From assembly GCA_019828545.1 (NCBI GenBank), contig JACVRA010000161.1, positions 1 through 64,000 of the forward strand: a DNA stretch of 64,000 nucleotides. Direction: 5' to 3'. Made by a program: the position numbers and the translations under genes. The stretch is from Paracamarosporium sp. OC-R06-R3. Taxonomy: Eukaryota > Ascomycota > Dothideomycetes > Pleosporales > Didymosphaeriaceae. The notes beneath the pieces are model-generated. The model searched no databases, was not told the DNA's origin, and saw nothing but the letters and a program-made list of their open reading frames with translations. Shown here one piece after another: positions 1 to 64,000 of the stretch; the first letter of the stretch is position 1; each line of letters begins with the position of its first letter.

Positions 1-427
1 CGTGCATTGACTGCCAAGACACGGTAGTCTTGGCGCCCTACGGTACGTACCCCACAGCGGGCACGAGTAGCGCACCCCTCATGTTCATCCAACATTTGCG
101 TACACGATGACAAATACGATTTGCTATTTTGACGTTGAAAACTCGGAGATATCTCTGGAGCGAAAGACGGCTCCGTCATAATTAGCATGAGCGTCAGCTC
201 CGTCAGGCACACACGCGAGGTACACCGCCAACTACATGCATTTGTAAGGCAACTGGATGACCAATGCCTTAGGGTGTTATCTGTGAAGTTATGTGCGTAT
301 CCTCTAGCTACATGCTTAAGTATAAAACGTTGACCTTCGTTATAGATATAAACATCCAAGCACTTATCTTCTATAGATACGGATATTCATAGCTCCTCCT
401 ATTTCTAATCAACTCCGTTACTAAACA

Positions 428-1593
428 ATGTCTACCCGCAAGACCCTCGTACACAAGTCGAAAGGCGTTGCCGAAGTGCGAAGCGACGTGCCTCTCCCTA
501 AGCTTCGAGATGACTACATCATCGTCAAGACCAAAGCTGTGGCTCTGAATCCGACCGATTGGAAGAGTCTGAACGGACGACTGTCTCCGGGTGCGATTGT
601 TGGCTGCGACTATGCGGGCGTTGTGGAGGAGATTGGGCAAGCCGTCACGACACCTTTTAAGAAGGGAGACAAGGTTGCTGGGTTTGTCTTTGGAGGTGAG
701 TATTAATGGATGAGGTATACAAGAACGGACTGAGGACGCATCGTCTCCGAGTAACTTCAAGATACCCTATCAAAACGAGAATCTTCTTCAGTCTTGCCTT
801 CAGATTTTATCATGACTAATTACGTATAGGTAACCCCTACAATCACGACGACGGCGCGTTCGCGGATCGCATAACAGCGAAGGGTGACATCCAGATCCGA
901 ATCCCAGATAACGTCTCCTTTGAAGACGCCGCGACGCTAGGTGTTGGTATCACTACCGTCGGCCAAGGCCTCTACCAGTCCCTCGGCCTACCTCTTCCCC
1001 CAGCAAAAGTGCGCGAGCCCACTTCCATCCTGATCTACGGCGCCTCAACCGCAACCGGCACCCTCGCGGTCCAATACGCAAAGCTCGCTGGCCTCACCGT
1101 CATCGCCACCGCGTCGCCGCACAACTTCGACCTTGTCAAGGCCCTAGGTGCAGACCAAGTCTTCGACTACAAGGATCCCTCTTGCGGTGCAAAAATCCGC
1201 GAAGCTACGCAGGACAACTTGAAGCTAGCATTCGACACCATATCCGAGAAGGGCTCTACAGAGATCTGCTGCGATGCGATTAGCTCCAAGGGCGGACTAT
1301 GCTCGAGCTTGCTATTCCTGAAGGGTATGCCTAGGGAGGATGTAAGGAGCGCGGTGACGCTAGGGTATACCGTGCTAGGAGAGAAGTTTAACGAGAAGTT
1401 TCCGGCGAATCAAAATGATTTCGAATTCGGAGTCAGGTTCTGGCGCCTGAGCGAGGAGTTGATTAAAAGTGGTAAGATCAAGACGCATCCTGCGGAGGTT
1501 AGGGACGGCGGCTTGGAAGCTATTCCGCAGGGACTAGACGATTTGAAGGAGGGGAGGGTGAGCGGTGTGAAGTTGGTGTATCGGATAGATTAG
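428..1593 (+). CDS. MDR-family NAD(P)H oxidoreductase (enoyl reductase / quinone oxidoreductase-like)
   Basis: This is a medium-chain dehydrogenase/reductase without catalytic zinc, of the kind that includes fungal trans-acting enoyl reductases and zinc-binding-like alcohol dehydrogenases. Exon 1 is 428-695 and exon 2 is 830-1593. The intron (GTGAGT donor, CGTATAG acceptor) joins the frames through a split Gly codon and gives 343 residues. The N-terminal GroES-like part carries VALNPTDWK and IVGCDYAGVVEEIG. The Rossmann nucleotide-binding motif is YGASTATGTLAVQYA at about residues 196-210. The typical C-terminal VSGVKLVYRI is present. It stands alone here: no polyketide synthase is visible, so a role as a trans-enoyl reductase is not supported by context. 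The substrate is unknown, but the family call is firm. Confidence 0.9.
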
Positions 1594-1934
1594 TCGATAT
1601 TAAAACAGGCGCATCCTCGTTGTGCTAAGTCACGATGTTTTTACAGTGCTGTAGTCTGTTAAAAGCGCAAACGTCCACCGTAGCAATCTAGGCCGATGCT
1701 AAGCAAAAGAAATCGTGTATATTTGATGCCGTGTTTATTATATCAGATCCTGAACAATGTACTCACCTAACGACAAGGCGTTGAAAGGATGTTTCGGAGA
1801 GGTCCTTTACTTCACGACCGAGTTTGCGAGTTTTGTAGGCCCAGGGCTCGAACGAGCGACGATATCTAAATTCTGTATCACAACTACTACTCCTATCAGG
1901 ACTGTAGCTCAAATCTACAACTCCATCATAACCC
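1594..1934. other. Intergenic, convergent gene ends
   Basis: This stretch lies between two convergently transcribed genes, so it should hold both 3' ends. I see no coding signal or RNA gene in it. Confidence 0.5.
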
Positions 1935-4319
1935 TCAATACTTTATGTACATTTGATCGAAATGCGTCACATTCCACTCCCCAGTTTCAGTATTCAGGGT
2001 AAGATTAGTTTGTCTCATGCTGCCCCTCTGCAATGCACCAGCCTCCACACTACCATTCGCTACACTGCGCTGCAAATGATTTGCACCAGCCAGTACCGTG
2101 AAATTGGCGAGGCTGATCTCGAGTGGATTTCGGAATGCTATGGTAGGACAGCCTGTCGAATAGTCAGCTTGTTGCTTCTGCAGCCGAACGTTGAATCCTA
2201 AAAAAGAGAAGAAAAAGGTGGGGGGTAGTGGGTTGTGTTGAGGGAGATGAAGGTACACATACCGAAGTAGTTCGCTTTAATCTCAGTGGGTGAGATATGC
2301 AGCTCGTAATATCCTCTATAGTATCCCTCAGCCCATTGCAATTCTTCGTTGTCTCGGACTAGGCTTGGTGCTGCAGCATTTCCGAACGTGATGTTCGGCG
2401 CATAGCCAGAAGACGCGACTGCGGTTCCAGCAAATTCGACGCCAATAGAGCCGGCACCTGTGACCTGGTCGTACGACTTCTCATCTCTGTTTTTAGTTAG
2501 ACAACAAATTGAGCATCTACGGAGGTTTCCGAAGACTTACAACCATACAAGGTCCGAAACCCAGTTGGCATGAGAGTCACCTGCCAGGAAGACAGTATTG
2601 GAAATGCTGTTAGAGTAGAGGTGCTGTAGTGTGCGGTTTCGATTCGCGGTGTAACCCTGAAAATGTCAACTTACGACAACTACTTGCGAACGTCAAGAGA
2701 CTTACATCCCACTGGTCAGCATTGAGTCCGGTTTCGGTCCAGAACGGGACAAAAAGCCTTGAGAAAACGATCTGGTTTCCAATGATCCTCCAAGTGGCTC
2801 CTCTCTGTGCGGACTTTGAGAGTTGCCCATAAAACCAGTTTTCTTGGCGGCTGCCCATGAGGGTGCGACCAGCGTCATAGATAAGTTCCGCAACATAGTC
2901 ATCATTCCAATCTAGTGATGTGATCGAGCGGTCGTAGTTACGGGTGTCAAGCATGATAAGATCGAATAACTTGCCGATCTGGAAAGAGCGCCATATGCGA
3001 AGGTTATCGTCCATGTCCACTTGACGGATACTAACAACCTTGTCAGCTAGTCAAAACTTGATAAATACGAATGAAGACCCACGGCATCCATTCAAAATAC
3101 GCCCTAACAGCGTTCATCTTGCGCTGATCAACACTCACGCCTCCGTCCTGGCGGAAAGATTCCTCAGTGTTGTTTAGAACGCTCGAGCCATCTCGATAGC
3201 CGTTGTTTGATACCTCTTCGCATTGTCAGTAATAGAGCTTTGGAGTCACTCTCTGACGTACCATGATCGTCCCAGACAGGTATCCACGCGTATTGACGAT
3301 GCGAGAGAAGTAGGTCTTCGTCAGTACGATCTGCATCACAGTCAGCATCGATAATAACTCTCGAATAAGAAGCCCTACATTGAGCAAAGCGCGTGCGATA
3401 ATCTAGTTATGCGGTTAGCGGGAAACTTCGCAAGGAGGTGAAAGACAAACCGTAAAGTGTGAAAAGTTCATGGCTGGGATTTGTGGCCCTAGGATCTTTG
3501 CCTGGTGTACCCTTTGCATTTTCGTAGATATAGTCACCAAGGTGAACCTTCATAACGGTTAGTAATGTGGGAAGTCGAATGGTTGCGTTAACGAGACAAC
3601 GTACGACATAATCAATATTATCCTTGCGAGCGGCATTCCCGTATGAGTTGAAATACCCATTTGGATAGTTGTTGCAGGAATAAACCGCCAATCCAACTTT
3701 GGTGACATCATCATCTGCCTCAGGGCTTGTCTTTGTGCGGCCAAGAGGGCTCTTGTTGCCAGAGCCACAGACGTTGAATTGGTAGTAGTATTGTGTGAAA
3801 GGTTGGAGGTTCTTTGCTTCGAGCTGAATGTCATCAATATCATTCACCATCCAACAGGGATTATTCGGGGTATACCTTCACAGTGTAGTCAATGTCAGAA
3901 GTAGTGTATGCAGTTCCTTTATCAACGATTGAGGAAAAGCTTTTGTCAGTTCCAACTTTATACTCCACGCACACTGGATTTGGACTCGCTTTGATATAGG
4001 TTTCTGTGTCGTGATTGTAGAGTGGTACATTCCCCTCCACAGTTACATTGCTCGCATCGTTCTTCAATGTTGGTGAGACGCGCGTCCAGAGGATGACTGA
4101 ATTAGGCAACGGGTCACCAGAGGCTACTCCGTGCGTAAAGCTCAGTGCGTCGGGATCCCATGAGCGAGCCCGTAAGGCAGAACTTCGCTTTTCTACCTTC
4201 GGAAGGTTAATGCCTAAGGAATGATGGCGCCGAGAAGGCGATGCGTAGTTCAGGTTCGTGTGAAAAGCTGCCGTAGCTGCCGAAGCAAATGACAGCACTA
4301 TGAGCCAATAGGAAGTCAT
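1935..4319 (-). CDS. Secreted PhoD-like alkaline phosphatase/phosphodiesterase
   Basis: The PhoD family hydrolyses phosphate mono- or diesters with a metal centre. The start at 4319 gives a signal peptide (hydrophobic stretch ending SAATAAF), followed by the PhoD N-terminal segment with FTHGVASGDPLPNSVILWTRV. Later exons carry VGLAVYSCNNYPNGYFN, HLGDYIYEN, WIPVWDDH, the LIMLDTRNYDRS block and FLAGDSHANWVSDL. These supply the usual metal ligands (Asp, Asn, His) of the family. At least seven short introns interrupt the gene. One, at about 3873-3824 (GTATAC donor, CATTCAG acceptor), joins YTVK to LEAKNLQPF. The C-terminus ends FDQMYIKY. Total length is roughly 600 residues, as expected. Several potential N-glycosylation sites fit secretion or vacuolar targeting. 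Exact internal splice sites are approximate. Confidence 0.88.
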
Positions 4320-5290
4320 CTCGAAAGGATCGCGCTCGATAATCCCATCATTATAGAGAGATTAGACTTGAATATATACCTAAGCTCTGGTGCAGCGCCC
4401 ACTTCCGGTGTAGCAGCCATTGGTGAGACATCCATGTACATTTCGTATTACATTACGGCGGGGCAGTGTTTCTGCCTCGCATTCACCGCCGTTGCAGCTG
4501 ATGCTTAACACGAGTAAAGAAGGCAAGCCAATCATACCTTGCGCAATTAAAACATGTCAAGCTTTTTCCAAAGCTTCGAATACGGTGAACTACTCGTGCC
4601 AAAGCTGTTGCGTAGGATTGGCCAGGCTGATGTTCGCGCGGGATGAAGCGCGCGATCCTTCAACTATGGGAGTTGGAGTCTGCATAGTACATTCTGCAAC
4701 ACGGGTCACTGGATATGAAGTAGATGTGGATATAGCGTTCATTTCAGTATTTAGGGGGAACCGAGCGATTGGTGTGGCTCGCGGACCAACCTCCAACCCG
4801 AATAAACATAGCAAGTGAACGCAAAAACCTGCAATGAAATGATGAACCAATAAAGTGCATCCTAAAATACAGTCATGATGAACAAGTGCTCGGCTACAGT
4901 GTATATCTTCGTATTGTGATATTCCATCACGTTGATACTTGAAAACTTTTCAGAAGTCAGATCGAGTGGTTGTGGGGACCGGGCGGGTCGGCTCCAGGCT
5001 CCAGGCTCCAGGCTCCAGAGTGAAGCTACGCACTTCTGAATGCTGTACCGTTACTAATCTGTGGGTTTATATGGTTCTGCTCGTCAACAGTCTCCTTTGG
5101 AGTCGTTGTGAATGTATAGTTTGGTGAGGATAGCGAGGAGTCATGCCTTGGAGAAGTCGAGTATTTCACTGTGCAGGCTGCAAAGCCTTGCGATCTGGCT
5201 CAGAAGACACAGAATCGCAACGCCTTTGTTCTACACACGCACGATGAGTTGAAGTCAGATGTAGTAGTCGGTTTTGATGTACTCGTGATC
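4320..5290. other. Intergenic region, no recognised gene
   Basis: The segment lies upstream of the PhoD-like gene and downstream of the F-box gene. The open frames here are short and overlap on both strands, and I recognise no family. It contains a short GGCTCCA tandem repeat, listed separately. Confidence 0.5.
4990..5018. repeat. Tandem heptamer GGCTCCA, four copies
   Basis: Four perfect head-to-tail copies of GGCTCCA lie in non-coding DNA. This is a microsatellite-like array with no sign of function. Confidence 0.9.
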
Positions 5291-6742
5291 CTACTCTTGA
5301 ATCGGTTGTTCATCCTCCTCTTCTCCACCGTTGTCTTCATGGTCTTCATCTTCCTCGTCGTCCATATCGTCGTCCTCGCTGGAATCGTGACTCTCTGAAC
5401 GTGGCGGCCATGCGACTTCCATTTTTTTGATAAGCTGAGGCATCCAGACGTTCATGTCGCCAGAGCACTCATGGCTAACTTTGCCATCTAAAAAACGGAC
5501 TTGCAAAGGGAAGAGACTTCTGTATTGCTGGGAAAGACATCCGATGTTCATCCTGGTCAAATGCGTCGTCGTTAAAATATCTCGGAGCATGCGAGGCCAG
5601 GGGTTATAACGGTTCTCAGAATCCTTCCAACGATCATCGTCATCGCCATCCAAGGTTATCTTCCAAAAGCTAACATGATTGAGAGTTGTGGAGAATCTAC
5701 CAATCAACTGGACCAATGGACTGGGAAATATAGACATCATGCCAAGGTCAAGACGTTGGAGGACGGGTAAGAGATTAGGTGTTATGCTCAACCGTTCTAG
5801 GGCGTTGGAGGCTGGAACAGTGTCGATTTTCTGAGAATTCAGTCGAAGATGACTAAGAGAAGACGTCCGGAGAAGAAATGCTTCGAGATATAAGGGGCTC
5901 AGCGTCATGTTTCCAGATATGTCAGCAAAAAGATTCAGTGTTAGCAACACTTGTCGCAATCCATCTAGCACCGTGTCCATTCCTTGGGTCGCTGAGGGAA
6001 GGAAGAAGGCTGAGTCAGTCAGTCCAGTTGAACTCGTTCGTAGTATAGCTTCGACAGAGGGAACAGCTCGATCGGCATCGGCAAGTGCTTGAATGAGCAG
6101 TACAAAGATCTGCGAAGCAAAGACACTTGAACCTGTCCGAAGATCGCATGCAATCTCGCGAGAAATTGTCGGTGCACCGTAGCTACGCCAACGATCGCCA
6201 TCACGCACTCGTCCAAGGGCGCTGTAGTCGCGTAACCCCAACGTGGTCAAATTAGGCAGATTGCGGAAAGCCTCGACAAGCATTTGTCGATCACGTCCTG
6301 AACTCATTAGAGTAAATTGGTCTGCGTGAGCATCACGAAAAGCTTCTACTTCAGCATCGTTCGTGTTGCGGGGCAGCCAAGGAACAGTGGCCGCGAAGGA
6401 TTCCAAGCCGATTATCACATGTTCCAAAGTCTTCTTGAGCGCGTCATGCCTGGAAATGTCGACGAGGGTTTGCAGACTTGACGTGGTAAGCATGAACTGC
6501 TTTTTCGTAAAGAATTCCTTGGCAAACGTATCGAATAACGCCTTCTCGATATGTTTGTTGGTGAGTCGGAGGGCGCCGAGATCCTTGGTAGGGAGGTACG
6601 TCGCAATGCTTTGAAAGTCAGTGGATTCGACCTTGATTTTTTTTTTTGAAACAGCATCAGGTACGGAGACTCGCGTCGTTCGTCAAACTTACATGTGCAC
6701 AAGCAGCTCGAGCGGCAGCCCGGTGAGGCTCGCGGTTGCCAT
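5291..6742 (-). CDS. F-box-like protein with acidic C-terminal tail
   Basis: Exon 1 (6742-6693) encodes MATASLTGLPLELLVH. A GTAAGT intron ends before 6608, and exon 2 (6608-5291) continues IIATYLPTKDLGALRLTNKHIEKALFDTF in part, which is a typical F-box opening (LPxELL...I..YL...DL..LRLTNK). The predicted length is 455 residues. The middle has leucine-rich, LRR-like spacing (LTTLGLRDYSALG, LQRLDLGMMSIF, LTRMNIGCLSQQY), as in fungal F-box proteins that select substrates for SCF ubiquitin ligases. The last 35 residues or so are almost entirely Asp/Glu. The F-box call rests on the N-terminal motif that appears only after splicing. The substrate is unknown. Confidence 0.75.
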
Positions 6743-7045
6743 AGTGCTGTATCGGAGCTATGTGGCCTCTCTATAGTTGGAAGGAGGTATGCCTTTACAA
6801 TTAGACTGGGAAGCGTTGAAGGAGCGTGTGAGGCAGAAGCGTCGCACGGAACGCGGGGCCAGGCAGCAAGCGCGCTAAGTCGCGTCATCACCTGACTCTT
6901 GTCCAATCACAGCGTAGGAGCTGCAAGTAAAGGAACAGCGTCATTCCACTTCCTTCCCTCACCTTTCGAGGGCCATTGCGCTTCTATTCCCGCTATTCAC
7001 TAATCTCTGTCCCTTCCGCTCATCAACTGCTCCACGTCGCTCGCA
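6743..7045. promoter_or_regulatory. Divergent promoter region between F-box and PARP genes
   Basis: About 300 bp separate two divergent start codons, so both promoters must lie here. The part next to the PARP start is rich in pyrimidines (CTTCC/CCTTTCG runs), as is common in fungal 5' leaders. No specific operator is recognised. Confidence 0.45.
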
Positions 7046-9431
7046 ATGCGTTCTAAACTGCCCCTCGTGGGCTACACGGTCGCTCTTAGCGGCACATTTA
7101 GCGGTATGACCCACACGGCGATACAGAAGACCATCGTCACTCTCGGCGGAAGTGTTGCGAAGAGTGTGACTGCAGACACGAACATCCTCGTTTCTACGCC
7201 GGCCGATGTCAACAAAAGCTCCAAAAAAGTCCTAGATGCACAGTCGAACGGTATACCCGTTGTGTCCATTGATTGGCTGAGCGAGGCTGAGTTGAGCCCG
7301 AATTCGGTCACCCCTGACGACTTCCTGCTGGTCGCTGGATCGGCGCCTACTACTGATGCGAAAGGCAAGGGCAAGAAGCGTGCAGCATCGCCTGATCACT
7401 CCAACGCACCCACATCCAAGGCCCCAAAGATCGTCCCGCCAGCTGCAGCACCGAAGGTGGAGCCGAAAGTTGGAGAAGGATCCGTATTGAAGTCACGTGA
7501 CGTCAATATTCCTCTCGACGAAGGATGTCCGCTACAGACTTATCGCGTCTATGTGGATGAAGACGGCGTCGTCTATGATGCGTCTCTAAACAAAACTGAT
7601 GCGTCTGCGAACAACAATAAATTTTATCGTGTTCAGGTCGGTTGCTCTCTATGTTCGAGTAGTACGCCTCACGCTGACCTTTCTAGCTTTTGTACAACCC
7701 AAATACCGGTGACTACAAGACGTGGACGCGTTGGGGGCGCGTAGGAGATCGAGGTCAGAGCAAAGTCCTTGGTACGGGTGGCCTCGGCGATGCCTTAACG
7801 AACTTCAATAAAAAGTTCAAAGAGAAAAGCAAATTGTCTTGGGATGATCGTGGTGCCGAGCCGAAGAAAGGTATGTGGGAGGCGTCTGTATAAGGAAGTT
7901 TCAAGATCCCTGTGTCTGTACTGAATCAGGAGCTAACTTGGTCACAATATTTAGGTGGCTATGCTTACGTGGAACGTAGCTACGAGCCCGATTCTGATGA
8001 TGAGGACGTCTTTGAGGCTACAGCCAATGGCGGTCGTGAGTCTCGGGGTGTTTCTCCCGCCAAATCAACGCTCGCTGTCCCTGTACAGTCTCTCATGCAA
8101 CTCATATTCAACCAGCAATACATGAATGAGGCTATGAGTGACCTAAATTACGATGCCAACAAAATGCCTTTGGGGAAGCTGAGCAAGGCTACTATCAACC
8201 GTGGTTTCCAGACTCTCACTGCATTGGCGACAATGCTCAAGGATGCACTTTCTTCCCAACAAGAAATTGAGGAATTGTCAAACCGGTACTACTCTTTGAT
8301 ACCACACAACTTTGGTCGAGCGCGTCCTCCCGTCATCGGCGATCCTGGCACACTAAAACGGGAGGTCGAACTGCTAGACTCGCTTGGTGATATGAAGGAA
8401 GCAGCTGAGCTCATGAAGAAAGACCTGAACAGTGCAGAGAAGATCCACGCTCTAGATCGCCAATTCCAAAGCCTTGGTCTTGATGAGATGTCGGTCATTG
8501 ATCCGTATAGCAGCGAGTACCAAGAACTTGCAGAGTATCTGGTCAACACTAGGGGCGCAACTCACGGCATCACCTACCAAGTCGAAAACATCTTCCGGAT
8601 CGAGCGACAAGGAGAGCTCGATCGGTTCCAAAAGAGCAATTTTGCCAACATCAAGAGTGACCGACGCTTGCTCTGGCATGGATCTCGAGGTGCGTGTGAC
8701 TCTGTACTGCTTATCCTAGTGCAGCATATGCTAGTCATCATTTTGACATGGTGCTGCGTCTCTCCCGCTATGTCAAAACCAATATGACATACTCAGATTG
8801 GTGCATTGTGTTTTACTGATTTTGCTTCAGCAACCAATTTCGGAGGCATCCTTAGTCAGGGTCTCCGCATAGCACCGCCCGAAGCTCCAGTCTCTGGGTA
8901 CATGTTCGGTAAAGGCATATACCTTGCTGATATGTCGTCCAAATCCGCAAACTACTGCTGTTCATACAACAGTGGAGGCCATGCTCTTCTCTTACTCTGC
9001 GAAGCCGAACTCGGACAACCTATGAATGAGCTGACAGATGCTTCATATACCGCTGGAGAAGACGCTTATGCGAATGGAAACTGGTCTACCTGGGGAAAGG
9101 GCATGACGGGTCCACTCGCATGGAAGGATGCGGCCTGCGTGCATCCCTCTCTTCGTGGAGTGAAAATGGTAAGTACCCGGTACATGTGTCTTCCATGCCG
9201 AAGGCTTGGGCATAAACCCTATATGCCGGGTCAACAGCCTAAAACGAGCACCCAGATCTCTTCATACTTTAAGCTCTCATGGACTACTGCTAACGTAATG
9301 ATTTACAGCCCGACACCAGCATACTTCCAGCTGCCACCAATGTCCGCGGTGCCTACCTCCAGTATAACGAGTACATTGCCTACGACGTTGCCCAAGTCCG
9401 CCTTCGCTATCTTTTCCGAGTCCGCATGTGA
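7046..9431 (+). CDS. Poly(ADP-ribose) polymerase (BRCT-WGR-PARP)
   Basis: This nuclear enzyme transfers ADP-ribose from NAD+ to proteins in DNA-damage signalling. Five exons (7046-7636, 7687-7870, 7955-8689, 8831-9168, 9309-9431) join in frame to 656 residues. Order: BRCT domain (residues 1-95, including [11 protein letters not shown]), a Lys/Pro/Ala linker with an NLS-like KGKKRAASP, a WGR domain ([15 protein letters not shown]), the helical regulatory domain ([17 protein letters not shown]), then the catalytic fold. The catalytic H-Y-E triad is visible as [16 protein letters not shown] and YNEYIAYD. The C-terminus [10 protein letters not shown] is family-typical. There are no N-terminal zinc fingers, which is normal for fungal PARPs such as the single Aspergillus enzyme. 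The gene appears intact. Confidence 0.95.
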
Positions 9432-12354
9432 TTCGTACTTTGCACCATGTGCCACATGGTCCGCCATCATATGTTATGATGCCTGTTTCTTCCACCATCT
9501 CACGCGCTTTCCCAGCATAAGGTAGCGTGAAGTATCCCTGCACAACGGCTTACTCTGGGTATGAAAAATAGCGATCAATGTGGCGCTAGCCACCAAAGCA
9601 TTTATGGCCAGGAAGATACTACCAAATAATATAGGAGGTCAGAGTGGTAGCTTTAGCCTCCATATCGGTTTCAATGAGCACTAAAGGAGCATGGCGATGA
9701 TGGATCTTTCAACTGATATCATCTTAGCTGTATATCAAACAATGAACCAATGTTCACAATTTTTTTTGCAATTCTTTCGTGTAGTTAAAAATGCGATCGT
9801 TTTGATCACATGCAGTGCCCCATGTATATTGTAACGATCACTGCCATGCGAAAAGAAAAAAAGGCCCGGGATTTCCACGATGTAAATGTGGCGCAAGATC
9901 AATATCTAACGCTTCAAAAACTTACGATCAGATGGTTGTTAATGATGTGCTGTCTAATAGTAATATCTGGCAGTGATTGCTTCGGTCACTATGCCCCCTG
10001 CGACCGGGATATAAGTAACAGGAATTATTCAAGAGTTCAAGAATCCTACCAACTGGTTCTATGCATGAGAATGCTCGTCAATCTATGATGAAGTTCGCGT
10101 TTCTGATACCAGAATAGTCAGTTTAAGGAGAACAATCACTTGATTGATAGACTCTCATGTTGGTGCCTTGATTAGGGCACCAACTCATGAACCATGGCAG
10201 ATACTATCGTGTATCACTGGGAGACACGTGATAAGGCTTCCAACATGTCATGTCACACGAAGAGCGGCAATGTGTGGATCTATAGTAAGAGAGGTTGGTG
10301 GAAGATGGGCTGTTCCGGGTCGGAAAGTGTAAGGAATAGGCAGTGGAGATGCCAGTAAATGCGTACCGACGGGCAGGAATGTATAGAGCTGGTGGTGGTA
10401 TTCTGCAGGCCGATGCACCTGACGATACTTGAAGGAAGCAACTATCTTGGTTTAAATAGATAAAGAACGATTGAGTGATGAATCTAGTGTTTGCTAGTAT
10501 ATCAAGACATGATTAAAATGAAGAATTGAGAGCTAAAATTCCTTATTTGCGGTACCAAAATTATATACGTGACACAAAGGCGGAAATTTGCATCATCGGA
10601 ACGACATTCGAGGTTCGATGTGGCTTCGGATGTAATGGAGGGTTCAGTGTGCGGGCTTGGTGGCGTTGAGCGCTTCATGGCCTGGTTTAATAGCTTGAGA
10701 TCGGGCGATCGAAGGTAGGAGCAAGAAAAATCTGATTCTGTACGTCCTATCATGTGGATGGCTGCGACTGTTCATACCGGTGAATCGCGAGTGGGTCTTC
10801 GGGTCGGGATCTCAAACAACCCCCTGCTTCCAGTACCTTAATGTACGACCATCGCTACCGTTAGCCTCACTCGTCACCATGCATACGCATGTAAACACCA
10901 TTTCGTTCTAGTGCTTGTGGATCAGGGAGTCTCGATTGCGTTCAAGAAATAAGCAGCAGCGTTAGAGCCATTACGCGACGTGGTATCAGAATTGTCAGTC
11001 AGTTATGAAGCAGTACATTGAGTCCTAGAGACCCGTCAAACCTGCACATAGAAGGCACCCAAAATTAGGTTCCCGATATTATTCTTTGCGAATCGCCAGC
11101 CATGCGAATGTAATTGTTAGGAAAGGTGCTGGGTACACGCTATAGTAGAGCGAGGCGTTCATATCTAGAACACTCGTCGCTTGCTCATGTGCGGGTAGTC
11201 ATACGATGGCCCGTATGCGCTGTAGAAACGTGGAATTTTCGCAACTACATCGACAAAGTGAGCAGAATTTTTTGTTCAGAAAAGAAAAAGTAAACGAAAA
11301 CTGTTTTGAAACATTCTTCTGTTAGTTAAAACAACTGAAAAAGCTTGGCATCATGAAAACCCGGTCTCAGGTAACGAGAGCTCTCAAGACAGTTAAGTTT
11401 GTGGAAGCAATCTCCATATCCCTGCGACGTGACCGTGACGAGACTAGAGTAGCTTTGAGATGGTCGAGAGGTTGCTAAAGTAGTTGTCAACGGCAGAAGG
11501 CTGCACATATTGTATGTTCCTGGTAGACGCGTGGCGAGGGACGAGGGACCAGAGACCAAATCTGCTCCGGGTTCTACCATTACCCGGTGGTTATAGTGTC
11601 TGAGTATCTGCATTCGCCTACAGTATCTGATGGAGCCATGCTGAGCACTCACGGTATCAAATGTAGAATGAGCGAGTCTCCAGCGCCACCCTGCAGTGTA
11701 TTTTTTAATCAAATGTTACAGCTCACACAACATATCTAGTTCCCGTTATCGCTCAATTCATCAGTAGGAGAAGACTGATGTGCGGATCTGTGCAATTGCC
11801 GTACTGGTGTTCGAATCTATCAGCAAGCTTCCTTTCATTGGTTCATGCACGCTTCCCATTCGTCTCGTATCAATCCGACTAGGCGGGTAGTTTGTGCGAG
11901 GGTACGACAAGCCCTTCTAGTTAGGTTACAGACTCACCGCTGAGTTATTCGCGATGTCCAGGTGGGCGCTCGGAACTGGTCTCTCGGCTACTGCAAGTGG
12001 TCGCCCTGTCATGTATTGCTTGTAGTAATTGACAGATGCCATCTGCCCTACACAAAGTCCCGTCACACATGCGCTAATTTAAAGCCTCTCGATATGTCTC
12101 TTTGCTTAGGGTAGTAAATTTTGCTATAAGACTACATCTCCACAATCCACAATCCACCATCAGCTATCACTTCCATTCTTTCTCCCTTCACCTTCGCAAC
12201 GCCTTGCTCGGCGTCATAGTTGAGCTTAATCACAACAAATAGATCACATATGTGGGTCAATAACCTTCGAGTTCCAGACCTTAATGTTTCCTCCGTCTGA
12301 CACTTACAAGATTCGGGCGAAATTAGCTCTGCTCTTAAAGTGCATGTCGGAAGA
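9432..12354. other. 2.9-kb gene-poor intergenic region
   Basis: I found no family-recognisable frame on either strand. The longest open frames are about 90-130 codons without coding-like composition or plausible introns. I see no transposase, long terminal repeats or strong C-to-T (RIP-like) bias. Small non-coding RNAs cannot be excluded. Confidence 0.5.
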
Positions 12355-13199
12355 ATGTCTGAACTGGAGAGATATCAAAAGACGGCCATCAAGAAGTTCA
12401 TGAAGAATGGGTTTAATCCACGAAGTATCGTGGAAGCTTCGCAAGGCAATGAAAGCGGAACGATAAACCTCTTACAAGCGCTTCAATGCACGGCTCGGAC
12501 TATCGATTTTCATGACAGTTATGGTTTGGATATCGTACATCTCGCTCAGTTGTACAAGCAACTGGGACATGGCGTGTTCGAGGGCCATTTGAATGATCTC
12601 GTACGAATGCCACCTGACACCTTACTGAAAGGCATACGAGATGTCGGTATGCTACCAAAACCTCTATGATCTCCCCTACTTACATGCTTCTAGAGCAGGA
12701 GATAATACCGAACGGTTCGTCTGCAGCTATAGACCACGATCGGGAGCATGCTACGCCCAATAGGTCGGCATCATCGCTCAATGTCCTAGGGAAGAAACGA
12801 ATTCTCCTGACCTTCTGCGATTCGGGCTGCCCCCAATATACTCGCAAGGGACATTTCATAAACCATGGTCTTACCAAGCATAGCAATAAGCTCCCCACTG
12901 GCACTCACCCAATCCATTGCTGTGACGAGTCTTTCTCGGACCCCAAAAAATATCTTGCACACTGCTGGGATATAGACCATCATTTCCGCGGATACATCTC
13001 GTTCATAAAGCCAAGCGAGGCTGCTCGTATTGCTCAACAGGAACCGTTATCCAGCTTCAATCCTTCGCCATTCTCAATGCCTAATCTTTCTACTGGTGCA
13101 CAGCTACCTCCTGCAATGGCAACGGAACCAAACAATACGATACACTATGTTGGCGACGATTCGGTGTCCATAACAGGAACTATGAGTGCTTATCATTGA
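12355..13199 (+). CDS. Hypothetical protein with two C2H2-like zinc-binding segments
   Basis: Exons 12355-12646 and 12694-13199 join through a GTATGC...TTCTAG intron (split Glu codon) to 265 residues. The N-terminal third begins MSELERYQKTAIKKFMKNGF and is helical-looking. Residues from about 140 contain FCDSGCPQYTRKGHFINHGLTKH, spaced like a degenerate C2H2 finger, and then HCCDESFSDPKKYLAHCWDIDHH, a second one with C-F-L-H-H spacing. These may bind nucleic acid or be structural. I do not recognise the family. The intron and the cysteine/histidine spacing support a real gene, but its function is open. The first ATG in the open frame was taken as the start. Confidence 0.6.
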
Positions 13200-13542
13200 A
13201 TGATTGTGATTGCGCGTACATCATCTCAGAGTGGCCGGGAGAGCAGATGGGAATTGGAAGACAGCTAATAGATGCAATAAAACCAATATCATTCGTCCGA
13301 TCGTAATTGAAAGGTGACAGTCTTATTCGAACGAGCCCTTGACAACACGCCAAGCCTCCCGACCCCTCCTGATTTGTGCGTTTGGTCGTGGCTCCAACTG
13401 TTAATTTGTCGTTCCAACGTTATCGTAACAAAAAACAGTTGGGAACCATCTGTGATGTCCTCTGGATCATCCCGCAACGCCTTTTTCCCAACTCAGCGTC
13501 TATATTCCGACGTCAGGTATCATGTGCCTGTTGATGGGGTAT
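13200..13542. other. Convergent intergenic spacer
   Basis: This spacer lies between the 3' ends of the zinc-finger-like gene and the ankyrin gene. Nothing coding is recognised. Confidence 0.5.
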
Positions 13543-16110
13543 CTACATCTCTGCTCCGTGTTCTTTCAAAAGCCTTGCGCAAGCATCATGGTCCTCCATC
13601 ACAGCTTTTTGCAGGGCCGTGATTCCTACACCATCTTTCAATCCAACGCTTGCTCCAGCCTTCAGAAGTATCTTTAAAACCTCTTCTTCCCCATGGTGGC
13701 TCGCCTCCATCAGACTCGTCCAGCCGTCTTTGTTTTTTGCATCAAGATCAGCCCCATGCTTAAGCAACAATCTTACGCACTCCACATTTCCCTTCTTACT
13801 GGCATAATGCAGTGCCGTGTGTTCTCCTTCAGCCCGAGAAGTAAGGGCTCCAGTATCCGCACCAGCTTCCAGAAGCAGCTTGACGATTTCGTCATGGCCC
13901 CGAATAGCGGCATCATGTAGGGGCGTCCACTCCCAGAAGTTCTGGTTGTTCGGCTTCGCTCCATGAGCTAGAAGGCGACGGACGCATTCGGTTCGCCCGT
14001 TGATACTCGCTTTGTGAACGGGAGTGTCGCGGTTCACGTCAATAACTTCCAGATCTGCGTCAAGGTCGGCAAGATAGTCGATTATATCAGGGAAATTGTG
14101 CCACGCCGCTTCTGATATGATGGACCAGTCTGAAGTGTTATTCTGCTCATCGACGCTGCAGCCTCGATCAACGAGAAGGCGAATAGTTTCGAGGAGTCCA
14201 GCTTGACCTGCTCTGTTTATTGGCGTATAGCCCCATTTGTCACGACAATTGAGATCGGCGCCTTTGGAGATCAGATAGTGTGCAACTTCTGAATGCTTAT
14301 CGACAATTGCTACGAACGGTTAGTGTGGTATCATTCCGGAAGAAAGATTGAAACCCACCTGCGATTAATGGCGTGAAATTTTGGTATTCTCCGTCTGTAC
14401 TTGTGATTTCCAGATCTGCTCCTGCGGAGATGAGTCTTTCGACAATGGACAAATCTGCAAATAGAAATCAAAAGTCAGCGATGCTCAAATAGCAGGGCGG
14501 ACCGCAGCCAATCTCCCAACCTGTGGACTGTTTGGAGGGTATGGAGCTAGCTGAGCCTTCTCCCCCTTACCAGAGTGTTACTTACTTCCTTTTCTTGTGG
14601 CGATCATGAGCGGCGTACAGCTACCTTTGTTTTCTAGGTCAAGCTTGCATCTCTGGTCGATCAAGAGATCAATTATTGCTGAGTTTTCCGACTCACATGC
14701 GTAATGCAACGCTGTGTTCTTCGCAGGACACTGGACATCTAGATCTGCACCTTGATCTATGAGTTCCTTTACGCTCGTCTCATCACCTCTCTTGGTAGCC
14801 TGTATCAAAGCCGTGAATCCAGTACTTGTATCAATAGCGTTAACATTGTGCCCAAATTTTCGCATCCAGTCGAGCAAAAAGTTATCTCTGTTTGCGTAAT
14901 AGAATGGTTTTCGGTCTTCGTCGTTCTCGAAATCACGGTTCGCATGGCGCGACAAGAGGAAGCGCACGAACGCGGCGTCGTCACTCTGAACAGCATAATG
15001 GAGCGGTGTCGATCCCGTGTCATCGTCTTGGTTGACGTCGGCACCCTTTTGGAGCAGATACTTTGCGATGTTAAATTGTTTGTTAACACAAGCTAGGTGG
15101 AGCGCAGAGCATCCTTCTTCGTCCAGTTCGTCCACGTGTTGTCGTGGGTTACGCAGGATCTTCCGCACTTGCTGCAAGCTTCCAGACTTGACAGCTTCGT
15201 GGATGGTGAGTGCTGGTGTTGGAGAAGGCGTGTTAGCGCGTGATATTGAAACCCAGGAGTCGTCGTGCGGTTGTGGAGCGACGTCAAGTGTGGACGCGCG
15301 GCTGACTTGGAGGAGCGTGGCGTTCAGCAAATCGCGCGTCTTTTCATTCTCGGCCATGATGAGCCGGGAAAGCCTCGTAGTCAGGACCGAGATGTCCATG
15401 GTGACTTCGTTGCGGTTCTCCATCAATGTAGATAGAATGTTCTTTGCCTTTTCTTCAAGAGTATCTAGGCGTCCGTCGTGTTGGGCGGCGCTTCGATCTA
15501 GGCGTTCCCTAGATGTAGGCGAAGAGTTAGCGGGTGCACTCTTATTTAGGCGGGGCACTTGGGGCCTAGCAGCCTGGACTGGGCATGGTTACCTCACCGA
15601 CAATAACAACCTAGTGTTCAGTTGTTCACGATACTGTCGGAGCCGTGCATTGATTGACTCAATCTCGCTTTTGTCCCACGCGACACGAAACGCCTTGGTT
15701 GCTGCCTTCCACTCGTTTTTCGATGACCCAGGCCTGAGCCTCACCTTGACAAGCTTCAGAAGAAGCGTATCCGCTATGCGGTTGCAGTCTCGACAGAGGT
15801 CTGCAAGCGCTTGCTCATCCGCATTCGCAAAACCCCTTGGCTTGCCTGGCGGCTCGTTGTTCGAGACTAGCGTTGTGTTACTGTCGCCTCGTTGCAACGG
15901 CCGTTGCACTGGATCGATGCGTTGCAGATAGTCTAGCAACAACGTGTTGCAGGTGGACAAGTCAATGGTCAATTTCTCGACATCGCTAAATTCCCCAAGC
16001 ATCCCATCGGAAGACTTGTAGATGCGGTAACCGTGCGAGACCAGATCGATGGAGAAATTGACGACCTGGAAGACGTTTGCGCTAAGGCCAAATGCAGTGA
16101 GGGGGTCCAT
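13543..16110 (-). CDS. STAND-N-domain / ankyrin-repeat protein
   Basis: The protein opens MDPLTAFGLSANVFQVVNFS, the start of the fungal N-terminal domain found on NLR/STAND proteins (about residues 1-170). A coiled, polar linker follows (ERLDRSAAQHDGRLDTLEEK, ending in a Ser/Pro-rich stretch), then at least ten ankyrin repeats. Examples are GCSALHLACVNKQFNIAKYL, TPLHYAVQSDDAAFVRFLL and WTPLHDAAIRGHDEIVKLLL. Four exons are implied. The introns at about 14585-14457 (A|GTAAGTAAC to TTTGCAG) and 14359-14312 (GTGGGT to CGTAG) restore ankyrin periodicity. The first intron, near 15600-15510, has an ambiguous donor. There is no NACHT or NB-ARC ATPase between the signalling domain and the repeats, so this is an NLR-like protein without the NTPase. 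Family knowledge suggests a role in non-self recognition or cell death, but that is inference. Confidence 0.8.
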
Positions 16111-17762
16111 ATCGACCGGTGAAGTAGTACAGACACACCAAAACTTAGTAAACAGGGAAGCGGAAGCTTACATACTTTTTTGAAGAGTTGTCGTATTACT
16201 CACAAGGCTCCAGCACACCTTTACGGTGCGCAGGATTTCGGGGCGTAACTGCGCCATGCGACTCAGCCAAGGCTCTGCAGGATCTATAGGCGAGAAATCG
16301 ACGCAATGTAATAGGTCGCAAACTCGAACCACCTCTTCAACAAGCCCATATCATGCCTTTTCGGACCCCACTTGACCACCTTATCCGTCCGAACCCGTGG
16401 TTGAGTGCTGTGCATATTTCGAGTACAACCTGAAGCGGTAATCAGAGGGTGCCGCAAAATTTCAGCTGGTTGGGTAGTATGAAGAAGCTCACTGGGCATA
16501 ACAAGGCTCTCGAACATGGGGAGACTGGATGTCTTCTGTTGTGCATCTACACCTGTCGCTAGTAGGCGTGACCGAGTAACACGCTCGTCCTTCTCGTTCG
16601 CCGGATATGATGTATGAAATCAGCTTTTTCCAGGAGATTGAAACCGCTGAGCCTAGGACCTCATCAACTCCCAAGATGCTCTGCGTCAGATATTTAATCA
16701 TGAATGAAGATCCATCATTTGAGTGCGAGCTTGAATTTCACTGAGCTATCTTGGACTATTTACCATCGGTGTTCTTCGCTTCACAACCTCGAAAGTAGCA
16801 TGAATTCGTATGTAACAGTGCCAGGTTGAAGTTGCCTCGTCCCTGTTGTCTCTTTCATTGTCCCTTGCCAATCATTAAGAGATTATCGTGAACCGGTGGT
16901 CAGTCGTAAGTACCTATCTTATCACGCACTGGTACGACTCTTCACCACTTAGAGTCCATCACGCGCAACGGTCTTCTGCTAAAGTAAAGTATGCAGTATC
17001 AGTGTTAGTTTCGCCTCCGTCAGAAGACCGGCATTGGATGAGAAGGAGTTTCAAGAGAAGGAATCTACTTGGTGGTTGAATAGTGAGCAGAAGGCGATGG
17101 GTCAACATAAAGCTTCCATTACCACATCGTTGGATTGCCGAACTTAGAGGAAGACGACTGGGTGTTCTGTAAATGCTATGTAAGTAAGGCCACGCGTACT
17201 ACGAAGTATGCAAAAAGGCTCGTGCGTGGATCCAACAAACCCCGCACTTCGGGAAACCTCGCCCCACGATCCGGGATCGACACCACAGACCAACTCGTTA
17301 TCTAGCTGTGCTAAATGCAATACCCACATCGCATGCAAAGCCCATGTACTTAAGGTTTCTATCTTTTTGTTGTTGATGTTGAAGCTCTTGTCATCAATGG
17401 CATCAATTTAAGGGCGCTTCGAGATTGGAGAGCGTGTTTCTCTTGCTAACCGTGGCCTGCAAAACGATGACTATTTATCGTCGACGTTGTCATATAGAAG
17501 TACCTCGACTGTCTCAAGCTAACAATCTGGTCACATGGTTCACTAGTCCCGCGTCATGTGGGTCCACTTGGGTCGTCAATGGGAAACTATGACACAATTG
17601 GTAGATAAGCGTGAAGTTCTCATTCAACCTTCCGAATGTGGCCCTACCTTGCAGGATCAGTATGCTTCACTCAATAATGCCCATCAACTTTACTTGATCA
17701 GTCTACCTATGCTACGTTTCTATACTCGTTATGACTCCGTTGGACGCTGCTAGATTGATGTC
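16111..17762. other. Intergenic region between ankyrin and Zn2Cys6 genes
   Basis: This is the shared upstream region of two divergently transcribed genes, 1.65 kb long. Only short open frames on both strands are present, with no recognisable family. The promoters of both neighbours must lie here, but no motif is assignable. Confidence 0.5.
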
Positions 17763-19380
17763 ATGTCTCGTATGCACAACATGACACCAAAAAGGCAACA
17801 GAAAAAGCGACCCACTCAACCGAAAGTGAAGGGTTGGTCACACTGTTTTGTCTCGATATCGGCATCGCTAACAAGAGCCTCATTCAGGGTGCTATGAATG
17901 CTCTCAACGGCGCATTAGCTGTGACCGGGGTGAGCCCGAATGTGCCAAATGTCTCTCCCGGAATCTGCGATGCAGCGGTTTGGGCATCCGTTATCGCTTC
18001 GAAAGCGGCATCGCTTCTAGGGGCAAATTTGTCGGCAGAACTGCGCGCGATATCTGCAGAATGGAAACCGAACAACATGTTGTTGAAAGCGAGAGGCACA
18101 GAGAGCGAGATAGCACCTTTGGAGACCTGGATGCAAACAGTTGTCCGGGAAGTAGCCCTGCAAGGCCTGCATCGCAGTCACTCACCTGTACGGGATTTCA
18201 ACACCCCAGGGAAGCTGCCTTCCGATTGGCAGACAATGAATTGCCTATGCAGACCACCGTGATAATCGAAAGAACTGAAGTCAACACATGCACTCATTCG
18301 CACGATGGCGGCGGAGTAAGGTCCAATCTTTTCGACACCGTTCCTGGATGGAAACGGTCTTTCATTACGTATTGTAAGCCGAGTTTTGGGAAATCCCATG
18401 TTTTATGTCAGCAACTAACATCGACCAAGTTTCTACCTATATTGCTCCGTACATGCTGTCAATAGATGATTCTTCCAATGGGTGGAGAGAGTTGATACTA
18501 CCTATAGCACTCGAAGACGAGGTAGTTATGGACGCTGTGATTACTGCGTCGGCCTATCATATAACTGCAAACTTCGATGCGACTCTGTCGCTTGGTCCGT
18601 CTTCATACACAAAAGCCATCAACGGTCTCATGCGAAGACAGGACTTCAAGAGCCTCAAGCCATTAATCAACGGCTTCAGCGTCATTGCTATACTTGTACT
18701 ACTTACTTCGGTTATGGTCACAGGTTGTGATGATTTTCCTGTCATGTTCAGGATGCTGAAATCTGCCTTCAAGGTCATGATGGAAGATGGAGGATCCGGT
18801 AACAGAACTCTAGATGTTTTTCTAAAACGGCAGGTAAACAAGTGAGTCTATCTGGGCTAGTATGCTCTTCTCAAAAAGCTTACTCGGTGTTAGAATTCGT
18901 GCCTATGGAGAGCCTATGGTCAGCGAACCAAGCGGTATAGAAACTATCCGCACAAAATCTTTACAGAGTTTTGATTGCCTACAAGACTGTACGCTCCGAC
19001 ATCCCGAGCACGCTTCGAGTCTTCGAAACGTCAGAAGCCAGATCGAACAAGCTTACCACATCTACCTCCGCCGAGCAATGGGAGACCTTGACCAGACTTC
19101 CTCAATGCAGCTGGTCGAGCAGTTTAAGTCTACGGCGGAAGTATATCCAGGTACTGCCCCAGGTCATCACGTCCTCATTTGGGCGACGTTCATGGTGGCT
19201 TGCGAAAGCTTTACTGCAGAGCACCGACTGTTTCTTATTGAAAGGTTGAAGACGTTCCACGGGATTTCAAAATTTGAAAACAACCTCAAAGCGATAACAC
19301 TTTTGGAAACGGTTTGGAACAATGCCTCGGACACAAAATGGACATCTACCTTGCCTGACATGCGCATATTGATAATGTAG
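17763..19380 (+). CDS. Zn2Cys6 transcription factor (Fungal_trans_2 type)
   Basis: This gene is visible only after splicing. Exon 1 starts at one of three in-frame ATGs (17763, 17772, 17781) and encodes a basic segment (PKRQQKKRPTQPKVKG). An intron (GTTGGT to CATTCAG at about 17890) then joins to CYECSQRRISCDR followed by PECAKCLSRNLRCSG, a complete six-cysteine binuclear zinc cluster. A GTAAGC intron near 18374-18404 leads into TNIDQVSTYIAPYMLSIDD and the Fungal_trans_2 regulatory region. A third (GTGAGT, about 18842-18882) joins VNN to LLGVRIRAYG. It ends at 19380. The downstream neighbour on the same strand is a FAD oxidoreductase, a plausible target. Exon phases are consistent throughout, which makes the model credible. 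Confidence 0.82.
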
Positions 19381-20087
19381 AATCTTTCATGATGATTAAA
19401 TACATGCCGCCAGAGCCGTAACCCCATGAACAGGATATAAAAAACTCTGCATCTTTTTGGAGAAGTCCGAGAAGCAGCCTCCGAGAGTAGCTAAAATGAT
19501 GTCGATTGAGCAATAATTGCACTCATTCCTAATTCGGAGAATAAAATTGAATAGATTAAAAGCGCAAGACATTGCTAGGAGTATGTTCAGTCTAGGGTGA
19601 GACTAGCAAGCTATGGGGTTGATGCGGGGTAACGTTGGCCAGATTATGCGCAGTGACGACACAACCATCACATAATGTCTGGGTATACAAATCCGCCGGC
19701 CAATTTTGGGTAAACCATTACATGTATTATTGGTAAATCTAAAAGCATAAAGACAACTCCCACTAACCTGTGTTCGCGGAAATGTTGGTCTTCACAAAAT
19801 GTCGGTCTCGGGCCGAATAGCTGCATCTGGCAAGCCGACTGAACGCGATTCTAGACGCATTGTAGCGGAGACCCTACTGGAGCCGCTGTAGATGAGAAAC
19901 GCGCCTTACTTAATCTAGTAGCTTAAATGAGAGCATTTCGTCCCATCAGCATACCCACCAACGCGTGTGATAAGCCCTTTGGTCCATGCTGAGATTTTGC
20001 CGGGCTTCGAAAAATAAGGATATATTCACGCATCTGCTCACATGTCTACGGCTGATTGCTCAACATTCTCGTCATCTTTTCTCCACA
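19381..20087. other. Upstream region of the FAD oxidoreductase
   Basis: This 0.7-kb stretch lies between the Zn2Cys6 gene and the FAD enzyme. The open frame continues upstream of the chosen ATG to 19986, but that extension does not resemble the family. I see no other gene. Confidence 0.5.
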
Positions 20088-21437
20088 ATGGCCCACTCGC
20101 CCGACGGCATCTATGAGAAGGGGATCATCGACCCTGGAACACCCGTCTCAAACTCAACCAAGCCATTTTGGTTGACTGAGCCATCTCCAATTGCCAAACT
20201 TCAATCACCATGGGTGAGCGAGGCGGATGTCGTAATAATTGGGTCAGGGATGACAGCAGCAAGCTTGTGTCGCACACTCTACGCAGAGAGTCCTGGTATC
20301 AAGATTGTTTTGGTAGAGGCCCGGGATCTCTGCTCCGGCGCGACTGGTCGAAATGGAGGTCACATCAAAGCCATGAGCCCCGGTGCTTGGCTTGATCGAA
20401 AGAAAGCTTATGGGCTCAAAGAAGCTTTGAAAGTGATGAGATTCGAGCATGCGCATGTGGAAGAGAAGCTTGCGTGTATCGATGAGAACGGCATCCAAGC
20501 TGACCACCGAAGAGTCGAGGGCTTAGACGTATACCATGACGAGAAGACATGGAGGCGGGCTGTTGATGCCGTGGAGGAAATTCGCAAGCACGACCCGGAA
20601 CTTGGTGAGAAGTATACCATTTACGACAACAGGAAGCAGCTACGAGATCGCAAGATCTCCGATATTGCTGTGGGGGCCATTGGAATGCCTGCGGCTACTA
20701 TGTGGCCATATAAAATGGTCGCAGGTCTGTTGGAGAAGTTTGTCCAGGAAAATGGCCTTTCCATCCAAACCAACACAGTAGTCAAAGCTGTCACAGAGGA
20801 ACCCAACGACGATTTGGCGACTCTCAAGACGACCCGAGGTAATATTAGAACGAAGAATGTCGTCCATGCAACGAATGCCTTCCTCGGGCATTTGGTCCCT
20901 GAGTTGCGGCCATACCTCTCTCCCGTCCGCGCCAATGTACAACGTCAACTGCCGCGCCCCATCAGCCACCAACTGTCATGCTCATACTGGCTCAGGTATG
21001 GTGAGAAGGATTACGACTATATGTTGCAGCGACCAGATGGTGCTACCATTATTGGTAGAGGCAGCACTGGAAGGAGGGCAACGGCTGATGATAGCCAGAC
21101 GGATCTAGTGGCCCACGTTCATCTAAGAGGAGCAACACCTTATGTGTTCGACTGGGGCACGGATAAGATTGAGGTGACGCACCAATGGAGTGGCGCCGTT
21201 GCCTTCACTTCGGATGGCAATCCTTTTATTGGCAGAATTCCATTCTCGAATTCGAAGCACCAATGGGTCTGCGCAGCGTATCAGGGAATCGGTATGGTGA
21301 GAGCGTTTAAGTCCGCGCAAATGGTCGCATACTTGATTTTGGGGAAGGAGATTCCTGAAGAGTACCCCCACTCCTTTTTTACTACCAACGAGCGTTTTAA
21401 TGGCCTGCAGGCGGTTTTCAAGGCAGCGAAGCTTTGA
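20088..21437 (+). CDS. FAD-dependent amine/amino-acid oxidase-like enzyme (DAO family)
   Basis: This single-exon gene encodes 449 residues from the ATG at 20088. I prefer it to the in-frame ATG at 19986 because MAHSPDGIYEKG fits the family start and the extension is unlike it. The dinucleotide-binding motif is VVIIGSGMTAASLCRTLY, followed by VLVEARDLCSGATGRNGGH, the usual FAD-contact region of DAO-family oxidoreductases. The C-terminal part has EVTHQWSGAVAFTSDGNPFIG and AAYQGIGMVRAFKSAQMVAY, the second FAD-binding segment. Such enzymes oxidise secondary amines or amino acids with release of peroxide. The C-terminus TKL-like sequence (AAKL) is only loosely like a peroxisomal PTS1. It lies directly downstream of the Zn2Cys6 gene, which may regulate it. 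Confidence 0.92.
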   Translation: MAHSPDGIYEKGIIDPGTPVSNSTKPFWLTEPSPIAKLQSPWVSEADVVIIGSGMTAASLCRTLYAESPGIKIVLVEARDLCSGATGRNGGHIKAMSPGAWLDRKKAYGLKEALKVMRFEHAHVEEKLACIDENGIQADHRRVEGLDVYHDEKTWRRAVDAVEEIRKHDPELGEKYTIYDNRKQLRDRKISDIAVGAIGMPAATMWPYKMVAGLLEKFVQENGLSIQTNTVVKAVTEEPNDDLATLKTTRGNIRTKNVVHATNAFLGHLVPELRPYLSPVRANVQRQLPRPISHQLSCSYWLRYGEKDYDYMLQRPDGATIIGRGSTGRRATADDSQTDLVAHVHLRGATPYVFDWGTDKIEVTHQWSGAVAFTSDGNPFIGRIPFSNSKHQWVCAAYQGIGMVRAFKSAQMVAYLILGKEIPEEYPHSFFTTNERFNGLQAVFKAAKL

Positions 21438-22460
21438 TGAGTCCAAGTAGTTGTTAGGAGAGCCAAGATATCGTTTCCCCTAGCTATTATATCCCACCCA
21501 GAGGTGGACATCTACTGGTACGAACCTATTTCACCGTATGTGCCTACATTGCTTTCATATGTACTATGTTCTTAGTCTATACAACGGTGAATCAAATTGG
21601 CGGTGTGCATCAGGCCGTCGCTAAGTCACTAAGCACATGCTCCATCACTATTCCATGCGCAAATTTGATTAGCCTTGTATTGTTTTTACCTAATAAGTGA
21701 ATGCTCTGTCATCGTTACGTTCCCAATGAAAGGAATGCATGATAAGGCAAGGGGTGACGCTAAATTTCCAGATATCATCCCGAGATCACCACAGAAAACC
21801 CGGTGCCAAAGCGAGATTTGGGGTCATGACGATACTTCTAGAATTAAACTATTAGTTAGATGGAGTTACCGCAAAGCGTTTCTCGTACGAGTGATCAAGT
21901 AAGATTGAGCTCTTATCGAAAGTAGCAAGAAGCGTAAGAACGGAGTTATGAGATAATGCGTAGCTACTAAATTCGTACTCAGCTGAACCATGTTCGCCAA
22001 AATTACGGTATCCAAAGAAAAGGCAGCAATTATATCATGTTTTGGGAAGAAATCACTTTAACCTCCAGGAAGCATGACTTCGACGCATTCCTCTCGACCA
22101 GAGTACCGGGTGACTTTCAGCTACCCTCAGGGCAATCTAAACCAGGCATTTCCAAGTAAAGAACCTTTGGTTTCTATCCCTTGACAGCCCACATAATGTC
22201 ACACAGTTTAGAGATTGTTACACACATGTTCACTCGCAATGGAAACACAAGGAAAGGGAGCAGAAGTCACTACAAAGGCAGACGGTTATCTGGGAACAGA
22301 ATGCATTTACATTGGCTATTTCCCCTAAGACGGTGAAATTACAAACAGTTCCTTTCTAGGTAACCCAAGAATCTTCCCCACGACAGAAAACAAAAGAGTG
22401 ACATGTCGATCTCAGCGCAGCACCCACAAATTGTCGCCATTCGTCTTGATTATTCTTACC
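21438..22460. other. Intergenic region, no recognised gene
   Basis: This 1-kb stretch is A/T-rich in places, with only short open frames. Nothing is recognised. Confidence 0.5.
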
Positions 22461-22723
22461 CTAGTCTTCTACACCACCATTAAGGTTGTTGGAATTGTTC
22501 GCGTTCTTCGCAGCGGCTACATTCGCTCGAGCAGGGAAGGAGCCTTTGCCGACGTTTTGGCCTTTCTTCGCCTATTCAAGGTCAGTAAAACGAGCATGCG
22601 CTCAAAGACGACGCGTTTACTCACATTGGCTGAATTTATGACAGAAGCCTTTGTCTGAGTCATTGGACTTCCGCGCTTGTTTCCGCCTATTTTCGTTGGC
22701 TGGTGAAGTTGTTGGACTGTCAT
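22461..22723 (-). CDS. Small basic protein, 69 aa, one intron
   Basis: An ATG at 22723 opens exon 1 (22723-22625), reading MTVQQLHQPTKIGGNKRGSP and onward. A canonical intron follows (GTGAGT donor, TTTACTGAC branch-like site, GAATAG acceptor). Exon 2 (22571-22461) reads AKKGQNVGKGSFPARANVAA, then an Asn-rich tail, and stops after GGVED. The product is hydrophilic, Gly/Asn/Lys-rich and has no signal peptide, cysteine or membrane segment. I do not recognise a family. The evidence for a gene is the textbook intron and the sudden switch to a low-complexity but non-random composition after splicing. It could be missed by annotation because neither exon alone is notable. Confidence 0.5.
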
Positions 22724-23976
22724 TTTGAAAGTGTAATCGTGTAAAAAAGATGTTGTAGCTTAGAGTTGGGAAAGAGTTGTTATCCACCCCGATCGAAAGC
22801 TTTGGACGATGGGCATATATGGCTTTATACGTTGTGCATTTGTGTGTTTGTGTGTTCACTTCGGAATCTAAGGGTCTGATCTACAGGGTGTCAGTAAGGG
22901 ATACGCAGAAGTCGGGTACCGATGTTCGCACCTGATCTATATGCATACTGTGAATGTTGTGCAAAGTTCAGCTCTCAAAAAATACCAAGAATGCTGGGAT
23001 CGCGTATACTGGGTGTGGGTGCTTGTGCGATGTTGCTGGTTATCGCAAGACAGTTGATGATGTCATGGTGAGGGACAGGTACGACTCAAGGAGCAGAAGC
23101 AACTTCCCGTAACGTTCATCATGTTACAAGGGGGAATGATTCTGTGCTTCTCAAAGGGAGTGTGCAGTTCACCGGAAGCTGAACCGAGCAGCTGGTGCAT
23201 GCGTCACATCATCGATAACGCAAATTAGTACTCATGGAATTGTCATTACTGAGTACAACGGAAATTTCACTCCATTTTCGCATTCCGACGAATTTACATC
23301 ACAAATCACGCCTCAAATTTATCGCTGCTCAGAATCATCATGCCCAAGATACTCAGATGTTGATGTATCGGAGTAAGCTTACATTGTCTCGCTTATTCAA
23401 CAACTCGTCTTGTTTCCGTATTCTTTGCATGATCTGATAAGAGAACATATGGGCGAACATCATTCTCTGTTGCTCTTTGTTGATTCATCATGAAAGCGAG
23501 CTCGACCCGACTGTCAAGGGGGAATCTGTGTGCACGTTCCAAAAGAGCAAACCTTGGGGCATGTTTGCTGCACATGCTCATGACCATACAGATCAGAGTG
23601 GATTCGCAGAACCGTGGGTGAATTGAACCAAATTTAGAATGTATTATTATCTAGACATGATATTGATCCATAACGAAAAGCATAACCGTATCAAAAGCTC
23701 TGAATCAATGTGGTTGCAGATTGTTGTTCGTTCATGCGTATTTTATCTTTGAGAACACTAAAGACCACATAGACTACACTGCATTTGAAACACCTAGTAG
23801 CTCATTGCTCATTTAAAGTTGTTTTTCATCTACCAATATAGCCTGGTATCTCAACAAAGGCTATACAAATACCAATCATGCCAACTATTCACTCAGGATT
23901 ACTCTCTTCGTCACTTCTTCTTTCTCGTGTTAAGCAACACTTTTTCTAGAAATCCACAGCGCTGCTTGATTGTGGC
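22724..23976. other. Intergenic region, no recognised gene
   Basis: This region holds the presumed promoter and leader of the small gene at 22461-22723, then about 1 kb with only short, unsupported frames. Confidence 0.5.
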
Positions 23977-25195
23977 TTACAACTCTTCCTCTCCTAAGGT
24001 ATCAAGGGAGGAGCCCAGTGATGAACACGAAGAAGAGGGAATGACTTCATCAATATTCTTCTGGGGTGGACTAGAAAGGGTCAAATCCTTGACCCGTAGA
24101 TGACGAGTGGGAGAAGCGACCGGAGCGATGCTGTAAGCGACAGTAGAGCGAGGCGGAGTGAGCGTGGGAGACGAGAGCCAATCCAACGAAGGATACGAGA
24201 CAGATACACCAGTGATACCTGAGGATTTGGGGGCAGAAGATTCAAGCTTCTTCCGCGGCTGTTGGCCGGACTGATCTGAAGTTTTGATCAAGCCTGAGGC
24301 GTCACGCTTGACGCTTTTAGGCTGGTGACGCTTCTGCTTGTACTGACCTTGTACCCGATCTTGAACCTTGGTCATGGCCTGGCTCACTTCGTCGTTGTGA
24401 GATAATAGACATTCTTCCAACTCTTCTCGGTCGACGGCAGACTGCTTGAGCTTTGCGCGTACCTGTGTCTTAGTGGCCTGCAAGTCCTAAAGAACAATCA
24501 TTAACAATATTCCTTAACAAATGAAGATGGATGACTAACCCGGATCTTCGCGTTGGCATCGTCGATGGCGACACAGTCAACTTCGTGATCGCCTTCGGAG
24601 TCGAGCTCCCCTGTGTGTTGGCGGATGAGCTCTTGCTGATCCTGAATGCTGTTCTCGATCTGCTTGAGCTGCGCATCGTCCTCGCGCTCGGTGTTCTGTA
24701 TATGAAGGATAATGTTGAGGAACTTGGTGAAATCGTTGCTCGCGCGCATCATGCACTTGCGAGCCTCAACCGCTTCATCAGACAGACGCTCTTTTGCATC
24801 GATCGCAGCCTGAATGCTCTGGTGTTTGGCTGTAGCATCTTTCTTTTGCTCGCCCTCCATGGGCGACGCATTAGTCATGGCTTGGTTGTCACCGGGCGCA
24901 TCTTCGTCAGTCTGCTTCTGCTCACAGGGCGGCTGTGCTTTCGGGCCTCGAACTTGTAGCCGCGACTTGCTTCCGAAGGAAAGGAAGCGGCTCGGGCGCT
25001 AATGATTTCTGTTAGCACAACCTTGGTAAATCTTGGAGTATAAAGGCTCAATACCATGATGTCAGTCAGTTGGGGATTTGGTGAAGTGTCGTGGAGCAAA
25101 TCAAAGAGTCGACAGTAGCCGGAGTTGGTGGTGGTGACTGTTGAGTATCTCACAGCAGTGGAGAGCAGGGTTTTAAATAGAGGTACGAGGTTCAT
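23977..25195 (-). CDS. Coiled-coil protein of unknown function
   Basis: Three exons are inferred. Exon 1 starts at the ATG at 25195 (MNLVPLFKTLLSTAVRYSTV) and ends ...LTDIM. An intron (GTATTG to CATTAG) leads to RPSRFLSFGSKSRLQVRG and an acidic-polar region. A second intron (GTTAGT to TCTTTAG) joins AKIR to DLQATKTQVRAKLKQ. The central part is a heptad-rich coiled coil (AIDAKERLSDEAVEARKCMM, IENSIQDQQELIRQHTGEL). The C-terminal 100 residues are Ser/Pro-rich with many SP/TP sites (SSPTLTPPRS, TLSSPPQ), suggesting phospho-regulation. The layout recalls kinetochore or cytoskeletal adaptors, but I cannot name a family. An alternative shorter model would start at 24878. Confidence 0.65.
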
Positions 25196-26398
25196 GCCCG
25201 CAGGGTTTGCTGTGAATTTATTAGGCACGTGCGTAGTCGGACGGCTCTAGCACTGCGTTACGCGCGTATTCTTTCATTACTTAACATACTGTGTTGATTT
25301 GGCAAACATGATTGGATGGCAGTCTTGATACGCCAGTAACAAATCGCAAACACCTAGGTCATTGTTTTCGCCTTGTCTTGATTGATAGGAAACTTGATAC
25401 AAACAGCCTTAGAGACAATTCTGAATGGCTACCACAAGCACCATAGTTTTCGGTGCATTGAACAGAGGATTGGCCAGGAAAGACAACCCAACGCAAGACC
25501 ACCCCGTATATAACAGCGCTTTCTAAAGGTAGAAGTAGTTTGGCCTTGCAGGTTGCATAGTCTGCTATTAAGCCGATTCTCATTCTCATTGTGACCTGCC
25601 AATCTTGCTTGAAGTAAGAGGCCTCATGCTTCGAGAAGAACTTCGCTGTTCCTATATGCCTCTTGAAAAAGAAAAGGCTTTGCAGCTGATCATTGCAAGC
25701 CTTGAAAGTCACGGCCAACATAATTCTGTATCTCTGCATCATGTTTAGGGTAGATCCAAGACTCCTTTTCATGCTTTGTACGCCTTTAAGGTGAGTATAC
25801 CGTGGGGGAACTATCGACGCACACACCGTTCCGCCTTACCTTTGCACCTGCAGCGCATGAACAGTTGAGGGACCATTATTATATGGGAAATTGCCTCAAG
25901 CTGCTGCATTGATCACCGCAACCTGATCGATTTGAGAAATAAGATTATCTGATTGTTGTCCTCGAGTTCACAATGAATTACTTCAATATCCGATAAACGT
26001 CCGAATCCTTCCACGCTAGAACAACGGTTGCTACTTCCCTGACCAGGTGCTATGCAGGTTGACGAATGTGTGGCGCTCTGTCCTTCTCAACAGCGGTACC
26101 TATATGTGGGAGTGCGAGTGGTACGATGTTTTACGGGAGTTGGAATGTGATACGTGAAGTTATTTTTTATTGTAATTGCATATATGACAAGGTTGTTGGA
26201 GTCGAAATATGGCATTTACCAGAGTTCGTATATCTGGAGGGCAGAATGGCATCCACGGGAATACGATGACCCGAATCCCCAGATCTCTCTTTGTCCCCTT
26301 TCTATCAGCTTCAGGCCAGGTCACATCATTTTCTATGCACATCGCCTTTCCTTCGTTTCGCACGAAATCCTCAACACCACAACCGCACTTCGCCACCC
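25196..26398. other. Intergenic region, no recognised gene
   Basis: The longest open frame is 155 codons on the minus strand (25359-25826). It has no recognisable domain and a composition unlike its neighbours, so it is not called. The region contains the coiled-coil gene's promoter. Confidence 0.5.
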
Positions 26399-27027
26399 TT
26401 AATTCAATCCAGGACAATTCTCTGACAACTGTGCCGTAACCCCATCATCGTAAGGATACGGATCAACCCAAATGATATCAAATCTTCACTCTCGTTAGCA
26501 TATACACTTCCCTCTTGACTAAACCATATACTCACGCATCATCAGGGTAGGTAGGCGGATTGTCGTCCTTGCCCAACTCGTCCACAATATCAGATAAGGC
26601 ATCGTGCTCCCAGCAAATCAAGATGTTCCCCGATCCTGAATATCCTTTGACTACATCCTCGACGCATTTCGCGTCATCCCGATCGCACGAGGTATCCACG
26701 GCAAGACCGAGATCATCGGCAAGCGGCTTGACGGTGTCGTAGGGCCGTTTTCGTTTGCCGTCTTTGGAAGCGTTAGTATAAAATGACGGTGGATCTAGAA
26801 AGGGGAAGAATAGCACCGGACTTCGGCGTCTGCGCCATGATGTGGCCGATCTGGAACTGGGAAGTAGCGCCGAAGACGGAGCGCAGGCACTGTGCGCGCT
26901 GCTGGCCTACTGCGCTCAGGCCGTTGCCGCTGGCGGGTTTTTCGCCATGGCGGATTAGGTAGACCGTTGGTTCTGCAGCGGCGACGGCGAGGAGGCCCAC
27001 GGCGTTGAGAATTTGTCGGAGTTGCAT
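26399..27027 (-). CDS. Secreted histidine phosphatase superfamily (phosphoglycerate mutase-like) protein
   Basis: Exon 1 encodes a signal peptide (MQLRQILNAVGLLAVAAAEP) followed at once by the catalytic motif VYLIRHGEKPASG. An intron (GTGCTA donor, TACTAAC branch, CCAAAG acceptor, about 26817-26764) joins TPKS to DGKRKRPYDTVKPLADDLGL. The second catalytic histidine lies in ILICWEHDALSDIV. A third exon, reached by a GTGAGT intron (about 26531-26483), encodes FDIIWVDPYPYDDGVTAQ and ends ENCPGLN at 26399. The product is about 190 residues, compact for the family but with both histidine motifs. Known relatives are fungal phosphoglycerate-mutase-like secreted proteins. The substrate is not inferable. 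Confidence 0.85.
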
Positions 27028-27993
27028 TGTGTGTTCTGAGATAAATTTGCGCCGAGATTTTGATGTGTCGAAGATGTGGGTGTGCCCTCACTTTTTGTAG
27101 CGGATCCAATGGTTACATTATTCAACTGCAACTGTCAACGTGTACTTGCCATTCGTGGTGTCGCGTGGGCAGTGCTCGTGTTTGAGCGATCGCAAGGGGA
27201 AGGAGCAGACCAATTGAAAAACGCACACGTATACACATGGGTGTATTGAAAGGTCGGACAAATGACAAGCTTCCTAAAGACGACAAGCTTCCCGGAGTCT
27301 TATGCGGGCCGCGTCGATCGTCAATATCGACGGCGAATCGTTCGCCCACGTTGATGCGGCAAGATGGGATGATGTATTCTTAGCGTGCTTTTTTCTGCAG
27401 AACATTCATTCGAGCTGCATCTCGGATCTCATTTGTTGCAGCGATTTGACTGCAATTTCACATCATCTTAAGAACAGTTATTGTATGTGTTACATCTTCA
27501 TCTTGAGACCGCAAAATGCCCTCCGTTCTCGTCGTTCACCACAGTTACTATTCAATCAGCAGACCCGAAGGCTAAGAACACAATCGAAAGCCCGTATACA
27601 TTACTAGCCATCCGAGTAATCACAAGGACTACAAATTTTGCAGCTCATACGATCTATTCAACGCAGTGGGCAAGCAAACCAATACTTTCCATGACCTGGA
27701 ATCTGTGTTACCAACAACTATTCCTCGCTATACTGCTCCTCCATATGTGTAATACAAGCATTAATACCAGCCCAGCAGCTATGGCTACAAACTTTGCTAC
27801 CGCACGGGTATATCGTCGATAGGGAATGGTTCGGACCGTTGTAAGCTCCATAGAACGCTGACTGTGGGTCTAGACAGCTAATCTGGGTTAGCGAGATGCA
27901 GTAGATGTAGAAACGCTGGACCTACTGTTGCTCGTTGAAGAGTACGTGTTCTGCAACGTGCTGACCAAAGTCGAAAGAATGATCAGGGTCTGA
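27028..27993. other. Intergenic region, no recognised gene
   Basis: This stretch lies between the histidine phosphatase start and the 3' end of a coiled-coil gene. Short frames only. Confidence 0.5.
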
Positions 27994-28703
27994 CTATGTC
28001 CAGCTTTGCTTCGACCGTGGCTGCGTTCTCATGGACACAGAGTTGGTCGAATCTTGGTCCGGCTTTTTGTTGGCAATCTCCATGATCTTGGAAACCGATT
28101 TCAATGTGTTTCCGAGTCGGCCGTTGATGTTCCTTGCTTTGTCCGTCAGACCCATCCGCTTGTCAGTATCGCGCAACACATCAACCACAGGGCCCATATT
28201 TGGAAGGGACATCAGTGCTTTCCTGATGTTGCGCAAGATAGTAGAGTCTTCTTCCAAACACTTTTGTGCATCCGAAGACATCTCACTCATCTGCGCACAA
28301 CACACCCTCATCTCTTTGTGTTCTTGAACTACTTTCGCGTAGTCATCCTTCGCGGTTTGCGAGTTGCTCTTGGATCTCTTCTCAAGCTGTTGCGCTTTGA
28401 TTAGATTGAAGTAAACATCTGAATCTTTGAGACGCTCAACCTCTACTTTGAGAAGCTCAACCTTGCCGTCGCGATCTTCGACTTCGGCTTCGAGAAGTGC
28501 GATCTTTTCGTCGCGATCTTCGACTTGAGCTTGAAGTGCCTCTGCAAGCTGTTTGTAGGCTGCTACGCTCGTTAGCTGATACTTTCGAAAAACGAGATAA
28601 AGGCCTTACAAGTGCTGCTTCCAGCATCAGATTCATCGTCTCCATTACCGTCAAACTCGTCGCTCAAGTTGCCCAAGTAACTATCCTCGCCGTCGCTCGA
28701 CAT
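27994..28703 (-). CDS. Small coiled-coil protein, acidic N-terminus, unknown function
   Basis: The start at 28703 gives MSSDGEDSYLGNLSDEFDGN, an Asp/Ser-rich head. A GTAAGG...GCGTAG intron (about 28610-28564) joins SST to AYKQLAEALQAQVEDRDEK. What follows is a clear heptad coiled coil with an internal duplication: the segments ALQAQVEDRDEKIALLEAEV and VEDRDGKVELLKVEVERLK repeat the same pattern. The C-terminal part (MSEMSSDAQKCLEEDSTILR ...) is helical and basic. The predicted size is about 220 residues. No membrane segment or enzyme motif is present. The family is not recognised. Confidence 0.6.
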
Positions 28704-29137
28704 TGAGGACTTGTAAGCTCCTGGGCAAGTAACGTGGATATTATCGTCTTGAAAATGGATGTGAGATAACGGCATATTACACACTAAGTTACTGAAAGAG
28801 AGCTGTAGCGCGACGTGTCAGTGAGAAGAAACACGATACACACAGCACTACGAGCCAGGCGTTATGGGTGGCGGCTTCCGTCGCTACGACGACGATAAAC
28901 AAGGAAGGTACAAACAAGTATGGGTATGACCACAAACAGCAACACAACAAGTACCTGCCTCTCTCGTGCAATGCTTCTATTCGCTTTCACTCTCCCCAGG
29001 ATTCCGCAATCAGCTGGCCTACATGAGCCAAACCTTGCCCCAACAGTACAGATCCACAAGTTTTCACAGCTTTTACGCCCGAATCAGTCCGATAAAGCAC
29101 AAGCCCAAAGCAGGACAAGTAATTGTGAACACCACTC
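28704..29137. other. Intergenic spacer
   Basis: The spacer holds the coiled-coil gene's upstream DNA and the 3' end of the first lactonase-like gene. Part is strongly C/A-rich. Nothing is recognised. Confidence 0.45.
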
Positions 29138-30145
29138 CTACAACGTCCCGGGCCAAAACCTCTCCCCATGCCTATCCCTCCACCCCCCATCATGCGCAAC
29201 CACAACCTCCACCTCCACGATCCCATCACCCTCCTCTTTCACCTTCCCCTCTCCCAACAACCTCCTTACCCTCTCCACCGTCCTCGTAGCACACTCCGTA
29301 TTCATATGCACGCTCCTGAGTCCACCCTTCCCATCATCATACATAGCGATTTCCCTCTCCCCACTCAATATCCTCTTATCATGACAGCAGTCACCGCCGA
29401 GGTATACCCATTTCCCTGGCGCTGTGCGCGCAAGCAAGTTTACATGGCCGTGCAAGTGGCCCGGCGCATCAACGATATACAAAGAGCCGTCGCCGAAGAA
29501 GTCGATTGCGGCAGGGAAGCCAGCTAGCGGTTGCCACTTGTGTTCCGTTACGCGGGTGTGAGACGCGAACGTATCATCATCATCTACAGGTGGTAGCTCC
29601 CTCGTTCTATCCTTTGGAAGCTCGTCTGCGTTGAAGAGGGAAGAAGGGTACAGTGGTCCACCGCCATGTGCAAGGAGATGCAACGTGCCGTTTCCGACTA
29701 TGAATTCGGCGTTCGCGAAGTCGGATGGTGTCCCGACGTGGTCCCAGTGTACATGGCTTAAGACGACTGTGTCGATGTCTTCGGGCTGCAGACCGCCTTT
29801 TCGTAAGCTCTCGGCGACGTCGGGAGATACGCTCGTAGGTTGTCGCTGCGCGATGTGATGCTGTTGCGCTTCACGATAGCCGGTGAAGTCGCGCTTTAGG
29901 CCCAGATCGAAGATCAACTTGGTAGTCTTGGGACCTTGACCGAGTGCCTGGATTGAAGGTGGATGTTGGATGAGGAAGGATAGAGATGGGACTGTTGCGC
30001 GTTTTTGAGGGTCGGCCGGCGTGACAAATAGACTCTCAGGGAGGGTAAGCTGGCCGCCTTCGAGAGCTGAAATTGTCACATAGATTTGGTTCGATGAGGG
30101 CGCCGGGAGTGTAACGACCTCGTCTTTGACAGGGGACGCAGCCAT
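29138..30145 (-). CDS. Metallo-beta-lactamase-fold hydrolase (lactonase-like), copy 1
   Basis: This single-exon gene encodes 335 residues starting MAASPVKDEVVTLPAP at 30145. An in-frame ATG at 30226 is less likely because it adds an unrelated stretch. The zinc-binding motif HxHxDH is in VVLSHVHWDHVGT. Further ligands are likely in VDAPGHLHGHVNLLA, LGGDCCHDKR and VVAHDGGW. The core IFDLGLKRDF is typical of fungal relatives of N-acyl-homoserine-lactone lactonases. The expected reaction is hydrolytic opening of a lactone or related ester. It is paralogous to the gene at 36828-37879 and diverges from the zinc alcohol dehydrogenase at 30431 with only 285 bp between the two starts. Confidence 0.9.
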   Translation of the reverse strand: MAASPVKDEVVTLPAPSSNQIYVTISALEGGQLTLPESLFVTPADPQKRATVPSLSFLIQHPPSIQALGQGPKTTKLIFDLGLKRDFTGYREAQQHHIAQRQPTSVSPDVAESLRKGGLQPEDIDTVVLSHVHWDHVGTPSDFANAEFIVGNGTLHLLAHGGGPLYPSSLFNADELPKDRTRELPPVDDDDTFASHTRVTEHKWQPLAGFPAAIDFFGDGSLYIVDAPGHLHGHVNLLARTAPGKWVYLGGDCCHDKRILSGEREIAMYDDGKGGLRSVHMNTECATRTVERVRRLLGEGKVKEEGDGIVEVEVVVAHDGGWRDRHGERFWPGTL

Positions 30146-30430
30146 GGTAATGGTACAGATTAGAATGCTTGATGTGAATTGTGCTATATTCTCGATCTTT
30201 GCAAGATCTAGCCAATGTCGTATCACGGCTTAGCTAGCATGATGATTTGGAGAAGGCATGACTTAGACAAGCTTAGCCCCACCTTATGCTCCCCCATACC
30301 CCGCTGCGGGGTTCAACCCTTGATCCATGACACGCAATTGGGATGGCACGACTTGACCGAATCGCTGGTTATTGATCTAGCAGACCTAAAGCCTCCAACT
30401 ACTCGATTATCCAAGACTACAAGAGCCACG
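30146..30430. promoter_or_regulatory. Shared divergent promoter, lactonase copy 1 / alcohol dehydrogenase
   Basis: These 285 bp separate two divergent start codons, so the genes probably share control elements. The sequence near 30296-30312 (CATACCCCGCTGCGGGGTT) contains a short inverted repeat, ACCCCGC/GCGGGGT around T. It is a palindrome of the CCCCGC type bound by C2H2 regulators and could be an operator for the neighbouring C2H2 factor. That assignment is inference only. Confidence 0.4.
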
Positions 30431-31576
30431 ATGGCGACCAAACTCCCCGAGACAATGCGCGGCCAGTTCCTCGAATCATTCAAGCAACCATATGCATTAC
30501 GCACCGTTCCTCTTCCAGAACTCTCGCATCCAGACGACGTACTGATCAAAGTCGACGCCGCATCGTACTGCCACACCGACTATGTTCTAGCTCAAGGGCA
30601 GATGCCAGGATTTCCTAAGGCCTTCCCCCACATCGGCTGCCACGAATTTGCTGGAACAATAACCTCACACTTCGACCGCCCAAGCCCTGAAGCAGCGCGC
30701 TTTAAGGTAGGGGCCAGAGTTGGGGTCACTGGACGAGCATTCCACGCTTGTGGGGAGTGTTTCGAGTGTCAGGGTTCGAGAGATCCTGTGGCTGAAGACG
30801 AGAAAGGCTACTCAGTGCACTGCACACGTGCAGAGAACAACGGAATTAGTAAAGACGGCGGGTTTGCAGAGTATGCAGTGGTTGATGCTCGTCAGCTAGC
30901 GCCCATACCAGATGAGTTATCGGCTGCAGAGACCGCGCCGCTCATGTGCGCCGGGATTACGATATACGCTGCTCTGAAACGGTGTAAACTGCATCCTGGG
31001 AGCCGTGTAGCAATCATGGGAGCTGGTGGCGGCCTTGGACATCTTGGTTTGCAATATGCAACGAAGATGGGATTCAAGGTTCTTGGGGTAGATGCAGCTG
31101 ACGGGCCGCTCAGCTTAGCTAGATCACTTAACACCGATGCACGAATCGTGGACGCGAGATCAGAGAAGGCGATTGACATTGTGCAGCAATTGGGTGCGGA
31201 AGACGGGAAAAGAGATCTTGGAGAAAAGGGTGTTGATGCTGTGATTATTCTGCCAGAAAGTCAAGCAGCATTCGATTTTGGCATGACCTTACTAAAGTCC
31301 CATGGCAAGTGTGTGGTCGTATCTTTTCCGGAAAATGGGTTCCATATATCAGCTCGGGATGTCGTATTTCGCGATATCTCCATTACAGGCAGTCTCGTTG
31401 GGAGCAACAGAACACTGCGAGAAATGTTGAACTTCTCTGCTGAACATGGCGTACGGGCCGTGTCCAAGTCATTTCCGCTGTCGAGGTTGAACGAATTGGT
31501 CGAGGATTACCATAAAGGTGGCGGAGGGAAATTGGTGGTTGATCTGGCTTTAAAAGACCAGGGTGACAAACACTGA
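30431..31576 (+). CDS. Zinc-dependent alcohol dehydrogenase (MDR family)
   Basis: This single-exon gene encodes 381 residues from the ATG at 30431. Catalytic zinc ligands are visible in ASYCHTDYVLA and HIGCHEFAG. The structural zinc lobe is CGECFECQG followed, after an insertion, by YSVHC. The NAD(P)-binding glycine motif is IMGAGGGLGHLGLQYA, followed by VLGVDAADGP, where the Asp suggests NAD preference. The enzyme is expected to interconvert an alcohol and an aldehyde. It belongs to the run of metabolic genes from 29.1 to 43.1 kb and shares a divergent promoter with lactonase copy 1. The gene appears intact. Confidence 0.93.
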   Translation: MATKLPETMRGQFLESFKQPYALRTVPLPELSHPDDVLIKVDAASYCHTDYVLAQGQMPGFPKAFPHIGCHEFAGTITSHFDRPSPEAARFKVGARVGVTGRAFHACGECFECQGSRDPVAEDEKGYSVHCTRAENNGISKDGGFAEYAVVDARQLAPIPDELSAAETAPLMCAGITIYAALKRCKLHPGSRVAIMGAGGGLGHLGLQYATKMGFKVLGVDAADGPLSLARSLNTDARIVDARSEKAIDIVQQLGAEDGKRDLGEKGVDAVIILPESQAAFDFGMTLLKSHGKCVVVSFPENGFHISARDVVFRDISITGSLVGSNRTLREMLNFSAEHGVRAVSKSFPLSRLNELVEDYHKGGGGKLVVDLALKDQGDKH

Positions 31577-31617
31577 TTGCTCCCAGTAGTAATTACCTTG
31601 ATATCATAAATTAAAGT

Positions 31618-34276
31618 TCAACCTGACTCCAACATATCTGCGTATAGGTTCAAAGCGCTGCCGATGACATCGACGATCGCCCAAGTCTGTGCGCCTTTGA
31701 AGATAGTTGCCCACACCCTGAGTACTCCAGCACTCAGACCTTTGGTATATGCTGGGGAGTCCACAACCACATCTGCCGGGAGGGCAAACTCCGTCTCATC
31801 CAGCATGCTCTTGACAATCGAGGTGATCCGGCGTTCATCTTCCGTGACGGGAGGCTCGGGCTCCGGAACAGAGAGCGCCTCTAGCCATTTACTCATCAAG
31901 TAGGCGCATTCTAGTGTGCATAGGGAGTGTTGTATTGACCAGATGAATGACTGCGTCTTGGCTACTAGTCTATAGCCAATTTTGACGGGAATGCTTAACG
32001 CGTGCGCTGAGTGTAGGACAGCTCGGGTGATTTTCGGAGAACGTCGAATGGCAGGCCCAGCTCGAAATGCATTAGCGATCAACACTGGATCTCGTGTATC
32101 CAAAGCTCGACCGGCAGTATCCACGTAGAGGCGTATGTATGCTAGCCGAAGAAGAGCAGTTGAATTAAACGCAACCGGCCCATTTGGGCTCATGGGATCC
32201 AGTGAAGACTCAGGGTTATTCTTCCATCCCGTTTGCCAGTTTCTCAAGGCGTTCTCAAGGGATGACACATCATCTTGGCTAAGCTCTCCTGGTCCGTCAA
32301 ATCGACAACGCACTACTTGGCGGACGAAGAATATGTGCTGAATAAGGGCGTGTATTAGGGCGTAGTTGCCAGCGCTTGAGTTCCATTCTGTTATATCTCG
32401 ACCGTTTCTTGAGAATAACTTTTGTAGAGCATCTTGAAATTGGATTTCTGGAGCACCATTTTTCTTCGCTTCCCGCCAAGCGGATTCACTTGGAGCTTTG
32501 AACTCTGCAGCGCTGCATGGAAGAGTTAATTTGACTTCAGAAGTGAGAATGAAAGGCGGAATGTTATAGACAATGCAATGAAGATTTGAGAATCCATAGA
32601 CAATGAACTTGGTCCGCTTGATCGTTTCGCGGTGTATCCAGTCTTCCCATGATAAATCGTGTCGTAGTGGTTCGTTTTCCAGCCCATCGTCACGGATCAG
32701 GGTGGCTAATACACTCTGAATAGCAAGGGCTTCTCGAAGAATCTCTTTATGTTTTGCCCAGGTACAGAGAGCCATGAGCAGGAGTAAAGCCTGTGCTGTC
32801 TGCATAAGATCTTCTCCTATTGGGACAACGTCCGAAGCGGACGGAAGACCAAGTGGGCCGACACTTGATGGAGCACGCACGGGGCTTCGTGGTACCGACG
32901 TGGCACCTGGCTCGTGTGATGAAGAACGATCCGAGTCGGCTCGACGATGATGCTCGACTAAGCGAGCATCTCTTCTCCGAATACGATGTGTGGCTATCGT
33001 ACGACTTACATTGAACAACTCCACCCCTTTCTCGCCTTCAAAGGTATATTGTGCACCGATTGCGGCAAGGGCAAGGAGAAGTTCGATTGAGCAGCTGTCG
33101 ACTGACATGGTAGGAATGTGTAAGAAAGGCATATGCTCATGGAAGCCGTTGATGTACGCAGCCAAGTACCTACAGAGCGCCAACCGCGTGGGTAATTTGA
33201 AATCACCTGGAATTACGGTTGCAAATTCGTCGAGTTTTTCCACAATCTTTTGTCTGTCGTCTAGGGATAAATCTGAAAAAGATCGATGTCCGTTATGTTG
33301 ACCTGGATCTTCGGGTTGCAATGACGGTAGCCTTGAACCGAAACGGGAAAAGGTATGGCTTTCGTCACCTTGGGTTTGCGGTGCAAGCGTAGAGGCCAAG
33401 GGTGTACTTGCATGTGGAAGGAACTCATTTCCATAACCAAGAGATTCTGGGGAAAAGAATGGCATGGGCTGTTCGGTGTTGATGATGCTCGAAAAGCGGT
33501 ATGAGGCCAAGGGCTCATTATCCCAAAACGCCGCCAGACTGTCTAACGACTCTCCGAGACTAGGGCCGCTGACCTGCGCAACATTCATGTGAACAGTACT
33601 CGAAGGCAGCACAGGTTGTTCAACCGTTTGCACGGTGGAGCTTTGCAGCGGCAGCGAACTTGGGTGGCGAGAGTCGCCGTTCGTTACAGTTCCTTGTGAC
33701 CCCTGCAAGGATTGATATTCTGCCGCCATGGAGAGTGCAGCAAGAGAAAACTCTTCATTCTGACTGTAATGCACAGGCCCAATAGGGGCTGGGTGAGGAT
33801 GCAGAGGCGGCTGCATATCCATGTGAACAGCTGCTGGAGTGGACATCATGCTGGGGATTTCGGGAACGGGCCGGCCAGCATCGAAGCTGGTGCGCATTCG
33901 TTTTGGTGGCCTCGGATCTTGAACAACATATTCGTCGATGGGGGGTTGTTGGTCCTTATTGACGTTGTGCTTATGGTGGGTCAACCGCTCATGCCGGACA
34001 AGGAGATCACTTGAATCATCAGCATGTGACCTGCCTCGGCCACGGGTTATCTTACCTGCGTGTGAACGAGTAATTGCACGCACCGCAGCTGAATGGCTTG
34101 ACTCCGCTGTCTTGGGACCGCATTAACAGAGGTCAGCGTGGGCGTGTGCGCGACTTACGAATGCGCTCATGGCGTTGCAAATGCTCCAAGCGCGCGAAGC
34201 TACGTCCACAGTGATCGCAATGGAAACGTTTCTCCTTCTTCCCCGCGGGCGCTTGTTCACCCGAGCTTGGTTCCAT
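31618..34276 (-). CDS. C2H2 zinc-finger / Fungal_trans transcription factor
   Basis: The start at 34276 gives MEPSSGEQAPAGKKEKR followed by a complete C2H2 finger, FHCDHCGRSFARLEHLQRHE. The first intron (GTAAGT to CCCAAG) reconnects RIH to SGVKPFSCGACNYSF, the canonical H-x-G-x-K-P linker plus a second finger. A GTAAGA...TTCAAG intron then gives RSDLLVRHERLTHH. A large last exon holds a Ser/Pro-rich linker and the Fungal_trans middle homology region (around FKLPTRLALCRYLAAYINGF and HEHMPFLHIPTM). The open frame alone would suggest a false start at 34083 inside an intron. It lies in the middle of the catabolic gene run and is the obvious candidate regulator. Confidence 0.9.
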
Positions 34277-34743
34277 GCGAGCTAGATGAGACGGGCGCTT
34301 AGAGCTTCATTGGCTCAGGTAACAGCGTCAGCATTTCAGACCGACATCAGAGGGTTCTGTGCTCCGTTGGGGATGCCAGACGGTGTTCGGCGAGAGGTTG
34401 GAGGTCGGGGAGGAGGGAGCATCAGGAAAATGCGGAGTGCGGGATGAAAATGCGGAGACGAATCACATGTGGGGGGCGCCACCAACCGTCCCAGGCTTGG
34501 CGGGCAGGAACCCAGAGCTTGCGTCATCAACGAGGCACATATAGGGGCGGAAAGCTTCAAGGTTTGCGAATTAGACATTTTGAGCGGTGTAGTATGGTGT
34601 TGAGCAAGCAGATGCGCGTGTGGGGCTTGCTGACCCGGTATCCAGGTCGCACCTGCCGCTGTTTCATCTAATAGACGCGTCGCTCCTTCCAATCATGCGT
34701 CGCGACTGCCAGCTTCAAACTACCCATCCGATCTACGCCCGAC
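34277..34743. other. Upstream region of the C2H2 factor
   Basis: This region contains the factor's promoter and leader, plus the 3' end of the decarboxylase-like gene. The open frames here overlap on both strands and show no domain. Confidence 0.45.
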
Positions 34744-35196
34744 CTATGCCCGCTCGCTCTTGTTCCCTAGCTCTCGCGGCATCTCACCCTTCTCTGCCAT
34801 GTCATTCAGCACCTTTTCTGCCGTCTTCATTGCATCTACGCCAGCTGGCACACCGCAGTATGTCGTCGCGTGAATGATGGCTTCGCGTATCTCGAGTTCG
34901 GACAAGCCATTGTTGCGAGCACCGCGGATGTGGACCGCCAGCTCTGGTGCCCGGTTCAGCGCCATGAGCATGCCGATGTTAAGGAGGCTTCTTTGCTGCT
35001 TGCTGAGACCTGGTCGAGTCCAAGCATAGCCCCAGCACCATTCGGTTACGATTTCTTGTCCTGCTCGTGAGAAGTCGGTTGAGCCATTGGCAAGAGCGCG
35101 GTCGACGTATTCCTCTCCTACGACGCTACGACGCATCTTCAAGCCCTCGTCAAAGAGCTGCTTGTGTAGCTCATCGTATTTTGGGTCGGTCGACAT
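34744..35196 (-). CDS. Carboxymuconolactone decarboxylase-like protein, copy 1
   Basis: This single-exon gene encodes 150 residues. The CMD/AhpD-like helical fold is recognised from [40 protein letters not shown] and [20 protein letters not shown]. The His and the CGxPAG turn occupy the usual active-site position of gamma-carboxymuconolactone decarboxylase. The length equals that of the bacterial single-domain enzyme. In the beta-ketoadipate pathway this reaction yields an enol-lactone, but many fungal members have other substrates. It sits between the cluster regulator and a hydroxyacid dehydrogenase, both on the same strand. Confidence 0.92.
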
Positions 35197-35505
35197 GACG
35201 GTAGTGATGCGTACGAAGTTTCTCGGTGAAGTCTAATAGCTACCAAGAGCTTAGGAGATGGGTGATATCGAATGCGAGTACGAAGGAAAAAACAACGGGT
35301 GTCGAAGTATTTGGAATCTGGGAACATGCCCCAGGAAAGGGCAGGACATTTCACATGGGCCGGCATCGGTGTTCTCTTGTTGGGGATGCCCCTCATTCTA
35401 CCCCTCTTCTCCAACGGATGCAGCGTTGCGTCACCATACAAGCAGGTGTGGAAGAAACGGAACCGTCACTGATCACATGTCGCATTCCACGACGAACAAA
35501 TTACT

Positions 35506-36522
35506 TTACGATCCATTTGTCTCTGGCAGCCAGTCTTCGTCCCCACCAAGGTATCTGTACACTACCCTAGAGTCCAAATCACGACAGCTGGGGTCTTTGC
35601 TGGCACCGTCATATGTCTCAAAACCCACCTCCCCCAGCACATTCTTAGATCCGACACGCTTTGCCATGTCCACGGCCAGACCGAAATCTTTACGCATCAA
35701 TTGTACCTTGAACCCCTGCTTGTACCCGCCCGAGGATGGCGCCTCAGGATACACGTGCGGCACAGGGCAGAAGCGGTCACATATGGTGTTTTGCGCGGTT
35801 CCTGCAGCGTACACTTTGGCCAGTGTACGGGGGTCAAGGCCAGATCGCATACCCATGTCGAACGCTTCTGAGCAGGCAATAGCGATTACACCTGAGAGAT
35901 AGTTGTTCGACAGCTTTGCAGCAAGTCCCAGAGAAGGACCACCACAAGGGATGACCTGCTTTCCCATCATTTCCATCAGCTCTGTGAGCCTCTTGATGTT
36001 TGGATCCGACTCTGCGCAACCCAAGAAAAATGCTATTGTGCCTTTGATAGCGCCCACAACACCTCCGCTGACCGGCGAGTCGTAGAAGGATGCGGTAGGA
36101 AAATGTGTCTCAATATGTTCTTTGACATCCAAACTGGTCGCTGTGTCTATTGTCGAGCAATCGATGAGCAATTTGTTCGAGATATCCGCACTGCAAATGC
36201 CATTCGACGTGTCGAGGTAAACCGAGCGAACATGCGAGCCTTCGGGCACCATGGTGATGATCGTGTCCTGTCTTTCTGTTAGTTGGGTCATCTGACGAAC
36301 AGATATCTTGCTTACAGTTTGTTGTGCGACGTCCCTGGCGCTCGAGGCTTTAAACACCGTCTTTGGGTATTGTGAGCAAATTTCATCCATCGCCTCATCT
36401 ACGACATCGAACACGTATATCCGCGATTCGGCTGGAAGCTTGTTTGCCAGATGTACCAGCATAGGTTTGCCCATCGCTCCTAGGCCGACGAAGCCTAATT
36501 TGCTGAAGTTGGATTCGCCCAT
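35506..36522 (-). CDS. 3-Hydroxyisobutyrate dehydrogenase-like enzyme, copy 1
   Basis: This beta-hydroxyacid dehydrogenase starts MGESNFSKLGFVGLGAMGKPM at 36522 with the Rossmann glycine motif. The substrate-binding signature is FYDSPVSGGVVGAIKGTIAF, and the catalytic Lys/Asn region is AAKLSNNYLSGVIAIACSEAF. A 48-nt intron at about 36314-36267 (GTAAGC to AGACAG, with ACTAAC) is in frame and without stops, so naive translation adds 16 false residues (VSKISVRQ...) between QQT and DTIITMVPEG. The mature protein is about 322 residues, normal for the family. It is paralogous to the gene at 39321-40357. Such enzymes oxidise hydroxy-acids or reduce semialdehydes with NAD(P). Confidence 0.92.
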   Translation of the reverse strand: MGESNFSKLGFVGLGAMGKPMLVHLANKLPAESRIYVFDVVDEAMDEICSQYPKTVFKASSARDVAQQTVSKISVRQMTQLTERQDTIITMVPEGSHVRSVYLDTSNGICSADISNKLLIDCSTIDTATSLDVKEHIETHFPTASFYDSPVSGGVVGAIKGTIAFFLGCAESDPNIKRLTELMEMMGKQVIPCGGPSLGLAAKLSNNYLSGVIAIACSEAFDMGMRSGLDPRTLAKVYAAGTAQNTICDRFCPVPHVYPEAPSSGGYKQGFKVQLMRKDFGLAVDMAKRVGSKNVLGEVGFETYDGASKDPSCRDLDSRVVYRYLGGDEDWLPETNGS

Positions 36523-36827
36523 GTTGATTGCAAAATGTCAGACAGGTACCGTCACTGATTTGCAAAAGTATAACGATATTTTGCGCTCTGCTGGAGACGA
36601 AAGCACCTTTCGGGACAGAAATGACTCCCAGTCAACCTTCTCCGCCCCACACTAGCTAATACTGCGTAGTCGTCATGGCGGGGTAAGCCTCCAAACAGCC
36701 CTTGGGGTAGCTCGATGTAGAAGGCTTGGCACGGTGTTGCTCAACCCATTCCTATGGATGTTTCTGCATGGTTCAGGATCATTTGTATTATGGACAGCTA
36801 GAACGCATGATTGTCTAGACACTAAAT

Positions 36828-37879
36828 ATGTCTTCATCCATTCTGGTCGAACAGAGAGGGCCACCATCTCCGCCGCCCGACAGATCAACAGTCTCGGTCC
36901 ATGCGCTATCAGCTGGTCACTTCACACTTCCCGAATACCAATTCGTGCACCCAGTCTCAAAAGAAGCGCGAAAGACAGTTCCTTCGCTGGCTTTTCTAAT
37001 TCAACATCAAGACGTCCAAACGGGCAAGCGTACGCGTATCGTGTTTGACTTGGGCTTGAGACGAGACATCAACAGATATGCTCCTGCAATACAGAAACAC
37101 ACGACAACGCGCCAGCCGATGACCACGAATCCGGATGTAGTCGAGAGCCTCGCACGAGGCAGGCTAACACCTGAAGATATCGACTACGTTCTCTACTCGC
37201 ATGTAGGTAGACATTCGCATTCATCCATTAATATTACTAATACTACCTGAAGATTCACTGGGATCACATTGGCGAGCCACGAGATTTCCCCTCCTCTGCA
37301 TTCGTAGTCGGCCACGGTGCATTTGCTCTGCTAAATGGCACATCTTCAGCATTGCGTGGTGGACACTCGTTCTTCGAAAGTGATCTCCTTCCTGAAGGAA
37401 GGACTATCGAACTATCACAGCCTTGCAGCCATGGAAATGCTTCATATAAGCCAAACGCAGATCAGAACTACGGCAAGATCGACCTATCTCGACCATGGAA
37501 ATCATACAAGCACCTCCCGCATACACTCGACGTCTTCAACGATGGCTCGCTTCTGATCGTAGATGCACCGGGTCATTTGCCTGGTCATGTGAATATCCTT
37601 GCCCGAGTATCCGACACGCAGCAGATCTATTTGGGAGGCGACGCCTGTCACGATAGAAGACTGTTGACGGGCGAAAAGCAGATTGGGGAGTGGAATGATG
37701 CCGAAGGGCACGTATGCTGTATCCACGCCGATAGGAAGGGGGCTGAAGATACGATAGAGCGGATCAGACTTTTGGAGAAGGAAGGTGTAGAAATCATATT
37801 TGCGCACGATGTAGAATGGGAGAATGACCCTGCGAACAAGGCTCGCTTTTTCGGTGCGGACAGCGTCAGTGGAACTTAG
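36828..37879 (+). CDS. Metallo-beta-lactamase-fold hydrolase (lactonase-like), copy 2
   Basis: Exon 1 is 36828-37202 and exon 2 is 37253-37879. The intron (GTAGGT to CTGAAG) splits the zinc motif itself, and splicing restores YSHIHWDHIGEP. The product has 333 residues. Shared features with copy 1 are IVFDLGLRRDI, TVPSLAFLIQH, VDAPGHLPGHVNILA, LGGDACHDRR and IFAHDVEW, so the two are clearly paralogues. Copy 1 has no intron. The expected activity is lactone or ester hydrolysis with two zinc ions. The neighbour downstream on the same strand is a second CMD-like gene. Confidence 0.92.
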
Positions 37880-38221
37880 CGAGTTTACAACGCTTCAGAG
37901 TTAGATCAATCCTGTTCCGCGTCATTTGCTGGTTGGAACTATCTCCGTGTTTACACCAGCAGTCACTACCCCTAGCTAATGTTTCGTTGGAGAAGGATGT
38001 CTGGATCGGAATAGCCGCTACTTCCGGCTTCCCCGCTCTTGGTTTGGAGATTGTGGGGCACGCATCAGCACCAACGGCCTCTCCCCATCCCTCATCCGCC
38101 AAGCCCTACCCCTCTGCAATTCCATCGCGTACACCTCCACACAGACCTCATCTACCTACACGCAAGCTAGACCTAATCCAGACGATTCCTCTCCCTGCAC
38201 TCTGTGCTACGTCTCGACAAA

Positions 38222-39207
38222 ATGAGCCACTCCCAGCGTCCACCCGCATACTCCATTCTTTCCACACCGCCAGACATGTCCCTCACACCGGAGCAACAAA
38301 GTCTGAAAGAGCGTTTCGACGCCGAGCTGGGCCTCGATGCGTTCGACACTCCGTGGTCACGCCTCCTTAAGCACAGTCCCGAAATGTTCGCAGCATCGCT
38401 GCGTCTAACCGCCGTGCCAAAACGAAAAGGCCACCTGAGTCCAAAGATCCAGTCCCTAATATCTCTCGCTGTAGCAGCGGCGTCGACGCATCTCCACGTC
38501 CCCAACATCCAACGGTACACAAAACAAGCTCTCACCAACGGCGCGTCCAGGGCTGAGATTGTGGAGGTCTTATGCTTGACGAGCACGCTGGGGATTCATG
38601 CTTGTAATATCGGTGTTCCACTATTAGTAGAGGTTCTGAAAGAGGAGGGAAGGGAAGTTCAAAGTGGGATGGAGGGAATGAGTAAGGAGCAGTGGGATTT
38701 GAAGGAGGACTTTGAGAAAAAGCGGGGGTATTGGCATGCGTTTTGGGAAGACTTTTTGAGACTGAGTCCTGAGTTTTTTGGTGCGTATGTGGAGTTTTCG
38801 TCGGTGCCGTGGACGAACGAAGGGGGCGCCGGGGTGCTGGAACCAAAGGTATGTCGATTCTTTGTCTTGTCTTGATGTTGTGGAAAAAAAAAGGTGAACT
38901 GTGTATTGTGCACTCGGGCAGTCACGGCCCACAGTCAATCACCAAGTCTCAACGAACTACTCGATCACTGCAGCATATTATATGGAGGCTAATCTGCAGC
39001 TAGATCAAAGAGTTAATATACTGTGCATTTGATTGCGCAGCGACGCACTTGTATCAACCGGGGCTGAAGCTGCACATGAAGAATGTGCTAAAATACGGGG
39101 GGACGCCGGAGGAGATTATGGAAGTACTGGAGCTAGCATCTCTGCTGAGCATAAGCACAATGGACGTCGCTTTGCCCATTCTAGAGAAAGAGCTGGCAAG
39201 TCAATAA
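38222..39207 (+). CDS. Carboxymuconolactone decarboxylase-like protein, copy 2 (two-domain)
   Basis: Exon 1 (38222-38848) and exon 2 (39004-39207) join through a GTATGT...GCAGCTAG intron, LEPK to IKELIYCAFDCAATHLYQPG, giving 276 residues. Two CMD/AhpD-like repeats are visible. The first has ISLAVAAASTHLHVPNIQRY, then SRAEIVEVLCLTSTLGIHA. The second has LIYCAFDCAATHLYQPGLKL, then TPEEIMEVLELASLLSISTM. The protein is about twice the size of copy 1 and only distantly related. Such tandem-domain members are common in fungal clusters and their substrates are mostly unknown. The exon 2 acceptor was chosen because only it restores the conserved KELIY segment. Confidence 0.88.
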
Positions 39208-39320
39208 ACAATGATACCAATTTCCCAAGCGCAGCTTTTCTTGATCTTCGCATATGTACACATCAGAGATCCTTGCATCGATAATTGAGACTATCTATAT
39301 GGCTGCACAGGTATTGACGC

Positions 39321-40357
39321 TCACTTCTTCTCGCTTTCATTCAACCACTTATACACCACCCTCGCATCTTTTCCCTTGTACCTCTCATCCCCCATCGCCT
39401 CACCAAACGCCTCTAGCGTAGGCTTATCCAGAATCGTCCGCGCACCCACCATATCCGCAAGCTCACTTCCCATCTTTAGCACCTTGGCACACAGCTCTAT
39501 CCTGAACCCTCCCTCATAGCCTCTCGAGCTCGGGACATTCGCCTGGATGCCAGGCACGGGATTACTCTTCGACGTGACCCAGCACTGGCCTCCACTCACG
39601 TTAATAACGTCCGTCAACAGCGCCAGATCGAGACCCATTTTTGAGCCGATGTTCAGCGCTTCCGACGCCGCGAGCGACGTGATAGCAGAAAGGTAATTGT
39701 TGATGACTTTGAAGGCCGTCCCAGCTCCCACGTCCCCACACAAAAACACGGCGTCTGCCTTGCCCATGTGCGAGAGGTATGATTTCACCGTTGGAAACAC
39801 GTCTTTGTTGTCTGTGCCCACCATGAAGGTCAGCGTCCCGTCTTGCGCGCCCATGGGGCCTCCTGACACAGGCGCATCGACGAATGTTAGTTTATCGGCA
39901 ACACTACTTTCTTTTGTACCCTTCGCGACTTCTAGTATCGTTGTTGTTTCAATGGTACCGCATTCCATTATAATTTTCTCAGCTCCGCCATCTTTGATAG
40001 CTTTCTCTGCGCCGGCGATAACGCCCGTGGTGGGATTCAGATAGACGTCTTTTACGGCTGCGGAACCGGGAAGCATGGTGATCACTGTGTTTGCGCGTTG
40101 GACGGCCTCGAAGCCGTTGTGGATTGTTTCTACGGGGCCGAGGTTTGAGGTGTCGGTGTGAAATTTTTCGAGAGCGGAAGGAACGACGTCGCATACTAGG
40201 AGCTTGTAGTCGGAAGATAGGCCTTTTCGAAGATTGATGGCCATGGGGTAACCCATTACGCCCAGACCTGGTTCGTAGCATTAGCACGGGGCATGAAGAC
40301 GGGGGAGAGTCGGTGCGACTTGCCTATGAAGGCTACTGTTCTATCTGGAGACGACAT
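39321..40357 (-). CDS. 3-Hydroxyisobutyrate dehydrogenase-like enzyme, copy 2
   Basis: The start at 40357 encodes MSSPDRTVAFIG, interrupted by an intron whose donor reads G|GCAAGT, so it is a GC-AG intron, with acceptor CCAG. Splicing restores the Rossmann motif FIGLGVMGYPMAINL. Further signatures are FVDAPVSGGPMGAQDGTLTF and FKVINNYLSAITSLAASEAL. Length is about 325 residues. It is a distinct paralogue of the gene at 35506-36522. The family interconverts beta- or gamma-hydroxy acids and semialdehydes. The neighbours (lactonases, CMD-like proteins, permease) suggest a shared degradative route. Confidence 0.92.
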
Positions 40358-41048
40358 GACAGTCTGAAGTGAAGTAACAGCAATGCAATGGTAGTTTGTT
40401 TCACGGCAAACACCTGTGAGTAGGTAGTTTGTTGGCTGGTAGGCAGTGTTGATGTTTGACCCAAAGCAGCGCGCTATGCAACTCGGTCATGTCAAACAAA
40501 GCGGAATAATTTGGGTGTACGCCACTTAGTGGTTTTTGGGGAAATCCAAGCGCCAAATTGGTGTTCTGTCCTTCCGTGACACCGATCAGCATAGTAAACT
40601 CCTCATCTGACGACCCCGCATCTTCTCCCCCAACCTCCACATTCTCCAATGCGGAGATCTGTAGCTTCGACCAATCAGCCTCGCTTTCAGCTGAGCTCGA
40701 ACTAGGCAGTGCATTCTTGTTTTCTGACTCGTTTCTTCGGTTGTGAAGACGAAGATAGGTTAGACAGTGATATTTCTCCTTTTATTTGGAGAAGCGGAGT
40801 AACGCGCAAGGATGCCACTCCTCGTCAGTGACGATGCAAAATGACGGTGTGAGACGCTAGGTACCCTGGACTACACCCCGCTTTTTACTGGCAGGAAACG
40901 GGCGTCCATGCCGGGCGTTCGGGTCGGGCGTTCTGATAGCACGGGCAACGCATCAAAAGTCTGCCTTCACCGCAAAGTACCTTCTCATCACGATCCATCT
41001 CATCACCCTATCTACCCATCGTCTTCCCTTCGTTAAATTTCCGTCTGT
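40358..41048. promoter_or_regulatory. Divergent promoter region, dehydrogenase copy 2 / permease
   Basis: About 690 bp separate two divergent start codons. The last part before the permease start is pyrimidine-rich. Short frames here have no recognised domain, and no specific operator can be assigned. Confidence 0.4.
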
Positions 41049-43084
41049 ATGACTTCTCCTACTATGGTTGATATGGTCGACCCAGAGAAGAAAGATCCTC
41101 GCGACGTCCTCTCCCTCGCCGAAGACGAGAAAGAGAGACAAATACACCGGGAGTACCTGCAGCAAGATGAGTCTCCCGCAGAAATTGAGGCACGCAAGAA
41201 GGAAGCTGCGTTAGTGAGGAAGTTGGATACGTTCATTGCTCCGGTGATGATGATGCTCATGTTGATCTCGTACTTGGATCGAGGGAATATTGGCTTCGCG
41301 GCGACACAGGGTAAGCAATGCCAGGGTACAGAATGGTGGCTCATGCTAGCCATTGTATGGAACTCTCAGGCTTTCCACTTATGTCTGAGATTTGCAGACA
41401 TTGAGAGCTGGCTAAGAAACCTACTTTTACCCACTGCGTTGATGTTTGAACATTATACTGACTTTGTACCCCACCTTTAGGTATGACAGAGGACATTCAT
41501 TTGAAAGGAACAGAGTTGAATGTGAGTTTTCTTTCTGGAATGGACGTGATCAGAGAGGCTGACGAGGCATAGACTGCGGTGTCCGTGTTTTACATCTTTT
41601 ACATCCTGGCCGAGGTAAGAGCAGTTAACAATCCATATACGTTATAGAAGCCCTGATTTCATCTGGTTCGGGGCTACAGATTGATATCTCTACGCACCTC
41701 CTATTATATGATTTGGGCATTATGGGTTATCTAACACACCGCACAGTTCCCAACGTCCATCGTCGTAAAGCGCCTCCAGTTCAACCGCGTTATTCCAGCC
41801 ATCACTTTCTGCTGGGGCATCATGTGCATGTGCACAGGCTTTGTGCAATCCTTTGGCGGTCTTGTAACCACACGCATCTTCCTTGGGTTCTTTGAAGGCT
41901 GTCTGTTCCCATCCATGACACTCTTTTTGTGCAACTGGTCAGATAACCTCTACCTATCCTTTCAAAGGTCTCTTTGCTAACTCTTTCATGTGTAGGTATA
42001 CAAGAGAAGAGCTAGGCATCCGTGTCGCCTACCTGTTCATTGCCTCTGCACTTAGTGGTGCCTTCGGCGGCCTTATCGCCCTAGGTGTGTTATACATGGA
42101 CGGCGTAAACGGATGGTCAGGATGGCGCTGGTACGTCCCTTACCTCTTTCTTCTTTACGTCTCCCTCTAACAATAACCCTATCCAGGCTCTACGTCATCG
42201 AAGGCCTCATCACCATAGCATGGGCCTTCGCCTGCATCTTTCTGGTACCCAAAAACTACGAAACGGCATACTTTCTCAACGCTTCCGAGAAAGCCATCAT
42301 GCGCAAGCGGGCCGAGCGTGCAGAAGCATACTCGGGCGGAAACGGGCACGTGTCTAAAGCCGACATCAAAGAAGCGGCCAAGGACATAAAGAGCTGGTTT
42401 CACGGATGTATTCAGATCGCTGTTGTGACCATTCTGTACGGATTCGGCACGTTCTTGCCCATTATTATCAAATATGGGTTCAAATATTCGACGCAGCAGG
42501 TAAGACTTTTCCCTAGACGAAACGGCGCAATTGATGCTAATGACGATCAGGCGCAATATCTCGTCGTACCGGTGAATCTATGGGGCGCGATTGTGTACGC
42601 TGTTGGAGCGTACTTGTCCGACCGGTATCAAACGCGCTTCCTCCCCATGATTATCTGCGCTCCCGTAGGCATAGCCGGGTACGCAATCCTAATTGCGCCC
42701 GTCAGCGCTGGAGTGTTGTACTTCGCAACCTATCTTGTTGCGACTGCATGCTTTCTTTGCACTGGCAGCAACATCACGTGGTTATCTGTGAATAATGCGC
42801 CGGATGGCAAGAGAGCTGCGTCCATGGGCATTCTATTGACACTCACGAACATTGGCGGCGTCGTCAGCGGGCAGATATATTATACTGGTGCGGCACCGCG
42901 GTACATATTGGGGCATGCGTGGAGCCTGGGGTGTTTGACGTTTGCATGGTGTGGTTGGTGGGTTGTTCGAGCTATTTACAAGCGGAGGGAGGCAGAGAAA
43001 GACAGGATGTTGGCTGAGGGGTATGTCAGGCCTGAGGGAACGATGTATACGGATCGCGAGCCCAATTTCCGATACCAGATATAG
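41049..43084 (+). CDS. MFS permease, Dal5/Tna1-type (anion:cation symporter family)
   Basis: This is a major-facilitator transporter of the allantoate/nicotinate permease group, which imports organic acids and vitamins across the plasma membrane. About seven exons are inferred. Exon 1 ends AATQG. Splicing restores GMTEDIHLKGTELN, then TAVSVFYIFYILAE, FPTSIVVKRLQFNRVIPAI, and further on YTREELGIRVAYLFIASAL and LYVIEGLITIAWAFACIF. Family signatures are MLMLISYLDRGNIGFA in helix 1 and GFFEGCLFPSMTLFL. The C-terminal half has SDRYQTRFLPMIICAPVG and NAPDGKRAASMGILLTLTNI. The predicted length is about 500 residues with 12 helices. It closes the catabolic gene run and would supply its substrate. Confidence 0.92.
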
Positions 43085-45780
43085 TGACGATCGCACTTTC
43101 GAGATAATGCCATCCTTAGTACCATTGGATCATTGTTCAATTTTAAGCATCATAAAAGTGAGACCAAGTTGCTAATTGAGCATTTAATGAAGTTGTTAGC
43201 TATGGGAGAGCGCGGCGTCCGTAAAATGTCATCGCGTGCCAGTGTCATGCACGTCGATCGTAAAGGTACGTGCTTGAACCGATAGATCTGCTCCACAGAA
43301 TGCAGTACACAACCCAAGCCTTGAGACTTCTTACACGTGTAGTATGGTTCTAAAGTTGGTTGAGGAAGATTAGAGATCTAATCTATAGCAATATAAATTA
43401 ATCAAAGCGAGCAGAGTTAGAAATATCTATGAGATTTTGGTCTACAAAGAATTGGCCTCGTGTACTTAGGACTAAGAACGATAACTGGAACCAAGATTTT
43501 ATTCTCCCAAGCTCGATATCGCAACAAGGAATCCCTGAGTTTAGCAATATGTAGCACCCTCAACAAAGTAAACTGGCATTACCATTACCGCCCCTTATAT
43601 CAAGTAAAAGGCCAGAACACACACATATACCTTCCCACCAACCATCAAATCCACACACTCTCCACACAACATCCCATCCCAAATCCTACCTCGGCCCTCA
43701 ATAAAAGCACTACTCAAGCACAACCCTAGCCCCACCGCCAACCTCAAAGATATCTCTGCACGCACCCAGAACAAACTGAAACACACGCCTAACACTATCC
43801 TCGGATCTCTCGCCGAAAGTGGATTCAGGGTCGCGAACCCGAACGCGGATCAAAGGGCCAGCCCGAAATTAGCGCGAGCGAGGAACGATCGGATTGTTCA
43901 GCTCGAACTAGAACAAGAGTAGAACGCGCTACATGTTAAGTACGATACGCTGCGGAGACGACCATGAGGTAGGCTTTGTTGAAGAGTGTTTGTAGATGTA
44001 CAAGTGAAAGTCGCGCTGAGCTATACTGTGCGAATCAAGGAAAGTACGCTTGTGTGTGTGTACTGCATGTTGTACCAATATCGAGGTACGAGGAATATGA
44101 ACGCCCGATGCAAGAGTGATAATCGATAATCACACTTGTTCAACCAATCGCCGCGAAAAGATAGAGCAACGACGATAAGCCTCCGCGCAAGTATTCAGAA
44201 AACCACTCGATAAATAGATAGACAGATCATCAAGAAGACCGTCTACTCTCCGCGTAGCCCAGAGGCGATAAAGCCAGTGGGCTCGCGGGCCCACCCGATC
44301 CGATCCGATCCGATGCCGATACCTGCGCTGATCCGCAACGCAAATCGTATCGCAGAGCGCAACCCACCCAAGCCTCCACTCTACACCATCCCAGGAAGTT
44401 CGAGTGTCTGGCACATCCAGCATTGCTAGGCCTCTATGTGGTTCTTTGCTAGACAAGTCCCCTGGAAGAGATGCCGCGCCAGACACTCAGACTTCTTGGG
44501 AAGGTGCAAGAAAAAGAAAATCATCTTTAATTGCGTCTGCGGATCAAGGTGTACGCAGATCAAGCCTTCATGGGGGTTAGCCAAGGTCCACAGGTCTAAT
44601 TCCCCGTTTTCTGGGTGTCGAGGTGGTTGCGGACGGTGTTGCATTAGCCTGGTGGAGATGATGGGGAGATTTGATTTGTGAGCGGAAGAAAGACTGGGGG
44701 TCAGGGATAAAGACGATAGCTTCGTCTCGAGCACCTATACTGCATTGACAGTTTTTCTTTTTATCGTCGTTGGTGCTTGCTATGGTAACGGTATGATTTG
44801 GGTACATACTAGTCTTCTGCAGGTATGCTAAGGCAACATTTTTCAAAGCAATTCATTGTCGATAGTCGTAATAGTTTGACCTTTTTTTTGTTTCCTCTTT
44901 TGCTTGTCGGGAATAATGGAGGACTTGGCATTGTCATAGGCTGGGTACGTTCTTATAATGTTGACCTGGACTAAATACGGCGTGCATGTCGTTAGTAGGA
45001 GATAGATTACTTAATATAAAGCCTATTGTTGGCCTCTGCAGAATTTCTGTATCTGGAAATATACTAATATTGGTGACACTCATTCAGGAATTAACAGTAA
45101 AAAGATTTCGAGGCACATAGTATAAGTCAGCATTGACTAGGCAAGTGTGACAACCGCGTTCATACGAATTAGTAAACTGTGCTTTGTTTCGATGTCAATT
45201 GTGGTATCAATGCTTGTGCGATGCAGTAGACAAGGCCAAGATCCGGGAAACCTTCCCAGCGCGAGGAACAAGAGACTTGGCAAGCGGTCCGATGAAGCGT
45301 GCTAGTTGACGTGGAGCCGTTCGTATTCCACAAGACAGGGCCAAGCGTATCTCACGCGTAGGGTGTATCCCAGTAGATGGGTCAATCATCCTCAGTGACT
45401 CGACCAATGTCGACATGCCTGGTGATTACAATGGCGTGCTACAAAAAAGCGTCGGTCCTGGAGGCGTCCCACCAATCATTCCACGCAACACCACCACTAG
45501 AGCCACTACGCATAAAGAGATTGCCAGACGGTGCAGTGCTGCCCGAATCCCCGACCCGCAATATTCAAAATTGTGGTCTTCGTGGGTATTTAGAACGGGA
45601 GGCCTTGGCGAAAGATACTTGAGGAAATAGGACCCATCATGCTGGGACAGAATGGGGACTATATCTATATTTCACGAGCGATCGCACGAAGTGCAAACGT
45701 TGGTGGATATCCTAGCTTCATAGATAGATGATCTTGATCGTCGCAGCGTGTGCATGCTTTGCCTGGGCCAGATAAGCGCA
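43085..45780. other. 2.7-kb gene-poor intergenic region
   Basis: No family-recognisable frame was found on either strand. The region includes a C/A-rich stretch around 43610-43790, a CCGAT tandem array (listed separately) and a poly-T run near 44881. Short frames at 43460, 44130, 44426 and 45207 lack domains and splice support. Confidence 0.5.
44295..44314. repeat. Tandem pentamer CCGAT, four copies
   Basis: Four perfect copies of CCGAT lie in a gene-poor region and are followed by a diverged fifth copy. Microsatellite. Confidence 0.85.
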
Positions 45781-47114
45781 ATGGTAGGTTACGAATCCTG
45801 GTCATTCTCTTATTTTCATTCTGACTGATGGACCAAGAGCGGCATTGTTGATCCTACGGGTCAGGTATGATACAGACCTCTCCCTTGGAAATTGATGGGA
45901 CTGACAGCTAGGAGTTTCCTCCTGGTTTCCTGGAAGAAAGCCGGGTACCCCAAATCATTGCCGGCAATGCAGTTGTGCAAATTTCTGGCTGCATTGTGTT
46001 CTTCGCCCGTGTATACTCCCGGGCTGTTTTAATGGGCACATGGAAAAGCGAAGATTGGGTTCTGTCGGTAGCGTGGGTAAGTACGAGATAGTTTTGGATG
46101 CCTATTCTTGCTGATGCCATTTCATAGCTGCTGGCCACAGGGTACTCGATTTGTCAATATGGTCAGGTCAGCCATGGATCCGGACGCCATCTCGCTGCAA
46201 CTCCTAGCATGAACGATGCCATCACATCCCAAAAATACGCGTTCGCTGCGCAAGTCTTTCTCATCCTCGGCATTCCTATGCCGAAAGTCAGCATGTGCAT
46301 TTCATACCTGCGAATATTCTACTCGGATGTACTCGGTCGGCGCCTCATCTATGGCCTGCTACTTCTGCTGGTGCTGTTGATGGTACCGTTCTTGATCGAG
46401 AACTTCTTCACTTGCCAGCCGCTAGAGCTGTACTGGGAGGAGCTGCGACCGGCAGACAAATGTCTTCAAGATGGTGCAACATTCTATATCCATGGAGGTC
46501 TGAACCTAGGTGTCGATGTTGCTTTGATGGGTATTCTTATTCCACGGATCCTCAATCTGAAACTCAACGACCGACAAAAGTGGACACTCATCAGCATTGT
46601 GCTAGTAGGATCACTGGCTGTGGTTGCAGGGATTGTGCGACTGGTGCGCGTGGGCACGACACTGAACAAGGCACACAGTGCGACGGAGCGATTCGACCCG
46701 CCGTGGGATATGTACGACGTATCCGTTTGGACGTCGACGGAAATCTACGTGACGCTTATCTGTGCGGCGGCGCCGGGCGTAAAGCCACTCGTGAGCAAGC
46801 TACTACCCAAACTACTAGGAACAACACTTCGCAGTCGGACTGCAACCTCCGGTGGGCATACGAAAGGGATCGAGTTGACGCCCAAGATGAAACGATCCAC
46901 GCTCGGGACAAGTCACTCGGTGCTGAGGGGCAACAGCACGACGAACCTAACGTCGGCTCATGGGCCATACTCGGAGATCCACAGCCTGGGAAAAAACGAT
47001 GATGAGAGCTTGGATGGCAAGAGTGACATAGACGGAAGAGCAAGCCGCATGCGATTGGAAGATGGCATAATACGAGACACGGAAGTAGTAATAACGTCGG
47101 AGGAGCGCGTCTAG
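45781..47114 (+). CDS. PTH11-like integral membrane receptor (rhodopsin-domain), copy 1
   Basis: Fungal PTH11-type proteins are seven-helix receptors at the cell surface. Exon 1 may consist of the ATG alone (45781-45783), followed by a GTAGGT...ACCAAG intron. Exons 45838-45864, 45912-46076 and 46128-47114 then join in phase 0 to 393 residues. After splicing the reading is SGIVDPTGQEFPPGFLEESR, then VVQISGCIVFFARVYSR (helix 1), TWKSEDWVLSVAWLLATGYS (helix 2), LILGIPMPKVSMCISYLRIF and NFFTCQPLELYW, a characteristic PTH11 motif. The polar C-terminal tail has many Ser/Thr sites. The single-codon first exon is unusual and the least certain part of the model. Confidence 0.85.
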
Positions 47115-47718
47115 TGGGTGAATACACGTGAGACGCGCGTGTACCTGGAGGGCGATGAGCAGTCGGAGGGATGATATACCCACGTAGTACGATTGTACCT
47201 GATAGAGAGCGTTCTGCACGACGAGGCGTGTGAGCCTGGCCCTTGGAACCACTTGTGATGTTGAGCGTGGGGTTGAGGGGTGGAGGGAGCTGGAGCTGAG
47301 CTAGACCTGGGGAAGGCGTGACGTCATGGCACGCGTTCCTGCATCTGCGTTTCTGAGCAGGCAGTTGCGATGCACTTGAGCGTACTGTGTCCGCGGTGTC
47401 GTTCCACGCCATGCTTCATTCCTCCTCTCCATCCCGTCTTCTCCTCTCCCCCCCGCGGACGCTGCATTCGCACAATCGACATCCATGGCGCGTCATCCGC
47501 AGCCTCTTTTGCAATGGTCCGCCGGTAGACCCGACTGTGCCTTTCCTGCCAGCTGCACGAGGCTGCTCCTCGCTCGCTGATAGGGCGTGAGCGCTCGATC
47601 AACGCGTCGCTCACCACGTCCTGGCCATGTATAAATCCCCTGCTTCTTGGCTGCCCTCGGCGAAAGCTTGTGTCTGTGTCAAGCTTCGCTGTTGAAACAC
47701 ACGCATTGATTGTCGGAC
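47115..47718. promoter_or_regulatory. Upstream region of the histidine acid phosphatase
   Basis: About 600 bp lie between the receptor's stop and the phosphatase ATG. Long open frames on both strands here are G/C-driven shadows. A candidate TATA-like element (GTATAAATCCCC) lies at about 47628-47639, roughly 85 bp before the ATG, in a plausible place for a core promoter. Confidence 0.5.
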
Positions 47719-49646
47719 ATGTCTCCTGCTGCCGTCGCGCGCTTCGTTGCCGCATCGGCGCTTGCCCTGGCTGCCGCCGCCGCTCCGACGACAACAATCT
47801 CAGCCGCATCCTATGCCGGCTCGGAAACCGCGGACTCGTACCCTCCGACCGACAGTACGTCGCTTCTGCTCAACCGTGTTGGATACGCGTATGCAATTTC
47901 TGTATGCATGCTAAATTGCTCTTGCAGCCGACGTCAATTCATCCCTGTTCCCCCCAGAGAGCGTGGTTGGCTTCCCTGGCCCTACACCTACAGGCCTTGA
48001 GCCCGCAGCAATTCAGACCGCTCCCGCTTACCCATACAACGAGGGCAACGCAAACCAATTCCCGCTCGTCAATCCTCAGCCGCATGGTAGCAGTGCAGAG
48101 TCCCGCTTTGACATCTCCAAGTACTGGGGTAACCTCGCGCCTTGGTACAGTCTGCGTTCGGCCGATTACGGCCTGCCCGACGCAAACCCACTGATTCCGG
48201 CGGGTTGCGATATCACCCAGTTGCATCTGCTCTACCGCCATGGCGCCAGGTACCCCACCAGCGATGCAGCACCTCAGATTTTCGCCCAGAAAATTGCGAA
48301 TGCCACCAAGACCGGCTTGGCTGTGTCCGGCGAGCTCGCTTTCCTCGGGAACTGGACCTACAAACTAGGCGCCGAACTCCTCACGCCTTTCGGACGCAGC
48401 CAAAACTTCCTTTTGGGCGTCTCGTATCGCGAGCTGTACGGCCAACTGCTCAACAATTTCACAGAGGCTGGCACCTTGCCCGTGTTTCGCACTCAATCGC
48501 AAGATCGCATGGTCAAGACGGCTGAGAACTTTGCGGCTGGCTTTTTTGGTGTACCTGAATACCTGGACCAGGTCAACATTGAAATTCTAGTCGAGAACGC
48601 GACCTTGAACAATTCTGGCGCTCCGTACGAAACTTGTCCAAATTCAAATATCAAGAGTCGTGGCAGTATAGGTAGTACAGTCGCCGCGCAGTTCGCTAAC
48701 AATGCGTTCAACGCTACAACCGCTCGGCTGCAGTCGCAGGTAAGTTGGGTTCTTGGACCCAAGATTCGGATGGAACTTTGCCTGATCACACGACTAGGCC
48801 TCGGGAATCAACTTCACCTCTACCGATGTCGTTGCTATGCTTCAGCTCTGCTCGTACGAAACTCACGGGCTCGGCTACTCAGCCTTCTGCAACTTGTTCA
48901 GCCAAGAAGACTTCCTAAACTATGAGTACTACTACGATTTGGTATGACTCCCGCTGCATCGATTACTGTGCATGTGCTGAGCCGACTGACCGTCTTTTCT
49001 AGTCATTCTACTACAACAACGGCCCCGGTTCTCCAGTGGCAGCGGCCCAAGGCAAGGGCTATCTCGATGAATTCATCGCGCGTTTTACAGGAGAATACCC
49101 CAAAGCGCAGTCAGCGCTAAATGAGACATTTGACAACACATCGACTTACTTCCCGCTCAATCAGTCCATTTATGCAGATGCCACGCACGAAGTCGTCGTT
49201 CTCGATACGCTGACTGCCTTCAACTTGACGGCCCTCTTCGACGGCCCACCTCTGAGCGCCACCGGCAATCGCGGCCAGAATAGCTTTGTAGCTAGCGAGA
49301 TTGTACCCTTCGCCACGCACTTCACCACTCAAGTCCTCTCTTGCCCTGCTTACCAGCCGACGAAGCAGATCCGTTTCATTGTGTAAGCAACCTCCCTTTC
49401 TTTTCCACAAAGACCCCCTGCACTTTTATGAGGAAGTATCTAACAGGTATTCATAGCAACGATGCAGTTATTCCCATCAACAACTACCCTGGCTGCACTG
49501 AGGACCCAAACGGCCTATGCTCGTTCGACAACGTCGTATCAGTCCTCCAAAAACGAAGCAGTGAGATTGACTACGACTACGACTGCTACGCAAATTACAC
49601 TGCTTTTCCGGGAACTGATTATAACGGCCGTGCGCCGAGATCTTAG
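47719..49646 (+). CDS. Secreted histidine acid phosphatase (phytase-like)
   Basis: Histidine acid phosphatases remove phosphate from phytate or other esters outside the cell. The start at 47719 gives a signal peptide (VARFVAASALALAAAAAP). Five exons are supported. The introns restore PTDTDVNSSLFPPE, LQSQASGINFTSTDV, YYDLSFYYNNGPG and IVNDAVIPINNYPG. The catalytic motif is LLYRHGARYPT. The proton-donor region reads ADATHEVVVL where many relatives have His-Asp, so this is a His-Glu variant. Other family blocks are QDRMVKTAENFAAGFFG and LCSYETHGLGYSAFCNLF. There are many N-glycosylation sites and an even number of conserved cysteines. Length is about 520 residues, fitting the family. Confidence 0.92.
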
Positions 49647-50107
49647 GCAAGCTTTTGTGCCTTTGTGGTGATGCTACACATGTTCCAATGCCTCATGACG
49701 TGAGTATGCCTAACGATAATGAATATCTCGAAGTCAATATATCAACATATAACCCCGTCTAGAACACAATCCTTTTTAAATAGATCAGACTAGGCCTGGG
49801 TAATGAAAGCATGTTCAGTCTCAGTGTCAATTAAGTGTCACTTAAGTGTCAATTATATGCTGTGCTTCATGCTGTGAACGGTCTGTGCCAGATTCTACGG
49901 GGTCTGTGCCTACGATTACGCACCCTCGAGACCCCGAAGCCTGAACGCAGGCAGCATTACCAATAAAGGAACATCACCTCTCAAAGCGTTAGACATGGGG
50001 TATTTTGATTGTTTAAATTGTTTATTGAGAATATTCCACTTTGTTTCGTATACTCGTGACTCATACACAGTTTTTATCATAGCACGTTGCAATCGTAACA
50101 GCACGTT
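49647..50107. other. Convergent intergenic spacer with short repeats
   Basis: The spacer lies between the convergent 3' ends of the phosphatase and the second receptor. It includes three near-copies of TTAAGTGTCA/CTTAAGTGTCAA around 49822-49854 and a repeated GGTCTGTGCC at about 49880 and 49900. No gene is seen. Confidence 0.6.
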
Positions 50108-51522
50108 TCAGCGCTCCTCGGCTTCTATCTCTTTTGAAATATCCATCTCCTTGGACGTCGAATCTATCTCTCTTGTCGAGCCATCCGTATCTCTCGCAGG
50201 ATCGACCTCGCGCGACTCCACGTTGGTACTCATTTTAGAGTCCTTCCTTGACATGGAGTCCCGTTTCATTACCGCTTGGAAGTCGGTCCCGCCGATGCTC
50301 CGGAATGCCATGCCCTCTTCGAGCTCGCGATCCGACGAACAGCTACTAGGGTCCTCGGGGAAGACCCGGTTTTGGATTTTGGAGAAGAGCCGAGAGATCC
50401 AGGTGTCTGAGAAGATGGGCCGGAGGACGGGAAGGCAGCAGGCGATGAGGGCGGAGCTGATCTCAATAAGACACCACATGACGACTTTGGTGTTCTCTCT
50501 TATAAGATTTGTATGGCCGCGTTTGGTATCTGGAGAGCAGTTAGTACTCTAGTGTCGGTCGGGGATCAAGGGTCTAGTAAGTACCGTATGCATCTTCCCA
50601 CATGATGAACACGCGCGACGCCGCTGCCGCGGTAGACATGAAGCCCAGCGCAAACACACCCACAATCTGGACCTTTCTCCAGAAGGTAAAGTTCATTTTC
50701 CAGATCATCACAAGGGGCGCCATCAGGATCAAAACGTCTATGAACAGGTCGGAAAAGCACAGCGCTACGTTAATCCCGCCAGTATCGTTACAGTACTTCC
50801 TTATAGTTTCGACCGTTGTCCAATATGCCCAGGGTCTCGTCCCGCACTGGAGAACGCTCGCGCAGACGAAAGCGAGCGCCCACACAACCAGGAGCACGCA
50901 TAGCCCGATGGAGTAGTAGTGGAAAAATCTACTAATGTGGAAAACGCGGCGGTAGAGAAATATGACGCTGAGTTTTATCGGTGCGAGCGCTACGACCGTT
51001 ATGATGGGGACAATCCATGAATACTGGTTTCTCGGTTAGTATACCGATTTCTTGGGATGCATCCGAGTGGGTTGTCTAACCATAACGTTGGGGCCTTCTC
51101 TCCATGAACGTATCATCTCGCCGGTTTCGGGATCGATATGGGAGTTTCCTCCGAAAAGGTGTTTCCTGGTTCCTTTGTCGATTTTTAGCAGTGATGTGGT
51201 GAGTACGTGGTGCAGATCTTACCATGAAGAATGACGCCTGTTACGCCCCATAGGCCGATCTTCACCACATTATTAGCATAGTTGATGGTAGAAGGAAGAC
51301 AGAACGATTCAATTGGAAAAAAGAACTTACCAGGCCAGCAAGCGCAGTCCAGTCGTCAACACTGAACTTCTGCTTCTTCATGTTGCGGACATAGAAGCGG
51401 GCGCCAACAGCCAGGCTCGACAGGGCCGGCAAAACGCTGCAAAGCACGAACATCCCCGCAGCGTTGGTTGACATAGCTCGTTGCAATGCAATTTGTAGTA
51501 AACTTGCAATGGAGGGGTGCAA
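50108..51522 (-). CDS. PTH11-like integral membrane receptor (rhodopsin-domain), copy 2
   Basis: A second seven-helix PTH11-type protein, not closely similar to the one at 45781. The start at 51522 gives MHPSIASLLQIALQRAMSTN, then helix 1 (MFVLCSVLPALSSLAVGARF) and the conserved FSVDDWTALAGL. Later exons give YSWIVPIITVVALAPIKLSV, LYRRVFHISRFFHYYSIGLC and VCASVLQCGTRPWAYW, the typical QC..RPW segment, then NVALCFSDLFIDVLILMAPL and FMSTAAAASRVFIMWEDAY. The last exon ends with a long Ser/Asp/Glu-rich cytoplasmic tail. At least five introns are implied, some with approximate borders. Its proximity to the RiPP-like locus could be chance. Confidence 0.85.
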
Positions 51523-52836
51523 CTGTGCCAGATGGGTGCGTTCGCGCGAGTAGGCCAGGGCACTTGCGGTGTCCGAAGAGTTTATCTAGCACAGACACTA
51601 CACACGAAACGATGGAGCAGACAATGAGAGAGAATCCTTCGCTGGGACCGGCTCTAGCACTGGGTCTCGCATGGCAGGCAAGTCTTTGCGTGTTGGACGA
51701 CGACCGCTTTTGACAATGACCAACACGGCGAGGGATGCTGACCCTTGGCCGATTGCGGGGCCTCGCAGTAGAACCAACCGTCTGCTAACGCACACTGGAG
51801 TAGGCATACGACGCCACCGAACAGCATGGTGGCGCTGCGCATCTCGATCGTAGGCGTGCTCGTGTGGTCGCTGCGCTTGGCCGCAAGTGTCCCGTGGTGA
51901 ACGCTGCGTGGCCCGCGATTGGTGGAGGCGCTTGGTAGACCGCCGAGAGGGCCCCCAACGGCGCCGGGAGGATGGGTGACGACTTGAAAATCAGGCGCCG
52001 AAAGACTCCATAGGGCTGGGCGCCTCGCTGTGCCTCAAACGTACGTGCGATCGGCCTCGTGGACGCATGTACACATCACCAGTAGCGCATCCACGAGACA
52101 GATATTCAGGGTCTTCAGGGTCCAGCAATGACCACCATCTTGCAGACTCAGCATTTTTGCCGGGAGAGAGGGAAGACGGCTCCAGAAGCACTCCCTGCAG
52201 TCATTCCTGACCAGACCAGCCACCCGCGATCCAAAATCCCCACACGCAGGCGCACGCATGCAGCTGAGCTGATACGAAGAGCTAGTGATAAGGCACGTGC
52301 CGTCTATTCGTCTATTCTATTTGTCTAATGCTGATTATATGAACAATGCTGAACAACCGCAAACCAGTAACACCCTCGATGCAGAAAGTCTAAGCCCATC
52401 AATGCAAAAATCTGTCTCCCGGCGGCGTAACTACACCCCGCCATGTCATGCCATGCCATGCCATGCTATGCAAATGCAAGTCTATCTTTCTCTATCCGCG
52501 AACCAAGAAATGCCGCACGCAATGCCAAAATAGCAAACGATAAAGAAAACCGGGAAAATGCAACGAAGAAAAAAAAAACACCGCCAATGCGTCTAGTCTA
52601 TATGCTGGTTTGTCTATAGCTCCAATGCAAATGCTCGTTCGCTCGTTCGCGCCGTTAAGTGCTGATGTGAGAACTTAATCAATCAATGAAATCTGTATGT
52701 ACTGGGTAAATGGATGGTTGATGAGAAAATCGGACGTCGGAGCCGGTGGGTGGCGCATATGTACAATCCTACGTCCGTCTGTCACTAAATGACGAGTGAC
52801 GGTGGCAGTGACGCTGAGTTGTTTCGTGAAAGGTAT
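51523..52836. other. Intergenic region between receptor and repeat precursor
   Basis: This is 1.3 kb without a recognised gene. It contains the 3' flank of the peptide precursor and a CATGC-type microsatellite (listed separately). Short frames have no support. Confidence 0.5.
52440..52471. repeat. CCATG/CATGC pentamer microsatellite
   Basis: About six imperfect copies of CCATG (CCATGTCATGCCATGCCATG and on) lie 370 bp downstream of the precursor stop. No function is implied. Confidence 0.85.
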
Positions 52837-53547
52837 TTACAAGCCAGAGAGGTCGGCGGCTTCGCGTTTGAGGCCGGAGAGGTCGGTGGTGGAACGCTTA
52901 AGGCCAGAGAGGTCGGTGGTAGAACGCTTCAGGCCGGAGAGGTCGGTGGTGGAGCGCTTGAGACCGGAGAGGTCGGCTTCCCTCTTGAGTCCTGAGAGAT
53001 CGGTCATGGAGCGCTTCAGACCTGACAAGTCGGCAGTGGAACGCTTCAATCCAGAAAGGTCAGCGGCATCGCGCTTCAGGCCTGACAGGTCAGAGGCATC
53101 TCGCTTCAGGCCAGATAGATCAGCCTCCCTCTTGAGCCCGGAGAGATCCGTAGTAGAACGCTTCAAGCCTGACAAGTCGGTGGCTGAACGCTTGAGCCCG
53201 GAGAGGTCGGTGGCGGCTCTCTTCAGTCCACTGAGGTCGGTAGTCGAACGCTTAAGCCCAGAGAGGTCTGTGCTTGAACGCTTCAAGCCGCTGAGGTCGG
53301 TAGTCGAACGCTTCAATCCACTGAGGTCGGTGCTGGACCTTTTCAATCCGCTGAGATCAGTGGATGATCGCTGGACGAGCTCCATGATCCACCGCTTGAG
53401 GCCAGATAGGTCTGTGCTTGACCTTTCCTTCAACCCAGAAAGGTCTGTGCTTGAACGCTTCAATCCAGATAGATCGGTGCTTGAGCGCTTCAATCCACTA
53501 AGATCGGCAACAGCCGGATCAGCGTCCCGCTTGAGACCTGACAGGTC
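52837..53547 (-). repeat. In-frame DLSGLKR-coding tandem repeat array (about 30 bp unit)
   Basis: The array has 23 units of mostly 30 bp (27 bp where the spacer is Glu-Ala). One unit carries a 3-bp addition turning LysArg into LysGluArg, and one a 24-bp insertion. Units differ at many silent positions: Ser is written TCT, TCC, TCA, AGC or AGT, and Leu and Gly codons also vary, while the encoded pentapeptide is invariant. Confidence 0.9.
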
Positions 53548-53658
53548 CCTCTCTATTTGTGAGGCTGCAATAGATTCGTATTCCCACGCGATAGGAGCAG
53601 CAGTAACCTGGAGCGCCATGCTCAGAACGACAGTAGCGGCAGCGAATATGGAGCGCAT
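52837..53658 (-). CDS. Kex2-processed repeat precursor, candidate RiPP (23 x DLSGL)
   Basis: This is a 273-residue secretory precursor with start ATG at 53658; an upstream in-frame ATG at 53712 would bury the signal peptide. Residues 1-21 (RSIFAAATVVLSMALQVTAA) form a clear signal peptide. After a short proregion ending SQIER come 23 copies of DLSGL. Twenty-one are followed directly by Lys-Arg, one by Lys-Glu-Arg, and the last by the stop codon. Three-residue spacers vary: SST, STT, AAT, SAT, STA, SMT, DAS, DAA, EA or EAA. One copy is followed by an eight-residue insert, WIMELVQR, ending in Arg. Kex2-type cleavage in the late Golgi and carboxypeptidase trimming should release many near-identical peptides of about 5-8 residues. 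There are no cysteines. A divergent UstYa-like gene lies 1.4 kb away, so a cyclised or oxidised RiPP is plausible. A linear signalling peptide is the alternative. Confidence 0.9.
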   Translation of the reverse strand: MRSIFAAATVVLSMALQVTAAPIAWEYESIAASQIERDLSGLKRDADPAVADLSGLKRSSTDLSGLKRSSTDLSGLKERSSTDLSGLKRWIMELVQRSSTDLSGLKRSSTDLSGLKRSTTDLSGLKRSSTDLSGLKRSTTDLSGLKRAATDLSGLKRSATDLSGLKRSTTDLSGLKREADLSGLKRDASDLSGLKRDAADLSGLKRSTADLSGLKRSMTDLSGLKREADLSGLKRSTTDLSGLKRSTTDLSGLKRSTTDLSGLKREAADLSGL

Positions 53659-55069
53659 ATTGACAAGGGATGTAGTGATAAGCCTGTAAGATGGGAAAAA
53701 CGCAGATCGCAAAATGTGATCTTCAGTGGTGTGAGCTGGGCAGTGGCGAGGCAGAGTTGGCTATTGCGTGGACCTGTGTCGTTGGTCTAGATGCGTTGGA
53801 GGCGTCGTATTAAACCTTATTGCTGCGAATGATGCTGATCTTGTGGTGATAGTTCGTGATGCTCGTTTTCAGACGAAAGCGTCACAGTATATGTATACAC
53901 AATATCGGCCATTGAACACGCTCGTCTACTCCACTCTGAAGTTCGTCAAACGACCGGTTCCCTATGACGGTGGCCGTACGGGCTCCACGAGCTCGATTAT
54001 TTTCCACGGGCACTATCGTCGTCGTCGCGAAGGTTAGCATGCATCGGTCAGACTACCAGTTGAGAAGCCTTGATGTGGCTTCGCGATCTTTGTCAGAATC
54101 CCCGTGATGCTGTGGCACAATCCCAGATGATGGGCACCGGGATTCGAGTGATAGTCGGTCAGGGTGTGCGCTGAGCGCGGACGCCATATAAATTTCGGTC
54201 CCCGAACGCCAGGCTAACGGCTTTGGGCTGTTCTTCAATATGCACGACATCCCCTCGTGCGCACGGCAAAATCAACATCCATCTCGTCTATTGTAGCAGC
54301 TGCGTGCTGACGTATTTCCTTTTTTATCTTGGCTCGTGTTGGTTCGATCGACAATCGACGATCTGTTCCTCAGTTTACGCGGTGTGCAGACGCGTCTCGT
54401 ATTGCTCCAGCCACTCTGCAATTGCATGTGTCATGGTACCATGCTTTTCGCAATCCTTTCCTCCTGATAACGGTGTGCCGTTGCCCCGCATAAGACATCC
54501 TTACGGACGCCTCAATCCTTACACTAGGTACCCGTTCAAAAAGCCAGAATCCGCGCGCTTCTAGTAGACGCTGTCCGGTAGATTTCCGAAAGGAACATTA
54601 ACGTACGAAGAGCGTTCGGCAGGTCACATTAGCGGTCCTCATCGCTTCGCGGCAAACATGCTTGGATCGAGGCGACGAGTATCGTTCCACGAGTTGATCA
54701 CCGCGGCAGGAAGATATCCCTGCATGCCAGGTACAAAACGTGGGTGTAGATAAGATCCGGGAGCTCGGGCCCTCCGAGTTGGACCAACATACTTACGATG
54801 GACTGCCCGTTGGCGGTGCATATGTTCCTCCTCAACATCGAAATTCCCTATATGCACGTATAGAGAGCTGGTGGTGTATGCCTGAGTTTGTCCCGGAGGA
54901 TTCGAACAACAACAGACACGCTGAAGCGACGGGATCTGAAGAAGACGTGGATGCCACCTTCCGAAAACTAACACAGGTGGATACTTAGTATAGAGGTGTA
55001 TTGTGAACATCTTCTTTACCTTTGTCCTCATCATCAAATTTCCCACTCAACTTTCTTACCATCATCAAT
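53659..55069. promoter_or_regulatory. Divergent region between repeat precursor and UstYa-like gene
   Basis: These 1.4 kb hold both promoters of the two RiPP-locus genes. Close to 55070 the leader is a long pyrimidine-rich tract (CTTCTTTACCTTTGTCCTCATC), typical of well-expressed fungal genes. Open frames at about 54601-54988 on the plus strand (including SELDQHTYDGLPVGGAYVPP) are unassigned. They could be an exon, a gene remnant or chance. Confidence 0.4.
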
Positions 55070-55986
55070 ATGGATCGTCCTTCAGAGAAGCGTTCTTTCG
55101 AAAAATTGTCCCTCGATGGGTCCTATGACGATGATCAGGGTTCATCAGTGCAGTACGATGTGTCTGAGGCACTGTTAGGGGCGTCGGACTCACACAGGGT
55201 CTCCCACAGAAGATCAAAGTCTTGGAGATCCTGGATGGTAATCAACTCCACGAGGATCTTTTTAGGGATTGCTCTCATCATCATTGCGGTCGAGAGTATA
55301 TGTATTGTCGAAGTCCAACGGCGAGCAAATGCTCGCATGCGTGGCCCGAGTATGTCACCACCAACAAACACAATGTTCCGCACTCACTAATAAATCCCCA
55401 GCGGGCGTGAGCCATGAGCGTACAGTCCCGAGAACGATCTATGCGCACTCAAAGTACATGTCCAATGACGAGGAGGTGGCGTCAAAAGCATGGGATGAGA
55501 TTCTCGCCGGCCATGGAGTGATTGCTCTTGATGCCGATTATGTTGCAGAGAAGAAACTCCCACCGAGCGTACCTCTCCCAGATGACAGTGGAAACTTCAT
55601 GTACGTGATTGAAGCGTACCATGCAATGCACTGCACCGTAAGTCTTTCCAGCTCAGAGAATTACACTCTCACTGAAGCATTTTTAGAAAGTCATTCGTGA
55701 ACATTACATCTTGATGGAGCAAGGTCGTGCCTGGAATTGGTCCCGTCCGCATGACATGCATTGCTTCGACGCACTGCGACAATATATCATGTGCAACGTT
55801 GACGATACGATTCTTTGGACAAATGGCCACAGAGAGACAGGCCATGGACAAGAGAAGAAATGCAATGATTGGGATGCACTTCGGGACTATGCAGAGTCCA
55901 AGTCGGCCAATTACTTCGATGTTGAACCAGAGAAAGGCATTATGCATTTGGACAACTACCATGCTGGCGATGGATTGACTTGGTAG
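55070..55986 (+). CDS. UstYa-like oxidase (DUF3328), putative RiPP-modifying enzyme
   Basis: Three exons (55070-55349, 55402-55637, 55687-55986) with canonical introns (GTATGT to CCCCAG with CTAATAA; GTAAGT to TTTTAG) give 271 residues. There is a cytosolic acidic N-terminus, then one membrane helix at about 61-81 (TRIFLGIALIIIAVESICIV), then a lumenal domain. Both family motifs are present: YHAMHC (H167, H170, C171, spanning the second splice site) and PHDMHC (H194, H197, C198). UstYa/DUF3328 proteins catalyse oxidative cyclisation, hydroxylation or related steps on Kex2-processed peptides of the ustiloxin, phomopsin and victorin type, and on some non-ribosomal peptides. The nearest gene is the DLSGL-repeat precursor, transcribed divergently. 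No frameshift is seen. This is a single UstYa copy; known clusters often carry two or more. Confidence 0.93.
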
Positions 55987-57226
55987 TGTGTAGTACTGGA
56001 ACAGGCGTTTGGGTAAAAAGTTATGGAATCTATTAGTACACCAATGTCTAGCATAGTATTGTAAATCGGCTCCAACCAACTTACTTCTCGGTTATGACTA
56101 TCTCGCTTGGATCATGAGTCTAGAATGAATCAAAATGTCGTTGTATTCTGTTAGTGCGAGGACCCCTGCTCTTTAGGTATCTGTATGCATTTCTAGTCTT
56201 CTCCACATGGTATAGAGCTGGTTCCAGGGTTCACTCGTAGTTGCGCGCTAATGTTGCTTTAGCGCTTCAACCGCGACCGCCGTAGCGTCGGTGTACGAAA
56301 ATCAATACCGAATCTTGTCATCCCCCGTAATGCTGGGAGTTGCTTCCGAAGGGTAGGAAACAACACGAGAGGATCCACCAACTCGGGTCTGGAGGCGTCA
56401 AAGAAGCTTTGGTTCCCGGTCGCCGTGAAGATCATAAGGCTGAATATGTGGGGAAAGGGAATGGACACAATGGGTCCAGGGTACCTAGGATGGGACGGCC
56501 CGATCAAAGTGTGCTTGATCAAGGCCGATCACGGGGAGGATGGCGGAAAGTCAGGGCAATGCTACCATTGGATGAAAAAATTCACTCAGCAATACATTCA
56601 CAGCCTTCGGAAGCACCAGGCGCTTCGAGTAGGTTCGCCTTGTTGGTGGTGTGGAGATGGTCAATGGCGATCTAAAACGCAATACGAAAAGGCTAAAGGC
56701 TGAATCGATCCAATGCAGCTTCTTAGCAACTCATCGGTCAGATTCACTCCTTCGGTCCATTTCCAAGTAATGACTCTACACTTCGTCATATTCTTGGGCC
56801 GAAGCCAGCTTTACGAAGGTACCTTGTAAAGATATCTGGTGATATTTGCCACTCTTAGATATGTGCCCTGGATTTCTGTAGAAGCGAGGCTAATGATATC
56901 CGAGATAACGTCGTTCTGATCGGCAATTGCCTTTCACCTTCGGTCATCGAGCCCGTCGATTCGGCCTACCGTAATATTTCAATTATTCAAGCAAGGCTAA
57001 CCATTCGGAATCAATACCAAGCGAGCAAGTAGACAAAAAGCACGGTCGGGTTGGGACTAATCACCGTGTGTAATAGACCATTTTGTAGTCCTGGCCACCC
57101 TTGTACATTATGCACTACGACTTTGTGCACGTCTCAATTTAGGATCAAAGCGTGCTTGCTTTCAACGGTTAACTTGCGTCGGTGAATAACCAGTGGCGCA
57201 ATTGATGTTCGGAATGTTCTGGACCT
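55987..57226. other. Convergent intergenic region with unassigned open frames
   Basis: The plus strand is open without stop from about 56263 to 56703 (about 146 codons, including KLWFPVAVKIIRLNMWGKGM and QCYHWMKKFTQQYIHSLRKH). The minus strand has an 87-codon frame at 56259-56522 opposite it. Neither shows a known domain or convincing start or introns. It could be a gene remnant in the RiPP locus. The rest is empty. Confidence 0.4.
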
Positions 57227-59207
57227 CTAGCCTATCAACCCTTTCCTGTCTGTATGCTCCGAAAGTCGATAGTTCTTGAGCATGAACACCCAAAGGAAAC
57301 TAGGTACCCAAGCGCAAGTACCAACAATGACCATCAACCTCTGCGCATCGCCGTATGCATGAACAAGCGCTTGCCTTTCTGGGCTCTCCCATGGAAGAGC
57401 AAGTTGTACTGGGAGCGAGGCGTAGATCGACGTGGTCTGATTCTTGGATGCTTCTGGCAGATACTGCATTAGCCTTGTAGGAACAGTCTGCGTCCAGATC
57501 GCGGCCGAGATAGTCTGACCAACTGATCCTCCTATAGACGTTATCATGCCTAGCATTGCGACAGCAACAGCAACGTTCTCGTGAGGCACAGCCGCCATGA
57601 CCGCAAGTTGTTCGATCATGACAAGAGAGCCACCAAACATGCTGCCAAGAACCTCGACCATGACCAGAAGACCGATAGCGGTGTTTGGTTGTCGGAAATG
57701 TATCATGAGGCCGGTCAAGAGCATTTGGATCGGGACAATAATAACGGCGAACCACTTGAAGCGATCGGTGTACTTGAAGACGAAGGAGATTATGACGGCC
57801 CAAGCGCAGCTGACGATATTGAAGATGTTGGTGATGTAGCCGGCCTTGGCAACGGAAAGCTGGAAGACGACCTGTAGATACGAACCGAAGTACATCTTAT
57901 ACGAGCTTCTAAGTTTAGCTAACGTTCCTTTCGCTTTCTGGGTCAATACTCACTAAAAGGCGACCCATGAATTGCAACCCAACATACAAGCGGCTACAAC
58001 GGTTCGATTCGTCATGAGATGGAAAGGAAAGAAGGTTTTTGGAGCCCAAAATCGCTCCCAGGCAGCGAAGAGCGCGAGTGAGACTAAACCAAATACGATC
58101 ATGCATATGATCATCGGCGACTTCCATCCATCTGTCTGGTATGCAGCAAGACTGAAAGGCAGCAGAAATATTGAGAAGCCACCGCAGACCAAAAGAAGAC
58201 CGATTACTTATGAGATGAGCTTGAGCCATATGCTAGTGGAGTTTTGACTCACCATCAAATTCAATGCACCAGTGTCTGATGCTCTGTAAAAGAGTACGAC
58301 CGCTCTTCTCCCTAATCATTACGCCTTTCTTCTCTGCTCTTCTCGACATGATGAGGAATATAGTCCAGAACGGTAAGCACATGAATGGCGTAATTATGGC
58401 AAATGCACCATAACCCCACCTCCAACTGACTTTGTCTAGAAATGTCTGACCCAGTTCTGGTCCGGCAAAGGTGTTGCATATGTAGGGTGTCGACGTGAAT
58501 GCAAGCCAGATTGCGCGGTTCTTGAGCTTGGAAGTGTCTGCAATGAAGATGTCAAGCACATATTTCATACCGTTCATGCCGGTCCAATAGAAGACTTGAG
58601 CTGCACAGTAAGTTTGCACATTTTGGCAGACAGCCATCAAAATCAAGGCTACGAGTGGTTAGCGAAGCATGACTTAGGAACTTAGTTTCGTACAAAGAAG
58701 AACGCTTATGAGGCATAGTATGAAGCCCTGCGGACGTCCAACGAGATCGATAAATTTAGCGAGCGGTAGCTTCGAGATGCCCCCAATAAGATTGGCTACA
58801 ATGCCAGTTATTCCAGTCAGTCCATGCAATAGAAACTCAGACGTGACATATGGCGTCCACGAATAGTTTGATTGCTGCTGGAGTGAGTCGGTAAAACTGA
58901 TCAACCAAATGCTATAGCCCATATTAGCCTTGTACATCAAGGCCACTGTCCATGATCGATATACTTACAATATATACGCTGCGATGAGCCACTCTTTTGT
59001 CCAAACTAGAGTGATAGCTTCCATCTTCTTCAACCCGATGGGCTGGTTCGAGTCGATCGATTCCATATCTTCGGGTTTCTGGGGCAGGCTTTCGCTGTCC
59101 GCTTTAGGTTTCTCCATCACGGTGATTGTCTTGTCCTTTCCATCATGACTTTGTGTGACGGACGAGTCCACACCTTGAACATGAGGTACCGTCCCAATTG
59201 AGGCCAT
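57227..59207 (-). CDS. MFS transporter, siderophore-iron transporter (ARN/SIT/MirB) family
   Basis: A 14-helix-type major facilitator of the fungal siderophore transporter family. The start at 59207 gives a polar cytosolic N-terminus, then MEAITLVWTKEWLIAAYI. Later exons give WLISFTDSLQQQSNYSWTPY, the family block SKLKNRAIWLAFTSTPYICN followed by FAGPELGQTFL and WRWGYGAFAIITPFMCLPFW, then RTVVAACMLGCNSWVAF and QVVFQLSVAKAGYITNIFNI. The end is the conserved YRLSEHTDRKGLIG. About six introns are implied. Known members import ferric siderophores, and a few export small molecules. Being the nearest transporter to the RiPP-like pair it might move the peptide, but iron uptake is the default reading. 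Confidence 0.9.
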
Positions 59208-60240
59208 TGCAGCTTCTGTGAACAAGTGCTACCTGGAAGACGTGCGAAGAAAAACAGAGCGATGATCATCAGTTAAAAGGCAAGAATGCTCGGACATGTC
59301 CGAGCTGAATGTTCTGGCTCCCTATTCCTACCTTACACCACCCGTTGTCACCCCACGTACAATGATACCTAACTGCTCAGGATCACACTTATGCGAATCG
59401 CTACAGGCCATGCGTCGTAACCGAGCCATTAGGGAGACATTTCCGAGGAGTTTTTTCTTTGAGCCGTCTTTCAAAAGTGCAAGTGACAACCTGCAGGCAC
59501 ATGACTGGTGGAATGCTGAGATCTATTGTCGAAATAAGCAGTAGGTGTGCGAATATGGCATCGGTTCGAGTTCAGTGCATGATCAGGATGATCTGATAAG
59601 ATGGATTAGATTAAATTTTTCACTCTAGCGGCTGGGCGTCTTGACGACTGAGCGGCAGTCAAAGTTCGCGCCTTCCTTACTCCATCTCGATCGTCACCAG
59701 AATGCGCTGATCAACAGCCTGGTGTTTGCGGCTTTGTGATTTTTAGAAGGGCTAAAATCACTGGATCTTTGTACGATTGTTCATTACTGATCTTGATGTT
59801 TCAGCGATCGTGTGGAAGACCGCGCCTCAAATGCCAATCCTTCGCCAAGTCCTTTGCGAACATGACTCTCCTCGAGACCTCTTGCCAAGTAAGCATGTGC
59901 TCTCGGCAGTAAGGGTCGCAAAACTGCCCATGTAGATCAGACGCAAAGACCTCCCATCTATGCCTCCATAGCTACTTCTTCGTCGTATTACCATGCTCAA
60001 GTTTTTCTAACATCAAAAATATCGGGCAAGCAATACATACCGTGGTGTGGTGCTATGAGCAAGGAAGATATTGTATTGAAAGAGGAGCACGCAGCCTAAG
60101 AACATCACACAACCTCGTATCACTACTACGAGCAAGATTCAAATGTGGGGAGGTTTGATCTCATCCTACGACACCGCATCCAACCGATTCTTGCAGACCA
60201 TAGAAATCGTACCTGGTCGGTTTCTCATCTCTTCAAAGTT
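59208..60240. other. Intergenic region, no recognised gene
   Basis: This is the upstream region of the siderophore-type transporter and the 3' flank of the HAD gene. Two GATCAG/CTGATC-type palindromic hexamers occur but nothing is assignable. No coding signal. Confidence 0.5.
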
Positions 60241-60957
60241 TCACGTTTCGTTGAGTCTCTCGATTTCTCCAAGCAGGCCTTCCATGCTCTCTAAAAACCC
60301 ATCGAACTCTACTTTCAGCGTATCCATGTTCTCCTCAACGTCGTCCGTCCAACGCCTAACGTATACCGTCTTGATACCCACCTCCTTCGCACCGCGCAAA
60401 TCCCACGCATGTGCCGCTACTTTGACCACCTCATGAGGTTGCGCATCAATGAGCTGGAGGACTTTGTGGTATGCTTCCGCAGCAGGCATGTACAGTCCGA
60501 GCAGCTCGGATGAGAAGAGCATATCGAACTCGGAAGTGAGGCCAGAAGAACCGACAATGTCGAGCTGCAGACGCGTACTCCCATTTGCATGAACGAAAGT
60601 TTCTAATCCAGCAGACCGGAGAGTTTGCAATGCAGGAGCGACGTCGGGCCACGCCTTTTGCTTATGGAACGCGCGGACTGCCTTATGTCGGGCCTCAGTA
60701 TCGAATTGTGATGATAGATGTGAGAATTCGTGGCTGAGTACAAGGTCGAACGCTCGGGCCAATGTAGTGTCGAAGGATTCAACGGGCTGGTCGGCTTCAA
60801 CGCGGGCACGGTTTAGGTCAAAGTACTGTTGACGCCATCGGAGTGCTAAAGACGATGCCTCGTCAGATTTTACGGTGGTGGGGAAGGCAGTGAGCACGCT
60901 GGAGTGCCAGTCGAGACAGGTTCCCATGAAGTCAAAGAGGATGGCTTTGACCGGCAT
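60241..60957 (-). CDS. HAD-superfamily hydrolase, haloacid dehalogenase type II-like
   Basis: This single-exon gene encodes 238 residues from MPVKAILFDFMGTCLDWHSS (start 60957; an in-frame ATG at 60975 adds six residues). HAD motif I is DFMGTCLDW with the nucleophile Asp. Motif II is in TFVHANGSTRLQL, where Asn replaces the more usual Ser/Thr context. The cap region follows, with DMLFSSELLGLYMPAAEAYH, whose Leu-Tyr-Met-Pro stands where many members have a Lys-Pro step. The last motif is VVKVAAHAWDLRGAKEVGIK, matching the AxHxWD variant of fungal haloacid dehalogenase-like proteins. The missing Lys could reduce or alter activity. The physiological substrate is unknown. Confidence 0.88.
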   Translation of the reverse strand: MPVKAILFDFMGTCLDWHSSVLTAFPTTVKSDEASSLALRWRQQYFDLNRARVEADQPVESFDTTLARAFDLVLSHEFSHLSSQFDTEARHKAVRAFHKQKAWPDVAPALQTLRSAGLETFVHANGSTRLQLDIVGSSGLTSEFDMLFSSELLGLYMPAAEAYHKVLQLIDAQPHEVVKVAAHAWDLRGAKEVGIKTVYVRRWTDDVEENMDTLKVEFDGFLESMEGLLGEIERLNET

Positions 60958-62222
60958 TGTGAGATTATACTTCACCTGATGAACAGAAGTATTGCAAGAG
61001 AGTGGTGCACCTGTTCAGATGGTCCCTTCAGTGAATCATAGAATTTTGCGTTTTTAACACTGAATTAATTGATCTCAGTACGTGGATGTGGATGTGTATC
61101 CTCAAAGTAGAGGTTCGTGCTTGGTAATCCTTCATATTATTCATCGTCAGCAGGAGCGCGGGGTAGATCGGCTGGTACGCAAGTATCCTCATTTAAGCTA
61201 GGAATCACAATATCACGCACCTCCATACTACCCGCATAATTCTCTTATGCAACAATAATGCCTAGCGCACTGTCTCGGTTCGCTCTCCAGGTGCCTGCCT
61301 CGATTTTACACTCCACGAGCACAGCTACAGCTACAACTGCCTCCACGGACGGCCCCATTTTCTCAGAATGATCGATCCGAACGATTTGTTCTTTGGAGGC
61401 CTGATAAAGGACCTCAAAATAGGCCCCTAGGACTTACCTAAGTATACAAGCCCCAACGCCACATCAATGTGGGCTGCACACGCTCAGCTGCCGACACACG
61501 TGTATCTGCGCCCCGGATTTTATCCCAGCCGAACATCACTTCTATCAACACCTGAAACCGCCACATTACCTGTGTTCATGAGAACGAGATTCTGACAGCT
61601 CGCCAAGCGTCAGCGGCCCTACAAATAGCCCTGTATACATGCAAATGTCTCGCTTGGTTATCCAATGAGTGCTGTTTCACAAGTAAGATACAGGTAGTGT
61701 CAGCAGCTTAATTACCGTACGGTAAGCTGAGTTTGGGAATGAAGAGAATAGTCGTGCACGTGGATGGCTTGGCTGCGGCTGAGTAGTTGGGGCGTGAGGG
61801 GCTGAAGTGCTGCCACCAACAGGACTAGTTTGATTGTGAGAGGAGACGGCGAATTAGACCTAGGAGAGCCACGATGGAGTTGGTTACGGGTGAGAAGAGA
61901 TGAGGGCGCAGTCCTCGTCTGATTCTTGTATGTCTCGTGCTGGATGACGATGTTACTTTGGAAAGAGGGGCGAAGCTCGGAAGAGGTTACAGACAAGGCA
62001 AAATGGCTGAACTTCAGCTCAGTATGATGACAGTGAAGAATGTTCTCATGGTTTTGATGGCTATGGGAATTGTATAAAGCATGCTTGTATCTTCACGATT
62101 TCTTCCATCATCACAACATCGCATCACATCTTCTCTTCTACAAACACCACTTCAAACAACCAAGTCTCTTAACTCAATCACTTCAGTCTTTTTCAAAGCA
62201 CCAACAAACCTTCACACTCAAA
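60958..62222. other. Intergenic region upstream of the small secreted protein
   Basis: These 1.26 kb lie between divergent genes. A short palindromic TTACCGTACGGTAAG sits at about 61712-61726. The last 120 bp before 62223 are C/A-rich leader. No other gene is supported. Confidence 0.5.
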
Positions 62223-62609
62223 ATGTACTCCTTCATCACCCTCACCACCCTCTTCGCCGCCGCTCTGGCCGCCCCCGCCAGGCAGGCTCGCCAAACTCTC
62301 CCAACTCTCAACTTTGCTGTCTCCAACGACGTTTCCGGAGCACAAGTCGGCAGCTCCATCCTTGCCGATGGCAACGCTGTTACCTTCAGCCATGTCTTCG
62401 CCGGCACGGCTCTCGACCGCGACGGTGCCATCATTGCTACCAGCATCCAGTCAACCTCGAACGGCGCTGGAATCTTCTGCATCATAAATGATGGCGAAGG
62501 CAACCAAGTTGGTCTCTTGAACGAGCAAAAGACCTTCGTCGACTTGGATGGCCAGGAGGGCGCCGTTGAGACAGACGTCAGTGCTTTCACGCTCCTGTGC
62601 GAGGCATAA
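62223..62609 (+). CDS. Small secreted protein, 128 aa, candidate effector
   Basis: From the ATG at 62223 the protein starts with a signal peptide (YSFITLTTLFAAALAAPARQ), then a short basic proregion (ARQARQ) and a compact domain (LNFAVSNDVSGAQVGSSILA, TFSHVFAGTALDRDGAIIAT). There are two cysteines, one in AGIFCIINDG and one in the last residues TLLCEA, which may form one disulphide. The upstream open frame reaches 62070 but the extension lacks a signal peptide. No family is recognised by name; the fold looks beta-rich. Its size, secretion and lack of enzyme motifs fit an effector-like or cell-wall protein, without proof. Confidence 0.8.
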   Translation: MYSFITLTTLFAAALAAPARQARQTLPTLNFAVSNDVSGAQVGSSILADGNAVTFSHVFAGTALDRDGAIIATSIQSTSNGAGIFCIINDGEGNQVGLLNEQKTFVDLDGQEGAVETDVSAFTLLCEA

Positions 62610-64000
62610 ACGAAAGATGATGATGAAACTTGTGGAAAAGATGGTTGCGGAGTAGAGAGTCAAGAGATGTGGTAATCAAACGGTCCTTATTGGGTTTTGC
62701 ATAGCGTTGGGGTTTCGGATATTGCATTTGGATTTCATCATTCCTTTGCCTACGTGCTTGACAGACAGCACCTTCCTATCCTTAATTGTAATTCTTTATT
62801 ATCAATCAAATCATTCTATCATAATATTGTTTGACCATCATAAATACTGTTCTTACGCTTATTCCAGAAAATTTCATGAACTATTCTCACTGAGCTACTT
62901 CGTAAACCGCTGCTTTTCTTGGGCACAACATCAGATCATCATCGATATTTTCTTTCAATGTAGATGACACAGATAAGGGATGACCACATTGCGGGTTCTT
63001 ACGTCATCTAAACAGCTTGAGCTTGAGCACTCACCTAGTCGTGATCTAGCGATAGAGGAAACCATATTTCCATATTCCAATAACAGACGTGTTCAACTAA
63101 TATAGACTTATCTTAGAATTTGGAACGCAAGGCCACCGTCTATCCATGATCGTACGTGCAGAACAAACATAGTAGAATTAACATTTGCTTCCGTATCTCC
63201 CATATCCCCTAAAAAGTTCAGAGAAAATGCTACCAACCAATCAGATTCTGAACCCAAAAATTTCACTACACTCTCAAGAATGATCCCTGGATTGGCCAGC
63301 TATGAAGGTTTCACTTCCATTTTTCATACCTGAACAGATCGTCGTTCTCATGGTCTATACGTCTTCTGAAGACATTGGAAGAGTAGATAATCTATCTCCT
63401 AGTGCCGTAGATACACACCTAATATCTGAGTTGCTAAGCGGGCGAGTGATGTTATTTGTGTCGATCGTTGTCGCTCTAGGTTACGGAATACCAGGTTACA
63501 CGGAATTAGTAGGACTAAACAGGTAAGAGAAGCACGTGAGTTGGCGGAAAGCCGTCAGACGTAGTATATAGGATTACGTTAGTGATGCGTGAGAGTCGTC
63601 CTGCGTAAGGAACTTCATTTTTAACTATGCGCTGCTGTTCGTACGTGAAAGTGGCGCAAAGGCTGGGCTCATGAGACAGACGAGAAGATTTATATTCATA
63701 AAGTGCTTCACCTGACGTCTATTGCAAAGCTAGTAATGATATTGATGAAACTTCATGGTATCAAATTCGTAATCTATAGCGGCAAGGACGCCACGCAATA
63801 TATTTCGCTAGTAAAGACACAACGCATACTGCACTCCCAGCATTACCGCCTTACACAGCAGCATGCGAGCTATACCCCCCCTCGCTCACGACGACGCCAC
63901 CTTCCGCGCGCAACGGAAAGCTCTGCGCCCTCTGCATGCCCCACTGCTGCTCCCTGACCAACCTCATCGGGCCCCTCACAAAACAGCTCATCAAATCCGT
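62610..64000. other. Intergenic region to window edge; possible truncated gene at the end
   Basis: Mostly A/T-rich non-coding DNA with short frames. From about 63860 the base composition turns sharply G/C-rich and frames are open to the edge on both strands (plus strand reading includes GKLCALCMPHCCSLTNLIGP). This may be the end of a gene lying beyond 64000, but strand and family cannot be decided from 140 bp. Confidence 0.35.

Follow-up and report, generated by a model that had tools for sequence, protein, structure and literature searches.

A 23-copy DLSGL repeat precursor divergent from a UstYa oxidase gene: a probable dikaritin-type RiPP locus in Paracamarosporium sp. OC-R06-R3

In the genome of Paracamarosporium sp. 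OC-R06-R3, a pair of divergent genes probably represents a dikaritin-type RiPP locus, in which a Kex2-processed repeat precursor would supply 23 DLSGL cores to a UstYa-family oxidase. We put the probability of this reading at roughly three in four. Both genes lie within a stretch of 64,000 nucleotides (contig JACVRA010000161.1, positions 1 to 64,000), which is called the window here. The locus is best filed under a known kind, the RiPPs of UstYa-linked Kex2-processed repeat proteins (KEPs), with an unusual all-aliphatic core, and on present evidence it does not represent a new family. A reading made from the sequence only had proposed such a new RiPP family, which is too strong, since dikaritin loci are already known to combine a UstYa gene with a KEP in this way and these precursors are highly diverse, 2,560 of 7,878 surveyed KEPs having no homolog (PMC7329392).

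The precursor gene (52837..53658, minus strand) is a single intron-free open frame with its ATG at 53658 and its stop codon at 52837-52839. It encodes 273 amino acids, comprising a signal-like N-terminus, a leader and 23 DLSGL repeats. The putative signal peptide MRSIFAAATVVLSMALQVTAA, judged by eye, covers the first 21 residues (53596..53658, minus strand) and is followed by a leader of 16 residues. The repeat array (52840..53547, minus strand) occupies nearly the whole length of the protein, with KR and short variable spacers between the cores. Here, KR directly follows 21 of the 23 cores, KER follows one and the stop codon follows the last. Re-reading of the open frame reproduced exactly the coordinates and counts of the sequence-only reading (23 copies, 21 followed by Lys-Arg), and a signal-like start and a short leader, both described there, were seen as well. 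The commonest spacer ahead of the cores is S-[ST]-T, the others being DAS, DAA, EA and EAA. Two linkers are irregular, the KER and an insert ending in QR; this insert, WIMELVQR, is present in one unit, and apart from it the array contains no Phe, Trp, Tyr or His. On DNA level, TRF reports a period of 30 bases in the array.

A Pfam scan of the precursor protein gave no match, and the protein is probably disordered. A match to the NCBIfam pentapeptide-repeat model (E 4e-4, 20.4 bits vs. a cut-off of 125) was taken as chance. On the plus strand, a 297-codon open frame (52796-53689) overlaps the array antisense and is most likely a mirror of its codon usage.

The array is not a product of chance. 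In five rounds of residue shuffling, none of 25,255 ORFs satisfied the strict repeat test, and a degenerate DNA pattern for DLSGLKR, with serine codons restricted to TCN, gave 16 matches in the 43-Mb genome, all 16 of them within the array, and 0 for the reversed control. The 23 cores have one protein sequence and 23 distinct DNA versions with a mean nucleotide identity of 0.71, and both serine codon families are used. If the 72 observed changes from the core consensus are scattered randomly, at most 7 of the 23 copies retain the peptide (20,000 trials). The identity of 23 cores from 23 DNA versions therefore points to selection acting on the DLSGL peptide. Of the 23 units, 17 have regular linkers; among these, the amino acids of the spacers differ (pN 0.30) while those of the cores do not, and the core pN of 0.12 arises solely because intermediate steps between synonymous codons are counted. 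The KR codons after the cores differ synonymously as well. No paralog of the precursor protein was found in its own 43-Mb genome.

UstYa oxidases are the class-defining enzymes of the fungal dikaritin RiPPs. Divergent from the precursor, and absent from the sequence-only reading, a UstYa (DUF3328, PF11807) oxidase gene is located at 55070..55986 on the plus strand (exons 55070-55349, 55402-55637 and 55687-55986; 271 aa). Pfam assigns it to PF11807 with an E-value of 4e-26 and 92.7 bits (cut-off 25). The spliced protein contains both HxxHC motifs, HAMHC and HDMHC, and two such motifs are the criterion for UstYa proteins (PMC12048977). Furthermore, one hydrophobic segment is visible by eye. No solved structure related by sequence to the UstYa protein was found, the single match (E 0.47) being chance-like. 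The two genes are arranged head-to-head around a common upstream region of 1.4 kb (53659..55069), and this neighbour strengthens the Kex2-type multi-copy precursor design already proposed from the KR sites.

Across 1,461 strains, UstYa genes peak beside such repeat precursors (PMC7329392). Nevertheless, a UstYa gene alone proves little, since polyketide and NRPS clusters make use of DUF3328 proteins, too (PMC12048977), and since no repeat precursor was detected at 14 of the 28 UstYa loci read in this genome. The assembly contains 75 UstYa exon matches, one of which (at L028) is under the Pfam cut-off; these were merged into about 54 genes at 47 loci. The 28 loci read are the window and 27 others, each covered over 10 kb or up to the end of its contig. 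The strict repeat test revealed a KR-delimited repeat precursor at 11 of the 28, after two of its 13 rows (L002 and L016) had been removed as overlapping frames of arrays already counted. The strict test took the place of a less stringent KEP search, which let through too many shuffled ORFs (703 of 25,590). A two-copy repeat test gave 9 further rows, compared to 9 in 30,415 shuffled ORFs (five rounds). Three of these were kept by eye (L003, L022 and L023) and six were removed (window 28446-28562, other frames at L009 and L015, L016:8195-8821, L019 and the second piece at L028). In total, 14 of the 28 loci read carry a repeat precursor, 11 by the strict test and 3 by the looser one with inspection by eye. 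No further strict KEP was found in the rest of the window and the 20 kb beside it (L029 and L030, UstYa-free controls).

The layout of these loci is recurrent. A head-to-head orientation with a UstYa gene is observed for 13 of the 14 precursors, or for 12 when the count is restricted to the nearest UstYa gene. The chance of 13 of 14 is 6e-6 if one in three is expected and 9e-4 if one in two is; the corresponding values for 12 of 14 are 8e-5 and 6e-3. The gaps of the divergent pairs range from 0.9 to 3.7 kb, measured between the ends of open frames and exon matches, so that an intervening gene is possible in some pairs. The regions within 1.5 kb of the about 54 UstYa genes make up only some 0.5% of the genome. 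The DLSGL/UstYa pair thus belongs to a series of loci built alike, which gives good support to a connection between the two genes, and the recurrent head-to-head arrangement may serve as a practical rule for locating such precursors. No significant common promoter motif emerged from the 13 divergent regions, the best of the 16,081 8-mers tested having a p of about 5e-5, and no CGG-N-CCG spacing was clearly enriched in them. The nearest UstYa paralog by E-value, C112, shows 39% identity, and the 1.9 kb of sequence read on its upstream side contains no visible repeat precursor.

The set of this genome is unusually large, with 14 repeat precursors linked to UstYa genes at the 28 loci read out of 47; KEPs of all kinds, counted by criteria other than those used here, average 5.25 per ascomycete strain (PMC7329392). 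The repeats at other loci include WYDLTYID (L002), QYHGKNVVK (L005), TYAPLVYVGGL (L009), DSDDIWLW (L012), FAPWYRATNILPASD (L013) and FPTWI (L016). The repeat YVWAS at L015 matches a motif named in PMC6339444, so at least one other precursor of the genome is of a known type. Further, L003:6823-7272 (plus strand) has Cys-containing repeats of the CTRDLDARACAWSKYV type and a single KR/RR site, and a UstYa gene is divergent from it. At L022:2574-3374 (minus strand), a secreted-looking protein with seven DPLAMM/DPLALM repeats, mostly without KR delimitation, is divergent from a UstYa gene at 1.5 kb; it is possibly a UstYa substrate that is freed by a different protease.

Among these precursors the DLSGL core stands apart. 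Phe, Trp or Tyr occurs in the repeat unit of every one of the ten other strict precursors of the genome. Of the looser ones, L003 contains both Trp and Tyr, L023 resembles the di-His type and the repeat of L022 is DPLAMM. The sequence-only reading was right in calling the core aromatic-free, yet Tyr-free cores are already known as a minority: among the 7,878 KEPs surveyed, Tyr is present in 65.6% of the UstYa-linked repeats, Trp in 20.5% and di-His in 5.7% (PMC7329392). A core without Tyr, Trp and di-His is a minority compatible with these published figures. The conserved motifs that PMC6339444 names do not include DLSGL. The statement of the sequence-only reading that no described product has this core was compared with literature text only, where DLSGL gave three irrelevant matches and longer variants gave none.

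The route by which such a product could arise follows the known systems, and we infer expression, cleavage and oxidation of the precursor, as well as its product, from the two genes. The signal peptide would carry the precursor into the ER/Golgi, where kexin would cut after KR and a Kex1-like S10 carboxypeptidase would strip K and R, with the spacer at the N-terminus (STT, SST or EA) either trimmed or retained. If every KR is cut, 16 of 22 predicted pieces are 8-mers such as STTDLSGL and two are EADLSGL; removal of EA from the latter by a Ste13-like dipeptidyl peptidase could leave exactly DLSGL. The calculated [M+H]+ values of the unmodified peptides are 504.266 for DLSGL, 605.314 for TDLSGL, 779.378 for SSTDLSGL and 793.394 for STTDLSGL. 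The genome contains one P-domain (P_proprotein) match for kexin (E 1.9e-28), and for trimming peptidases 3 DPPIV_N and 19 Peptidase_S10 matches (counted exon by exon). The membrane-bound UstYa protein would then oxidise the peptide, and the product would be secreted, perhaps via a nearby MFS transporter. Since aromatic side chains are missing from the core, only the aliphatic Leu, Asp or Ser would be available for the oxidation, which could be a hydroxylation, desaturation, chlorination or the formation of an ether cross-link. UstYa proteins have been reported to form ethers, to hydroxylate and to chlorinate (PMC12048977), as well as to desaturate residues (PMC10512285).

Dikaritins comprise ustiloxin, phomopsin and asperipin-2a, and in wider use also the epichloecyclins and victorin. 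Their original definition included a tyrosinase, a methyltransferase and a peptidase and was later relaxed, and Tyr in the core for ether macrocyclisation is typical, not universal. The DLSGL locus shares with the dikaritins a secreted-looking multi-core precursor, KR sites and an adjoining UstYa gene, and a single UstYa as at this locus is also found for asperipin-2a (PMC7329392). In contrast to dikaritins, its core is devoid of Tyr or any other aromatic residue, and no tyrosinase, methyltransferase or peptidase was recognised among the 19 window sequences (a subset of the ORFs) that were scanned with Pfam. Both points speak against the dikaritin reading: the core lacks the Tyr that is used by the characterised cyclisations, and the locus as recognised in these 19 sequences is minimal.

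The criteria for KEPs are secretion, at least 3 repeats, dibasic sites and at least 15% of the protein covered (PMC6339444). The DLSGL precursor resembles KEPs in repeats, KR sites and coverage, and in secretion as judged by eye; its 23 repeats are a high number, yet inside the published range of 3 to 129, the second largest being 38 (PMC6339444). With the non-Tyr UstYa-linked KEPs, that is the di-His and Trp types, it has in common a Tyr-less repeat and a UstYa neighbour, whereas unlike these types DLSGL is also without His, Trp and Phe (PMC7329392). The Kex2-site layout and the X-A dipeptide spacers of some units resemble ascomycete alpha-pheromone precursors. The precursor differs from these in two respects, its UstYa neighbour and its core without an aromatic residue, as alpha-pheromones carry Trp.

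This likeness raises the alternative that Kex2 frees short, unmodified peptides with a signalling or pheromone-like activity, the UstYa protein serving another substrate or being incidental. A precursor design common to alpha-pheromone precursors (PMC6339444) would fit, as would a core without an aromatic residue for the known cyclisations and EA spacers suited to dipeptidyl trimming, for which the three DPPIV_N matches are candidates. Still, only three of the precursors annotated as pheromones are accompanied by a UstYa gene (PMC7329392), and an incidental neighbour agrees poorly with 13 of 14 repeat precursors in head-to-head orientation and with the mere 0.5% or so of the genome that is as near to a UstYa gene. 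A linear peptide is considered unlikely.

A secreted structural or surface repeat protein, which coats the hyphae intact or as peptides with the KR sites being secondary, is a clearly weaker proposal and very improbable. The array indeed takes up nearly the whole protein, and the imperfect linkers KER and QR mean that cleavage may be incomplete. On the contrary, KR is retained after 21 of 23 cores with synonymous codon variation, a UstYa gene is the neighbour and the core is much shorter than the hydrophobin-like repellent peptides. Least probable of all, and close to negligible, is a functionless low-complexity expansion or an annotation artefact: slippage does create tandem repeats and the 30-base period would be in line with it, but the cores have diverged in their DNA to a mean identity of 0.71 while the protein remained identical.

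Within the preferred dikaritin-type reading, the chemistry is a separate matter. That the UstYa protein acts on a wholly aliphatic pentapeptide by a Tyr-free modification, e.g., an ether or a C-C bond linking Asp/Ser to Leu, or an oxidised Leu, is a tentative and rather doubtful proposal. If this were true, the result would be a dikaritin-like product with a scaffold apparently undescribed for the class, of which five members had been reported as of 2022 (PMC10512285). A two-gene pair with 23 all-aliphatic cores would represent a clean test of UstYa chemistry without an aromatic ring.

An MFS transporter gene (57227..59207, minus strand; MFS_1, with TRI12 above cut-off) is convergent with the UstYa gene; it is a possible exporter of the product and an uncertain member of the cluster. 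A HAD-like hydrolase gene is located to the right of it. To the left of the precursor, a histidine-phosphatase (phytase-like) gene is present, with genes for rhodopsin-like membrane proteins of fungal type (PF20684) on both of its sides (46128-47114 and 50574-51585). No RNA genes were found in the window. At 62223-62609 (plus strand), a small secreted-looking protein is encoded, which has no Pfam match in its reading frame. Farther to the left, the region 29138-43084 contains paired families, namely two metallo-beta-lactamase-like ORFs (the second, 37241-37879, assigned by eye), two CMD ORFs, and two NAD_binding_2/11 dehydrogenases, together with an ADH, a Fungal_trans regulator and an MFS gene; it looks like a catabolic cluster with internal duplication.
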